A DNA stretch of 64,000 bases from Asterias amurensis. Its lineage: Eukaryota > Echinodermata > Asteroidea > Forcipulatida > Asteriidae. The notes under the pieces were generated by a model, which searched no databases, was not told the origin of the DNA, and saw only the letters and a list, made by a program, of their open reading frames with translations. The position numbers and the translations under genes were made by a program. The stretch covers positions 4,526,001 to 4,590,000 of the forward strand of contig NC_092663.1 of NCBI RefSeq assembly GCF_032118995.1, given 5' to 3'. This document shows, in pieces, positions 1-64,000 of this stretch; within the stretch, counting starts at the first letter, position 1, and every line of letters begins with the position of its first letter.

Positions 1-106
1 TATTATAATGTATTCAGTGATGTGATCATGTGATTGATGAGTTCAGTTACCTCATGGTAAAAAGGATTTCTGTATCAATACCTGTTCTGTTTTTACCTGG
101 AATAGC

Positions 107-347
107 CAGGGCCCAATTTCATGGAGCTGTTTAAGCACAACAATTTGCTTAGCATGAAATTTGTGCCTCGATAAGAAACAGGATTTACTAACCAAATTTC
201 AATGTGATTTTCAGGATAAGCAAACAACAACTGAACACCAGTATCAAGCAATATGCAACAAATGAAAATTTGGTTGGTAAACCTGTTTTTATCAAGGCAG
301 GAATTTCCTGCTGAGCAAATTGTTGTGCTTAGCAGCTTTAAATTGTG
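107..347. mobile_element. MITE related to the GGGCCCAATTTCATGG family
   Basis: GGGCCCAATTTCATGGAGCT on the left and GCTTTAAATTGTGCCC on the right, with paired interior words ACCAAATTT and AAATTTGGT. A diverged copy. Confidence 0.65.
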
Positions 348-415
348 CCCTGTTCCTTTGTGTTTAGCTTTTGCTCATTCCTTTTAAAATAAACTATTCA
401 ATTAACTCCTTTAAT

Positions 416-780
416 TTAAAGGCAGTGGACACTATTGGTATAATTACACAAAATAGTTGTTTGCATAAAAACTTAATCGGTAACAAGCAATGGGGAGAGG
501 TTGATAGTTGTGAAAAACAGCTCCCTCGGAAGTCACGTAGTTTGTGAGAATTTTTTTTTCCACAAACTTGATTTTGAGACCTCAGAATTAGATTTTGAGG
601 TCCAAAAATTAAGCATCTGAAAGCACACACCTTTGTGTGACAAGATTTTTTTTTCCCTTCCATTTTATATTGAACCTCGATGACCAATTGAGCTCAAATT
701 TTCACAGGTTTGGTATGTTGAGATACACCAAGTGAGGAGACTGGACTGTGACAGTTACTAAAGGTGTCCAGTGTCTTTAA
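416..780. mobile_element. TTAA-flanked MITE, family A
   Basis: Ends CAGTGGACACTATTGGTA and GTGTCCAGTGTCTTTAA are inverted and bounded by TTAA. Conserved body words are GGGGAGAGGTTGATAGT, GAAACGGCTCCCTC, ACCAATTGAGCTCAAATTTT and ATACACCAAGTGAGAAGACT. TTAA flanks suggest a piggyBac-type transposase acting in trans (inference). Confidence 0.85.
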
Positions 781-1049
781 CACTGTTTATAAGTTGGTTG
801 TTAGCATTTATCACTAGTCATGCTGGTTGTTAGCAGTGAATGTTGCTTACACAACTAGCGCAGAAACTGTGCGCTTGCCCTGCTAGCTGAGAATGCTGAC
901 CGTAAGCGCATTATTCGGCGATAAGCAAAGCCATGAAATAGGGCCCTAATCTTTTGGGCCAACTGTCCTGATCCCTTCTACTTCTTCCAGCCCCAGGGTG
1001 TACACCCAACAGTGCCCAAAGTTTGTTCCAACATGGAGTCCTTGTTTGA

Positions 1050-1408
1050 ATAGTAACAATATTTGGTTTTTATATACGTGTAGCGCTTTATACATTACAT
1101 CATGTCTCAAAACGCTTTCAACATTATTATCCTGATCTCTGAGCAATTTTATTCCTTAAACCATCTCAGCTCCTGGGGAGTATACAGCCTATGTCGCCAA
1201 GTATTTAGCGCACTAAGCTATATCAATCACAAGAACCATCTCTGCCCTTGCAGGTACCCATTTACCCCTGGGTGGAGAGAATTATAGTAAAGTGTCTTGC
1301 TCAGGGACACAAGTGTCACGACCGGGATTCGAATCCACACTCTGCTGAACAGAAGCACCAGAGCTTGAGTTCGGTGCTCTTATTATCCGCTCGGCCATGA
1401 CACCCCTA
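1050..1408 (-). repeat. tRNA-Leu(CAA)-derived SINE, near full length
   Basis: On the minus strand it begins GGGGTGTCATGGCCGAGCGG, has ACTCAAGCTCTGGT where tRNA-Leu has ACTCAAGTTCTGGT, then a long variable arm and GGGTTCGAATCCCGGTCGTG. It continues through a conserved body (CCCCAGGAGCTGAGATGG) to a tail like GTATAAAGCGCTACACG. It lies 33 bp upstream of an FBXL4 exon. Confidence 0.8.
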
Positions 1409-1440
1409 TATTATTCTTATTTTTTACTTGTCCCAAACAG

Positions 1441-1570
1441 AGCTTGATTTATCATCGGTGCGGATCTTGGATAGTGACGCCTTTGACCCTCTGGCCACTC
1501 TGACCAACCTGACTAGACTGAATCTATACAGAACAAGGATATCCGAACAAGTGACCATCAAAATTATAAG
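1441..1570 (+). CDS. FBXL4: FBXL4 exon (first in window)
   Basis: The acceptor is the AG ending at 1440 after a T-rich tract; the donor is AAG/GTTTGA at 1571. The exon codes for two LRR strands, including LDLSSVRILDSDAF and LTRLNLYRTRISEQ, which match the AFNHIAKL...LVLYRTKVEQ part of human FBXL4 as remembered. It ends after two bases of an AGN codon that is completed by the next exon. The open frame runs on into the intron, so the exon end is set by the splice site and homology. Confidence 0.88.
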
Positions 1571-4500
1571 GTTTGATACATTTCTAATAGATGTTAAATT
1601 TGCATCGGGGAAAAGAATATTATTAATATTTGGTTTTTACCCATATACACCAATGTGTGTAGCACTGTATACTCAATACTTTCCCGAGTCCTGTGAAAAA
1701 AAATAAAACAAAAATAAAAAATCACAGGCATTTTACTCGGGTTGGATTCCAACCCACGACCTTTGCAATTCTAGAGCAGTGTCATACCAACTAGACCACC
1801 AAGATTGCCCGGTAGCTAGAGGCAGTTGGTATGTAGCCCCCCCCCCCAAAAAAAAAAACACTGTGTCTGGGGTCTTGATTTCACTTATTTCTTAAAACAC
1901 AATACAAACGGCCATATTATAAAGCGCCTTTTCGACAAGCAAGTTTGTCTATAAAGTTAGCAAACCAATTGAACAATCCTACAACATATTACAATTTGAT
2001 TAAGAAAAGTTTGAAGAGGTTTCTTGAACACTGGCAATGGGTTACAATTTGCAGTTTAGTGCAATATACATGTAGATGAAAGTCCATGGTGACAAGATGA
2101 GAGTGTTGCGATGGTTGAGTGATCAGTTAGGTGTGTGTGGTGTCGAAAGCTGATCGCAAGCTTGAGCGAGGCGGTTGGTAGAGAGCAAGGCAAGATTATT
2201 AGTAGCCCGTTAATATTCCTAGAAGGCATTGACCACAGTTACTAAAACTGTGAAAGTTACTCTCTCCCTGACCGGAAGCCAATGTAACCGATGAAAGCAG
2301 CCAGGGTGTCCCTTACAACCAGCTTATCACAGCCAACTCAACTACAAATAATTCCCAGTACCCCAAATCTTTGAGTTTTACAGGTTTTTCTTTGACCTTA
2401 CTGAGAGTTGCAATATTAGGGGTCAACATTAAGTGGATTTTCATGACAGTAGCAGGGCTAGTAATCCATAATTTTTAGTAGCCCAGATGAGAGTTCGGTA
2501 GCCCTAAAAATCACACTAGGTCTGAGGTCACTGCATAAATTGGTCACCGAAAGTATTTAATTTTACAGTTCCATAAGCACAGTTTTTTGCATTTTTTTTC
2601 CACTAGTCCGCCGGCTAACAAACTGTAAAAAATGAGTTGCCCTGTTGTTAACCTGGTAGTCCTGCGCTAGCAGGCTAGTGGCAGTTTCGACCCCGGGATC
2701 ATTCACTATTTTACACCCTGGAACCACTGGAACCAACCCAAGGCCAGTGATCCTGACCAACACGCCTACTTCTGGGTCTGATTTCACAAAGCAATCAAAT
2801 TAATCGCAAGACTTATTTTTAGTATCACCATAGTGATTTATGTTGTGACATCACACTTTACTTAGTAAAACTCTGCTTGATTTGCAGTTAAACGAACACG
2901 TTGCCTTGGATCGGTCGAGTTGGTCTTTGAAAAGTGTTTGTAACCGTTTGTTATGCATGCATTAATGGTTGGAAAGATGTTTTAAAAGAAGAATTTGCAT
3001 GTTTTTCCTTTTACCTCGTCGGCTAACACGGTCGGCCATTTATGGGAGTCAAATATTTGACTCCCATAAATGGCCGACCGTGTTAGTTCGCATAGTAAAA
3101 AGAAAACCATGCAATTTCGAGGCAAATTTGTGTGGATCATTGTATTCTACTTTTAAAACATCTTTCCAACCACATGCATTTTATTTAAAAAAAACGGTTT
3201 CAAACGCTGTTTATAGACTAACTCGTCCGAACCAAGGCAACGTGTTCCTTTAAGATCAATCTTAGGTCTTTGCGAAATTAGCCTCTGGTGTTAAATAGCT
3301 GAAATGCTAAAGAGCAGAGAGAAAGTCCTAATTGTTGTTTGCCTTTCTTAAGATATACTTGTTAGATTTTTGTATGCTAGTAACACTGTTTCCTAATATA
3401 AAATTTTATGAACAAGAACCTGTGAAATTGTGCATGTGTTGTAAGTAAACTTACAGGCAGTTACATCCTAAACCACATAATAACATTTCCATGACCAATT
3501 GATCAGATTAAGAAAGACCTGTTGAATCTAAACAAATGTTGTTTGTTTGTAGAAATTCACCAAAGCTGGAATATATCAATTTAGATGCTGTACAAACCAT
3601 ACAGAATTACGACAATGTGGCTGCAGAGCTCGCAAAATGCAGGTAAGTGCATGTAGGTGACAGGGCTTGAATTTTTGGGAAATCCGCAACAATAATGATA
3701 ATAACAATAAGGGATTTTTCAATAGTGCTTTATCACAGCCTGAAGGGTGTATCAAAGCACTTCCGACATTAGAAAAACATAGGTCTATGGCTAACCATTC
3801 ACATCCAATATTATGTCAATACCTTGTAGAATTGACAGATACTATCAGATATATCGAGCGTATTTTTTGAATAACAATTATATCAGTACAAACCACAAGG
3901 GAAACTGACTGGGTAAATTTTGAAATGATTTTTGGGGTTGAACAAAGAATTGACCAGAGTGGGATTCGAACCAACGACCTCCGGATTAACGTGCCGGCGC
4001 TCTACCAACTGAGCTATCTAGCCCTTTATTGGCGGTGTCCCTATTTTGTCAATAATATTTTGAATAATAATTATAGTACAAGTATGTATTTTGTAAGGCG
4101 CCAAAATCTACCAAAAGGTGCTCAAGTCGCACAAGAGTGAATCCACACACAGTAAAGAAAGAGGTAAATCAGACGAAGAACAATTACAGCCAAGCCATAT
4201 TAAACAACCTAGTTTTCAAACTAACTAAGTATAAACGCTAGGAATATTACGAATTTGAAGTGGTATTATGTCAATCCAGAGAGTCAGTCCAGCATAAGAA
4301 AATGACATCGTTCAAAGGTTAGCAGGGGTTTCTTGTTCATGAGTAGTCCACATCCTAGCCTTGCTCAAGGCAGTCGCATTATTCGCTCCGAAAAGACGCA
4401 GCTGTAAACCCACCCGCCGTATACCCTGTGCATGGTGTGTGCGATCACACCGAATTACCCACCCGTATACACACTGTCACATCGCACGAATACTGTTCAC

Positions 4501-7500
4501 ACAAGTCATCGCACTCGTACACCACTAACCGCATGCGGAGGCCGTCAGGCCGACAGCCTTGTCGGGTCTGTATCTTCCCGTTTTAATGTGTTGTATTGAA
4601 AAAATTCCAATAGTGGACGAAATTGGGGGGGCTTTAGGATATGCTAGTATGCAGCTCATGAATATGTATATCGTTCGTCAGACCTATCAGACAACACAGG
4701 ATGTGAGACAAATGAATTATTCATTTTGACGTCCAATCACGCACTTCCCTTATCACGACCTTTGGACCCTATCATGTGTCCGTGGTGGTGGTGTGTGAGG
4801 TAAACATGTCTCGTCTTTCGCGGGCATTATGGTAATGAGCTGACCGTGGGAACTCTTCGCTTATTATAGTAATGAGGTCAGTGGCTTCAACACAGATCCT
4901 ACAAGGCTGTCGGCCTGACGGCCTCCGCATGGGATGCGGATAGTGTACGAGGGCATCGTGTCGTGTGATGTTACGCACAGTGAATACGGGTGGGTTTTAC
5001 GCACAGTGAATACGGGTGGGTTTTTATACAGTGGCGGTCTATTTTCGGAGTGAATAATTCGACTGCCTTGAGCAAGGCTATCCACATCCCTGGCAATTCT
5101 TTGCTTTTAAAGGCAGTGGACACTATTGGTAATTACTCAAAATATTTATTAGCATAAAACCCTTTACTTGGTAACGCGTAATTGGGAGAGGTAGATCGTA
5201 TAAATCATTGTGAGAAACGGCTCCCTCTGAAGTGACATAGTTTTCAAGAAAGAAGTAATTTTCCACGAGATTGATTTCTAGACCTCAGATTTAGAATTTG
5301 AGGTCTCGAAATCAACCATCTAAAAGCACACAACTTCGTGTGACAAAGGGTGTTTTTCTTTTATTATTATCTCGCAACTTCGACGACCAATTGAGCTCAA
5401 ATTTTCACAGGTTTGTTATGTTATGCTTTAAATTGAGATACACCAAGTGAGAAGCCTGGTCTTTGACAATTACCAACAGTGTCCAGTGTCTTTAAGATAT
5501 TATACAAAAATTTCAAGGCCAGATGCTTCCAGAGGCACCATTTATAAATGAGGGGTACATTGAGTGGTGCTGTTTAGACCACTCTGTTGGTGTTCAGACA
5601 CTTTGAACTTTGTACAAACACTGCTTTTTCTCTTTTTCTTCTTCATTTTTTCACCAGTCTTCTCACTATGACTAGAGCAAGCTAGTCAAATTGTTGAGAC
5701 CAAATAAGAACTCATTCTGCGGTAGTGAAGTTAAAGCCATTGGACACTTTCAGAAAAGAAACAAAAATAAATGTTCACAGATTTACAACTAACTTCAAGG
5801 GTATACAGAAGATAGTGGTGAAAGACTTCTCTTGAAATATTATTCAATGAAATGCTTTACTTTTTGAGAAAACACTTAAACAATTATCAATTTTCGATGT
5901 TGAGAATTACGGATTTATTTTAAACACATGTCATGACACAGCGAAACGTGCGGAAACACGGGTGGGTTTTCCCGTTATTTTATCCCGACTCCAATGACCG
6001 ATTGAGCCTAAACTTTCACAGGTTTGTTGTTTTATATATAACTTGTAATACACAAAGTGTTGGCCTTGGATAATACTGTTTACCGAAAGTTTCCAGTGGC
6101 TTTAAAGGCAGTGGACACTATTGGTCATTACTCAAAATAATTATTAGCATAAAACCTTACTTGGTAACGAGTAATAGGGAGAGGTTGATTGTATAAAACA
6201 TTGTAAGAAACAGCTCCCTCTGAAGCGATGTAGTTTTCGAGAAAGAAGTTATTTTCCACGAATTTGATTTCGAGACCTCAGAGTAGAACTTGAGGTCTCT
6301 AAAAACAAGCATCTGAAAGCACACACGGTCGTGTGACAAGGGTGTTTTTTTTCTTCCATTATTATCTCGCAACTTCGACGACCGATTGAGCTCAAATTTC
6401 CACAGCTTTGTTATTTTATGCATATGTTGAGACACACCAAGTGAGAAGACTGGTCTTTGACAATTACCAATAGTGTCCAGTGTCTTAAATAACGATCCAG
6501 TAAAAAGCTTCCGCCAGGTAGTAGTTAAAAAGCAGGACAGTTCTTTTCAGAACAGAGAAGTCCCCGCGAACTCAAAAAATCTACTCCGCGGTAGTAGAAT
6601 ATCAAGCAAGACGGTTCTCAAAAAAAAAAATCTACCTGGCAAGTACGTAGACACACACATAGTATTACTGCAAACCAAATAATATACTTTTCATCCTGTT
6701 TTTTTTTGTTTCATATAGGAATTTACTAAGTGTGAATCTATGGCGAGCAAGGACTTTGACATTAACTGGTCTGAGCATTTTGGCAAAGGGATGCAAAGAT
6801 ATGTTGGAGATTGACCTAGGATGGTGGTAAGAAAATACTTTTGCTGAAAACAATTTGTTACTTTTTCCTTTAACATGCTTTTGTTTTTTTCCTATCACAT
6901 ATTCGTGACTTTGACTTTATTTTAAAGGATTTGGGTACTTTTTAAAAATGTCCATAGATTTACATTAAACTTACAGGGTTTGATAATGACAGTGGAAAGC
7001 TTCCCTTCAAATAATACTTACTGAGGTGCTGTACTTTTTGAGAAATGAGTAAAACATAAATGAAAATCTATTTTGTAAATGCTCAAAATAATTTGGGTCT
7101 AATGAGTCACTATAGTCTAGTGATCGCGTGCGCGTGTTTTGCGGGAACTAGTACCCGAGCGGGCACTACTCTCTGAAAATAGTGCCTGGTTTCAACGCCC
7201 TCTCTTGACTTGAACAGTGAACAACAACTACAAAACTTCCTTTCTTTTACAGATTTCTGTTCTTATTTGACATTTAAGACCGAGCTGTGTTATAAAACAC
7301 ATATTGACTGGCATAATTCGGTAACTAGTGTACGTCTATTCCCCCTCGGGCCTGTGAGTGACCAGAAGAGCTACCCTTTTCCTTTGGCCTCGGGAAACAG
7401 GTCGCTCTTCTGGTCACTCAAAGTCCCTCGGGGGAATAGACGTACACTAGTTACCGAATTATGCCAGTCAATATGTGTATAATAAGGTCCACTGCCTAAA

Positions 7501-10265
7501 ACGTCCTTTTTGTCTGATCTCACACCTGTTATCTCCTTTTTCTAAAACAGTGGATTGAATCTAACCAATCACAAACCATTTGACTGCCCCACGACACACC
7601 ACACTGTTTTAAAATGTTATCTTTGGGTGGCATGGTTTGCTTGTGCGTAAAGTGCTCGCCTCTCAACAAGGTGACCCTGGTTCGATTCCTGGCCGGGGCC
7701 ATATGTGAGTTCAGTTGTGCGTTGGTTCTCTGCTGTGCCACGAGGGTTTTCCAAACCATACGGTTTTCCTCCCTCGGGAAAAAAAATCAAACACTTTCGA
7801 TCTTTGGCTGTGCTCCATGGTCATAATGGGTTGATGTGGCTGGCTGCCAAAGGGGCCCTTGCATGCCAGCTTCTCGAACACGTTGTAGCCGCGTCCTTCG
7901 CAATTCAGGTCTTAGCTGCGAGTAAGGATGATTAGCCCCCCAAATTATTAATATTAACCTTCTAAAAATTATATCTTTGGTTTACAGCGTTTGGTTGAGA
8001 TCTGATGGCAGCAACTACCACATTGAAAACTTTGTACAGTCCTGCAAGAAACTACGCAAACTCTACCTAACTGCACTCAGGTATAATATGATTGATAAAA
8101 GATCAGGATTTATGTTATGTATTCTATTTGTATTGAGGCTCTATTTTTGCTTATATAACTGACATACAGATCCTTGTCATTTGATTGGTGGAACTTACTT
8201 CACGTGACATTCACTATTTATCCCATCCGCACCGGCGATCAAAAAGACCTATTCGCCCATGGGGAATAGCATTTCCCATTCAACAGTTAGGATCATCCTT
8301 GTTCCCAATGTTTTTGAGCAGTACAGCGCCGCAAAGGAGCACCTGTGCAAAAGGTTGTAGATCCGATTTGTGCATTGCGGCCGGGGCTATATGATTTGTG
8401 TGATTTTTCATAATAAAATACTTTATCAAATGACAAGGATTTATTTGTCTGTTATATAAAACAAATATTGTATACTATTCTGAGCATTTTCACTGGAACT
8501 CTCCCCCTGTCTTCCTAAGTATTTCTCCAGCCATGCCTCGTTTTTGTCTTATTCATTGTTTTCCCGATGCGTCCAAATGTAAACCAAATATATCTTGAGA
8601 AATCGAATAAGAAAACGATAGAGCTTTCTCTTTGATATTCAGCATTTAGATTATTTGACACCAATAGTAGGCCTGTAGGTCAGGATCACTGGCCATGGGA
8701 AAGTAAAACTGACCAAGTTTATCTTGAGAAATCCAATAAGAAACAGTTAGAGCTTTCTCTCTGCTCTTCAGAGTTTTTGGTGATTTGAAACCAGCAAGTA
8801 GGCCTGCATGTAAGGATCACTGACCTTGGGGAAGTGGGTTCCGGAGTAAATATTTATAATCACATTTACTTTACTAAACATGCTAAACAGCAAATAAAAG
8901 ACACAGTAAAATCTGTTTCCTTGTTTATCATCTTTTCTGTAGGGCCTGAGGTAAACTTTTTTATAGAAAGTGCGCTTTATAAAGTTGTATTATTGATATT
9001 ATTGGTATAATTCAGATATTTTATCTAATGGGAAATTCAAGTAACGTTGTGTATCCACTGCTTCTAATCCACTCTTCTACCTGCCTGTACAGTATATGGG
9101 GTTGTAATCTTGTCATTTAGCATTGGGAGAAAGACTCTGCCTGACTCAAAACCTCAGGCCATCAACTATTTTGTGCACTTACACGATCAGCAGCCGATTT
9201 CACGAAACTTTACGCAACTGCGTTAGTCCACTTACACAACGTTTATGATGTAACTGTAAGTTGCGCCATAAACGTTGCGCAAATGTACTTACACAGTTGT
9301 GGATAGTTTCATGAAATCAGCCACAAGCCTATTTGCTTCATTTTTGCATGGACACCAACGCATTTTCTCCTTATTAGAGGGAACCGGATGAGCAAATTGT
9401 AAATTTCGACTGGAGCATTTCAAGGGCACCACGGTAATGACCAGGGGGGACTGAGGCAAACAGCTTTGTTGCCTCTGTGAAGTATCAGGCCTAGCTGTAC
9501 CATTGTGTGTAGGTGTTTTGGTTGATAGCAGATAGTTCTATTATCTCAGGGTACATTATGGTTTTGAGAGTTAAACCTTTTTTATTGGTATCTGTGTTTC
9601 AGGAGTGTGTCAGACAGTGACTTGTACGCTATAGCTGCCAATCTACCAGATCTTGAACAGTTAGACATCCTAGGTACATTAGCCGTCGGTCCGATGAGTG
9701 TGCAGAGGTAGGATTTCTTAAACAGTCTTCATAACAAGAAAGTTGCATAATAGAATTTCCTTGTTTAGTACATTGAATTACTGGGGTCATTAACTTTCTG
9801 CCGGCCTGATACTTCACAGAGGCAATGAAGGCGATTGCCTCCCTGCCCCCTGGTCATTGTCTTGGTGCCCTTGGTGAAACACTCCATAATTTCAACATAC
9901 ATGTAGGGTGCTCTTTACCAAGGAAAATATACCTTGGTGCCCCTGCCCTTTCAAGAGCGAAGCACAGTATTACTAGCTGAGCAGATTGAATCTGCCTGGG
10001 GCACTCGGAATGCCCTACTGGTTTTTGCATGATCTAATTAATTGAGTCCAATTTAATGTTTTGGGGGAAAAGAACTACATGGAGATAACAGGTGTGAGTT
10101 GTCAAAACAAAATGATGTTTTATTCTAGCCTCTTCTTTGTTAGTTCTTTGGAATAACAAGTCTCTAACCTCACGTTAAATTGGTGTTAAATGTCATTTTA
10201 TTTGATACTTTTTCAGACTTGAAGACACTGGACATCATTGGTTATTGTCATAATAATAATAATAA

Positions 10266-10296
<31 letters not shown>

Positions 10297-10870
10297 GACC
10301 GATTTTATATAGCGCTTTTTACACCCAAGGGGTGTCTCAATATGTCTTCTCGCTTTGTGTATCTCAACATACGTACACAATAAAAAACCTGTGAAAATTT
10401 AAACTCAATTGGTCATTGATGTTGCGAGATAATAATGGAACAAAAAAACCCTTGTTACGCAAAGTTGTGTGCTTTTTGATGTTTGTTTTTGAGACCTAAA
10501 TATCTAATACTGATGTCTAAAAATCAAATTCAAGTATTTTAGTGAGAATTAACTTCTTTCTCGAAAACGACATTACTTCAGAGGGAGCCGTTTCTCACAA
10601 TGTTTTATACTATCACCAGCTAAGATTTTATGCAATAACCAATAGCATCCAGTGCATTTAAGAGCTCTTTTTAAAGTTCAATCATTCTTCGCTCCGAGTG
10701 AAACTGATCCAGTTTTTTTTCCAATTTTTGTCCGCAGAGTTTTAGAAAGTTGTCCGAAGCTACGTCTGTTTGATCTGTCCTTCTGTAACGGGGTTCCAGA
10801 GGACGCTGTGAGAGTATGGAGAGAAACATACCCCAATGTGTCAATCAAAAGGAGCTTTGTTTCATCCTGA
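1441..10870 (+). CDS. FBXL4: FBXL4 (F-box and leucine-rich repeat protein 4), C-terminal six exons
   Basis: Six exons can be placed at 1441-1570, 3553-3642, 6719-6826, 7988-8080, 9603-9707 and 10738-10870. Each has an AG acceptor and, except the last, a GT donor, and the split codons join in phase. The joined product is leucine-rich-repeat sequence that follows the order of vertebrate FBXL4 as I remember it: LNLYRT, NSPKLEYINLDAV, VNLWRA, EIDLGWC, LRKLYLTA, LEQLDILGT, LESCPKLRLFDLSFC and a last IKRSFVSS before the stop. In vertebrates FBXL4 is a substrate receptor of an SCF ubiquitin ligase at the mitochondrial outer membrane that limits mitophagy receptors; that role is family knowledge. The F-box and early exons would lie left of the window. 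The introns are crowded with MITEs and SINEs but the exons look intact, so the gene is probably functional. Confidence 0.9.
1612..1812 (-). repeat. tRNA-derived SINE, second type
   Basis: On the minus strand it reads CTTGGTGGTCTAGTTGGTAT, then GGTCGTGGGTTGGAATCCAA, then AAAATGCCTGTGATTTTT and a body ending near ACCAAATATTAATAATATTC. It starts only about 40 bp after the FBXL4 exon that ends at 1570. Confidence 0.7.
2888..3253. mobile_element. TTAA-flanked fold-back MITE, family D
   Basis: The whole element is one long palindrome: ends GAACACGTTGCCTTGGATCG and the inverse, centre GGGAGTCAAATATTTGACTCCC near 3058. Read as RNA it would form one continuous hairpin of roughly 180 bp. Confidence 0.88.
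3553..3642 (+). CDS. FBXL4: FBXL4 exon
   Basis: A 90-base exon with acceptor TTTGTAG and donor CAG/GTAAGT. It codes for NSPKLEYINLDAVQTIQNYD and then NVAAELAKC, equivalent to the [21 protein letters not shown] repeat of the vertebrate protein. It enters with one base of the codon left open by the previous exon and leaves with two bases, a phase shared by most exons of this gene. Confidence 0.88.
3940..4045 (-). repeat. tRNA-Asn-like SINE, minus orientation
   Basis: Reverse complement of the head found at 53799, including GGTTCGAATCCCACTCTGGT and the flank ACAAAATAGGGACACCGCC. It lies in an FBXL4 intron. Confidence 0.8.
4356..5080. mobile_element. MULE-like non-autonomous DNA transposon with 9-bp target duplication
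   Basis: Inverted ends start TAGCCTTGCTCAAGGCAGTC at 4356 and mirror at 5080, extending about 200 bp with indels. The direct repeat TCCACATCC occurs at 4347-4355 and 5081-5089. A 9-bp duplication with long inverted repeats is the mark of Mutator-like elements (family knowledge). No transposase is visible in 725 bp. It lies in an FBXL4 intron. Confidence 0.8.
5107..5495. mobile_element. TTAA-flanked MITE, family A
   Basis: A full copy with both TTAA borders and all body words of the family, in an FBXL4 intron right of the 725-bp MULE-like element. Confidence 0.87.
5731..6105. mobile_element. TTAA-flanked MITE, family B
   Basis: Inverted ends CCATTGGACACTTTC and its counterpart before GGCTTTAA, TTAA on both sides, with inner words ACACATGTCATGACACAGCG and ACGGGTGGGTTTTCCCGTTA. 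Shares its right TTAA with the next family A copy. Confidence 0.87.
6102..6488. mobile_element. TTAA-flanked MITE, family A
   Basis: It abuts the family B copy with one shared TTAA, so one element used the other's flanking TTAA as target. Confidence 0.87.
6719..6826 (+). CDS. FBXL4: FBXL4 exon
   Basis: A 108-base exon with acceptor CATATAG and donor GTAAGA. It codes for RNLLSVNLWRARTLTLTGL and then AKGCKDMLEIDLGW. The next exon completes a TGC codon, giving the DLGWC signature also seen in vertebrate FBXL4 (DLGWCPTL). It sits 30 bp right of a nested MITE cluster. Confidence 0.9.
6925..7485. mobile_element. MITE, family E, with a hairpin inside
   Basis: Starts TTTAAAGGATTTGGGTACTT, with body GAGGTGCTGTACTTTTTGAG. 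Its right part is replaced by or fused to a 190-bp hairpin (7293-7482), and the right edge AAGGTCCACTGCCTAAAA resembles a family A end. Confidence 0.55.
7293..7482. repeat. 190-bp near-perfect hairpin in an FBXL4 intron
   Basis: Arms of about 75 bases (GGCATAATTCGGTAACTAGT, GTACGTCTATTCCCC) are inverted around a loop of about 25-30 bases near 7385. Transcribed with FBXL4 it would fold tightly. Confidence 0.85.
7625..7935 (+). repeat. tRNA-Glu-like SINE, near full length
   Basis: The head GCTCGCCTCTCAACAAGGTG, B box GGTTCGATTCCTGGCCGGGG, then GTTGGTTCTCTGCTGTGCCA, GGTTTTCCTCCCTCGGGAAA and a tail AAGGATGATTAGCC. The CCTCTCA loop suggests tRNA-Glu(CTC). Its body segment GGGTTGATGTGGCTGGCTGC also occurs alone at 19405-19470. 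Confidence 0.8.
7988..8080 (+). CDS. FBXL4: FBXL4 exon
   Basis: A 93-base exon with acceptor TTTACAG and donor CAG/GTATAA. It codes for VWLRSDGSNYHIENFVQSCK and then KLRKLYLTALR, matching the LPNLQKLFLTANRS region of vertebrate FBXL4. A tRNA-derived SINE ends only about 60 bp upstream. Confidence 0.88.
8169..8440. mobile_element. short MITE in an FBXL4 intron
   Basis: Inverted ends GATCCTTGTCATTTGAT and ATCAAATGACAAGGAT. Starts about 90 bp after the exon ending at 8080. Confidence 0.75.
8586..8840 (+). repeat. 130-bp tandem duplication
   Basis: TATCTTGAGAAATCGAATAA through GTAGGCCTGTAGGTCAGGAT is repeated from about 8716 with roughly one base in six changed. Intronic. Confidence 0.75.
9185..9330. 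mobile_element. short fold-back MITE
   Basis: CCGATTTCACGAAACTTTAC and GATAGTTTCATGAAATCAGC are inverted, as are AACGTTTATG and CATAAACGTT inside. Confidence 0.75.
9345..9490. mobile_element. MITE of the AGGCCTGATACTTCACAG family
   Basis: GACTGGAGCATTTCAAGGGC and TGAAGTATCAGGCC. Reversed copies lie at 9790-9975 and 47695-47885, and a partial one at 47090-47205. Confidence 0.65.
9603..9707 (+). CDS. FBXL4: FBXL4 exon
   Basis: A 105-base exon with acceptor TTTCAG and donor GAG/GTAGGA. It codes for SVSDSDLYAIAANLPDLEQL and then DILGTLAVGPMSVQR, the best-conserved part of the set (LQQLDILGTRMVSPASLRK in the human protein as remembered). Confidence 0.9.
9790..9975. mobile_element. MITE of the AGGCCTGATACTTCACAG family, reversed
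   Basis: GGCCTGATACTTCACAGAGG, CTTGGTGCCCTTGGTGAAAC and CTTTCAAGAGCGAAGCA. In opposite orientation to the copy 300 bp to its left. Confidence 0.65.
10219..10661. mobile_element. MITE, family A, reversed, with AAT expansion
   Basis: Reverse orientation, from GAAGACACTGGACATCATTG to CCAATAGCATCCAGTGCATT; the interior is lengthened by an (ATA)n run at 10250-10297. It ends about 75 bp before the last FBXL4 exon. Confidence 0.75.
10738..10870 (+). CDS. FBXL4: FBXL4 terminal coding exon
   Basis: The acceptor is CCGCAG; a TGA stop ends the exon at 10870. It codes for RVLESCPKLRLFDLSFCNGV, continues with PEDAVRVWRETYP and ends IKRSFVSS, equivalent to LLESCKDLSLLDVSFC...IKKSFTQ at the human C-terminus. 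An AATAAA occurs near 11011 and could be the polyadenylation signal. The frame on the other strand here is a shadow. Confidence 0.9.
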
Positions 10871-11342
10871 TCAATGTACATGTAAGAAAGAGCAGAAGAA
10901 AGGTCATCAAAGGTAAATGTCAACTCATTATTGTATCTTCGCTGTGCAAACCCCCAAGCAATGACGTAGAATGAGTAAAAATGCAAAATATCCCCCCACC
11001 TCCCACCAGGCAAATAAAAAACTTACCCATAAAAACTGGTTTAACTGCAGAGTTACCCCCTATTCCTTTATTTGGTGATGCCTTGGTTTATGCACTAGGC
11101 TTTGTTTTAGAACAGTCAACTCACTTGTAGAGCTATAGCATGTTGTGGCCGAGTTCAAGTTGTACTGGTGATGTGGGTTCGAATCTCGGTACTTTTTGTA
11201 CAACTCAAAACACAAACGTCGACAGGTTTATTAATCGTACACGGTTGAAAGATTATGATGGTAGGAAGCTTCTCTAAAAATATTACTTGCCGAGGTGCTG
11301 TAGTATTTTGAGAAATGAGTAAAACATTTTTCTGATAATTGT

Positions 11343-11620
11343 TTAAAGACACTGGGCACTATTGGTAATTGTGAACAGGTGAAAGACCAGTCTTCTCACT
11401 TGGTGTACATCTCAACATATGCAGAAAATAACAAACCTGTGTAAATTTGAGCCCAATCGGTCGTCGAAGTTGTGTGTTTTCACTCTAAATCTGTAACTTC
11501 AGAGGGAGCCGTTTTTCACAATGTTTTATACTATCAACAGCTCTCCCTTACTCGTTACCAAGTAAGTTTTTATGCTAAAAACTATTTTTGAGTAATTACC
11601 AATAGTGTCCACTGCCTAAA
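11343..11620. mobile_element. MITE, family A, short reversed copy
   Basis: Starts TTAAAGACACTGGGCACTAT and ends ACCAATAGTGTCCACTGCCT; the middle is shortened. A half copy of family E lies directly left (11236-11340). Confidence 0.75.
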
Positions 11621-11636
11621 ATTAAAAACCTCAAAC

Positions 11637-12420
11637 TTGTCTACTTGTTTTCTCAGTGCACTGAAATCATTTGTGAGATTGGCCTTCACATGCAAGCCTA
11701 TGAATTCAGCAAGCACCCAAACCAACCAGCGGAAGCCGAGAACAGATGATCCTAACCAGCGTGCCAACCCATACAAACCTACAAAGCGCTGGGGAGCAGT
11801 CACCAATGCCTGAGATGACATCCGCTAATGTGACCCGATCTCCCAGTGATCTCTCAGATTGGAATGGAGGTATACAGTCCCATCGGAGATCATCAACTGG
11901 CGAAGCTTCTGTAGCCTAATCTGGGCCCAATTTCATGGCTCTGCATACCTTAAGCAAAGAAACGGCGCTTATCGAAAACGCGGAATTTGTCACTTACCTC
12001 AAGTGTATTTCACAGGTTAGCAGGGAATTTTGGCTTGTGTGCGTGCGTACTCCATGTTACTAGGCATTCTGTATCGACAAATACACAACTAGCACAGAGA
12101 TTCGGCGCTTGCTTATAAGCGGAAATGGTGATCGTAAGCGCAGAATTCAGCGGTAAGCAGAGCCATGAAATTGGGCCCTGATGACACCACAAGTACAACA
12201 AGAAGCCATCTCCGGACTGCAGAAGGTCTCGTCTTCAATCCAAACAAAAATCTCAAAGAGAGATGGACATAATCGGACCCCCATCATGGGACTAGTCATC
12301 AGGAGGGGCTTACAATCCTCTGGCCCCCCCTCCCCCTCCTCCTCCACCACCCTTCGGTAACATTCTTCATGTGGGTCAACCATGCTCTGCATTAGACAAG
12401 ACAGTCAGCATTCAAGCAAG
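11637..12420. other. unique DNA with protein-like open stretches, strand uncertain
   Basis: Between repeats lies low-copy DNA of coding-like composition. On the plus strand a stretch opening at TTCTCAG/11640 reads open to 11812. A second frame reads open to a stop near 11919 and contains MTSANVTRSPSDLSDWNGG. After a MITE (11923-12178) a third stretch, MTPQVQQEAISGLQKVSSSI onward, is open to about 12360. On the minus strand 12147-12392 also reads well (MVDPHEECYRRVVEEEGE). None matches a family I know and they do not share one frame. It may be an untranslated region, an old exon cluster or chance. Confidence 0.25.
11923..12178. mobile_element. MITE with GGGCCCAATTTCATGGC ends
   Basis: Inverted ends GGGCCCAATTTCATGGCTCT and AGAGCCATGAAATTGGGCCC. 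The interior has CGCTTAC/GTAAGCG words. Related pieces are at 107-347, 830-945, 18548-18590, 19312-19380 and 51825-51925. Confidence 0.8.
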
Positions 12421-12549
12421 CTCAAGTTAACCTTGAGAAGTTAATGTTGGGTTAGTGCTTATAATAGCACAAATCGGTTTTCTAATAGGGCTTTAACACA
12501 CCTGCAGGGTGTCTATTACTTAGGGTCCATGGGCCTTTTCATTCATTCA

Positions 12550-12934
12550 TTAAAGGAACACGTTGCCTTGGATCGGTCGAGTTGGTCTTTGAAAAGCATT
12601 TTGTAACCGTTTGTTATAAAATGCATATGGTTAGAAAGATGTTGTAAAAGTAAAATACAATAATCTACACAAATATGCCTCGAAATTGCCTCGAAATTGC
12701 GTCGTCCAATAACACGGTCGGCCATTTATGGGAGTCAAAATTTTTACTCCCATAAATGGCCAACAGTGATAGTTCGTGACGTAAAAAGAAAACCATGCAA
12801 TTTTGAGTGATACTTGTGTGGATCATAATATTCTACTTTTAAAACATCTTTCTACCATATGCATTTCGTAACAAACGGTTTCAAACGCTTTTTATAGACC
12901 AACTCGTCCGATCCAAGGCAACGTGTTCCTTTAA
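12550..12934. mobile_element. TTAA-flanked fold-back MITE, family D
   Basis: A full copy, shares its right TTAA with a family E copy. The centre differs slightly from 2888-3253, so the palindrome is no longer perfect. Confidence 0.87.
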
Positions 12935-13130
12935 AGGATTTGGGTACTTCTTGTAACACAAAACACAATGTCTACAAATTTACATTAAACTTACACCGTT
13001 TGAAGATAATGATAGTAGAAAACATACCTTAAAATATAAGTTGCTGAGGTGCTGTAGTTTTTGAGAAATGAGTAAAACAATGTCATGAAAATAAGTTTTT
13101 ACATGCTAAAACAATTACAGTTAAGTGTCT
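12931..13130. mobile_element. MITE, family E, partial
   Basis: TTAAAGGATTTGGGTACTTC, ACAAATTTACATTAAACTTA, GAGGTGCTGTAGTTTTTGAG. Only the left half is present. Confidence 0.75.
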
Positions 13131-13329
13131 TGCTCAGGGACACAAGTGAACTGAATTCGAGACCTCTCAGCTGAGGTTTTGAATTTAAGGCATTTGAAAG
13201 CACATAAGGGTGTTTTTTCTTCCATTATTTTCTCTTAACTTCAATGACTTTTTATTTTGAGTCAAATTTTCACAGATTTGTTATTTTATGCGTATGTTGG
13301 GGTACACCAAGTGGGAAGGTGTCCAGTAA

Positions 13330-13500
13330 CCGATTTCACAAAACGCAGGATAAATACTATCTCCAGTTAGGACAAGTAACCCATCATAACTTAGGATGGG
13401 TTCAATGCGTCTAACGTCTTCATATTTGCAACCGAACTTGTCCTAAGTCCTAAGATTAATCTTAAGTTAGGAAGGGAGTTTGAGTAAATCGACGGCAGTG
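13330..13500. mobile_element. short fold-back MITE
   Basis: ACCGATTTCACAAAACGC on the left and GAGTAAATCGACGG on the right, with inner CTAAGATTAATCTTA words. Decayed. Confidence 0.55.
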
Positions 13501-13503
13501 CTT

Positions 13504-13812
13504 TTAAAGGAAAGGTACACGTTTGATAATAATTTAAAACAAATATTAACTTAACAACTGACTTGGTGATAATGAGCATTGGAGAGCTGTTGATAGTATA
13601 ACACATTGTGGGAAACGACTCCCTCCGAAGTAACGTAGTTTTTGAGAAAGAGGTAATTTCTCACTAAATTAATAAAAGACTTCTAGCTAGAAGTGTTTTA
13701 TTCCTATCTGAAATCACACAGATTCGTCCAATTAGGTTTTTTTCCTTTCATAATTTTCACTCAACTTCGACGACCAATTGAGCAAAATTTTCACATTTAA
13801 ATTTTCCCTTCA
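13504..13812. mobile_element. MITE related to family A (variant end)
   Basis: Begins TTAAAGGAAAGGTACACGTT, a variant terminus, with the same body (GAAACGACTCCCTCCGAAGT). It runs directly into a family A copy without its own right end. Confidence 0.6.
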
Positions 13813-14159
13813 AAGGCAGTGGACACTATTGGTAATTACTCGTACTAATTATAAGCATAAAACCTTACTTGGTAGCAAGTAATGGGGAGAAGTTGCCAGT
13901 GTAAAACATTGTGAGAAATGACTTCTTTTGAAGTGATTTCAAGACCTCATATTGTAAATAGATTTTGATGTCTGGAAATCAAGCATCTGAAAGCACACGA
14001 CTTCGCGTGACAAGAGTGTTTTCTCTTTTATAGTTATCTCTTAACTTAAACAACTAATGAGCTCAGATTTTCACAGGTTTGTTATTGTGTGCATATGTTG
14101 AGATACACCAAGTGAGAAGACTGGTCTTGACAATTACCAATAGTGCACAGTGTCTTTAA
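13810..14159. mobile_element. MITE, family A
   Basis: Left border TCAA instead of TTAA, right border TTAA; all body words are present with decay. Confidence 0.78.
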
Positions 14160-15570
14160 GGCAATGGTTAAACAGATACAAATCAAACACCAAAACAGCT
14201 GTTATAAATGAAACAAATGAGCACCTACTAGTTGCAAAGTATAAGCTATATTAATTTGCAAGAGAAGCTGAAAGAATCGTTAAAAAAACTCCCTGTTCAA
14301 GCTATCAAACTTGTGCGCTCACTATTAAAGTTTGCAGCCTGCCTGCAGCAGTTCATTTTTTTCATAAAGATAGTCAGAACATAATGATCGAAATGTCAAG
14401 CTGTAGTTCACCGCTTGTTCTTTTTGAAAACCACCACAAGTCATTTGAAGATATTATGTAAATGCAAATCTCACAAGACTTAAAGCTATTGTTTTACTTA
14501 TTATTGTTTACAGGGTATACGTAATTAAAATGGTTTCAAGGTGGTCATAGCAGAAGACTTTCCTTGAAATATTTTTGCTTGAAATGAGTAACAAAATCAG
14601 TCCTGAACCCTGATACCTGAAACCAGTAGAAACAGTGATAGAGTTTTCACTAGTTTGGGGCCAAAATAATCTTCAACTTTCATGGGTTTGCTATTAATAT
14701 ATTTAAATAATGTAACAAAAAACACCAGTGTGAATACTGATCTTTGATACCAACAAATGTTTTCCAACTGCAAAACAAAATTGTAGTTTATATTATTTGA
14801 ATTTATAATTCCACAGAAACAAATTAAAAGTTTTTGGTAATTTTTATTCTGCCTGCCATTGCCTGTGGTTTAACTTAGAGAAATTTTGATCAAGAGTTTT
14901 ATTAGAGTATTTTAATAATTTGAAAACATAAATAAGGGCATAAATAACATTTACAAACAAATTAACGGCCAAATAATATAAGTGAAATGGTTGAGGTTGT
15001 ATAGTTAAAAAAAATGTTTTGTATATGATAATATCATTTTGAATAAAATAGTAATAGCACAGATAACTGTTTAAATATAAATGTGATGGATCAAGCAAAA
15101 TTAGTCGTTTCTCTGAAGGGAAAAACAGTATGGAAAAAGGAGCCAAAACATGCAAACAGGGTTTTTTGTTTTATATGTAGGTTTTTCGTTATTAAATGGC
15201 CCAATAATATCTTTATTTTATAAAATTGTGGCTTCTTTCCTGGTAAATAACATCAAAAAAGAGGTTTAAAAACAGTGTTGAAATAAATAGTATCAATGTT
15301 TGTCAAAAACAGCTTAGCTTTGAACCCCTTGTCGCAGGTACATTCTCTTCAATTTCTTGGCATTTCTACTTTGCAACTTTTGTATCAAAGTTGATATCAA
15401 CATTTAACAGTATTAAAACACAGAATGCTCTTTTCAAATAATATCAAAAAGTGTAACGTATGCTGGATCAACAAACGACTCATTTTGCTTGATTGCTTCA
15501 CAAATAAGGACAACGAACAACTGCAATGACCGGAAAGATACTCGGTCATATCTGCCAATTGGTCATATAA
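14160..15570. other. AT-rich intergenic stretch
   Basis: Apart from MITE-like fragments near 14480-14800 I see no splice-bounded open frame or RNA gene. The minus-strand frame at 14844-15155 is AT-driven. Confidence 0.5.
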
Positions 15571-15574
15571 TAAT

Positions 15575-15975
15575 ATAACCCCCTCCCCCCCCCCCCCCCC
15601 CAAACACCACCACCACTAAACTGGCCCCCGCCACCACAACGGCCCCCACCACCCAACCGATCTCCACCACCACAACGGCCCCCACCACCCAATCGGCACC
15701 CAACCAGCCCCCATCAACCAACCCCACCACCCCACTGACCCCCCATTACCCAACTGACCCCCACCACCACAACAGCCCCCACCACCCAACCGGTCTCCAC
15801 CACTACAACGGCCCCCACCACCCAACCGGTCTCCACCACTACAACGGCCCCCACCACCCAACCGGTCTCCACCACTACAACGGCCCCCACCACCCAATCG
15901 GCACCCAACTGACCCCCCACCGCCCAACTTGCCCCCCCCCCCCACCACCCAACCTGCCCCCTCACCCAACCGCAT
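15575..15975 (+). repeat. C-rich minisatellite, 36-bp unit
   Basis: Units of ACGGCCCCCACCACCCAACC plus GGTCTCCACCACTACA, three near-perfect copies at 15790-15900 with degenerate units around them, after a poly-C run at 15580-15600. Almost no G on this strand. Gly-rich minus-strand open frames are artefacts. Confidence 0.9.
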
Positions 15976-16690
15976 CGTTGATGGCTGTGCTAACTGCCAA
16001 AATTGTTATCATGTGGTCTAAAATAATCCATGAATGACAGTCATGCACAATTATTGTAAACACACAGACAATACAAGAAAAGTTATCACCCAAATTAATA
16101 TGAAAATCATTTTAATAAAGTAACAAAGTCACACACTAGGGGCTATCCAAATCTGCAATTTCTTGTGAGTTTTGCCTTTGTTTGCAAACTTTTCCCAGGG
16201 GACCCACGGTAATGGTAATGAAATTACATGGTTACAATACTACAGAAGGAAACATTTTGGTTGCGTTTTGTTTTTGTTTTTGTTTTTTATTAATAGCTCA
16301 CAATTCTATTCTCAGTTTATAAAAACTAATCAGAACCATGCCCCCCCATATTTTCAATTTTAAGTTCCCCAGCATGTATACTAACTAGCCAATATAGCAT
16401 TGCTGATGTTTTTGGTTTTTTTAGGGGTGGGGTTTACAATAAATATTCATGAAACTTCTCTGCAATTCTCATTGACAATAATGATTAAAAATAATAACTG
16501 TCAGTTGGTTAGTAAACAAATTCAAAGTTGCCCGTGCTATTTGTATACTAGCCAAATAGCATAGAAATTGTATTGCTACCATCAGGGTTTTTGAAAAAAT
16601 ACACACTCGGGATAAATTTGTGCAAATCAGCATGGTTGTGTCCAAATTATCATTTAAATTTAAAAAAAAAAAATTTTTGGAACTCATTCG
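15976..16690. other. intergenic stretch without recognisable content
   Basis: AT-rich, with no splice-bounded open frame and no clear repeat ends. The words CTAGCCAATATAGCAT and ACTAGCCAAATAGCATAG (16382, 16548) hint at a decayed duplication. Confidence 0.4.
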
Positions 16691-18540
16691 TTGATTTATT
16701 AATTGTCGATTCAACCTGTCCTTTTTGACCGGCCTGCACTGATGTTTTTCTCAAACTGTCTAGTGCCAGGAAAGAAATGTGTCCTTTTTACTTCTCATCT
16801 GGTCAATACATATTTTACTTTTGCAAGCCTTAATTGAGCTCAATATGCCAGCTCGATTACATAACAGTTGTTTTTGCTTTTCTTTCATCTACCCCTTTAC
16901 CCTGAGTGTTAATTCAACCAATCAAGATCTCGTGATGGTTGATGCTTTGTGTCCCTGTATTATGCACCAGGAGTGGACGTTCCATCAACTACTTGGTAAG
17001 TCAAGCCAACTCTTTGGCCATACAATAATTATATATTATACATGTAAGTGGTGCAAGCCATTGGACCCTTTCGGTAAACAGTATTGTCCAAGGCCCACAC
17101 TTCGTGTATCACAACTTCTATATCAAATAACAAACCTGTGAAAGTTTTAGGTTAATCGGTCATCGGAGTCGGGAGAAAATAACGGGAAAACCCACCCTTG
17201 TATCCGCACGTTTCGCCGTGTCATGACATGTGTTTAAAATAAATCCGTAATTCTCGACAACGAGAATTGAAATTGTGTTACTGTTTTCTCAAAAAGTAAA
17301 GCATTTCATGGAATAATATTTCAAGAGAATTTTTTTACCATTACCTTCTGTAAACCCTGTAAGTTATTTGTAAATCTGTTAACTTTTTTTGTTCTGTACC
17401 GAAAGGGTCCAATGGCTTTAATACCAAGTTTGGAATGTAGGGTAAAGCATTATGCATCACAATAGTGTGATACATTTAGGGATGATCGAAAAGGTTTCAA
17501 ATCAGATTCAATTTCTAGGATCAATTGAACGATCTCTGTCTGAAGTACTGCCGTTTGCCAAATGATTGCCCGCTATCAATTATTTTCTCAGTGATTAATT
17601 GTCCTCAAAATAAATGTAAGCATACTTGAATTTGAAAATAACTTTAAAAACTCACATGTAGGGCTTCATTCAACCTGTTCTCTATGACCAGCCTGCACTG
17701 ACTTTTTTTCTCTCAAATGTCAAATGGCAATAATAAAATAAACAAACTTTGCAAGCCAAAGTTAAAGCTCGTTATTTAACAATTGTTTTTGCTTTTCTTT
17801 CATGTGGCCCTTTACCTCAAGTGCAATTGACGAACCAGCCAAGATGTTGTGATGTTTGCTCCATCTCTTTGTATGCATTCACCAGGAGTGAAATTCCATC
17901 TGGCAAATTACTTGGTAAGTCAACCCAACTCTTTGGCCCTAAAATACACATAAGAAGTGCCTTTAACAAGTGCTTATACTGTATTGCACTGTCACTTAAT
18001 ACCAAGTTCAAAATTTAGGGCAACACTCATGCATTTTGGTAATGATCAAAAAGATTTCAAATATGACTTAGTTTTTAAACTTTTTAAATTGTTTTTTACC
18101 CTAGGACCAACTGTGTTAGAAGCAATGTTGTTTGCAAAGTAATTGCCCCCCTGTCAATTATTTTCTCATTGATTGTTATCAACAGTATAAATGTAAACAC
18201 ACTTGAACAAAATCAGTATGTCTTCCTAAATTATTGTTCCTGGGCACTTTGCATTCCTGATGTTTTGTTTGTAATAAAAGACACCTTTCTTTGGAAGTAC
18301 TCATTGACTTTTTAAATCTAACTTTCCCCTATGACAAGCCTGCACTGACTGTTTTCTCAAATATCATATGACAGTTTTTTATTCAATGTTTTAATTATAG
18401 TACCAAAATAAAGGTTTATTTACTAAAGATTTGAATTCACTTTTCTTTCATGTGCCCCTACACTGAGTGCGCTTGATGTATCCAAGCAGCCGAGATCTTG
18501 TGATGTTTGCCTTCAAACGTAAGTGCAGAACTCTCTCAAT
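16690..18540 (+). repeat. three diverged tandem copies of an exon-like segment
   Basis: Copies begin near 16720, 17685 and 18335. Each starts with a version of GCCTGCACTGA(T/C)TTTTTCTC, followed by a pyrimidine tract (CTTTCATGTG...CCCT), an AG, and a short open segment. The first two end CTTG/GTAAGT at 16994 and 17911 and the third AAAC/GTAAGT at 18520. Copy 2 reads QLTNQPRCCDVCSISLYAF and copy 3 reads KQPRSCDVCLQT. The distance from the AG to the shared core differs by amounts not divisible by three, so one reading frame is not kept in all copies. Copy 1 is lengthened by a MITE at 17053-17421. Confidence 0.55.
17053..17421. mobile_element. MITE, family B, reversed
   Basis: GCCATTGGACCCTTTCGGTA to GAAAGGGTCCAATGGCTTTA, with right border TTAA and inner words ACCCACCCTTG and CATGACATGTGTTTAAAATA. 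Inserted in exon-like repeat copy 1 (16.7-17.5 kb). Confidence 0.82.
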
Positions 18541-18949
18541 CTGTAACAGCCGTACTTGCGGTAAGCAGAGCCATGAAAGTGGGCCCAGTTAATCTGCATT
18601 GACCCCTATAATGGGCGGATATATCTTTGGTAATTACTTAAAAAATTAATGACTGTAAAAACCTAATGCAGGCGTTGATACAGTTTGACTTTTTGCGAAA
18701 CAATCCCTGTTCAAGGAATGTGGTTTTACAGATAAGGTTTCAAAAACATTTTAATCTGAGAAATGTTTCTGCATGAAACGTTTCTCAGATTGTGTATTCC
18801 AATTACAGATTGTTCTTCTTGCGTGGACAAAACCGCTCTAGATTTTAAAATTAATATTCAATATATATGTTTCTACACAATCGATGTTGTTATTTAGTTT
18901 TTATATTGATTGTATATACTTGTAATTTGGCCAGTGGATATCAAGGTTC

Positions 18950-19012
18950 TATGTTTTTAACGTGGACAATAAAATTATTCTAGTCTATTCTATTCTATTC
19001 TATTCTAATTTT
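18950..19012 (+). repeat. retroposon-like 3' tail with (TTCTA)n
   Basis: AATAAAATTATTCTAG is followed by TCTATTCTATTCTATTC. Short simple tails after AATAAA are common at 3' ends of some LINE and SINE families; no coding part was found upstream. Confidence 0.4.
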
Positions 19013-19019
19013 TTTTCAA

Positions 19020-20240
19020 ATTGTAATTTTTTTTTTCAGAAACATTTTCTTGGTTTTCTTGGTTTCTTTGCATGTTGCGCTGACTGAGTGAAGGGAACCT
19101 ACCCATCCACCCCAAGTACACCTGCCCTCCCACCGTTGACAACAGCCCTACTACAGTAGAATGTTTCATGGCAAGGTGCTGACTGGATGTCTGTATCCAG
19201 TGGCCTCTGATCTACATTAATCAGCTTGGATCATTGGATCATCGATGTTGGCGAGATAAGTTTAATCCTGTCAATCATTCAATATTTGAAGGTCATGCAG
19301 AAACTACCTGGGCCCCATTTCATGGCTCTGCTTTCTACAGAATTCTGCATTGGGATCGCCATTTTTCGCTTGAAGGACAAGTACCCATTTTCTGTAATCA
19401 GATAATGGGTTGATGTGGCTGCCTGCCAAAGGCCCGCGCCCTTGCATGCCTGCTTCTCGAACACGTTGTCAGTATACAGAAGGTGTCATTCATTTTGGCT
19501 TTTCCGCAGGGAATTATTCCACTGCTTTGTTTTGTAACAATGACGCCCCAGGCAAACTGATTGGCACTCTTATTATTTGATGCAAAAGTGTCTGAAATAA
19601 GTTTGTAACTTTGTTGTATCACTAAGCACAGAGCACACAATGTGCTGTCATGCGGTTTTGTGACTATTTTGTAATGGAGACCAAGTATGGTGGTTAACTT
19701 GTAATCCTGTGTGTTTTTGTCTTCTTGGATAGATGTGTAATGGTAAGGAGGTCTTTCCATTGGTAAGTTGACTTACAAAAAAATCATATAATATGATAAT
19801 TTTCGAGAATAAAATGGATTAGTTTAGATCTTAAATAAAAATAATTACCAAATTGATACCAGTACCAATTCCTCCATATAAATACTTGTATTTAATTCAA
19901 TTCAACTCTACATTACATTTAGTTCCTTAGTGAAAAGTGTGCATGTATAACCGATATATTGAACAAAGATATGTGAAGAACTAATCGAATAGTATATACA
20001 TGAGACACAATGAAAAAGGGGCAAATATACTTCTATCTGAAATACTTAATTGTCAAGGAAATAGCATTTGAAGATTGCATGTTTTTATTTCTTAAAAAGA
20101 AGCCTAGTGTTAATATACATATAGTCAAGAACAAAATATATTACCTATAGAAGGCAATCACAAAAGTCTATGTTCTTGTAGTTGTATTTTTTTATATGAT
20201 GTTCTAACACGGGGCAGTATTTATGCTTTTTGGAAGAATG
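19020..20240. other. intergenic or intronic stretch
   Basis: Contains short MITE and SINE pieces (19312-19470). Nothing else identifiable; the minus-strand open frame 19398-19760 has no support. Confidence 0.4.
19400..19470 (+). repeat. fragment of the tRNA-Glu-like SINE body
   Basis: TAATGGGTTGATGTGGCTGC through CTTCTCGAACACGTTGT matches 7824-7890. Confidence 0.75.
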
Positions 20241-20248
20241 TTCCACAG

Positions 20249-20340
20249 GTTCAACGCTCAGAGATTCACATCAGAGATGTGTCCTGCTGTAATATGAATG
20301 GCGTCTACTCATTAATAAGTTTACAGACTGGAACCTTGAG
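20249..20340 (+). CDS. exon of unrecognised gene
   Basis: The acceptor is CCACAG and the donor GAG/GTAAAA. Only one of three frames is open across the 92 bases; it reads VQRSEIHIRDVSCCNMNGVY and then SLISLQTGTL. The segment GATGTGTCCTGCTGTAATATG resembles part of the exon at 25425, which suggests an old exon duplication. Confidence 0.5.
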
Positions 20341-23300
20341 GTAAAACTTATCAATTAACTCGGCTTGATAACTCAATCTAAATGCCTTTTGTACTATGGC
20401 TCTTCATTTAATTCAATACTTTTACCAAAACTTTTACAAATGTAAGATTGTTTTATTGTGTTCAGCAATGTACCTTGAGGAGTTTACCTTGAGTCACAAC
20501 TGCCGTTGTTTTGTTTGCAGTCAAACAAAGACTGTTTGTTGTAAATCTTTTAAGACTTTCACAGCAAGTCAGTGCAGTGGTCAAACATTAGATCAAATAT
20601 TATTTCAAATTGCACTTGAATATTTGTTGATTATGAACAATTTTACACGCCTGCACGTCTAGAATATGTTCGACTAAATGGCTGAAATGCACATTTGTTT
20701 GGCAACTAAAATTTTTTTCTACTTCCACGATTTCAAAGGTTTCACTTGTCACAAGCCCTACATCTGCAAGTGCAAACTGAACAAAATTTGTTAACACTTT
20801 TCTTGAAAAGTTTGTGTAATCAGTTGGGTCTTTGAATATCCGTAAAAAAAATGGCCAAATGAAAGAATATATTGTCTGATGTAGTCATTGTTAAATGTCG
20901 GCAAGAAGATCATTGAAATCGTCGTCTTTGTGAAAACAAACATTACTTTGGTTGAACTTTGGAGACATGTTTGCAAATTTGACCAAGGACGTCATCCAGT
21001 GTTGACTGATTTATTACTGTTCCAGATTGTCAAGACATTATTCTGATGCAGTGTTCCTCCAACAACATGGACATTGAAAGCATCAATCTGGTGTGGCTTG
21101 GCTAGAAGAAATAATATCTGAGGAATGTATTACTTACCAAGCTGAAGTATGCAACTTAAGGTAAATTCTTTAAAATAAAAATTAAGTGTGTCTACTAATT
21201 TGCATATTCCCTATGCCGCGAGGCAGAAATGCTAAGACTTTTACACACAATAGTGCCCTCCACCGTCCTACACATAACGCCACACGACATGCCCATCACG
21301 GAGTCGTCCTCTTTTCTCTTAGCCGCAAGTGGGTGAGGTTGTGTTTTAAATCTGTTCCACAGTTCAACCGTTGTCTAAACCTTTCCTCGCTAAGAGTGCT
21401 TAAAAAGACTTGAAAAATTGTAGAGATGTAGTTGTTGTTAGTAGTGAGTTGTGAAATAAAAGAGGAGGTCTTCGGCTGTCACTACTGGAGTTACGTCCGT
21501 TTCCCCAGGACAGTCGGAGCTTTGGGGGGGGCTGCGCTGGTGACACTTCGTTGCCCGGCTTGCAGTCCTCCAGTCGGCCTACGCAGCCTCTGTCGGCTGC
21601 GTCGCCCGGAATACCCACCGATCAAAGAGGGGTTGCTACCCACTCCTTCTCTTCGGTAAGTGTGCGTAGGTCGGCCCAGTCGAAGGTCAAACGCCCCCGC
21701 AAGGCCAAGAAAACCGGTGCCGGGGCAGCAACCAAGAGAGGCAGGGCAAAAGGTGGCTCCGTTCCGGAGAAAACTGCCAACTCTCCCAGCACTGCCTCGG
21801 GGTCTCTGAAGCCAGAGGGCATCCCCCCTCCGCACGGCTCAGAAAACCCGGCCGGCACCGACGCGGTGGATTCCCCCACGACTGTTGGTGATGGCCTTTT
21901 GCGAGGCTTTAAGACCCACAAGGCACCCAGCCACGCCATAGGCTGTGGGGCGCTGGCCATGGGGAGAAGGATTATGGGTGCGGAGTCGGGTACCTGGGAC
22001 TCCCCCGGGATACCCCACCCACCCTCGTCTTCGAGTTTCACCTGTTGTTCGGGCATCCCTGTCACTCGGGTTTCCTCAGAGAGAGCCTCGGATTCGTCCT
22101 GTGAGCGGGTACCGAATAATTGGCAGAGGACCAGTAAAGACCGTCATCTTCGGTCGTCTGACGACTCCTCACCTGACGGCCATAGGAAGCATCATCGGGG
22201 TAGCGAGCCGCTATCCCGAGACGAATTCCTCACGGCTTCCCAGACCTTAGCGGCCTCAATATCCAGCCGGTGCAAGGTTCAGGAATTTTCCCAGTTTTCG
22301 GGACCGTACACCCAGCCCGACCAGTTCGGTCATGGCTGGGTGCGCACGGATCGAGGCGGCTTACCGTGCATGGTCAGCCGACCACCGGCCTCCCCTCCCA
22401 GCCACCGTCCCACAGTCACCACACAGGAGGTTGCATGGGGTATGATGGATCAGGGTGATGTGCGGTCACACACTGGTGCACGTCCACAATCCCAGACAGG
22501 GATTAGCATACACCCCTCCGGATCTTTTGTATCCGATCGGGATGCAGAACACCATGATTTGTTAGGCACAGCCCTGCCTTTGGGTGAACAATCAGTGAGC
22601 GTATCTGACCCCCCCGAGTCCGGCAAATCAGCCCTGGAAGAGGACGAGTTGACCACGTCAGTTCAATGACTTTCGATTGCCGAAACTGAATTGCGCCTTG
22701 TCCAAAGGGACATGGCCCGGGTTATGGGTCTCCCCGCCGAGGAAGTGGGGGATGCCCCCGATGAACAGCGGTCTTTTAAGAGGAGGATTGGCCCCGCTCC
22801 GAGGAGTGGGAATATTTTCCCGGCTATGCCACTCGACTGTGTATGCGCTGACTGCATCGAGGGCATTATGTCGGCATCCTCTTGGACGGCCTACCCCAAG
22901 CGGGCAGATTTATATTACCAATTTCCCCCCGGGGATTTCGATATATATATGTTTTTTTGACCCCAGTCCTACCGGACTCCGCAGCAGACAAGCTGACCGC
23001 AGACAGGGGGTCAACCTCTTCCAAACTTCCCTTTACCGACGCGGGGGAAGATGGAGGAAGTAGCCAGGAAGATAGACTCAGCATCGCGCTTTGTGACCTC
23101 CCAGTCTCCAGGCGGCCTCCCTCCGACGGACCCGTGTGAGGCCGTCTTCAGGAATTTTGTGGGTCCTGGGCTCAGATCACGTCCGACAGATTGGTCCTCG
23201 AGACGATCGAGCATACCACCCCTTGGCTGACCCCCCACCTTCAATGGTGGGTGGAGGACGCCTACCTCACACGTGGTCGAGTGTTCCGCCCGCCCAGACC

Positions 23301-25987
23301 GTCAGCGACCGCCGTCACCATCGCGTCTCTGTACGGCTGGGGGGGGGGGGCGACCCTCGACCAGATAGCGGGGGTGTGGGGCCCGGAACACCACTCGACC
23401 CACATCAGTGTCCTGGAAATGCTGGCGGTCTGGAATGCCCTCCAGCACTTCCGGACACAGCTGGTGGGGCCGGCCGTCCTGGTGCGCTCTGACAACGCTA
23501 CAAGTGGTAACTGTGTGCACTAGCCTGGGACCTAATCCACTGGTGCATACAGCAGGGGATCGCCCTGTTGGTGGTGTACATCCCGAGGAAGGAGAATGTA
23601 AGGCCAACGCTCTTTCCTGGGGCTGGATCAGCCCGACAGAGTGGTCCCTCCGCCCCTGTGTGGCCCAGTCGCTCTATCTGCTTATCGACCGACCTCATGT
23701 GGATCTGTTCGCCTCTCGGACGAAACAATCAACTGCCGATCTACTGCGCCAGGGGTTCCAACCCCGGGGCATGGTGGATCGATGCTCTGACTATGCGATG
23801 GGAGGGGCTGTTGGCATATGCCTACGTGCCCATCTCCCTCATTCCACTGGTGCTGACAGGATCACTGCAAAGTTCCCTTGATCGCCCCTTTTTGGCCCCG
23901 ACAGCCCTGGTTCCCACAGCTGGTCAGGCTCCTGGTGCACAGGCCGGTAGTTCTCCCACAACGCCCGGACCTCATATACCAGCCCGTGTCCGGAGTGGTT
24001 CATCCAACTCCGAGGGACCTGCACCTGCAGCGGTCCTTCGAGACGGGCTGCGGAAGTTGCCGCCCAGAAGGGCCTCAACCCGAAGAGATTATGACTGCCG
24101 ACTACGCCATTTCTTTAAATGGTGTAGGTGATGAGCTATTCATCCCGCCGATACTTCTGTAGAGGAAGTTGGGGATTTCCTCCTATATCTTTTTGATAGC
24201 GGGCTGGCAACGGCCACGGTGAAAAAATACCGTTCGGCCATTGCGGCAGTCCACGGAGGATTCGCCGACGGCTCGACAGTCTCGGATAACCGGGCGATTG
24301 GGCAGCTGACTAAGGGGATGTTTGTCACCCATCCCCCTAGCGTGCACTAACAAAACCCCCTTTCGAGCCACTGAGTGGGGCCACGCTGTTACATCTAACG
24401 GTGCAGGTTGCCTTTTTGTTAGCGGTCGCTACGTCTCGCCGACGTAGCGAGGTACACTCCCTTACAGTGGCGGCGGGGCACATCCGGTTGGAACCCGGAG
24501 GAGTCTGCCTGATCCCTACGGCGGGGTTTTTAGCCAAAAATCAATCCGCTGTCCGAACCAGATCTTTTTATTCCCGACCTTAAAGCCTTGCGGCGGACAA
24601 GCTTTGGTGCCCGGTACGGGCGCTAAAGTGGTACATCGATCGCACAAAGTCAATCCGAACCGGCATTTCCACCATTCCGACCAGCATCCCGCGATACAAT
24701 CGCGCGTTGGATAGTTACAGCCATCCGCTCGGTGTCGGGCGGATGGCCAGCGACCAATGGTCCAGTTCATGCCCACGAGGTACGGGGAGTGTCGGCCTCA
24801 TGGGCTTTCTTTAAAGGGGTCTCCATGAGTGACATAACAAGGGCGACCTCCTGGAAGAGCCCGTCCACGTTCTCTGACTGCTACCTGAAGGACGTTCTAC
24901 AGGTGGATGGGAGAGCGGGTAGAGCGGTTTTACAGGCGGCCAGCCAAGCCAGAACAAGCTCCACCTCGTCAGTCACGTGTTTAGGTGAGTTTTTCCACGG
25001 TAATACAGTGCTAACAATACTTATGTTTTGTTTACCCGTGGGCCGATACCCCCTGTACGTTTTGGGCATGGACCACTATCGGGCCTAGCCTTTCCTCGGT
25101 GTGAGTCTATGCAAATAAGTAATTCAACTCTACCGGTACGTAGAGTGAAGTAGACTCCCCCCCCCCTCCCACAGTAGTGTGGATGGGGTCTACGAACAAA
25201 GACTTACCGGTAGAGTATCCCTCCCTCCTTCCCCACATACTCGGTCCTTGGGTGCTTACATTTAGTAGGGCTCATCGAAAAGAGGACGACTCCGTGACGG
25301 GCATGTTGCGGGACTGTGGGTGGGGGGGGGATTTTGAGCTGTGCTGTATACAAATCAATGGCCTATTCGAGGTTTAGCCTTTGCCACATTTCAAAACAAT
25401 TTTTGGCTTGTTGTTGTGTATTAGATTATCATCTGGACTTGCTATGATGTATGCTCTGCTGTCAACATGGACCATAGAGATGCTATTGATGGATTCTTAT
25501 CTGAGGTCAGGAGTGTGACATCTTTGTACTTTCATCTACTCACCGCTAAGATGAACAGAGAAACAAGTGACTGATATGTGTATCTTTAAAGGTATAAACA
25601 ATCACAGATTGCAAATTATATTTGCAGTTTATTATTATTAAAAAATATATGCGTTTGGCTCGACTGGTATTTGGCAAACGGGTTTATGCCAGCCTGTTTG
25701 CACTGAATCAAATTTTGTTTAAAAATTCTCACATTCCCATTCAATTTTAAATCTGGTCTCTAGCTTGCTTTAATGTTTGAGTTTAAATTGTACTATTCTT
25801 TTACCCTTTTTACTTATCTATTAGACGTTCACCGAAAAGATTCAAATCGTTGGATGAGCAAGATTCCATGCCGTTTTACCTGGACCAGTTAAGGACCAGT
25901 TCCTCACAAAGTAGCAGTGATCTAACACGGGAAGCTTGTCTTCAGTCATCAAACCAAGTGCGCCGGATAAACAAGCCAACATTTTAA
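20249..25987 (+). CDS. unrecognised gene, 3' part (three exons)
   Basis: Exons 20249-20340, 25425-25505 and 25825-25987 join in phase (each junction completes an AGA codon), with AG acceptors and GT donors. The predicted C-terminal part reads VQRSEIHIRDVSCCNMNG, then a mildly hydrophobic stretch LAMMYALLSTWTIEMLL, then a polar tail RSPKRFKSLDEQDSMPF ... SSSQSSSDLTREACL ending RRINKPTF and a TAA. I do not recognise the family. The tail composition, clean splice sites and single usable frame argue for a real gene. A DIRS fossil lies in the intron between the first two exons. AATAAA at 26592 is a plausible polyadenylation signal. Upstream exons are not certain. Confidence 0.5.
21026..21122 (+). 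pseudogene. decayed alternative copy of exon 25425
   Basis: It follows an AG (TGTTCCAG) and starts ATTGTCAAGACATTATTCTG, resembling ATTATCATCTGGACTTGCTA at 25425. Both then contain CAACATGGAC and both end ATCTGAG. Here the base pair after the end is GA, not GT, so no donor exists. In the phase left by exon 20249 the frame closes at 21077. It reads as an exon duplicate that no longer splices, or as a short alternative terminal exon. Confidence 0.35.
21190..25375 (+). mobile_element. DIRS-type tyrosine-recombinase retrotransposon (fossil)
   Basis: A GC-rich block unlike its AT-rich surroundings. Parts: inverted terminal repeats (a shared core around 21285-21320 and 25262-25300, CACGGAGTCGTCCTCTTTT on one side and its complement on the other), a gag-like open region (about 21551-22669), an RNase H-like region (about 23190-23560) and a tyrosine-recombinase region (about 24060-24950). 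Inverted ends plus a tyrosine recombinase are typical of DIRS elements. I could not recognise a reverse transcriptase. It is a broken copy with several breaks, of moderate age, sitting in an intron of the unrecognised plus-strand gene. Confidence 0.82.
25425..25505 (+). CDS. exon of unrecognised gene
   Basis: The acceptor is GTATTAG and the donor GAG/GTCAGG; 81 bases. In the phase shared with its neighbours it codes for LSSGLAMMYALLSTWTIEML and then LMDSYLR, which could be a weak membrane segment. A second frame is also open through the donor to a stop near 25574, so the phase rests on the neighbouring exons. Confidence 0.45.
25825..25987 (+). CDS. terminal exon of unrecognised gene
   Basis: The acceptor is TCTATTAG; TAA ends at 25987. 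The 53 residues are polar and serine-rich: RRSPKRFKSLDEQDSMPFYL, DQLRTSSSQSSSDLTREACL, QSSNQVRRINKPTF. This is typical of a disordered cytoplasmic tail with RSP and SSS phosphorylation-like patches. It is the strongest evidence that this gene is real. Confidence 0.6.
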
Positions 25988-26712
25988 TATCGGTTAGAGC
26001 TTAATATCCTTGAACAAGGTGACTCACAACTTGGTATAATAACATGCAATAATTTGGGGAAAGGCATCTGTTTGATTCACCTGAGGATGTAAACAACATG
26101 GAACAGTTTATTTTGAGTCGTCTTCATTCTGGACAATAATGAAGCACTTGACCTTCTTCGTTCCTTTTTTAAAGCATGGGCTTATCACTAAAATACTTTG
26201 TTTATTCGAAAGGAAGTCAATTTATTTAGTATCTTGTAATAATATGCGGCTGCAGTTACTTATATTTTGGTTATATATAAATGTAGCATGTATAAGGTGT
26301 TTGGGTTCTCAATAACAAGGTTTTAATTGACATGTACCTGGTTTTGATTTTAGTCAATGAGTGTGCTTAATATTTGTTTGGCACACTGGGATAAGTAACT
26401 CTTGTTATTGTTCTAAAGTATATGTTGTGGGGGGAGATGACAACCTTCACGTGGTCCATCATATTCTAGACTTATGTCATCAAACCAATCTATGTAGCAA
26501 CATGCTATTTCTGTATAGTGATATATGTGTAATCCTTTTTTTGGTCTGGTACATGTAGTTAAACAGTATACATATAGCGCTTAAAATGTGAAATAAATAC
26601 ATATATAAGTAATATGGAATCAAAACCACCTGTGTGCTGTGGATTGTACACTGTTGAATTAACCCATTGTTATGAAAATTATTCCATTACATTGTGTAAA
26701 TATAAGTGTCAC

Positions 26713-27340
26713 ATCTAACAACTTCTCTTCATACGTCTAACAACTTCTCTCCATACGTCAACAACTTCTCTTCATACGTCTCACAACTTCTCTTCATACG
26801 TCTAACAACTTCTCTTCATACGTCTAACAACTTCTCTTCATACGTCTAACAACTTCTCTCCATACGTCTAACAACTTCTCTTCATACGTCTCACAACTTC
26901 TCTAATTCATACGTCTAATTTACTTCTCTTCATATGTCTGACGACTTCTCTACATACTAACAACTTCTCTCCATACGTCTAACAACTTCTCTTCATACGT
27001 CTAACAACTTCTCTCCATACGTCAACAACTTCATTTCATACGTCTCACAACTTCTCTTCTTACGTCTAACAACTTCTCTCCATACGTCTAACAACTTCTC
27101 TTCATACGTCTCACAACTTCTCTAATTCATACGTCTAATTTACTTCTCTTCATGTCTGACGACTTCTCTACATACTAACAACTTCTCTCCATACGTCTAA
27201 CAACTTCTCTTCATATGTCTAACAACTTCTCTCCATACGTCTACAACTTCTCTTCATACGTCTCACAACTTCTCTTCATACGTCTCACAACTTCTCTTCA
27301 TACGTCTAATTTACTTCTCTTCATACGTCTATTCAACTTC
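26713..27340 (+). repeat. 22-bp tandem repeat, left arm
   Basis: About 28 units of CTAACAACTTCTCTTCATAC plus GT, with a larger repeat of several units visible (the phrase TCTAATTCATACGTCTAATT recurs near 26900 and 27120). Confidence 0.9.
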
Positions 27341-27344
27341 TCTT

Positions 27345-27611
27345 CTTACGTTTATTTTTACTTCAATGTTACAGTTAATTTTTAATGTTTAACTTATCTA
27401 AACACAGTTGTAATAAAGTACATTTTATTGTATTTGCTTAATGAGAGTAAGAAATAAAGAAATATAACAGAAACAACTTGTATTAAAGAGTCCTTTATTT
27501 GAGTCTATATTTTAAATAAAATAAACCATATAGAGATAGTACAAACGTGAGATAAACGTTTTTTTAGAGGGGTCAAAGGTCAAAGTTCAGGGGTAAGGGG
27601 TTAGGGGTCAA
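27345..27611 (+). repeat. left inverted flank of the 28-bp array
   Basis: It pairs with 28131-28378 in inverted orientation. Shared blocks include AGTTAATTTTTAATGTTTAA, GAGTCCTTTATTTGAGTCTA and GAGGGGTCAAAGGTCAAAGT. Most differences are small indels and single bases, so the two flanks are either young or kept alike by conversion. Confidence 0.9.
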
Positions 27612-28134
27612 AGTCCTTTGCCAACGGTCCTTTGCCCACTCTCCTTTGCCAATGGTCCTTTGCCCACTCTCCTTTGCCAATGGTCCTTTGCCCACTCTCC
27701 TTTGCCAATGGTCCTTTGCCCACTCTCCTTTGCCAATGGTCCTTTGCCCACTCTCCTTTGCCAATGGTCCTTTGCCCACTCTCCTTTGCCAATGGTCCTT
27801 TGCCCACTCTCCTTTGCCAATGGTCCTTTGCCCACTCTCCTTTGCCAATGGTCCTTTGCCCACTCTCCTTTGCCAATGGTCCTTTGCCCACTCTCCTTTG
27901 CCAATGGTCCTTTGCCCACTCTCCTTTGCCAATGGTCCTTTGCCCACTCTCCTTTGCCAATGGTCCTTTGCCCACTCTCCTTTGCCAATGGTCCTTTGCC
28001 CACTCTCCTTTGCCAATGGTCCTTTGCCCACTCTCCTTTGCCAATGGTCCTTTGCCCACTCTCCTTTGCCAATGGTCCTTTGCCCACTCTCCTTTGCCAA
28101 CTGTCCTTTGCCCACTCTCCTTTGCCCACTGTCC
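27612..28134 (+). repeat. 28-bp minisatellite, about 19 copies
   Basis: Each unit is two related 14-mers, CCTTTGCCAATGGT then CCTTTGCCCACTCT. The copies are almost identical except at both edges, where the second 14-mer type recurs. The unit is not divisible by three, so all six frames stay open; the long open frames here are artefacts. Confidence 0.95.
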
Positions 28135-28378
28135 TCACCCCTGAACTTTGACCTTTGACCCCTCTTAAAAAAAACCGTTTATCTCACGTTTGTACTGTCT
28201 CTATATGGTTTATTCTATTTAAAATATAGACTCAAATAAAGGACTCTTTAGTACAAGTTGTTTCTGTTATACTTTATTTCTTACTCTCATTAAGCAAATA
28301 CGATAACACGTACTTTATTACAACTGTTTAGATAAGTTAAACATTAAAAATTAACTGTAAGATTAAAGTAAAAATAGA
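28131..28378 (-). repeat. right inverted flank of the 28-bp array
   Basis: The reverse complement of 27345-27611. It directly joins the right 22-bp tandem arm at about 28380. Confidence 0.9.
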
Positions 28379-28384
28379 CATAAG

Positions 28385-31290
28385 AAGAGAAGTTGTTAGA
28401 CGTATGTAGAGAAGTTGTCAGACATATGAAGAGAAGTAAATTAGACGTATGGAGAGAAGTTGTTAGACGTATGGAGAGAAGTTGTTAGACGTATGGAGAG
28501 AAGTTGTTAGATGTATGGAGAGAAGTTGTTAGACGTATGGAGAGAAGTTGTCAGACGTATGAAGAGAAGTAAATTAGACGTATATATGAAGAGAAGTTGT
28601 TAGACGTCTAAAGAGAAGTTGTTAGACGTATGGAGAGAAGTTGTTAGACGTATGAAGAGAAATGGTTAGACGTATGGAGAGAAGTTGTTAGATGATGGAG
28701 AGAAGTTGTCAGATGTATGAAGAGAAGTTGTTAGACGTATGGAGAGAAGTTGTTAGACGTATGAAGAGAAGTTGTTAGACGTATGGAGAGAAGTTGTTAG
28801 ACGTATGAAGAGAAGTGGTTAGACGTATGGAGAGAAGTTGTTGTTAGATGATGGAGAGAAGTTGTTAATACGAATGAAGAGAAGTAAATTAGATGTAAGA
28901 AGGGGAAGTTGTTAGACATATGGAGAGAAGTTGTCAGACGTAAGGAGAGAATTTGTTAGACGTATGAAGGGAAGTGAATTAGATGTATGGAGAGAAGATA
29001 TCAGATGAAAGGAGAGAAGTTGTTAGACGTATGAAGAGAAGTAAATTACCATAAGAAGGGAAGTTGAAGTTTGACGTTAAGCATTTGTGCACGATAAAGT
29101 GAAAGCAGTCTTTTCATTACAAGAATCTGTACAAGATGACTCCATTGATCCGTGGTCTTCTCAGTTCTTTAATGTAAGCTCCATGACGGCGCATAAAGAT
29201 TGTACCCATGGTCCTGTAAAGACAAAAGATAAAGATTTATGGTTACAAAAAATCAACTTCGAATCAAGATCAAATAGTATGTCTTACTCAAGTGTACTAC
29301 TTGACACAAGGGAAGTGGTAGTTAAACGTATAAAGAAATTGGATAAGACATATGGAGAAAAATGGTACTTAGACTTATGGAGAGAAGTTGTTAGACTTGT
29401 TAAGAGAAGCGAATTAGATGTATGGAGAGAAGTGAATTAGATGTAAGGAGGGAAGTTATTAGAAGGTGGGAGAGAAGTAGTTAGACGTACGAAGAGACGT
29501 GAATTGGACGTACGAAGAGACGTGAATTAGACATAAGAAAAGAAGTTGTTGGACGTAAGGAGAGAAGTTGTTACAGGTTTGAAGAGAATTAAGTTAGAAG
29601 AAGGAGAGAAGTTGTTAGACATATGGAGAGAAGTAGTCAGACGTAAGGAGAGAAGTCGATAGATCTACGGAGAGAGTTGTCAGATGTATGAAGAAAGGTG
29701 AATAAGATATAAGAAGCGAAGTTGTCAGACGTAAGGCGAGAAGTTATTAGATGTATAAAGAGAAGTGAATTAGAAGTAAGGAGAGAAGTTATCAGACGTA
29801 TGGAGAGAAGTTGTCAGACGTAAGGAGAGAAGTTGTCAGACGTATGGAGAGAAGTCACTGTTAGATATATGGAGGGAAGTAATTTAGACATATAGAGAGA
29901 AGTGGTTGTTAGACATAAATTTAAAGGGAAGTTGAAGATTACCATGAGGAGGGAAGTTGTAGTTTGACGTTAAGAATTTGTCCACGATAAAGTGAAAGCA
30001 GTCTTTTCATTACAAGAATCTGTGCAAGATGACTCCATTAATCCGAATTAGCGAATTAGACAAACGGAGAGAAGTTGTCAGACGTATGAAGAGAAGCGAA
30101 TTAGACGTTGTTAGATAAGTTGTTAGACGCATGAAGAGAAGTTGTTGACGCATGAAGATAAGTTGTTAGCATATGGAAAGATGTTGTTAGAAGCATGGAG
30201 AATGGTGTTAGAAGATGGACAGAAGTTGTTAGACATACAAAGAGAAGTTGTCAGACATATGGAAAGAAGTTTTTAGAAGCATGGAGAATGTTGTTAGAAG
30301 ATGGAGAGAAGTTGTTAGACATATGAAGAGAAGTTGTCAGACATATGGAAAGAAGTTGTTAGGGCATGAAGAATGTTGTTACACGTATGGAGAGGAGTTG
30401 TTAGACTCATTCAGAGAAGTTGTTAGATGTATGGGGAGAAGTGGTTGTTTAGATGAATAGAGAGAAGTTGTTAGATGTACGGAGGGAAGTGGTTGTTAGA
30501 TGTATATAGACGTATGGAAAGAAATGGTCAGACAGATTAAGAGAAGGGAATTAGTTGCAAGGAGAGTAGTTGTTAGATGTATGGAGAGAAGTGGTTTGGA
30601 GGGAAGTGATTTAGACATACAGCCAAAAGTGGTAGTTAGACACATGGAGAGCAGTTGTTAGACGTAAGGAGAGAAATGGTTGTTTCACTTTATAGAGAGA
30701 AAGGAATTAGAAGGATGGAGAGAAGTTGTCAGACAGATGAAGAGAAGAGAAGAGAATTAGACATAAGGAGTGTAATTGTTAGGGTTAGGAATGTAAAGAG
30801 AGAAGTGGTTATAGATGTATAGAGAGAAGCGAATTAGACCAATGGAGAGAAGTTGTCAGACAGATGGAGAGAATTTTTTAGACGTGTGGAGGGAAGTGAA
30901 ATAGACGTATGGAGAAGTGGAAGTTGGACGTATGGAGAGAAGTGATTTAGATGTACAGAGAAAAGTGGTTGTTTGTCTTTTGGAGGAAAGTTTCAGACAG
31001 ATGAGAGGTGAATGAGGAAGTTTTCAGATGTATGGAGAGATCTGTTAGACGTAAAGAGAGAAGTGGTTTAGGCGTATGGAGGGAAGTGAAATAGACGTAT
31101 GGAGAGAAGATGTTAGGCGTAAGGAAAGAAGTGGTAGGTTAGACGTATGAGGGAAGTGGTTGTTAGATAGAGAGAAGTTGCTAGACAAATGGAGTGAAGT
31201 GAATGTTAGACTGATGGAAGGAAGTGGTATTTAGATTAAAGAGAGAAGTGATTTAGACATATGGAGTGAAGTGGTTGTCAGACATAAATT
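28385..31290 (-). repeat. 22-bp tandem repeat, right arm, degenerate
   Basis: Over a hundred degenerate units of the reverse complement of the left-arm repeat. It is cleaner near the centre and decays outward. It is broken three times by copies of a different segment (about 29060-29330, 29945-30050, 31290-31555) that starts near GCAGTCTTTTCATTACAAGA. Confidence 0.85.
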
Positions 31291-31555
31291 TAAAGGCAAG
31301 TTGGAGATTACCATGAGGAGGGAAGTGGTAATTTGACTGTAGAATTTAACCACAAAAAAGTGAAATCAGTCTTTTCATTAGAAGAATCTGTACAAAATGA
31401 CTCCCTTGATTCTTGGTCTTCTCTGTTCTTTAACGTCAAGAAGATTGTACCCATGGTCCTGTAAAGACAAAAGATAAAGATATATGTCTGGTTACAAAAA
31501 AGCCGGTTACGAAAATCCAAGATTTGATAGTATGTGAACTCAAGTATATTACATG
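29060..31555 (+). repeat. three copies of a non-satellite segment within the right arm
   Basis: Copies at about 29060-29330, 29945-30050 and 31290-31555 share AAAGTGAAAGCAGTCTTTTC and ACAAGAATCTGTACAAGATG. Copies 1 and 3 keep an open frame (VFSLQESVQDDSIDPWSS and VFSLEESVQNDSLDSWSS), but most of their differences change the residue, so coding constraint is not supported. Confidence 0.5.
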
Positions 31556-31734
31556 AAATGTTGATGTAGAACTCAAACTTGTTTAATAAGTTCCAGTACA
31601 GTGTCTTTTGTACACTTTAGGTTTCAAAAACAACTCCAAGTTTTGATAACCATTGTGTCTTCCACCTACAAGCTTTGTGAGATGACTGTCATCTTAGTGT
31701 AAAAGTGAACAAAACTGTAGTGAGCTTTTTGTGA

Positions 31735-32105
31735 GGCTGCTTACAAGCCCAGCCTCTGCCTGCCAACGAGCAAAGCCTCTGCCTGCCAACAAGCCAAGCC
31801 TCTGCCTGCCAACAAGCCCAGCCTCTGCATGCCAACGAGCCCAGCCTCTGCCTGCCAACGAGCCAAGCCTCTGCCTGCCAACGAGTCAAGCCTCTGCCTA
31901 TCCATGGACCCAGCCTCTGCTTGCCCGAGAACCCAGCCTCTGCCTGCCCTGAAAGCCCAGCCTCGCCTGCCCAAGAGCTCAGCCTCTGCCTGCCCCAAAA
32001 GCCCAGCCTCTGCCTGCCCAAGAGCCCAGCCTCTGCCTGCCCAAGAGCCCAGCCTCTGCCTGCCCAAGAGCCCAGCCTCTGCCTGCCGAAAGCTCAGTCT
32101 CTAGA
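31735..32105 (+). repeat. 23-bp minisatellite, copy A
   Basis: About 16 units built on CCCAGCCTCTGCCTGCC followed by AACGAG or CAAGAG. Open frames reading repeated ASACP and QPLPA in all registers are artefacts of the repeat. Confidence 0.92.
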
Positions 32106-32299
32106 TGCACCGAGAGACCAGCCAAAAACATATGCTTTGGGAAACTTTCGCAGCCGACACAACAATGGCAAGTTTTCAAGGACTCAACCTACATGTGCAT
32201 GGGCCAAATTTAAGAGACGTCACCAATGTGAGTAATTTAAGAGTTTAAAATCATTGCGCAGGGTTTCAACGCTTAGAAGAGTTCACAGTTTCAACATAC

Positions 32300-32427
32300 C
32301 TTAGAAAAGGATGGAGTGATGCAAAGCTGTCTCAAATATGACAATCCAAGTTGAGCTTGATAAAAACATCTTCTATCGAAGGAAGCTTTTGTCCATGATA
32401 GATACTGCACTTCAACCAGTGAATAAC
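32300..32427 (-). pseudogene. exon-like cassette copy 1
   Basis: On the minus strand 128 bases lie between TTTGCAG and AAG/GTATGTTG. One frame reads SIYHGQKLPSIEDVFIKLNL followed by DCHIWD. All six copies keep both splice-like signals. Function unknown. Confidence 0.5.
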
Positions 32428-32576
32428 CTGCAAACAAAAAAAACAGTTTAAATATCGTTAGGACCCAAGCATTCAGGGACTAGACTACATGAGCCTCAAG
32501 GGTTAGAATTTAAAAAATAACTAGGTTGGCAAAACTTGTGTGACTGGCAAACAAGTGTTGAAAAAATAAAGTCACT

Positions 32577-32735
32577 GGAAAGCAAAGAAAACCACGCAAT
32601 TTCAAGCAAATTTGTGTAGATCATTGTATTCTACTTTTACAACATCTTTCTAACCATATCGATTTGATAACAAACAGTTTACAGAATGCTTTTCAAGGAC
32701 CAACTCGACCGATCCAAGGCAACGTGTTCCTTTAA
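32577..32735. mobile_element. half of fold-back MITE, family D
   Basis: Right half only (AAAACCACGCAATTTC to CCAAGGCAACGTGTTCCTTT). The same half occurs at 38713-38878 in block B, so it was present before the block duplicated. Confidence 0.8.
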
Positions 32736-33166
32736 GTTAGATGAGCAAGTTTTTAGTTGACTAAAAAAAAAACATAACGCTTTGAGAAACTTTAGCAGAT
32801 GTCACAGCATTGGCTCAGGAATAAATTGTTCCTTGAAGTTTCAAAAGGTTGGCAATTTTTTGAATGACTTGAGAACAAGTTTGAGGGAAATTGTGCTCAG
32901 CACAACATTATAGAGTTGAGATGACACAGATTCCCCCCGGGTTTTCAGTTTGAGAGATCAAAGAAAATTAGAATTTCAAGTGTTACATGGCCTTAAAAAA
33001 CATATGTAGTGCCTTTGGAAAACTTATCAGCTGACACAATGTTGACGAATTGTACTACACGTGCTTCGGGCAAATATTAGAGACGTCACCATTTGGAGCA
33101 ATTGAAGAGTTGAAAATCATTGCACGGGGCTTCAACACTAAGAAGATTTCACATGTTTCAACATAC

Positions 33167-33294
33167 CTTAGAAAAGAAAGGAGTGATGCAAAGCTGTCCC
33201 AAATATGACAATCCAAGTTGAGCTTGATAAAAACATCTTCTATCGAAGGAAGCTTTTGTCCATGATAGATACTGCTCTTCAACTAGTGAATAAC
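33167..33294 (-). pseudogene. exon-like cassette copy 2
   Basis: 128 bases, nearly the same as copy 1, with acceptor TTTGCAG and donor AAG/GTATGT. It is 867 bp from copy 1, the same spacing as copies 4 and 5. Confidence 0.5.
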
Positions 33295-33653
33295 CTGCAA
33301 ACAAAATAATAAACATTGTCATCAACATTTCATTGAGTGTCACCATACTTTTGAATAATTTAATAAACAGCACAACATTGGTTTTTTAACAATTTAAGAG
33401 TTCAAATATCATTAGGCCCGAAACATTCAGGGACTAGACTACATAAGCCTCAAGGATTAGAGTTTTAAAAACAACTAGGTTGGCAACATTTGTGGGACTG
33501 GTGAACAAGTTTGAAAAAAATATAATCCATGCACAGCAATGCTTTCAAGCGTTGAGACGGCATTGAATCCACTGGGGTTGAGTTTGACAGTTCAAAAACA
33601 TTAGACTTGCAAGTGACTGAATAACAAGTTTTGGGAAAATTCAGCAGACAAGG

Positions 33654-36176
33654 TAGTCTTGGTTCCAAGACCATTGGTGTTGCGCGGTCACACACAACCA
33701 ACGTTCCGATTATGCACGGCAAAAACTGTCCACGCTTGTAATGAATGAACGCTAGCGGGCGCTGTTTCTCTGATTTACGGATCTCACCATGTCCTGTGCT
33801 CACCATGGTCTTGGATATTTGCAAATTGAAGGCGTGGCCAGACTATGTAAATTACTTTTAATGTGTGCAATATTCATATCACGTGACGAATTGAAGATGA
33901 CTATTCAAACTAGATCGAGTCAAAGGTCAATATGATCGGCGGTCTATTTTTAATAATCTTTGTTTAAAGAGTGATTCCGTGGTCATTATAGGCCTATTAA
34001 AAGGAAAACAGTGAAATTTTAAGTATAGGTACCTATTCAGATTATGGATACGTGACGATTTGAAATCGTAAATAATGGTCAAAAATCGAACGTAAAATTA
34101 GCATTCAGAGAGTCCGTGTATCGGACGCTGTATGGCCCCACGGCGTGGAGCAATCGGAACGTGAAATAAGCCTTGTGGAATATCACGTACCGCCCATGCC
34201 GTGTCTCGTGGGGGTTGGAGGTGTTACATCCCAGGTGCTATGAACTCCCAGCTTGCGGGTATCGAATCCGTTGTTTCTTATGATCGCAACGTTCCAATAT
34301 GCTCCATTTTAATTCATGGCCCCTAATTTCTTTTTGTTATGAGTTTTCAGGTAATTTTGATGATGTCAAAACGTAGGAATATCGCATATTGTTATATTGA
34401 CAGTGTTATTGTGTGAGTAGCTTAAAAAAATTATGAGAATTTTTTATAAAAGGTTTAAATAAAAATAATGCTAAAACAAAATTCCCTCAAAGCATAATTT
34501 TGTCAAACAAAGTATTATTTTTTTAATTCTGTGAATGAAGAGTTATTTTTGAGGTAATGATTAAACTGGGCAACTAGTGGAATTTAATGACCTGACTATT
34601 CGCCTCAAATAACTGGGAGTTGAATAGCAGTAGTCGCCGCTGGACAAGCAATCAAAACTCGAAATTTCTCATGAGTTATTCCAAAAGATATTGTTACGAC
34701 TACATTAAAAAAAAATGTTATATGGTTACGTTCCAAGCTACGCAGCTACTCGGCTACGTTTACGTTCCAAGATACGCTTAGGTCTACGTTCCTTCAAGTT
34801 ACACTATAATATCAAAAGGTATGTTTTCAAGCCCGAGTCAAGCTACGCTTACATTCCAAGATACGCAGCTACGTTTACGTTCCAAGATACGCATATAGGT
34901 CTACGTTCCTTCAAGTTACACTATAATATCAAAAAGTACACTTCCAAGCCCGAGTCAAGCTATGCCTACGTTCAAAGATACGCAGCTGCGTTTATGTTCC
35001 AAGATGCTACACTTCAGTCCAAGATATGCTTACGTTCCAAAAGATGTCAACGTTCCAAGCTACACAGCTACTCAGCTGCGCTTACAGATCTGCTTACATT
35101 CCTTCAAGTTACGCCATAATATCAAAAGGTACGCTTTCAATCCCATGTCAAGTTACGCTTACGTTCCAAGATACGCAGCTACGAATTATGTTCCAAGATA
35201 TGCTTACGCTCCACCAAAAGATACTGTTACGTTCCAAGCTACGCAGCTACTCAGCTACGCTTATACACTCCAAGATACTAATAGGTTACGCTACAATATC
35301 AAAAAGTACGCTTTCAATCCCGAGTCAAGCTACGCTTACGTTCCAAGATATGCAGCTACGGTTACGTTTCAAAATACGTTCTCACAAAGACGCTTTTGAA
35401 TCCCTCAAGATTTCTTTCCCCCAAGATTAAAAAACTTTCACTGTGAATAACACTACAGGGCCCACCAGTTAATATCTGTTTGGCAGAAAATACTGTACAA
35501 AATTTCTTTACTATCCAAAAATTTACTTGGGCACTACAAAATTTCAAATTTAATTAAAAATTGGCTGGCAACCAGTTTCTGCTAAGCAATACTATTTTGT
35601 GCTAACTATAAGCAAATTGTTTAGCCAATACAGGCTTCATCAGTGTGGGCCCTGGCACGTCGGGAGCATAACGCCACGATCGCATTTCAAGCTGCATATC
35701 ATGGCAATGCAGGTGTCTGGATCTGGACATTATACACAGAAATGTTTGTGCTGGTACCACAAACCTTTCTTTATCGTATTTCCACCCTGTGTCAAAGTTT
35801 CAAATCCTACTGATCTGGACATTATTATACTCCGATAAAAACATATATACCCACACACAGAGTAAAGCAAAAGTCATGCAACGGAATTACTGCATGCATT
35901 GTACACTACATGCACAACACTGATGAATTATTCATGAGCCAACCGCAACGCAGCCTCTGATTGGCTCCACCGGAAAGTCGGGGGAGATTTGCCGAAAAAC
36001 AATAAAAAAGTTAAGACCCGTCGTTGCAAATATTCAAGACCATGGTGAGATCTAAATCAGAGAAACAGAGCGCCCGCTAGCGTTCGTTCATTACAAGCGT
36101 GGACAGTTTTTGCCGTGCCATCGGAACGTTGGTTGTGTGTGACCGCGCAACACCAATGGTCTTGGGACCAAGACTA
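33654..36176. mobile_element. MULE-like non-autonomous DNA transposon, 2.5 kb
   Basis: Inverted repeats of about 175 bp begin TAGTCTTGGTTCCAAGACC at 33654 and mirror at 36176. The exact 9-bp direct repeat CAGACAAGG flanks it (33645-33653 and 36177-36185). The duplicated block to the right has the unoccupied site at 39787-39795, which confirms the borders. The interior has a degenerate tandem region (34715-35400) built on ACGTTCCAAGATACGCAGC and no recognisable transposase. Confidence 0.88.
34715..35400 (+). repeat. degenerate tandem repeat inside the MULE-like element
   Basis: Repeated phrases TACGTTCCAAGATACGCAGC, CCTTCAAGTTACACTATAAT and ATATCAAAAGGTACGCTTTC recur in the same order about four times with unequal spacing. 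The overlapping open frames rich in Y, R and S are a product of the repeat, not genes. Confidence 0.7.
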
Positions 36177-36882
36177 CAGACAAGGCAGCAATGGCGCAGG
36201 ACTGAATTGTACATTGAATTCTCATGAAGCTTGAAATTTTTCCGGAACGGAAGACATGTTTGGGGAAAATTTATGTATAGGAGAATGCCCGAGGTGCCCG
36301 CCATTCATGGGCACTGAACAGCAACGCTTTCCAGCGTTGAGATGACACAGAATCTTCTTTGGTTTAATAGATTCAAACATTAGATCTGCAGGTTTTTTAA
36401 AGGAATCGAAAACATGTTCTTTGGAAGACTTAAGCAGATATTACAACATTGGCTCAGGAATAAATTGTATTTTGGAAACAGGTTGGTTCGCTTTTGAAGG
36501 GCTAAAAAACATGCTTTGGGAAATTTATTCACGGCCAAACATCCTCTTTAGAGAGTTGAGACGACACATCAATTAAAAGGGTTAAGTTTTAGGATTAAAT
36601 AACAACTACATTTGCAAATTTGTAGATGACTTTCAAAAAGGTGCTTTGGGAAACTTTAGAAGACGTCACAGCATTGTCTCAGGAATAAACTGTGGATGAA
36701 GTATCATTAGGTTGGCAAGTTTTACAGGTCTAGAAAACCTGCTTTGGGAAAATGTATGCACTGCACAACAGCTTTAGGGAGTTGAAACGGCACAGAATCC
36801 ACTGAGTTCAAAAACATTACACATGCAAGTTTTTAAGGGACTAAAAAAACATGTGCTTTGGGGAAACTTGAGAAGATGTCAC

Positions 36883-37500
36883 AGCCCAGCCTCTGCCTGC
36901 CAACGAGCCCAGCCTCTGCCTGCCAACGACCCAGCCTCTGCCTGCCAACGAGCCCAGCCTCTGCATGCCAACGAGCCCAGCCTCTGCATGCCAACGAGCC
37001 CAACCTCTGCCTGCCCGAGAGCCCAGCCTCTGCCTGCACGGAAGCCCAGCCTCTGCCTGCCCTGAAAGCCCAGCCTCTGCCTGCCCAAGAGCCCAGCCTC
37101 TGCCTGCCCGAGAGCCCAGCCTCTGCTTGCCCGAGAGCCCAGCCTCTGCCTGCCCTGAAAGCTCAGCCTCTGCCTGCCCAAGAGCCCAGCTTCTGCCTGC
37201 CCGAGAGCCCAGCCTCTGCCTGCACGGAAGCCCAGCCTCTGCCTGCCCTGAAAGCCCAGCCTCTGCCTGCCCAAGAGCCCAGCCTCTGCCTGCCCGAGAG
37301 CCCAGCCTCTGCCTGCCCGAGAGCCCAGCCTCTGCCTGCCCGGAAGCCCAGCCTCTGCCTGCCCTGAAAGCCCAGCCTCTGCCTGCCCTGAAAGCCCAGC
37401 CTCTGCCTGCCCAAGAGCTCAGCCTCTGCCTGCCCGAGAGCCCAGCCTCTGCCTGCCCGAGAGCCCAGCCTCTGCCTGCCTGAGAGCCCAGTCTCTAAAT
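36883..37500 (+). repeat. 23-bp minisatellite, copy B
   Basis: About 27 units of the same repeat as 31735-32105, in the same order of variants (AACGAG units first, then CCGAGAG, CGGAAG and CTGAAAG units). Both arrays are followed by the same flank (GATGCACCGAGAGACCAGCC), so they are paralogous. Confidence 0.92.
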
Positions 37501-37717
37501 GCACCGAAAGCTCAGTCTCTAGATGCACCGAGAGACCAGCCAAAAACATATGCTTTGGGAAACTTTAGCAGCCGACACAACAATGGCAAGTTTTCAAGGA
37601 CTCAAACTACATGTGCTTGGGCCAAATTTAAGAGACGTCACCAATGTGAGTAATTTAAGAGTTTAAAATCATTGCGCAGGGTTTCAACACTTAGAAGAGT
37701 TCACAGTTTCAACATAC

Positions 37718-37847
37718 CTTAGAAAAGGATGGAGTGATGCAAAGCTGTCTCAAATATGACAATCCAAGTTGAGCTTGATAAAAACATCTTTTCGTGAAGG
37801 AAGCTTTTGTACATACATGTTAGATTTTGCTCCAATCAGTAATTAAC
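37718..37847 (-). pseudogene. exon-like cassette copy 3 (diverged start)
   Basis: The half next to the donor matches the other copies; the half next to the acceptor has been replaced or has diverged (TACATACATGTTAGATTTTG on the plus strand), though a TTTGCAG-like acceptor is still present. Confidence 0.45.
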
Positions 37848-38441
37848 CTGCAAACCAAATAACATATTACATTGTCATTTAAACTTTTTATCATAATGTC
37901 ATTATGCTTTGGGAAATTCATGAAACTATACAGCATAGGCTCGTTAACTCTTTGAGAAATATCATTAGAGCCAGTGTTGAAGCCATGGTGGGCTGTGCTT
38001 GGAGTACTGTAGTTCTCTCAGTGACCCCAATTTGTTTCTATGTTACAGTATACGATTCTTTTCTACTTAGTCACATTCTCTTGCCCCATCTTTTGTATTC
38101 ATGCGAACAAGCATGTCACACTGCTTGTATAAAAAACAAACCCCAATTCTCATTGTTCGCTGCTCGTTGTATTCGTGGACGCCGCCATGACAGACAGCTA
38201 CCGCAGAGTAACACGGATGACTCAATACGGCACTAAAAATGTACTACTTTCGCTTGCTGTGCGCACGCATCGCCTGACGTAATGTTACCGTATTTGGTTA
38301 TTCGGAAAACTGAACACAGCGGAAAGTTGAAACCGCCACACCAGCGAAACAATGTTGGCAACTTTTCAAGGACTGTAGGTTAACAATTGATAATCATTGC
38401 ACAAGGTTTCAACACTAAGAAGAATACATGTTTCAACATAC

Positions 38442-38569
38442 CTTAGAAAAGGAAGCAGTGATGCAAAGATGTCCCAAATATGACAATCCAAGTTGAGCTT
38501 GATAAAAACATCTTCTATCGAAGGAAGCTTTTGTCCATGATAGATACTGCACTTCAACCAGTGAATAAC
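38442..38569 (-). pseudogene. exon-like cassette copy 4
   Basis: 128 bases with both splice-like signals; block-B partner of copy 1. Right of it the sequence follows the flank of copy 1 base for base, including a partial fold-back MITE. Confidence 0.5.
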
Positions 38570-38712
38570 CTGCAAACAAAAAAAACAGTTCAAATATCGT
38601 GAGGACCAACAACATTCAGGGACTAGACTACATGAGCCTCAAGGGTTAGAATTTAAAAAACAACTAGGTTGGCAAAACTTGTGTGACTGGCAAACAAGTG
38701 TTGAAAAAATAA

Positions 38713-38878
38713 AGTCACTGCAAAGCAAAGAAAACCACGCAATTTCAAGCAAATTTGTGTAGATCATTGTATTCTACTTTTACAACATCTTTCTAACCAT
38801 ATCGATTTGATAACAAACAGTTTACAGAATGCTTTTCAAGGACCAACTCGACGGATCCAAGGCAACGTGTTCCTTTAA
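38713..38878. mobile_element. half of fold-back MITE, family D (block B partner)
   Basis: Matches 32577-32735 nearly base for base and ends at the same internal point. Confidence 0.8.
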
Positions 38879-39308
38879 TTTAGATGAGCAAGTTTTTAGT
38901 TGACTAAAAAAAAAACATAACGCTTTGAGAAACTTTAGCAGATGTCACAGCATTGGCTCAGGAATAAATTGTTCCTTGCAGTTTCAAAAGGTTGGCAATT
39001 TTTGAGTGACTTGAGAACAAGTTTGAGGGAAATTGTGATCAGCACAACGTTATAGAGTTGAGATGACACAGATTCCCCCCTGGTTTTCAGTTTGAGAGAT
39101 CAAAGAAAATTAGAATTTCAAGTTTTACATGGCCTTAAAAAACATATGTAGTGCCTCTGGAAAACTTATCAGCCGACACAATGTTGACGAATTGTACTAC
39201 ACGTGCTTCGGGCAAATTTAAGAGACGTCACCATTTGGAGCAATTGAAGAGTTGAAAATCTTTGCACGGGGCTTTAACACTAAGAAGATTTCACATGTTT
39301 CAACATAC

Positions 39309-39436
39309 CTTAGAAAAGGATGGACTGATGGAAAGCTGTCTCAAATATGACAATCCAAGTTGAGCTTGATAAAAACATCTTCTATCGAAGAAAGCTTTTG
39401 TCCATGATAGATACTGCTCTTCAACCAGTGAATAAC
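39309..39436 (-). pseudogene. exon-like cassette copy 5
   Basis: 128 bases; block-B partner of copy 2, 867 bp from copy 4. Reads GYSLVEEQYLSWTKAF in one frame and FIKLNLDCHI in another. Confidence 0.5.
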
Positions 39437-40793
39437 CTGCAAACAAAATAATAAACATTGTCATCAACATTTCATCGAGTGTCACCATACTTTTGAATAA
39501 TTTAATAAACAGTACAACATTGGTTTGTTAACAATTTAAGAGTTCAAATATCATTAGACCCAAAACATTCAGGGACTAGACTACATAAGCCTCAAGGATT
39601 AGAGTTTTAAAAACAACTAGGTTGGCAACATTTGTTGGACTGGTGAACAAGTTTGAAAAAAATATAATCCATGCACAGCAATGCTTTCAAGCGTTGAGAC
39701 GGCATTGAATCCACTGGGGTTGAGTTTGACAGTTCAAAAACATTAGACTTGCAAGTGACTGAATAACAAGTTTTGGGGAAATTCAGCAGACAAGGCAGCA
39801 ATGGCGCAGGACTGAATTGTACATTGAATTCTCATGAAGCTTGAAATTTTTTCCGGAACTGAAGACATGTTTGGGGCAAGTTATGTATAGGATAATGCCC
39901 GAGGTGCATGCCATTCATGGGCACTGAACAGCAACACTTTCCAGCGTTGAGATGGTACAGAATCCTCGTGGGTTTTATAGATTCAAACATTAGATCTGTC
40001 TAGGTTTTTTAAAGGAATCGAAACATGTTCTTTGGAAAACTTAAGCAGATATTACAACATTGGCTAAGGAATAAATTGTATTTTGGAAACAGGTTGGTTA
40101 GCTTTTGAAGGGCTAAAAAACATGCTTTGGGAAATTTATTCACGGCCAAACATCCTCTTTAGAGAGTTGAGACGACACATCAATTAATAGGGTTAAGTTT
40201 TAGGGTTAAACAACAACTACATTTGCAAATTTGTAGATGACTTTCAAAAAGGTGCTTTGGGAAACTTTAGAAGACGTCACAGCATTATCTCAGGAATAAC
40301 CTGTGGATGAAGTATCATTATGTTGGCAAGTTTTACAGGTCTAGAAAACCTGCTTTGGGAAAATGTATGCACTGCACAACAGCTTTGGGGAGTTGAAACG
40401 GCACAGAATCCACTGAGTTCAAAAACATTACACATGCAAGTTTTTAAGGGACTAAAAAAACATGTGCTTTGGGAAACTTGAGAAGATGTCACAGCATTGG
40501 CTCAGGTTGCCAAATTTTGTTCGACTGAAGAATAAGTTTATGGGAAAATTATGCCATGCACATCATTAGAGAGTTGAAATTGCACAGAATCTACTGGTTT
40601 TTAGTCTAAGGGACTAAAAAACATCTATATCTAACAGGTATATGCTTTGGGTAACTTTATCAGACAGTTTTCAAGGACTCCCACCATGTGCATGGGGCAA
40701 GTTTAAGAGACATCAAAATCTGGAGCAAGTTGTGAATTTAAAATCTTTGCAAAGGGTGTCAACACTGAGAAGAATTCACATGTTTCAACATAC

Positions 40794-40920
40794 CTTAGAA
40801 AAGGAAGGAGTGATGCAAAGCTGTCCCAAACATGACAATCCAAGTTGAGCTTGATAAAAGCATCTTCTAATGTAAGAAGAACTGTCCATGATAGATACTG
40901 CTCTTCAACCAGTGAATAAC
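40794..40920 (-). pseudogene. exon-like cassette copy 6, single open frame
   Basis: 127 bases, one base shorter in the middle than the others. That makes one frame continuous: GYSLVEEQYLSWTVLLTLED, AFIKLNLDCHVWDSFASLLP, FLR, then GTATGT. It may be the least changed copy, or the length difference may be chance. No family recognised. Confidence 0.5.
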
Positions 40921-40929
40921 CTGCCAACA

Positions 40930-42430
40930 AAATAACACACAATGTCATTTAAACATTTCATCGAATGCAGACATGCTTCGGGAAAATTTCAGTTAGCATT
41001 ACAACATCGGCTCATTCACTATTTGAGAGTTCACATATCGTTAGGGCCCAAAACATTCAGCGACTAGGCAACATGAGCCTCAAGGAAAACTAAAACAGCA
41101 CAGCATTTTTGAGACTTCACAACATCAATTTTCGAGAGTTAAGACAGCACAGAATCCACTGGGGTCTAGTTTGAGAGTTAACAAAACTTACAAGAGAGTA
41201 GCAGTGAGACGGCACAAATTCTATTGGGGTCTAGTTATAGAGTTCACAAAACATTAGAGTTGTAAGTTTTTTGAGGAAATTAAAGTTTTGGACAAATTTA
41301 GTCACTGCAAGTCATTGCTTTTGAGTGTTGAGGCGGCACATAATCTACTGGGGTTTAGGTGAAGATGAGAAAAAAACTGAACTTGCAAAATGTTAAGGGA
41401 CTCAATGCGAGACTCTGCACTGGGCTAACCAGAACTATCAAGAATAAACTAAAAGTGAAATTGAGGACATTTTATAGGGCATGGGAAAAGTGTTGTCACT
41501 GACTGGATACTGGTGGTGGTCAGTGCATGGTCCATTGGGGGTATCAGGTGTGCATACCTTGGAAGTGAATTATGGGCTTGAGTGCATGGGAAAGGAAGTT
41601 GGACAGAAGCTTGTTAATTGAAGATTAATGGGGTTAGGGCTGGAAGGAGCTTTGTGTTTCTTGGAGCTTCTAATTCCAAAATAAACACTGATTTAGGGCT
41701 TACACTACGTTTAGGTCTTCCAGGTTCATGTTATGGTTGTTTGTCTGTTGTTGTTGTTGTTGTTGCTGTTGTTGTTTTGATAGATTTCCGTATCCGATCC
41801 TGCAACCGTTTTTTCACGTACTGTTGTTGTGATTGGTTATTTTCGCTGCCTATTTCCCGGCTGCTATGAGTATGTGATTTGTTTAGTTAGGCCTATCCCA
41901 CTCGCATCTGAGAGCCTACATGTATATTGCCGGGTTCCGGGTTCGTCGTACAAACAATACGCGTCCTGCCGTCGTGCTTTTTAAATGTTGCGCCCCTATG
42001 AATAAAACCCAATTCACAAACAAATACATTCAATAACAATTCAATTTTCCACAAAGATAACTACCAACTCACCAGTATCCTTTTCACTATAAGTCTAGCC
42101 ACGAAACTGTCCGTTAAAGGTGGAAAATGTCTGCAAAGAAATCGGTTGAAAATCGAGGTCTTCGTCATCCATTTTTCTTGTAACAAAATGGCGACCAACT
42201 GGTGCCTGACGCCGATGGTCTTTCAGTGTTTCAGTGCATGGTGCAACGTGTTTCAGCGCGAAGTCAGGGCACCGTGCTGAAGACAGTGAAAGGGTTAATA
42301 ATTAATTAAAACAAAGTTGTTAAAACAAAGGAACTGGAGGATAACAAATGTTGATGTCTATGCACAGTTCCGTGGTTTTAATTCCTTGTTGGATCTAAAC
42401 GATTTTAACCATTTTGAAAGTTTACTTTAA
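40930..42430. other. low-repeat stretch right of the cassette block
   Basis: Decayed sub-repeats of the block continue to about 41400, then a CTGTTGTTGTTG microsatellite at 41735, then a more GC-rich zone (41930-42290). No gene identified beyond the possible minus-strand first exon. Confidence 0.4.
42073..42185 (-). other. possible first exon on the minus strand
   Basis: A start in good context (AGAAAAATGGATG, minus strand) opens MDDEDLDFQPISLQTFSTFN before a stop 25 codons later, and a GTGAGT donor lies just left of 42073. The region upstream is more GC-rich and could be a promoter. It could be the 5' end of a transcript that uses the cassettes at 32-41 kb, but the early stop does not fit a simple coding exon. 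Confidence 0.2.
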
Positions 42431-42434
42431 AATA

Positions 42435-42628
42435 GAGGGCGGGTAGTAGGGTGCCGACGAGGTGCGAGGTCGGCTAGTAGGGTGCCGACGAGGTGCGAGG
42501 TCGGGTAGTAGGGTGCCGACGAGGTGCGAGGTCGGGTAGTAGGGTGCCGACGAGGTGCGAGGTCGGGTAGTAGGGTGCCGACGAGGTGTGAGGTCGGGTA
42601 GTAGGGTGCCGACGAGGTGTGAGGTCGG
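42435..42628 (+). repeat. 31-bp minisatellite, six copies
   Basis: Units of GTAGTAGGGTGCCGACGAGG followed by TGCGAGGTCGG; the last two have TGTGAGG. Nearly perfect. Confidence 0.93.
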
Positions 42629-43201
42629 GGCGCTTTATGAAATTATTAAGTTTTGGGCCCCCAAGGTTCTGCTCAGATCAAAATAAAGAAAGCAAACAAA
42701 ACAAAAATATGTTTTCTTCTTCAGTTGAACAGTACAAGATCGGTAACATATTATGGTGTATATAAAACAAAATTACCTAGCGTTTGAAATACGGTACTGT
42801 AAAAACTTGAAGGTGGCACATTCAAATCAACATTTTGCAAGGTCTGGATTTCCGCAATTGAAACAAGTTTTCCTATTCAAACCATATTTGTTTTTTGTTT
42901 TTTTACAAGTGCCATTAGTCTTATAGGGGAAAATACCACACTTTGTTCAGTGCGCTTGTGCCGAAATCACACCAAACTGTCTTAAGAATTATAATTATGC
43001 GAACAGTAATTATTTTCAACAACTTTTAAAACAAAAGGCTCACCTCACCATTGTACCTCTGTAGAATGGATGTCCACTGGAAAGAGTGCGGGGCCGCAAT
43101 GGATTTCCATCAACATAGATTTTCACTGGGGAGGAGGGGGCAGGGTTGGCATTTCACTTGGGGACTGTTTTTTGTCAGTGGTAGGGAGGGGTCATGCTGT
43201 C

Positions 43202-43530
43202 TTAAAGGCAGTGGCCACAATAGGTTATTACTCTGAATAATTATTAGCTTGAAACCTTACTTGGTAACAAGCAATGGGGAGAGGGAATATAAAACATTGT
43301 GAGAAACGGCTTCGTATTAGTTTCCGTGAAAGAAGATTTTACACGAATTTCGAATTTAGAAAGCGCAAAACTTCGTGTGACAAGGGTGTTTATTCTTTCA
43401 TTATTATCTCGCAACTTCGTTGACAAATTGAGCTCATGTTCACAGGTTTGTTGTTTTATGCATACCATGTTGAGATACATCGAGTGAGGAGACTGGTCTT
43501 AGACAAACCAATAGTGTCCAATGTCTTTAA
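43202..43530. mobile_element. TTAA-flanked MITE, family A
   Basis: A complete though shortened copy, sharing its right TTAA with the next copy. Confidence 0.85.
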
Positions 43531-43922
43531 AGGCAGTGGACACTATTGGTAATTACTATTGGTAATAATTTATGCCATAAAACCTTTCTTGGTGACGAGT
43601 AATGGGGAGAGGTTGATGGTTTAAAACATTGTGAGAAACGGCTCTCTCGATCTGAAGTGCCATAGTTTTCAAGAAAAAGTAAATTTCCACGAATTTGATT
43701 TCGAGACCTCAGATTTAGAACTTGAGGTCTGGAAATCAACCATCTATGTAACCGCACACAACTTCGCGTGACAAGGGTTATTTTTCTTTCATTCATATCT
43801 CGAAACTTCGACGACCAATTGAGCTAAAATCTGCACAGGTTCGTTATTTTATGCATATGTTGAGAGACACCACGTGAGAGGACTGGTCTTAGACAATCAC
43901 CAATAGTGTCCACTGCCTTTAA
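43527..43922. mobile_element. TTAA-flanked MITE, family A
   Basis: Head-to-tail neighbour of 43202-43530 in the same orientation, with one TTAA between them. Confidence 0.87.
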
Positions 43923-45136
43923 GGCCGTCGGACATTCCCCCTCCCTATAAAACCACATCACTCCCGAATCACTTGATATAATGCATACTATGAAAAATCA
44001 AGGTTTGGGCAAAAGTCTCGGGGAAATGATGTTTGCATGAGTATAGGCCAACAGTAGTCGGTAACCAAAGTGACCAGTTCTTATAAATATTTCGTTAAAG
44101 TTCTTTACACCCCCACCCCACCCAAAACAAATAAGAACAAGTCAATAACCAAAAACACAACAACAACAACAGCATTGGGAAAATAATACAACAAATCTCA
44201 TGGGGGGTAAACCCAGCGTTTTATACCAAATTTTGGTAAATAGTCAGATACTGACACATTCACAAGGGGCAATTAACACTGGCAAGTACAGCGTTCTTAT
44301 CAAAATGTTTTTCAAATATTGAAACCCCACAAGGGTTAGTCCAGCATTTTTATCAAATTTGGGTCAAGCATAAACATTAATTTTTTTGCTGGTAGTGGCT
44401 GAAACTATACTCCGAATAATCAGAACGATGTTTTAGAAGGCCTACACATTTCAGTTAACGGCATATTAAAAGTACTACATGTTGAAGAGGCATATACATT
44501 GTAATAATAACAACACAAAATGCCGTCTGAAATCATGAATTGTTGTGTCTTCTTCTTTAATCATTTACTTAAGAGTTATCCATTGTGAAGGAAATAGACA
44601 AGTACAAGTATAAACAACTGTTTGTGGCACTTAAATAGGCTTGCTAGAAAATCAAGCAATAGAAGACATTTTGAAAAAGTTTAAAATTGTTTTTTATTTT
44701 ACCAAGTACATATATTCATATGACATATCTGCTATGACCCAATATTTGTCGTGACATTTTTTTTGACTGTATGGCAAAAGTCCCATGCTTGGTCATCAAA
44801 GGCAAAAATCACCCAACGTTTTCCCTATTCGCTGAAGTACTTTTTTTATGTAGTCTAAAGTATAATTCTTCATAGCAATTACTACCAGGGACCAACTGTA
44901 CAATTCTGCTGAGCAGAACATACTATATCAAAGCACAATTAAGTAGGGAACCAGCCAAAATGTTAACTCTCATTGTGTAAATTATGAACTGGTAACCCAT
45001 TTTTGCTAAGCAAAACTGTCTGTGCTCATAATATTACTTCACAATTGACCCTTGGAGGTACATGTCATTACAACATCTTCTATTTACACACTTCTGCATC
45101 CCCTGCCACACTTGCCACTTCTCCTCCTCCTTCCCC

Positions 45137-45488
45137 TTAAAGTCATTGGACCCTTTCGGATCAGAAAAAAAATAAAAGTTCACAGATTTACAAATGTAAA
45201 TGAAAGACTTCTCTTTAAATATTATTCCATGAAATGCTTTACTTTTTGAGAAAAAAACAAAACAACAGAAATTCTCGTTAACGAGAATTACAGGATTTCT
45301 TTTAATAAACACATGTCATGACACGGTAAAACGCGCGAAAACAAGGGTGGGTTTTTCCGTTGTTTTCTCCCGACTCCGATGACCGATTGAGCCTAAATTT
45401 CCACAGGTTTGTTATTTGATATAAGTTGTGGTACACAAAGTGTGGGCCTTGAACAACACTGTTTACCGAAAGGGTCCAATGGCTTTAA
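45137..45488. mobile_element. TTAA-flanked MITE, family B
   Basis: TTAA on both sides, ends GTCATTGGACCCTTTCGGAT and CCGAAAGGGTCCAATGGCTT, same interior as 5731-6105. Confidence 0.85.
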
Positions 45489-45837
45489 TAATACAACAAA
45501 TATTTGAAAGGTAACATAAAGAACAAGATATATATAGGCCTATACAACATACATTTCTGGGCCTTCATGTTCAAAACAATAATGTACTCGGAATTTATTT
45601 AAAAATTAAATCACCATTAATTTTTTATAATTTGCAACTACAAGATCTCTAGGATACACACTAGAACTTTAAAAGCTTAAAAATGTGTTGAATTTTTGCT
45701 GATTGAATTAGGCTTTATAAACTGCTTACCAACCAAAAGAACCTACCGTATAAATGCAACCTTTTTTTTTAATGACCCGCATTGGCACACCTGAACAAAG
45801 ATATCACAAAGTAGGGAAACCTCTAGCATACAGCCAC

Positions 45838-45915
45838 AAGGATAGATAGCTCAGCTGGAATAGAGCCAACACATTTCTGGAGGCTGTTAGATCAAACCAC
45901 ACTCCAGTAATTTTT
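45838..45915 (+). repeat. tRNA-like SINE head, strongly decayed
   Basis: GATAGCTCAGCTGGAATAGA and CACACTCCAGTAATTTTTTC follow the pattern of the tRNA-Asn-like SINE with many changes. Confidence 0.45.
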
Positions 45916-46417
45916 TCTTTGATGAACCACAAATCATTGTAAAAGTTCCATCACAATGCTTGTTTATAATTGGTGTAAAATCATTTAAAAGTATATACCC
46001 ATTGTTTTAAAATTATGAAAAAGTCTAATTGTTTGACCAAACAACCGCTTTACCCCGCTCTTTCCCTTCTTAAGACAAGAACATTAACTCTGATTTTAAA
46101 AGTAATGTTACATAGTTACTTGGTTCTGTTGTGAGGTAACCCATCTAAACTGTGTGGTATAGGACATCATAAAAGAAGATAAGTTAGTCTATAGCCCCTT
46201 TCACATGAGAGCAATTTAGCAAGACTCCCTTGCTAACTTCTTCCAAGGCTGTACAACTTTTGAAAATGTACCATGTGTGAAAAGACAATATAAAATTATC
46301 GTGAGTTAGGGGAGCATCTCAAATACCATGAACACTCCCAGAACTTCCACTGTGCGCTTGTTCCGATGGGGGCTTAAAAGTCCACTGGTATTATTGTACA
46401 TATTATAAAGGGGTGGG

Positions 46418-46552
46418 GGGTCATGGCTGAGCGCGGTTAAGAGCTAAGAATTCAAGCTCTGCTGATTCTGTTCAGCAGAGTGTGGGTTCGAATGTCGGCT
46501 GAGACATTTGTGTCACCGAGCAAGATACTTAACTATTATTGCTTCTCTCCAT
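46418..46552 (+). repeat. tRNA-Leu(CAA)-derived SINE, truncated
   Basis: GGTCATGGCTGAGCGCGGTT, AATTCAAGCTCTGCTGA, GTGTGGGTTCGAATGTCGGC and the body start GAGCAAGATACTTAACTATT. Its 3' end overlaps the last codons and stop of the minus-strand hexosaminidase D-like exon. Confidence 0.8.
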
Positions 46553-46723
46553 CTCCTCTTCTTCTTTGACCTCATCCATACTTCCTCCTCTTACGAATAT
46601 CTTCAATGCCCTGGGGAAGGGATTGATGCGCACATCTAGCCACTCCTCCACGGTGATGACATGGTAGACAGTGGTCAGAGCAGCGTGTAACCTTTTCGGT
46701 TTGAATCCAATTGACTTGCCAAA
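46529..46723 (-). CDS. hexosaminidase D-like terminal exon, ending in a SINE
   Basis: On the minus strand the acceptor is TTCTACAG. It reads FGKSIGFKPKRLHAALTTVY, HVITVEEWLDVRINPFPRAL, then an acidic tail ending EEEEMERSNNS and a TAA. The last eight codons lie in the tail of a tRNA-Leu-derived SINE in the opposite orientation (46418-46552), so the SINE supplies the stop codon. The HEXD assignment of this exon rests on a short motif and is less sure than for exon 48020. Confidence 0.55.
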   Translation of the reverse strand, partial: FGKSIGFKPKRLHAALTTVYHVITVEEWLDVRINPFPRALKIFVRGGSMDEVKEEEEMERSNNS

Positions 46724-47089
46724 CTGTAGAACGTATCAAAGGACGAAAACATAATACTTAGTGTGTGAGGTTGTGGTGACACCATGTACAAACTCTCTTT
46801 AGTGAGTAGGGGCACTGGCTATCTGAAAAAGCCTGATTCTGGTCAAAACAAAAAGCTGCTTAGCTTATTAGAATGTATTTAGTAAAGAGTAAAACAAAAG
46901 CGCAAACTCTAAAACAAAACTCTAAGCGCAAAAACAGAACAATGAAATACACAATGAGAGAAAGTTAGATTACAAGTAAGCAGTTTCAAACAAAGTAGTT
47001 TTTAATTAAGTGAAACTTTGGAAATAAGGCCATCATGAACTTGACTATTACATAATTGCTCTATTGTTTTCCTACACGATTCCTATTTG

Positions 47090-47340
47090 GCAACTCAGGG
47101 CTATATGCTTCGTTTTTGAAAGGGCAAGGGCACCAAGGCATTTTCTTCTTGGTAAAGGGCACCCTATGATGAAATTGCAAATTTGTACTGGAGCATTTCA
47201 AGGTCTGCCCCGGTGCGTTCGAATAGCTTTTGACTTCATTCCAGGGGCTCACACCCAGGTCAGCCCTCAGTGCCCTGCTTGTGGAGTGGGTCACTTGGGG
47301 GCAGGCCCCAGGTAAACTTCTTCACTACGAGAGCGGTTAG
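47090..47340. mobile_element. partial MITE and GC-rich repeat between the HEXD-like exons
   Basis: Contains ATGCTTCGTTTTTGAAAGGG and GGAGCATTTCAAGG, the reverse of 47695-47885, then a GC-rich stretch. No exon-like frame with splice sites seen. Confidence 0.55.
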
Positions 47341-47694
47341 TGGTCGTTCATTTAGCTCTTGTCAGGGGCTCACCCGAGTGAGCACCACGGGGTAGACCCA
47401 GGGAAGCTAAACGGACCCACCCAATGAACTTAGCTGCCAGTATGTTTTGAACAGACCATGGATGCACCATCTGCCTCAATAATTAACCGTCAGATATTTT
47501 GTTTATGCCTCTCATCACTTTCTAGTGAGTGAGGCATAGTCCAATAACCAATATCTCCTTTCTTTTCTTCTTGTTTTTTTTTATCGTGGAATGGTATGTT
47601 GAAACAAGCTCTTAGCTATCCCTATGGGATATTATGCTTGTCTTTTCAGGGGGCTCTCCTTAAAAAAAATAAAATAACACAGAAATCCAGTAAA

Positions 47695-47885
47695 CCCAGG
47701 CCTGATACTTCACGGAGAAAGCAGAGGCGATTGCCTCTGTTGCCCCTTGTCATTGCCTTGGTGCCCTTGAAATGCTCAAGTAAAAATGTACAATTCCCTC
47801 ATACATGTAGGGTGCCCTTTGCCAAAGAGAAAATGCCTTGGTGTCCTTACCCTTTCAAAAACGAAGCATACAGGCCTGTAAACCA
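47695..47885. mobile_element. MITE of the AGGCCTGATACTTCACAG family, full
   Basis: Runs from CAGGCCTGATACTTCACGGA to GAAGCATACAGGCCTG, giving clear inverted ends CAGGCCTG. It lies between the two hexosaminidase D-like exons. Confidence 0.75.
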
Positions 47886-48019
47886 GTTTTGTATAGATTG
47901 TTTTCCCTTTTTTTTGTCATGATTGAAACTTTTGCTGTAATTTGGCCATTGGCAATGAGTGTAAAAGCAATTGACTAAACTACATATCTATCTATGAATG
48001 ACTTCATTGAGTAGCTTAC

Positions 48020-48129
48020 CTGTACCCGTTGGGTATTGCTAGTTCAGCCAGATCTCCATTATAGGGGAAAGTGTCTTCGTACTCGACCAGTAGTCCTGTC
48101 ACTCCCCACTCCTTGACTTTGGCAATCAA
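48020..48129 (-). CDS. hexosaminidase D-like exon (N-terminal region)
   Basis: On the minus strand the acceptor is GTTTAG and the donor ACAG/GTAAGC. The 110 bases code for LIAKVKEWGVTGLLVEYEDT followed by FPYNGDLAELAIPNGY. The GLLVEYEDTFPY part is near-diagnostic for HEXD (human: LLIEYEDMFPYEG, from memory). A DIRS fossil begins about 180 bp upstream. Confidence 0.8.
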
Positions 48130-48309
48130 CTAAACACACAGAGAGAAAACAGAAACTAATTTTAATGTTGTTGTTACAGTGATTTCCAACTTGTTTTAGA
48201 ACCATGCTGACCCACCGAAGTGAGTCAGCCTGGAGTAGGATCGAAGCCCAGGAACAAGCTAGAGAGGCATGCGGCTAAGAACATCATAATGAATATTGGA
48301 AAGACAGAG

Positions 48310-49530
48310 GGTGTACTCACCAAAAGGGAAGGTGTCCGGTACCGCTACTTCTTGTGAGACGAGATGCCACCTCGGCTGGAGAGGGCCTTCCCTGCCATCA
48401 GAGCTGCACGGCCTGCTCGCCCCTCCTGTTGTGGAACATCCTTTAGGTAGCAAGACGTGAAAGTACAGCATGCTGCTTTGATGATATCCTCAATGGGAAC
48501 TCCCTTGAAGAAAGCCCATGATGTAACCATTGCCTGGACTTCATGAGCATTGGCCGGGTTCACTGAAGGCGTAGGCCAGTCTGCTGCTGAGCCGGATTTG
48601 ATCGCCTGAACAATCCAGCGGGTAATCGTATCCTTAGATGCTGCCCGGTAGGGAGAACAGAGGTGATGAACAGCTGTTTGCACTCTCCCCTCTGAGGTCC
48701 TTGGTGCGACTGAAATACTATTTCAGCCCCTGCACAGGGCACCATAGTCTGTCTTCCGAAACCGAGGACAGAGATTTCAGTTCAGGCACAAAGATATCAG
48801 GTGGTTGAAAAGATGGGAATTGGTTTTTGGTAAGAAAACCCAGCTTCAGAACAAGGCGAACTCCACTTGGGTCCCAGTGTATGTGGCCTGGGTCAATCGT
48901 CAATGCATGGAGTTCGCTCCTCCGTCATGTAGTTGCTGCTGCTAGGAGAAAGGCAACCTTGATGGATGCTTTTATCAGGGATACCTGGCGCAGGGGTCCT
49001 CGTTAGGAACTCGAGAACCTGAGTTAGGTCTCACTGAAGGAACTAGCTTCCGGCCCGGGGTGGGGCTTTATTGTTCGAAACTGATGACCAGTTGGTAAAC
49101 CTGTTGTGTATTGCTGCAATGGCTGGCCAGTAGAGGAGACAACACGATTTTCTTGGAAGAGGTGGACGAAGAAATCGTCGATCACCCCTACAGGAGCACT
49201 GGTGGGATCCACAGTCTTCCTTCCCCACCATTTGTCAAAATGGTGTAGTCGGCTAATGTACACCTCCCTGGTAGGTGATCGACGGCTGTGTACTGCTATT
49301 GCTGCAGCACTCTCCGAAAGGGATCTCATGGTACAGCCCAGCAGGTCAGGTGTCGGTCCCTAGGAGCCAGATGCAGAAACCCTGATGACGGTTGGAATAG
49401 GATGTCTGGCCTCTGCGGAAGTATCATGGGATGGTGACAAGAAGTCGGACAAGCCTGGTGAACCAGGGTTGGCGGGGCCAAAAGGGTGCAATGAGCAGAA
49501 TCTTGCTACATGTAGCACTCTCGACACTAT
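48310..49530 (-). mobile_element. DIRS-type retrotransposon fragment (fossil)
   Basis: Only the 3' part is seen, covering a tyrosine-recombinase region. It shares family phrases such as SWAFFKGV and CYLKDV with the copy at 21-25 kb but is clearly diverged, so it belongs to a different subfamily. It is broken, with a few breaks, and lies just upstream of the hexosaminidase D-like exon in the same orientation. Confidence 0.75.
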
Positions 49531-49960
49531 AGCCTTATGAACATTTTCTGGAAAATAGGATATGGTCACATTTTTTGAAAAATTTGAAACGTTCACAACC
49601 TTGTGAACATTTTCTGGAATAGTATGATAAGTTCAAAGGTTCAAAGGCTTATACCTTGTGACCCTTTACTGTAAACATTTGAGGTCATATAGCCTTGCGA
49701 ACATTTTCAAGAGAAAAAAAGATTAAGTTTACAAGCCTTGTGGAGATTTTCTGTAAAAAAAAATGATAAGTTCACAAGGCTATATTAGCCTTCTTAACAT
49801 TTTCTGCAATAATTTGAGCCTTGTGAACATTTCCTGTAAAAACTTGATAGCCTTGTGAACATTTTCTTAAAAAGTATGACAAGTTGACAAGTGAACATTT
49901 TCGTTAAGCCTTGTGTGCTAAGCAGATTGTGCGTGAAAATGTTTGCAAAGCTACAGCCCT
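49490..49960. repeat. degenerate tandem repeat
   Basis: CCTTGTGAACATTTTCTG recurs about eight times at uneven spacing of roughly 30-70 bp with interspersed ATGATAAGTTCA. It directly adjoins the DIRS fragment. Confidence 0.7.
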
Positions 49961-50254
49961 ATGTGCTTCACAGATTTTGTCTGAAAAAGTGTACAAATTA
50001 ATTTTGAGCCAAACTCAAGAAATGCAGAGGGCTATATAGCTGTAGCTTTGTGCAGTTTAGAGCAAATTGATAAAAATGCAAGGCTTTTTAAAGTAAACCT
50101 TGATGAAAAACATAATGGCAGAAATATGACAACATAAAAACATTATTCATTTTTCATCATTTAACAACCTTTATTGGCTAATGTATGTTTCAATGTGCTG
50201 TTCAAGGAGCTTTGGACATTAAATTTGTGTAATAAACTGAATGGTTACTACATG

Positions 50255-51244
50255 TAGATTGGTTATTTCTCAAAATAATAATCTATAGCATAAAATCTTA
50301 CTTGGTAACAAGTAATGGGGAGAGGTTAATAGTATAAAACTTTGTGAGAAACGGCTCGCTCCGAAGTAACGCTGTTTTTGAGAAGGAAGTGATTTCTCAG
50401 TAAAATATTTAAATTGATTTCACGATCGGGATCTAAAACTTCGTGTGACCATGGAGGAAGGAATAGAATGAGCTCGAACGACCCTCAAAACCGCAGAGTA
50501 ACAAAAGAATATCCTGACAATGCCCCCTGTCTGACCAGTGGAAAAAGATAGGAGACCTCCAGCTGGACGGCCGATTAACAAGCAGGATTAGATTTCTTTG
50601 TGCAGAACATGCAGTACCGCCGCTCTGCACCGTTGCCTTTGTGTAAAGTTGAATCATTGGAGACCAGAATTGTGAATACACACGTTTCCATCTACCATTT
50701 GTGGTGTTTCACTGAAACATCATGGCATATTTTTTCATTTTTTGTAACTTTCCGGTCACTAGCGGTGGTTCAAAATGTTTGTATAAGCACACGAGGGTGG
50801 TTGGTATTCAATTGTGTTTTTCGATTTGGTGAGCACAAGTGTACACAATTTTTATCAGGTCTCATAAGAGTTGTTTTTCTGTATTATATCCATACGACAT
50901 ACGACACCATGGTTGAGTGAAGAACCAAGTGCACACGTGCAAACTCACACACGCAAACTCACACACGCCAGGTCGCCCATTGTCTGTATAAGGTATGTGG
51001 GTGATTACGAGGTGTTGTTAAACGACCGCGGTACCGCACGTTCGACTTTTGATGTCCCTTCGTTCGAGCTCCTTCTATTCCTTCCTCCATGGTGTAACAA
51101 AGGTGTTTTTTCTTCCATTAATATCTCGCAATTTTGATGACCAATTGAGTTTGAATTTCCACATTGTGCATACATATATATGTTCAGATACACCAAGTGA
51201 GAAGACTGGTCGTAGACAACTACCAATAGTGTCCAGTGCCTTAA
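50255..51244. mobile_element. MITE, family A, split by another element
   Basis: The left half (50255-50449) and right half (51092-51244) are continuous with the family consensus at CTTCGTGTGAC/AAGGGTG. The interruption is the hAT-like element 50450-51091. Confidence 0.8.
50450..51091. mobile_element. hAT-like non-autonomous element nested in a MITE
   Basis: Inverted ends of about 30 bp: CATGGAGGAAGGAATAGAAT...GAGCTCGAACGA. Flanks GTGTGAC (50443-50449) and GTGTAAC (51092-51098) look like a 7-8 bp target duplication with one change. No transposase in 642 bp. Confidence 0.7.
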
Positions 51245-51374
51245 ATATAGCAGACAATGTTAGAAACATAAAGTAAAAGGAAACCACACAATTTAGAGGG
51301 ATATTTTTGTGTGAACCATTAAATACATATAGGATTTGAGGGATTGCATGGTGAGGTATCAATGTATTTTTGTT

Positions 51375-51715
51375 TGCGGTAACACCATGTGTGTATCTAC
51401 TTCCCAGGTAGGGTCAGTCTCCTGACGTTGACTAGAGCAAGCAAGTCGAATTGTTGAGACCAATTCAGAACTGACTCCGCGGCAGTACAGATAATTACGA
51501 TCCTATTTAAAGCTAAAGTAGTAGTCCAGTCTAATTTCTATACCATCCGCCCTGGTAATAGTCATAAAGCAAGGACAGTTCTTTTCAGAACTAAGAAGTC
51601 TCCTGAACCTCTGATTATCTACTCCACGGAAGTAGAATAAAGCAAGAAAGTTCTCTAAGAACAAACACTACATGGCAAGTAGATACACACATGATGTTAT
51701 CGTAAACCAAATATA
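51375..51715. mobile_element. MITE with GTAGATACACACATG ends
   Basis: CATGTGTGTATCTACTTCCC and GGCAAGTAGATACACACATG are inverted; the interior repeats GGACAGTTCTTTTCAGAACT. A second copy is split in two around 5650-5730 and 6489-6690. Confidence 0.75.
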
Positions 51716-51913
51716 CATTAAATACTGTCAAGAATTTATATCTCTTTTACTAGGTTCTAGTTTCAAGTTTGATTGAGATGATTACTTTACACATATTGAA
51801 CAAACGACACAGGCTCAAGTACAGGGCCAAATTTCATGGCTCTGCTTACCGCCGAATTCTGCCCTTACGATCATGATTCCTCGCTTACGTGCTAGCGCCA
51901 AATTTCTGTGCTA

Positions 51914-52190
51914 GCCATGAGGTGTACATGAAGTTCATTTAATCTCTGTTCACCCAAAACAAGGTTTTTGTGCTTCCATGTTAGTAACATGTGTGTGTAC
52001 ATGTACCTGTGGCATTTCTTCTGTTACTTCCGATTCTTGGTGCTGGACTTGAGGTGTACATGTACATGAAGTTCATTTAATCTCTGTTCACCCAAACAAG
52101 GTTTTTGTGCTTCCGTGTTAGTTACATGTGTGTGTACATGTACCTGTGGCTTTTCTTCTGTTACTTCCGATTCTTGGCGCTGGACTTGAG
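51914..52190. repeat. 137-bp tandem duplication at the THAP-like gene 3' end
   Basis: CTGTTACTTCCGATTCTTGG starts at 52021 and again at 52158; the flanking TGAAGTTCATTTAATCTCTG, GGTTTTTGTGCTTCC and GTGTGTACATGTACCTGTGG are repeated too. The period is not a multiple of three. Confidence 0.88.
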
Positions 52191-52385
52191 GAGATGCAGT
52201 ACATTTATCATCGGATCCGTTTACCTTCTTTAATGGCTGGAGCGCTGCAGAATCAACACCCTCATCATTGGGGCACTGCCTCTTCATGGGGAGAGTTTGC
52301 TTTCGACGACTCTTCTGCTCTTGTTGTTGGTGTGCCTCCCTTGCGTCTGCAAGAAGCTCTTTCTCATATTCAGTTAGATTCACTC
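52024..52385 (-). CDS. THAP-like gene, terminal exon
   Basis: It starts GVNLTEYEKELLADAREAHQ, then QQEQKSRRKQTLPMKR, and ends HLKSSTKNRK before a TAA at 52024. Lysine/arginine patches could be nuclear-localisation signals (not tested). The last part lies across two 137-bp direct repeats; the second repeat enters in a shifted frame, and the shift gives the present C-terminus and stop. A possible internal donor (AAG/GTAAAC) lies just left of 52225, so an alternative splice form is possible. Confidence 0.7.
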
Positions 52386-55300
52386 CTACGTGTGTAACAC
52401 AAAATAATATCAAAAATATGACTTTATTACAAGAAAATTTAAAAAATTTTTTTTTTTATAAATGGGTAAGTGAGAGTAACCCGAAAACATTTTGGTTTTT
52501 GCTTAGAAACACGCGTATGCAGGGGGTTTCGCACAGGCTTACATGTAATTGTCATGTGACATACAACTTGATATGGAACCAATGGCTATCAGAAAGACAA
52601 AAAAAGACAGTTAAAGTCACCTGGAAATAGAATTTTTTTCTTCAAACATAAGAGTACCGGTATACATGTACATGTATGTTTTTGAACAATAAATAATTTT
52701 TTGAGTAATTGTTTTCAAAGATTTATATGTTTAAAAAAATAAATAAAGTTGTGTGGGGGGTGACTCCGCCTAACCCTTTTGTGACGTCAGTCGAGGCAGA
52801 CTTTGCCTCGCTCGTAAATGGAACCCACATACGTGCCAAGACATTTAAGTCCTAGTCGTGAATTTGTATGTTTTGAAAACAGGTTTTTTCCTGCATTTTT
52901 CCGGCAACGTCGACTACGTGTGTATTGCTGAGACTGGATGCAGCAAAACAACAAAAGATGGCAGCAAACACTTCAAGCGATTGTGCTTTGAGAATCCATA
53001 ATACAGACACATTTTGACATAAGAGAAAAGTTCTTTTCTAGAACATGACGCCATCCAAACAATTTTTCCAGATAGTGGGGAAGTCAAATGTACCTGAAAT
53101 TAAGACGTAACGAAACTTAAGGACACTTGCCTAACAGGTATTGTTTCAACTTTGAGGGCATGTTTTTAGCTTGCGCCAAGCGTCACTTTCTTCTGTTGTG
53201 TTAGCACTGCATGATGCGATTCAACGCGCCTCGAATGACGTCACGAACAGCGCCCTCTGGGTCAGGCTTATTTTCAAATTTGTAAATAACATGGAAACTA
53301 GTTTGTTTAAACCTTAGTTAATTGTTAATTCATATTCCACTCCTCAAAACAGATATTTTAATGACAAAAGCTTTATTTTGACAAAATACCACTTCCAGGT
53401 GTCATGCTTTTAAAACGGTTGTATGGCTTCTGACTGGCACCCCCGAACAAAGATATTGACAAAATAGGGACACCGCCAATTAATAGGGCTAGATAGCTCA
53501 GTTGGTAGAGTGCCAGCACGTTAATCCGGAGGTCGTTGGTTCGAATCCCACTCTAGTCAATTCTTTGTTCAACCCCAAAAATCATTTACAAATTTACCCA
53601 GTCAGTTTCCCTTGTGGTTTATAATATTGATATCTGAAACAAAAAGTCGCATCCCCTTAAGGTGATCCCCTAGCTGCCGCTTCCCAGGTTGTATCGTAGT
53701 TTGGGTGTAATCCCTGGCTACACGGCAGATAACGGTTGTATGGCTTCTGACTGGCACCCCCGAACAAAGATATTGACAAAATAGGGACACTGCCAATAGG
53801 GCTAGATAGCTCAGTTGGTAGAGCGCCGGCACGTTAATCCGGAGGTCGTTGGTTCGAATCCCACTCTAGTCAATTCTTTGTTCAACCCCAAAAATCATTT
53901 ACAAATTTACCCAGTCAGTTTCCCTTGTGGTTTATAATATTGATATCTGAAACAAAAAGTCGCATCCCCTTAAGGTGATCCCCTAGCTGCCGCTTCCCAG
54001 GTTGTATCGTAGTTTGGGTGTAATCCCTGGCTACACGGCAGATAACGGTTGTATGGCTTCTGACTGGCACCCCCGAACAAAGATATTGACAAAATAGGGA
54101 CACCGCCAATTAATAGGGCTAGATAGCTCAGTTGGTAGAGTGCCAGCACGTTAATCCGGAGGTCGTTGGTTCGAATCCCACTCTAGTCAATTCTTTGTTC
54201 AACCCCAAAAATCATTTACAAATTTACCCAGTCAGTTTCCCTTGTGGTTTATAATATTGATATCTGAAACAAAAAGTCGCATCCCCTTAAGGTGATCCCC
54301 TAGCTGCCGCTTCCCAGGTTGTATCGTAGTTTGGGTGTAATCCCTGGCTACACGGCAGATAACGGTTGTATGGCTTCTGACTGGCACCCCCGAACAAAGA
54401 TATTGACAAAATAGGGACACTGCCAATAGGGCTAGATAGCTCAGTTGGTAGAGCGCCGGCACGTTAATCCGGAGGTTGTTGGTTCAAATCCCACTCTAGT
54501 CAATTCTTTATTCAACCCCCAAAATCATGCTTTTAGTGAGGTGGATTAAGGACAAAAAACACAAAGATCGTGACACGGCAGACAAAAGCACCAAATTTTC
54601 ACCATCAGTTTGATCCGTAGATTTAAAAAAAGTCACGCTCCAAAAAATCTGAGCATTGGATGACCTTGAATTACGTCATTATGACGTCATGACGTCTTTT
54701 ATAATGTATTAAAGCAAACGCAAATACAATAGTTGGATTTCAACATGCCAAAATTATGTTTCTGAGGCCAAGGAACTTAATGAGGGTGGTATTAGTTTGT
54801 AACAAATTAATATCCTTTATGGTGACTATGTTGATGCTCAAAAAATTGCAATGACCTTGACCTTATTATGATGTAATATATTCAAAATGGCAGTCATGTA
54901 TCCTTTAAAGGAACACGTTGCCTTGGATCGGACGAGTTGGTCAAAACAAAAGCGTTTGTAACCGTTTTTTATATACTGCATATGGTTGGAAAGATGTTTT
55001 AAAAGTAGAATACAATGATCCACACAAGTTTGCCTCGAAATTGCGTGGTTTTCCTTCTACTGTGCGAACTAACACGGTCGGCCATTTATGGGAGTCAAAA
55101 TTTTGACCCCCATAAATGGCCGACGTGTTAGTCGACGAGGTAAAAGGAAAACCACGCAATTTTGAGGCATGTTTGTGTGGATCATTGTATTCTACTTTTA
55201 CAACATCTTTCTACCCATATGCATTTTATAAAAAACGGTTACAAACGCTTTTCAAAGACCAACTCGACCGATCCAAGGCAATGTGTTCCTTTAAACAGCA

Positions 55301-58300
55301 TAACTTTAGCTATGTAATGCCGATGCAACTGATTTTAGTTGCTAATTATAAATGTATCAGAGGCCAAGGAATCGAATGGCAATGTTCTTGTTTCGCTGAA
55401 ACAAACAGTTTTAAGATTGTGTACTAAATTTTTATTTCTTTAGCATATAATGGTGTAAAATACGTCATCATCACTCAGGACAGATCAGTGGTTTGTATGA
55501 AAATATTTTATTATATTTTCAGCTTATGGTTCTGATGTCTAGCAAACCAACTTTAGTAATATTTGAAATTAAAATTTGATTTTGGATTGAAATGGTTTTG
55601 TTTCAGTTTGAGACAATGCAATTACCATATAAATATACAACTTTGTAAACTGTTTTGGGGCCGACTGGTGTCGAAAATGTCCTACGATGACCAAACCACG
55701 GATTTGTTTTGGAGATAAAAAACACACAAGTATAAACACCTTGCATCTGGATTGAGTCTGGTGGTGTTAAACGAATGGTATCAGGATTTGTATCACTCAC
55801 TCAGTTAGGTTTGAAACCGGAACATGTTCAAGCTAACTGGTCAGAGCCTAAGGACAAATTGTACAACGATTTAAGCTCCATTATCAGCAAAGTCCCAGAG
55901 CAAGATCCAATCTTCATCCTCGAAGATCTCAACGCCAGAGTTGGTGCCGATCAAAATCCTGGTCTTCCTCACAGCGGAAAGTTATGAATGAAAACGGTCA
56001 ACGCCTGCTGCACAACAATCTCTGCATCAACACTTTCTTCAACACAAAGCCCCAGCACAAGGTATCCTGGACATGCTGGAGACACCCTATAGATCAAAGC
56101 ATTGGCACCAACTTGACCTCGTGCTCACAAGAGGTAACCCGCAGCTCCAAAATGCAGGCTGTGATACAGACCACTCCCTTGTGTGCAGCAAAGTAAAGCT
56201 TCAACCAAGGAGAGTTCATAGATCCAAGAAGGCAGGGCAGCCTTGCATTGACACGAACAAGACTCACAACCTTGAGGTAGTGGAAGCGTTTGTCCAGGTC
56301 CATAAAGATGTCTTGCCAAGAGTACCCAATTCCGATGTCAGCGGAAGATGGGAACACCTCAGGGATGCTGTCTACAATGTCATTGGTTCGGCAAGAGGCT
56401 AATCAAGTTACCCGTTTGGTTTGAGGCTCATGATGAGGAAAAATCAACTCGCATAGAAAATACGAGAGGTAACCCGCAGCTCCCAAATGCAGACTGTGAT
56501 ACAGACCACTCCCTTGTGTGCAGCAAAGTAAAGTAAAGCTTCAACCAAGGAGAGTTCATAGATCCAAGAAGGCAGGGCAGCCTCGCAATGACACGAACAA
56601 GACTCACAACCTTGAGGTAGTGGAAGCGTTTGTCCAGGTACATAAAGATGTCTTGCCAAGAGTACCCAATTCCGATGTCAGCGGAAGATGGGAACACCTC
56701 AGGGATGCTGTCTATAATGCCATTGGTTCGGCAAGAGGCTAATCAAGTTACTCGTTTGGTTCGAAGCGCATGCTAAAGAGAAATCAACTCGCATAGAAAA
56801 TAAGAGACGCACTCTCTCTGCATACAAATGCTCACCTTCTGTGAGAAACTTGCATGCACCATGGACCACGTGAAACCGAGTCAAGCGACCGCAAGGCAAT
56901 GCGCCATTGACTACTGTGCCCAACTCTGCTCTCAGATCCAGACCTCTGCTGCCACAGGAAATGTAAAAGGTATGTACGAGGGACTAAAGTAGGCCACCTG
57001 AAGATGACCGCTCCTCTGAAGTTAATTACCGGTAAGGTCCTAAAGAACCCTGTGAAGCAGATGGATCGATTGGTGGAGCACTACTCAGAGCTGTACTCCA
57101 GAGAGAACAATGTCAACACAGAAGTTCTGAACAACATAGACTGCGTGTGTATCATGGACGAACTGGACATGAACCAAAACTAGAAAAACTTGGCAAAGCG
57201 CTGATCCACTCTCCCCGGGAAAAGCTTCAGGAAAAGATGGCATCCCCGAAGTCCTCAAGTGCGTAAAACGAATCCACATCAAGGATCTGCATGATATATT
57301 TTGCCAGTGCTGCAGAGAAGGTACAGTGCCACAAGACATGAGAGACGCCAACATTGTCACTCTCTTCAAAAAAGTAAGGTGACGGGAGTGATTGCAACAA
57401 CTTTCGCATTGACCTCTTCTTAGCATTGTGCACATGTTGTGGGGAAACTCTTTGCTTGAGTTGTCCTAAAGAGAATTTGAATTCTTTGTGAAAGAGTCTA
57501 CCTAGAGTCTCAGTGTGGTTTCAAGCCAAACTGTCGACCACTGACTTGATATTCTCCATCAGAAATTTGCAAGAAAAAAGTAGGGAGTAGGGAAAGTCAC
57601 CCTACATCGCCGTATAGACCTCACCAAGGACTATTCTCTAAGATTGGTTGCCCTCCTGCTCTGCTTTGCATCGTTAAGTCTTCTTTCAGGAGAACTTTAC
57701 GGGGTTCATAGTTTCAGTGGCTCAACATCTGAACCCTTCGACCTCTGCAACAGTGTAAAGTAGGGTTGTGTCTGGCTCCAACCCTTTTGGCATTTTCTTC
57801 TCTGTTCCACCCAAGCATGCTCTTAGATCAGCCACAGAGGGCAGCTACCTTCGTACGAGGTCGGATGAAATCCTCTTCGACCTCTCAAGACTCTAAGCAA
57901 AGTCCAGAGTAGAACGAGATGCCTTAGAGATTTCCTGTTTGCAGACGACACAGCCATCACTACACACACACACCAGATAACCTGCAGTAGCTCATGGATC
58001 GATGTTCTGCAGCTTGCAAAGACTTTGGACTTGCCATAAGTCTTACAAAAACGCAGGTAATGGGACAGGATGTTGATGAACCACTGTCTACCAGCACCAC
58101 CAACCATGAGCTTGAGGCTGTCCATGAGTTTGTGTATCATGTCTCAACCATCTCCGACAATCTCTCACTTGTATAAGTAGAACTCAAGAGGCGTATAGGA
58201 AAGGCTGCCACAACACTCTCCACGCTTACAAAGAGAGTAATGATGTACATGTAACAAAAAGCTTTCAGAGCATACCAAAGTCCAGGCTTAGAAGGCTCGT

Positions 58301-61045
58301 TTGGTGAAAACGCTCCTCTACGGCAGTGAACCCCGTACCCATAGGCTCCCGTTAAGAGCATACACTCGACGCCTCCCACATGCAACGCCCGAGGCGCATC
58401 CTCTGCATCTCCTGGAGAGACCACATACCAATAACACTTTGCTTGATAGAGCAGCAAGTCTCAATGTTTACCCTCCTCACGTATAATGCCTTGGCTGGGA
58501 CATGTCACCAAGTGGAGGACGGACGGACGTATCCCAAAAGACCTCCTGTATGGAGAGCTGGCATCAGGGAAGAGGCCGTTTGGTAGACCCAAGCTGCGCT
58601 ACAAAGACACTTCCAAGTGTGACACCAAGTCACTTGCAACTAATACAACCACCTGGGAAGCAGCCACTGCAGACCGATGCGCCCGGAAGAGAGTTATTTC
58701 CCAGTTTGAGGAATACCTGTCGCAACAGGCAGATGAGGGATGAGTCCAGAGGAAGGCCCAGCCTCAAGCAGTTAGAACAGCTTCATCTTTCACCTGCAGT
58801 TACTGCGGCAGAGACTGTCATTCCCGCATTGGACTCTACAGCCATACCATACGCTATTCCGTAGCCGACATCCAATTCCAACGGCACAACTCCGTGGTTC
58901 TCAAAGATTGACGGATGCCTACTACTATTAATACAAAAAGTTTCATTTTTGACTCTCTGTGAGACTTTTTTTGCAACATTTCCTTTGAAGTTTCCCATAA
59001 TGCGCTATTCAACATAATTAATCTACCCTATAACCTATATCCGGTAAGAATAATTGTGTTTCATTGTGTTAATGTGGTTTGTTTTGGTTGATAGTATATT
59101 GTTTATGATATCATAATGACATCACGGTATAGATCAGTGCCACGGTAATTCCATACACTGTATGCACTCAAACAGATTAGCATTTTGGCGAAGCCACACG
59201 ACATTAATGTTGTTATCAAACTTTGTGTTATTTGTGTAGTGTTGATGATGATGACGTCATAATTACATCACTACACTCACCATAAAGGATATTATTTTTT
59301 CAAACTAATACCACCCTAATTGAATTCCTTGACCTTTAGAAACATAATTTTGGCAAGTAGAAATCCCATCGCATGGCATTTTCCTATGCTTTATTTACAA
59401 AGAAGTTATGACGTCATAATGACGTAATTCAAGGTGATGCCATTCTCAGATTTTTTGGAGCATGACTTTTTTTAAATCTGTGGGTCAAACTGATACTTTG
59501 GAGAAAAAATGGTGCTTTTGTCCGCCGTGTCACGATCTTTTCCTTAATCCACCTCACTATTTTAAAAGGAAACGAGTGTCTCGACCGGGATTCAAACCCA
59601 CACTCAGCTGAACAGAAACACCAAAGTTTGCATTCGGTGCTCTTAACCACTTGACCATGCCACATGGCTGCCAAGATAAGTTGGTAGAGCACTGGCATGT
59701 TAATCCAGAGGTCGTTGGTTCAAGTCCAACCCTAGTCAAATTTTCTTTGCTTAGCCTAAAATCTTTTTTATATTACCGACTTACGTACCTTGTAAACATT
59801 CTTCTCTTAAAACATGTCCGCTACACGCTGAGTGGTTTATAATGACCTGTCTACTGATCATTTGTTGCTCTTCCAGTTCCTTGAGAATTTTGGACAGGTC
59901 ATCATCCCTTCTTTTCAACTTCAGCTTCAAAGTTTCCACTTCCTTACGTGATTCCCGTAGCCTAAACTTGGTCTCTTTAAGTTCGCGTTCCATATTTTCA
60001 ACAGATGCACGACCTATCATCACTTTGTGTACTGCTACCTTTGATCGACATTTGTCACCGTTGTTTGGTTCTTGTGTCACAACACCAGAATGTCCAGTGA
60101 CGCAAAGTTCATCCGTAACGAGGTTTCTTGATTCCGGGTTTGATGGATACAACCGCAAGGATTGAGCAGTTACTTCGGACTTCTGTTGTTGAAGATATGC
60201 AGCAGAACCATCATTTCTATTGAATACTTCCTGTGGTCGAAATGTCCGATGTTTGTCACTGTTCTTTGGTTCTTGTGTCACAACACCAGAAAGTGCAGTG
60301 ACCCTAAGTTCATCAGTAACAAGGTTTCTGGATTCCGGGTTTGGTGAGTGTACGCGTAAGGATTGTGCAGTTACTTCAGACTTGATTTGTTGAATACAAA
60401 GATCAGCAGAACCATCATTTCCATTGAATACTTCAGGTGTTCGAAATGTCCGATGTTTGTCACTGTTCTTTGCTTCTTGTGTCACAACACCAGAAAGTGC
60501 AGTGACCCTAAGTTCATCCGTAACAAGGTTTCTGGATTCCGGGTTTGGTGAGTGTACGCGTAAGGATTGTGCAGTTACTTCAGACTTGATTTGTTGAATA
60601 CAAAGATCAGCAGAACCATCATTTCCATCGAATACTTCAGGTGTTCGAAATGTCCGATGTTTGTCACTGTTCTTTGCTTCTTGTGTCACAACACCAGAAA
60701 GTGCAGTGACCCTAAGTTCATCCGTAACAAGGTTTCTGGATTCCGGGTTTGGTGAGTGTACACGTAAGGATTGGGCAGTTACTTCAGACTTGAGTTGTTG
60801 AATACAAAGAGATGCAGCAGAACCATCAGTGTCAGTTCTATTGAATACTTCCGGCGGTTGAAATGCAACTTTCTCATCGGCATTGTTATTATCACGACAC
60901 TGTGCCTTGATTAGGAGTATTGGCTTTGGATGATTTTTTGGCTTTCGTGGTCGGCGGATTGGTTCAGTTTCCGTAATCACTGTAGGGACTGCCTTGGCAA
61001 GGAGCTTGTAACACGTTCCTTTTGGACCATCTCTCGGATGGAGTC
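52024..61045 (-). CDS. THAP-like gene with 68-residue repeats and coiled coil, 3' part
   Basis: Two minus-strand exons, 59789-61045 and 52024-52385, have matching phase: the first leaves one base and the second starts with the two bases that complete a glycine codon. Splice sites are strong (donor CAAG/GTACGTAAGT, acceptor ACACGTAG). The upstream exon begins GLHPRDGPKGTCYKLLAKAV and PTV, resembling the end of a THAP zinc-binding DNA-recognition domain (typical AVPTIF). It then has a basic patch (RRPRKPKNHPKP), four tandem repeats, and a coiled coil. The downstream exon is polar and ends the protein. Earlier THAP exons with the C2CH residues are not seen and would lie further right. THAP proteins are typically nuclear DNA-binding factors, some derived from P-element transposase. 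The 7.4-kb intron is filled with mobile DNA. Confidence 0.65.
53486..53560 (+). repeat. tRNA-Asn-like SINE head, unit 1
   Basis: It has A-box- and B-box-like blocks (TAGCTCAGTTGG, GGTTCGAATCC) and GTT at the anticodon position. The base before the anticodon is C instead of the near-universal U33, and stem pairs are imperfect, so it is a SINE promoter rather than a working tRNA. Confidence 0.75.
53799..53873 (+). repeat. tRNA-Asn-like SINE head, unit 2
   Basis: As unit 1, but with GAGCGCCGGC, which pairs slightly better in the D and anticodon arms. Identical in variant to unit 4. Confidence 0.75.
54116..54190 (+). repeat. tRNA-Asn-like SINE head, unit 3
   Basis: Same variant as unit 1 over its full length. 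Confidence 0.75.
54429..54503 (+). repeat. tRNA-Asn-like SINE head, unit 4
   Basis: Same variant as unit 2 with small changes (GTTGTTGGTTCAAATCC). The array stops shortly after, where the 5-kb inverted-repeat element begins. Confidence 0.75.
54905..55294. mobile_element. TTAA-flanked fold-back MITE, family D
   Basis: A full copy inside the 5-kb inverted-repeat element, just inside its left end. Confidence 0.87.
55790..58935 (+). mobile_element. LINE (non-LTR retrotransposon), 5'-truncated and decayed
   Basis: Parts in order: the C-terminal half of an AP-endonuclease (EDLNARVGAD near 55920; DTDHSLVC near 56160), a linker duplicated once, reverse transcriptase pieces (SPGKASGKDGIPEVLK near 57230, FADDTAIT near 57945, TKTQVMGQ near 58040), a C-terminal region (KDLLYGEL...GRPKLRYKDTSKCD, 58500-58640) and a Cys/His knuckle (YCGRDCHSRIGLYSH near 58800). 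The endonuclease start is missing. The coding phase changes several times between these parts and stops interrupt the reverse transcriptase, so it is dead. I cannot fix the clade. Confidence 0.82.
56131..56790 (+). repeat. 334-bp tandem duplication inside the LINE
   Basis: GAGGTAACCCGCAGCTCC starts at 56131 and again at 56465, and the following 280 or so bases repeat almost exactly up to CGGCAAGAGGCTAATCAAGT. The high identity against a decayed LINE background says the duplication is later than the insertion. Confidence 0.85.
59572..59668 (-). repeat. tRNA-Leu-derived SINE head
   Basis: Plus-strand GACCGGGATTCAAACCCACA and GGTGCTCTTAACCACTTGAC are the reverse of the B-box and A-box regions seen at 1050-1408. 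Confidence 0.75.
59673..59745 (+). repeat. tRNA-Asn-like SINE head, decayed
   Basis: AAGTTGGTAGAGCACTGGCA, GTTAATCCAGAGGTCG and GGTTCAAGTCCAACCCTAGT match the 53-54 kb heads. It abuts a minus-strand tRNA-Leu SINE. Confidence 0.7.
59789..61045 (-). CDS. THAP-like gene, large repeat-bearing exon
   Basis: A 1257-base exon. From its 5' end: a THAP-tail motif (YKLLAKAVPTV); a basic linker; four tandem units, middle copies 204 bp, recognised by SEVTAQSLRVHSPNPESRNL, VTDELRVTALSGVVTQE and KNSDKHRTFR(T/P)(P/Q)EVF; then a charged heptad region (MERELKETKFRLRESRKEVE, TLKLKLKRRDDDLSKILKEL) predicted as a coiled coil. The middle two repeat units are almost identical and the fourth has diverged (LYPSNPESRN), so the array has been changing recently. 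Plus-strand open frames at 60162, 60363 and 60567 are shadows of the repeat. Confidence 0.8.
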
Positions 61046-61099
61046 CTATGCGTATGTGTAATAAATGAAAAGAAATTTGAAAACATACATTATTAAATC

Positions 61100-62300
61100 G
61101 AAAATCAAACATATAAGTCAAAACTGATTGTTATACCTCTGTACAAATTGTGAAGTTTGATTGGCAGAGAACAAATCATGTGACGCGCAACAAAAACGCA
61201 TGTTACATGTACATGGCTCGACGGGCCAGGTAACATGAAAAGTGATGTACATGTACACAGGTGCACATCAATTGATCGTTCCCAGCGTTGGTCGATTTCC
61301 AGCGCTGTGTACGAAACAATTACACAGGGATTTCGAGGGAATCTTTTCTTGTTCGTCTGCTTATTAAACAATGAAAAGTCCGTTGTAATAATGTTTGACG
61401 ATGACAACAGAACTTCGAGAAGAGGAATAACAATTATACAAAGGTATAACAAAACAATTGTTACACGCTGTGACTGGGGTCTGTGGGTTTTGTACGCTCT
61501 CGAGGGGAAATGGCACCCTCGGCTTTGCCTCGGGTTCCATTTTCCCCCTCGAGTGTACAAAACGCCATGGACCCCCCCCCCCAGCATGCAACATTTGTAT
61601 ATAATTGGTCTATTGGATACTGGTTGTTTGTTCCAGATTAGACTTGGTGCAAGACGTTTCTCGTTTACCTTTCACGCACAGCGCAGCCGACCCACTCATC
61701 CAACTAAACAATATCTATCCACAAACACCTGATTTAGTCCACGAACAATCCTGTAAGCAACTTTCTGGTCTGTGCGCATGATCTGCTTGTGAACTCCCGA
61801 GCACATTCCAACCATGTCGATGCATAACTCTTGCGTAGCATTATTAGCATAATTTATCATAGTCTGGTATCTGTACATGTTTGGTGTGCAACATTGCGTA
61901 CTCCCGACGGATGCATGCCAGTTACCAGGCTGGCCTGCTCATTGTGCGGAGAGCGGTTTCCAGTTTTGTGCGTGCATAGTATTCTCTTGACCAACACGTT
62001 GAATATGCATGTTAGGTCACATAACTCAATCATGCACACAGTCCAAGATGTTTCTCGTTGAGGCAGTCCCTTCCTGGGCTAAGTCAGAATAGTGTTACGG
62101 GCGGTTAGTGTGCTATACCATGAAGCTACACACGCTTGCGCTGTTGGTTAGTGGAATGAGCGGATCGGCTGCACTGTGCATGAAAGGTGTAACAAGAAAT
62201 GTCTTGCACCAAGACTAGTCCCAGATAAGAAGCATGGTAAAGTTTAAAGTCTGTCAGCAGCTAATAATACGGCTCATTAGGCAGTTGTTTTTATCCTGAT
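61100..62300. other. stretch upstream of the THAP-like exon
   Basis: Expected to be intronic for the THAP-like gene. I looked for the missing THAP C2CH exon on the minus strand and did not find it. A plus-strand frame at 61831-62061 has a C2H2-like spacing by chance or decay. Confidence 0.4.
61487..61575. repeat. hairpin of about 90 bp
   Basis: GTTTTGTACGCTCTCGAGGG and the inverse near 61545-61570, loop GGCTTTGCCTC. Followed by a C12 run. Confidence 0.7.
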
Positions 62301-62408
62301 TCATTGGCATTAATGGCACTGGACACTAACTTGTAAACAAGCAAAGGAGGGTTAATGATAGTATAAAACTACATTGTCAAAGACTGGTCAAGCACCAAAG
62401 GTGTGTCT

Positions 62409-62762
62409 GTAAAAGCAGTGGACACTATTGGTAATTACTCAAAATAAATATCAGCATAAAACCTCACTTGAAAACAAGTAATGGGGAGAGTTGATAGTAG
62501 AAAACATTCTGAGAAACGGCTCCCTCTGAAGTTGGAAGTGACCTGCTCTTCAAGACCTCAGATTTAGAATATGAGGTTTCGAAATCAAGCATCTGATGAA
62601 AGCACACAACTTTGTGTGACAAGGTGTTTTTTTCTTTCATAGTTGTCTTGCAACTCAGACGACCAATCAAGCTAAAATTTTCACAGGTTTGTTATTTTAT
62701 GCATACACATATTTGTTGAGATACACCAAGTGAGAAGACTAGTCTTTGTCCAGTGTCTTCAA
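62409..62762. mobile_element. MITE, family A
   Basis: AAAAGCAGTGGACACTATTG to GTCCAGTGTCTTCAAAGG with decayed TTAA borders. A fragment of the same family lies just left at about 62310-62400. Confidence 0.75.
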
Positions 62763-62775
62763 AGGTTTAAACATG

Positions 62776-62990
62776 TTAAAAGCACTGGACACCATAGTGT
62801 GCATAGTATGCATAGTGTGCTTTCAGATGCTTGAATTCTGAGGTCTCAAATTCAATTCAAAATCTTTAATGAGAAATTACTTCTTTCTCAGAAACTGCAT
62901 TACTTCAGAGCGAGCCGTTTCTCACAATGTTTTATACTATCAACAGCTCTCCACGTCACTAATTATTTTAAGTAATAACCAATAATGACA
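62776..62990. mobile_element. MITE, family A, reversed partial copy
   Basis: TTAAAAGCACTGGACACCAT followed by the reversed body (GAGGTCTCAAATTC, CGAGCCGTTTCTCACAATGT). It contains a short direct repeat of CATAGTGTG. Its right end runs into a tRNA-Leu SINE. Confidence 0.65.
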
Positions 62991-63085
62991 CAGGTGTCAC
63001 GACTGGGACTCGAACTATCAATCTGCTGCAAACAGAAACACCAGAGTTTGAATTTGGTGCTCTTACTACTACTCGGTCATGACTC
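62990..63085 (-). repeat. tRNA-Leu-derived SINE head
   Basis: GTGTCACGACTGGGACTCGA and AGAGTTTGAATTTGGTGCTC match the minus orientation of the same SINE family, with decay of the anticodon arm. Confidence 0.7.
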
Positions 63086-63123
63086 TTCCACTAGATTGAA
63101 CATGATGAAAGGCTCTTTTCTTG

Positions 63124-63716
63124 AAGGCACTGGACACACAGTGTGTAATAAGCCCGGTCCATACTTCCTGCGAATGCGAATTCTATACCAATGTTGACGT
63201 CACAAATTCGCAACGAATTATTCGCAGCAGTTCAACTTTGCTCAACTCACTTGTGAATATCGCTGCGAAAGGAGGGTTGTGACGCCAAATTCACACCAAA
63301 TGCACTTCCCGTTCGCATTCGCAGGAAGTACAATGTATGAACCGGGCTTTAGTACCTGTCGAAAAGACCAACTGGGGTAATTCTTTTTCTCACTTGATGC
63401 ATCCCAACATAAATGCATAAAATAACAAATCTGTAAAGGTTTGGGCTCATTTAATCAAAGTTGCAAGAAAAATAATGAAAAAAAAAAAAAAATGTATTGC
63501 ACAAAATAATTTGTGTGCTTTCAGAATGACTGAAACGTACTTCAGACCTGAAGTCCTTTTCGTATTCAAATAATGTTCTATGTATTTTAGTGAGCTCTTG
63601 AGCTAAAAGATTATGCTTCTTCAGAGGGAGCTCTCTTTTGCTTGTTACCAAGTAGGCCTTATTGTTTTATGCTAATTTTTTTTGAGTCGTTATGAAAAGT
63701 ATCCAGTGCCTTCAAA
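63124..63716. mobile_element. MITE, family A, reversed, split by a short MITE
   Basis: GAAGGCACTGGACACACAG to GTATCCAGTGCCTTCAAAGG; between 63149 and 63351 it is interrupted by an element with ends AGCCCGGTCCATACTTCCTG. Confidence 0.7.
63149..63351. mobile_element. short MITE nested in a family A copy
   Basis: Inverted ends AGCCCGGTCCATACTTCCTG + CGAATGCGAA on the left and the matching inverse on the right, about 30 bp each. The target duplication is not clear. Confidence 0.75.
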
Positions 63717-64000
63717 GGATTGGGGTACTTTTTGTATCACAAAACACAAAGTCCACAGATTTCATCAAACTTAGACCATTTGAAGATAGTATGAAGCTTA
63801 CCTTAAAATATTACCAGGTGAGGTGCTGTAGTTTTTGAGATACACATATGAGAAAAAAGATGTCACAAAAATCAAGTACATGCTAATAAAATAATTTTTG
63901 TCTTTAGAGAAAAAAATTGAGACAAAAATTATTTTCAAGACTTGTAATTACACATTTCTCAAAAACTACAGGGAACCTCTGCAAGTAATATTTTAAGGGA
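63716..64000. mobile_element. MITE, family E, runs off the window
   Basis: Left half as at 12931, then the inverse begins (TTTCTCAAAAACTACAGG near 63955), so the family is a fold-back type. Confidence 0.75.

Follow-up and report, generated by a model that had tools for sequence, protein, structure and literature searches.

The locus considered here raises the question of what kind of event could have placed tandem arrays and their flanking sequences in nested, opposite orientations about a minisatellite, within a 64,000-nucleotide stretch of the genome of the starfish Asterias amurensis (this whole stretch is referred to below as the window). The first-pass annotation had described such an order over about 4.6 kb (22-bp array, flank, core array, inverted flank, inverted array), and had suggested a Foldback-type element, a dispersed satellite or a replication/recombination hot spot. 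The inverted nesting itself has been confirmed as real, chance being excluded because the structure is long and recurs at 11 loci of one genome, but the repeated structure does not stop at 31.3 kb; it runs on through a 23-bp array and then tandem exon-like units to about 41.4 kb (an outer end set by eye and by the last self-match). The window holds one copy of a duplicated module, comprising a part F on the plus strand and a part R on the minus strand, with 3′ ends that converge across the core satellite.

Organisation of the locus

Module F occupies positions 19,700–26,711 (+), and has homologues beside the family at other loci; the alignment to one of these, on C6, extends to base 26,711. 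The AATAAA signal near 26,591, remarked upon originally as the poly(A) signal of a preceding gene, proves useful in that it marks the 3′ end of F. At the junction (26,712–26,714), F breaks off some 130 bp before the limit that is common to the copies C6 and C11 14.26, and the left arm begins, consisting of array X (26,714–27,351, +; 29.0 units of 22 bp as detected by TRF) followed by flank Y (27,352–27,611, +). Next comes the core (27,614–28,126), which is indeed a near-perfect minisatellite, TRF giving 18.3 units of 28 bp with 99% matches, all in a single orientation in the window. On the other side of the core lies Y′ (28,133–28,374, −), which is the 3′ end of module R and carries AATAAA motifs on the minus strand. 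The inner flanks Y and Y′ pair at 93.1% over 247 columns (95.1% over roughly the first 210 positions of Y), in line with the nine bases in ten originally estimated, while the left and right arms as a whole agree at 86.2% over 905 columns and their inner 900 bp at 91.5%.

The 22-bp arms do have opposite orientations, as had been proposed, but the right side is not a single array of 2.9 kb. TRF finds reverse-complement arrays at 28,375–29,042 (−, adjoining Y′ and the counterpart of X), 29,369–29,907 and 30,066–30,494, with weaker ones to 31,276, those from 29,369 onwards being the more degenerate; they are interrupted by copies of a block B of about 270 bp that is common to several loci (29,060–29,330, −, whose minus strand has a splice-acceptor-like CTTTACAG; a partial copy at about 29,908–30,063; and another at about 31,277–31,600). 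Further out there is a 23-bp array S, of unit AGCCCAGCCTCTGCCTGCCAAAG, at 31,746–32,102 (+; TRF), with a second array at 36,883–37,541, and the outer part of R (32,237–41,410, −) is made up of tandem units containing an exon-like segment of about 128 nt with AG and GT as its minus-strand borders (found at 32,299–32,440, 33,166–33,306, 37,717–37,859, 38,441–38,582, 39,308–39,448 and 40,793–40,932). The right flank, module G, lies at 41,741–42,400 and recurs outside R at other copies.

Two other identities were considered for these modules and rejected. The 42-residue open exon-like segment and the exon-like character of block B might suggest that R encodes a protein; however, no Pfam family reached its cut-off in six frames of window positions 31.6–41.5 kb, and in block B (11 hand-picked copies out of 27 rows) no coding constraint was seen, raw non-synonymous differences outnumbering synonymous ones in all three frames by ratios of 2.9–6.0 (counts that are not per site), so that we do not call R a protein-coding gene. 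Similarly, the idea that F might be an old, diverged left arm found no support, since masked window sequence from 14,001 to 26,713 gave no match to R at E ≤ 1.

Copies of the module and their shared surroundings

A search of the same 491.5-Mb genome with flank Y found 11 loci, namely the window itself, C16 3.34, C21, C6, C17, C10 3.95 and five on C11 (14.26, 15.70, 16.76, 18.93 and 20.73), and the matches listed for array X all fall at these same loci (all 19 first-look candidates were scored). A long Y is present on both sides of the core at five of the 11, while a single Y was found at C6, C17, C11 18.93, C11 20.73 and C10 3.95. The check proposed originally, a search with the flank, thus shows that Y is multi-copy, with a similar nested order in several copies, but the copies also share their outer flanks. 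Module F lies on the same side of the core at no fewer than eight of the 11 loci, counting the window, the others being C6, C17, C16 3.34 and C11 14.26, 15.70, 18.93 and 20.73 (the last inverted); the F searches scored 40 of 95 and 40 of 211 first-look candidates, and among the matches listed no F was seen at C21 or C11 16.76. Module G lies outside R at a minimum of three further copies (C16 3.350M; C11 16.771M, +, and 16.734M, −; C17 6.112M), from a search in which 40 of 219 first-look candidates were scored. Judging from this common outside sequence, it is the whole module, F – core satellite – R, that was duplicated.

These shared surroundings bear directly upon the proposal that the structure belongs to a family of Foldback-type (Mutator-like) transposons, whose long inverted termini would consist of tandem repeats and enclose a satellite core. 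The 22-bp arrays, nested in inverse orientation about a middle that does not code, and the presence of Y at 11 loci with long copies on both sides of the core at five, are what such a family might show. The layout also resembles that of Tetris from Drosophila virilis, a Foldback transposon that likewise has tandem repeats in its inverted arms, an inner domain, a variable non-coding middle and growth of satellites from its repeats (PMC4079207). Tetris, though, has defined ends and target duplications of 8–10 bp, whereas here the outer flanks are common to the copies (a transposon would land in unrelated sites), the arm has no fixed length, measuring between 67 bp and many kb when equivalent junctions are compared, and the window showed no target-site duplication above control: the longest matches were 5 and 6 bp, with slack ends, for two candidate right ends (the true right end being uncertain), as against a mean maximum of 5.1 for 100 random right ends, four of which reached 7 or more. 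Together with the negative Pfam result for outer R, these points make a Foldback transposon highly unlikely.

Nor was it supported that the core is a genome-wide satellite. A 28-bp core query matched at only six loci, all of the family, and a 23-bp core query at C6, C17, C11 18.93, C11 20.73 and an old remnant at C10 6.03, with just one 97-bp match elsewhere, at C11 11.80 (all six candidates were scored in each case), although core searches skip simple repeats and very common words, so that few matches are no proof of rarity. Core units vary between loci, and the left arm goes with the CCTTTGCCCAC-type core. Head-to-head core units occur at C16 3.34, C11 15.70 and C11 16.76, and these may postdate the event that formed the arms.

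Length, ends and age of the left arm

Between F and the core, the left arm described originally (26,714–27,611) repeats the 3′ end of R in inverse orientation. Inverted pairs flank the core at all six loci tested, and no left arm was seen at the remaining five. The shortest left arm, at C11 14.26, is 67 bp long (68 aligned columns); C21 has about 0.3 kb, the window about 0.9 kb (905 columns), C11 15.70 3.0 kb (2982 columns) and C16 3.34 about 3.6 kb. The longest, of about 21 kb, is that of C11 16.76, with G standing at both ends (its outer part being taken from search coordinates). The arms of C11 15.70 are 99.5% identical: over 2.97 kb there are 15 mismatches and 2 gaps, distributed along the arm, and the arm has a sharp end; such sharp junctions with other sequence are seen both there and in the window (microhomology at junctions was judged by eye). 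At the locus with the shortest arm, C11 14.26, the end of F is intact, in the window about 130 bp of it are missing, and at C16 3.34, C11 15.70 and C11 16.76 the last kilobase of F was not found among the matches listed.

It might be objected that inverted read chimaeras, or collapsed or duplicated arms, could have generated such arrangements during assembly. Extended, near-perfect arrays of 23 bp, into which the half-palindromes lead, are difficult to assemble; the lengths given for arrays may be inaccurate, and an absent left arm may reflect collapse, as may be so at the one-Y loci with F (C6, C17, C11 18.93 and C11 20.73), where the stretch from F to the core was read in part. Yet the inner 900 bp of the window arms differ by 8.5%, which is unlike read chimaeras, there are no N runs in the window or in 13 loci of 10 kb, and a paralogue matches F right up to base 26,711 at the junction; an assembly artefact is therefore highly unlikely.

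On balance, we lean towards the left arm being a fold-back inverted duplication that was seeded in the core and remade or converted at different times. A break would occur adjoining the core; the end carrying the core and R would fold back onto inverted satellite units, with the core as the loop or axis of the fold, and would prime outward copying of R over a variable distance; and the new end would then be joined to what remained of F, with part of F being lost. What is seen directly are shared flanks, a left arm between F and the core, its variable length and age, two sharp junctions and head-to-head units at three loci; from these we infer that a break, fold-back priming and end joining took place, and that copying went from R to the left arm. 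For C21 and C11 16.76, where no F was seen, it would be by analogy with the other loci that one arm rather than the other is taken as the copy.

Support for fold-back duplication comes from the position of F beside the core at eight or more of 11 loci and of G outside R at three or more, from the graded length of the inverted piece (loci with one Y included), from F being complete at the shortest arm and reduced or not found at longer ones, from the head-to-head core units, and from C11 15.70, with its near-identical arms and an array layout unlike that of C11 16.76 (9–13 gaps, or 116–200 gap bases, separate these loci in the inner 900 bp, where the two C11 16.76 arms are themselves 94.1% alike with 13 gaps).

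Against it count certain relationships among the arms. In Y, the left arms of the two C16 loci (C16 3.34 and the window) are 98.6% identical to one another but only 97.1% and 95.1% to their own right arms; for the window this holds also in the inner 900 bp (94.5% between left arms, 91.5% for its own pair), whereas at C16 3.34 it does not, the own pair there being 95.5% alike. Likewise, the arms of C11 16.76 agree with each other at 99.0% in Y and 98.2% in B, while its left arm agrees with an arm of C11 15.70 at 99.5% and 98.9%, such that neither Y nor B tells the arms of these two loci apart. All the left-arm loci fall within one clade of the Y tree. The apparent dependence of the loss of F on arm length draws on five loci, and each of the F and G searches behind these comparisons scored 40 of its first-look candidates.

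Given the closeness of the C16 left arms and the unseparated C11 arms, the palindromes could predate the divergence of these loci. A serious rival is accordingly a single old palindrome that arose in an ancestor shared by all six loci with a left arm; its left arm would later have been trimmed by deletions to different lengths, and some of its arm pairs rejuvenated in appearance by arm-to-arm gene conversion. Besides the single clade, the sister relationship of the C16 left arms and the unseparated C11 arms, the tie to the CCTTTGCCCAC-type core would fit a single switch. On the other hand, the shortest left arm goes with the most complete F, whereas deletions that started in F and cut into a long arm would have left the opposite pattern, and the C11 15.70 arms share an array layout unlike that of 16.76, so that conversion of a whole 3-kb arm would be needed. 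We regard an ancestral palindrome as possible but rather doubtful.

Known systems and the meaning of the series

Palindromes of ape sex chromosomes undergo arm-to-arm conversion. C11 15.70 is comparable in having two arms that are nearly identical about its centre, and conversion may act there; in contrast, the window arms are 91.5% alike in their inner 900 bp and have a minisatellite centre, and a sex-chromosome location is here purely hypothetical. In ODIRA, too, inverted copies arise, through a switch of strands at a fork, but its product is a triplication whose middle copy is inverted, and in the present case there is a single inverted copy together with loss of the neighbour's end. Human chromosomes carry fold-back inverted duplications of a comparable kind (PMC3907307), formed when an end left by a break turns back and serves as its own template; the inverted copy, of variable length, is linked to its original by a spacer that is itself not duplicated. 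The present arms differ from those described there in being interstitial and mostly 0.07–4 kb long, with a tandem satellite as spacer and a far end that adjoins a neighbouring module rather than a telomere, and in occurring at paralogous loci of one assembly. Among the literature matches listed, mainly freely accessible ones, no paper on a satellite-centred palindrome of such a structure was found.

The interpretation first offered is thus partly supported: a replication/recombination hot spot fits better than a transposon, there being six loci with one centre and arms that differ in length and age. More tentatively, the locus-specific satellite between the converging modules may be a recurrent germline hot spot for fold-back, where at six paralogous loci inverted copies of one module were seeded, independently or with repeated renewal, overwriting the 3′ end of the neighbour over anything from 67 bp to a whole-module palindrome, and a switch from the 23-bp to the CCTTTGCCCAC-type core may have made the locus prone to this. 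There is a warning in this for annotation, in that a structure with inverted tandem-repeat arms and a satellite core, even when present in several copies, should not be called a Foldback transposon unless the outer flanks differ. Most work on the birth of palindromes concerns isolated events in tumours, patients or yeast, whereas here one genome holds about 11 paralogous copies of one junction, some with no visible inverted arm and others with arms of 67 bp to about 21 kb that differ in age. They offer a natural series for palindrome formation and growth, in which the order of core change, arm growth, loss of the neighbour and homogenisation is testable largely by comparison.

Architecture of the inverted structure

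The order proposed by the first-pass annotation, namely a 22-bp array (X), a flank (Y), a satellite core, the inverse of Y and the inverse of X, was confirmed, positions included: X occupies 26714-27351, Y (about 260 bp) 27352-27611, the core (a 28-bp unit repeated 18.3 times, with 99% matches) 27614-28126 and inverse Y 28133-28374, with inverse X starting at 28375. Y and its inverse pair at 93-95%, while the left and right arms as a whole agree at 86.2% over 905 aligned columns. The right side does carry the inverted 22-bp arrays described originally, but it is longer and more structured than the simple layout envisaged. In this right module (R; minus strand, 3' end facing the core), 22-bp arrays alternate with a block of ~270 bp (B) and give way to a 23-bp array and then to tandem units, reaching about 41.4 kb; each outer tandem unit has an AG/GT-bounded, exon-like segment of ~128 nt on the minus strand.

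The annotation had also likened the structure to Foldback-type transposons. Those of the Tetris kind (PMC4079207) have defined ends and target duplications of 8-10 bp, whereas the best match at the ends of the window structure is 5-6 bp, in line with 100 random controls, whose maxima averaged 5.1 and reached 7 or more in 4/100, and its flanks are paralogous between copies; this reading is judged unlikely. A contrasting case lies inside R itself, where a transposon-like insertion of 2,523 bp (33654-36176), whose inverted ends (~150 bp) begin with TAGTCTTGG, has a 9-bp target duplication, CAGACAAGG, and a paralogous empty site within the window (39787-39795).

Elsewhere in the window, a 313-bp tandem repeat (53414-54528) holds four tRNA-Asn(GTT) genes. 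Another tRNA-Asn, the fifth, lies at 3951-4023, and positions 59666-59738 match the tRNA family less strongly. Fragments resembling tyrosine-recombinase retroelements, DIRS-like by eye, occur at 23568-25088 and 48345-48683; near 24.1 kb Pfam gave a sub-threshold Phage_int_SAM_1 match alone.

Copies of the module in the genome

Whether Y might be single-copy, as the annotation had allowed, was settled by searching the genome (491.5 Mb, 23 contigs), which gave 23 matches. Eleven loci have 224 or more query bases of Y, and are named here by contig and position in Mb: C16 3.34, C16 4.55 (the window, C16:4526001-4590000), C21 11.88, C11 14.26, 15.70, 16.76, 18.93 and 20.73, C17 6.09, C10 3.95 and C6 22.46. 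Short pieces of Y alone occur at three more places (C10 6.03, C11 15.686, C11 14.248), and the listed matches to the 22-bp array (19/19 candidates scored) all fall within the same 11 loci.

The flanks are shared too. For the left flanking module F, the kilobase left of X (25700-26713; 40/95 candidates scored) has homologues at C17, C11 14.26, C6 and C11 18.93, inverted at C11 20.73, and a short piece at C11 15.685 adjoining a short Y remnant; sequence farther left (19700-21250; 40/211 scored) recurs at those five loci, at C11 15.70 and C16 3.34, and at two F-only places on C10. Among the candidates scored in both searches, F lies on the same side of the core at 8 of the 11 loci, the window counted, with none seen at C21, C11 16.76 or C10 3.95. 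This count leaves out a 60-bp dispersed repeat within F (26423-26485), which has many matches (40/95 scored), mostly of 82-86% identity, in evenly spaced arrays on C8, C7, C6, C2 and others, where intervals of about 205 and 255 bp are frequent. Beyond R, the right flank G (41741-42400) recurs at C16 3.34 and C17, and C11 16.76 has it at either end; at C11 15.70 and C6 just a sub-piece matches, which also has dispersed copies elsewhere, and the remaining loci have no match among those listed (40/219 candidates scored throughout). Since F and G are common to several loci, the duplicated unit is the whole module F - core - R, probably duplicated as a large segment.

Two copies, at C11 18.91-18.97 and C11 20.70-20.75 Mb, form an inverted pair whose arm stretches agree at 99.4% of 4,157 compared bases (12 gaps, 430 bases in total). 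Lying about 1.8 Mb apart (C11:18912685-18971408 and C11:20701568-20745869), these modules could be the substrate of a large inversion or reflect an assembly oddity.

The left arm and its formation

A single Y is found at five loci (C6, C17, C11 18.93, C11 20.73, C10 3.95). At the other six an inverted piece of R adjoins the core, forming a left arm. This arm is shortest at C11 14.26, with 68 aligned columns, and C21 has about 0.3 kb (375 columns, part of the core included). It reaches 2982 aligned columns at C11 15.70 and about 3.6 kb at C16 3.34, where its outer end was placed by matching it to R at other loci; the window, with its 905 columns, is the fifth. At the sixth, C11 16.76, the arms span 2849 columns in the sequence read, and search coordinates place R-type sequence out to 16735415 (left) and 16769669 (right), with G beyond both. 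Outer arms and most F-core junctions outside the window were placed from search coordinates alone. The short C21 arm abuts a 48-bp array (TAGACTTTTTCAAGCAAAAATTGACAAGTTCACAAGGCTATAGCCTTG; L010 5756-7369, a stretch read there), weak relatives of which lie at 49688-49817 in the window.

At left-arm loci the core is built from CCTTTGCCCAC-type units of 14, 28, 37 or 44-46 bp, head-to-head at C16 3.34, C11 15.70 and C11 16.76, while C6, C17, C11 18.93 and C11 20.73 have long, near-perfect arrays of a 23-bp unit. The left arm is thus present at 6/6 loci of the former type versus 0/4 of the latter (C10 3.95 left out), although the loci are related and this is no independent statistic; array lengths, and absence of the arm beside long 23-bp arrays, depend on the assembly. 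C10 3.95 has, in place of the core, non-satellite sequence beside its Y (C10:3.951M, L017 about 4400-4880) that by eye resembles a reverse transcriptase of the Penelope or LINE type.

Taken with the single-Y loci, the arrangement F - (left arm) - core - R fits the end of R having been duplicated in inverted orientation across the core. A break followed by fold-back copying would give an inverted copy of variable length, with the core acting as the loop, and would cost the neighbour, F, its end. In the window, F can be aligned with its C6 paralogue as far as base 26711, the start of the left arm, and C6 and C11 14.26 have in common ~130 bp more of F than the window. Fold-back copying after a break has been published for human inverted duplications (PMC3907307).

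Between the C11 15.70 arms, of which the left has a sharp left end, there are 15 substitutions and 2 gaps totalling 9 bases, scattered along 2.97 kb. Over the inner 900 bp, own arms are 91.5% alike in the window, 95.5% at C16 3.34 and 94.1% (13 gaps) at C11 16.76, and C11 15.70 against C11 16.76 shows 9-13 gaps (116-200 gap bases); the own arms of C21 are 97.8% alike over 312 compared bases. In a midpoint-rooted tree of Y (16 sequences, about 210 positions) the single-Y loci fall outside the clade of left-arm loci. Within Y, the left arms of C16 3.34 and the window are sisters (98.6%), and the two arms of C11 16.76 have no more in common with each other (99.0% in Y, 98.2% in B) than one of the pair has with a C11 15.70 arm (99.5% and 98.9%). 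On these sequence comparisons, the sister C16 arms and unseparated C11 arms argue against independent formation everywhere, so that some palindromes may be older than the separation of the loci that carry them and have later been trimmed, converted or rebuilt.

Transcript-like features

Both R and F look transcript-like, with AATAAA motifs and AG/GT-bounded repeats. A six-frame Pfam scan of 31.6-41.5 kb gave no family above cut-off in R, and no coding constraint was seen in block B (11/27 copies examined). Sequences related to R's exon-like segment lie in another inverted pair, on C17 (2821376-2835447 and 4866357-4879998), about 2 Mb apart; several C17 relatives carry longer open frames, and in the sole one read (L063) the segment lies within a different tandem repeat. 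The C17 relatives are perhaps the better preserved gene. If transcribed through, the palindrome is predicted to yield a long hairpin RNA.
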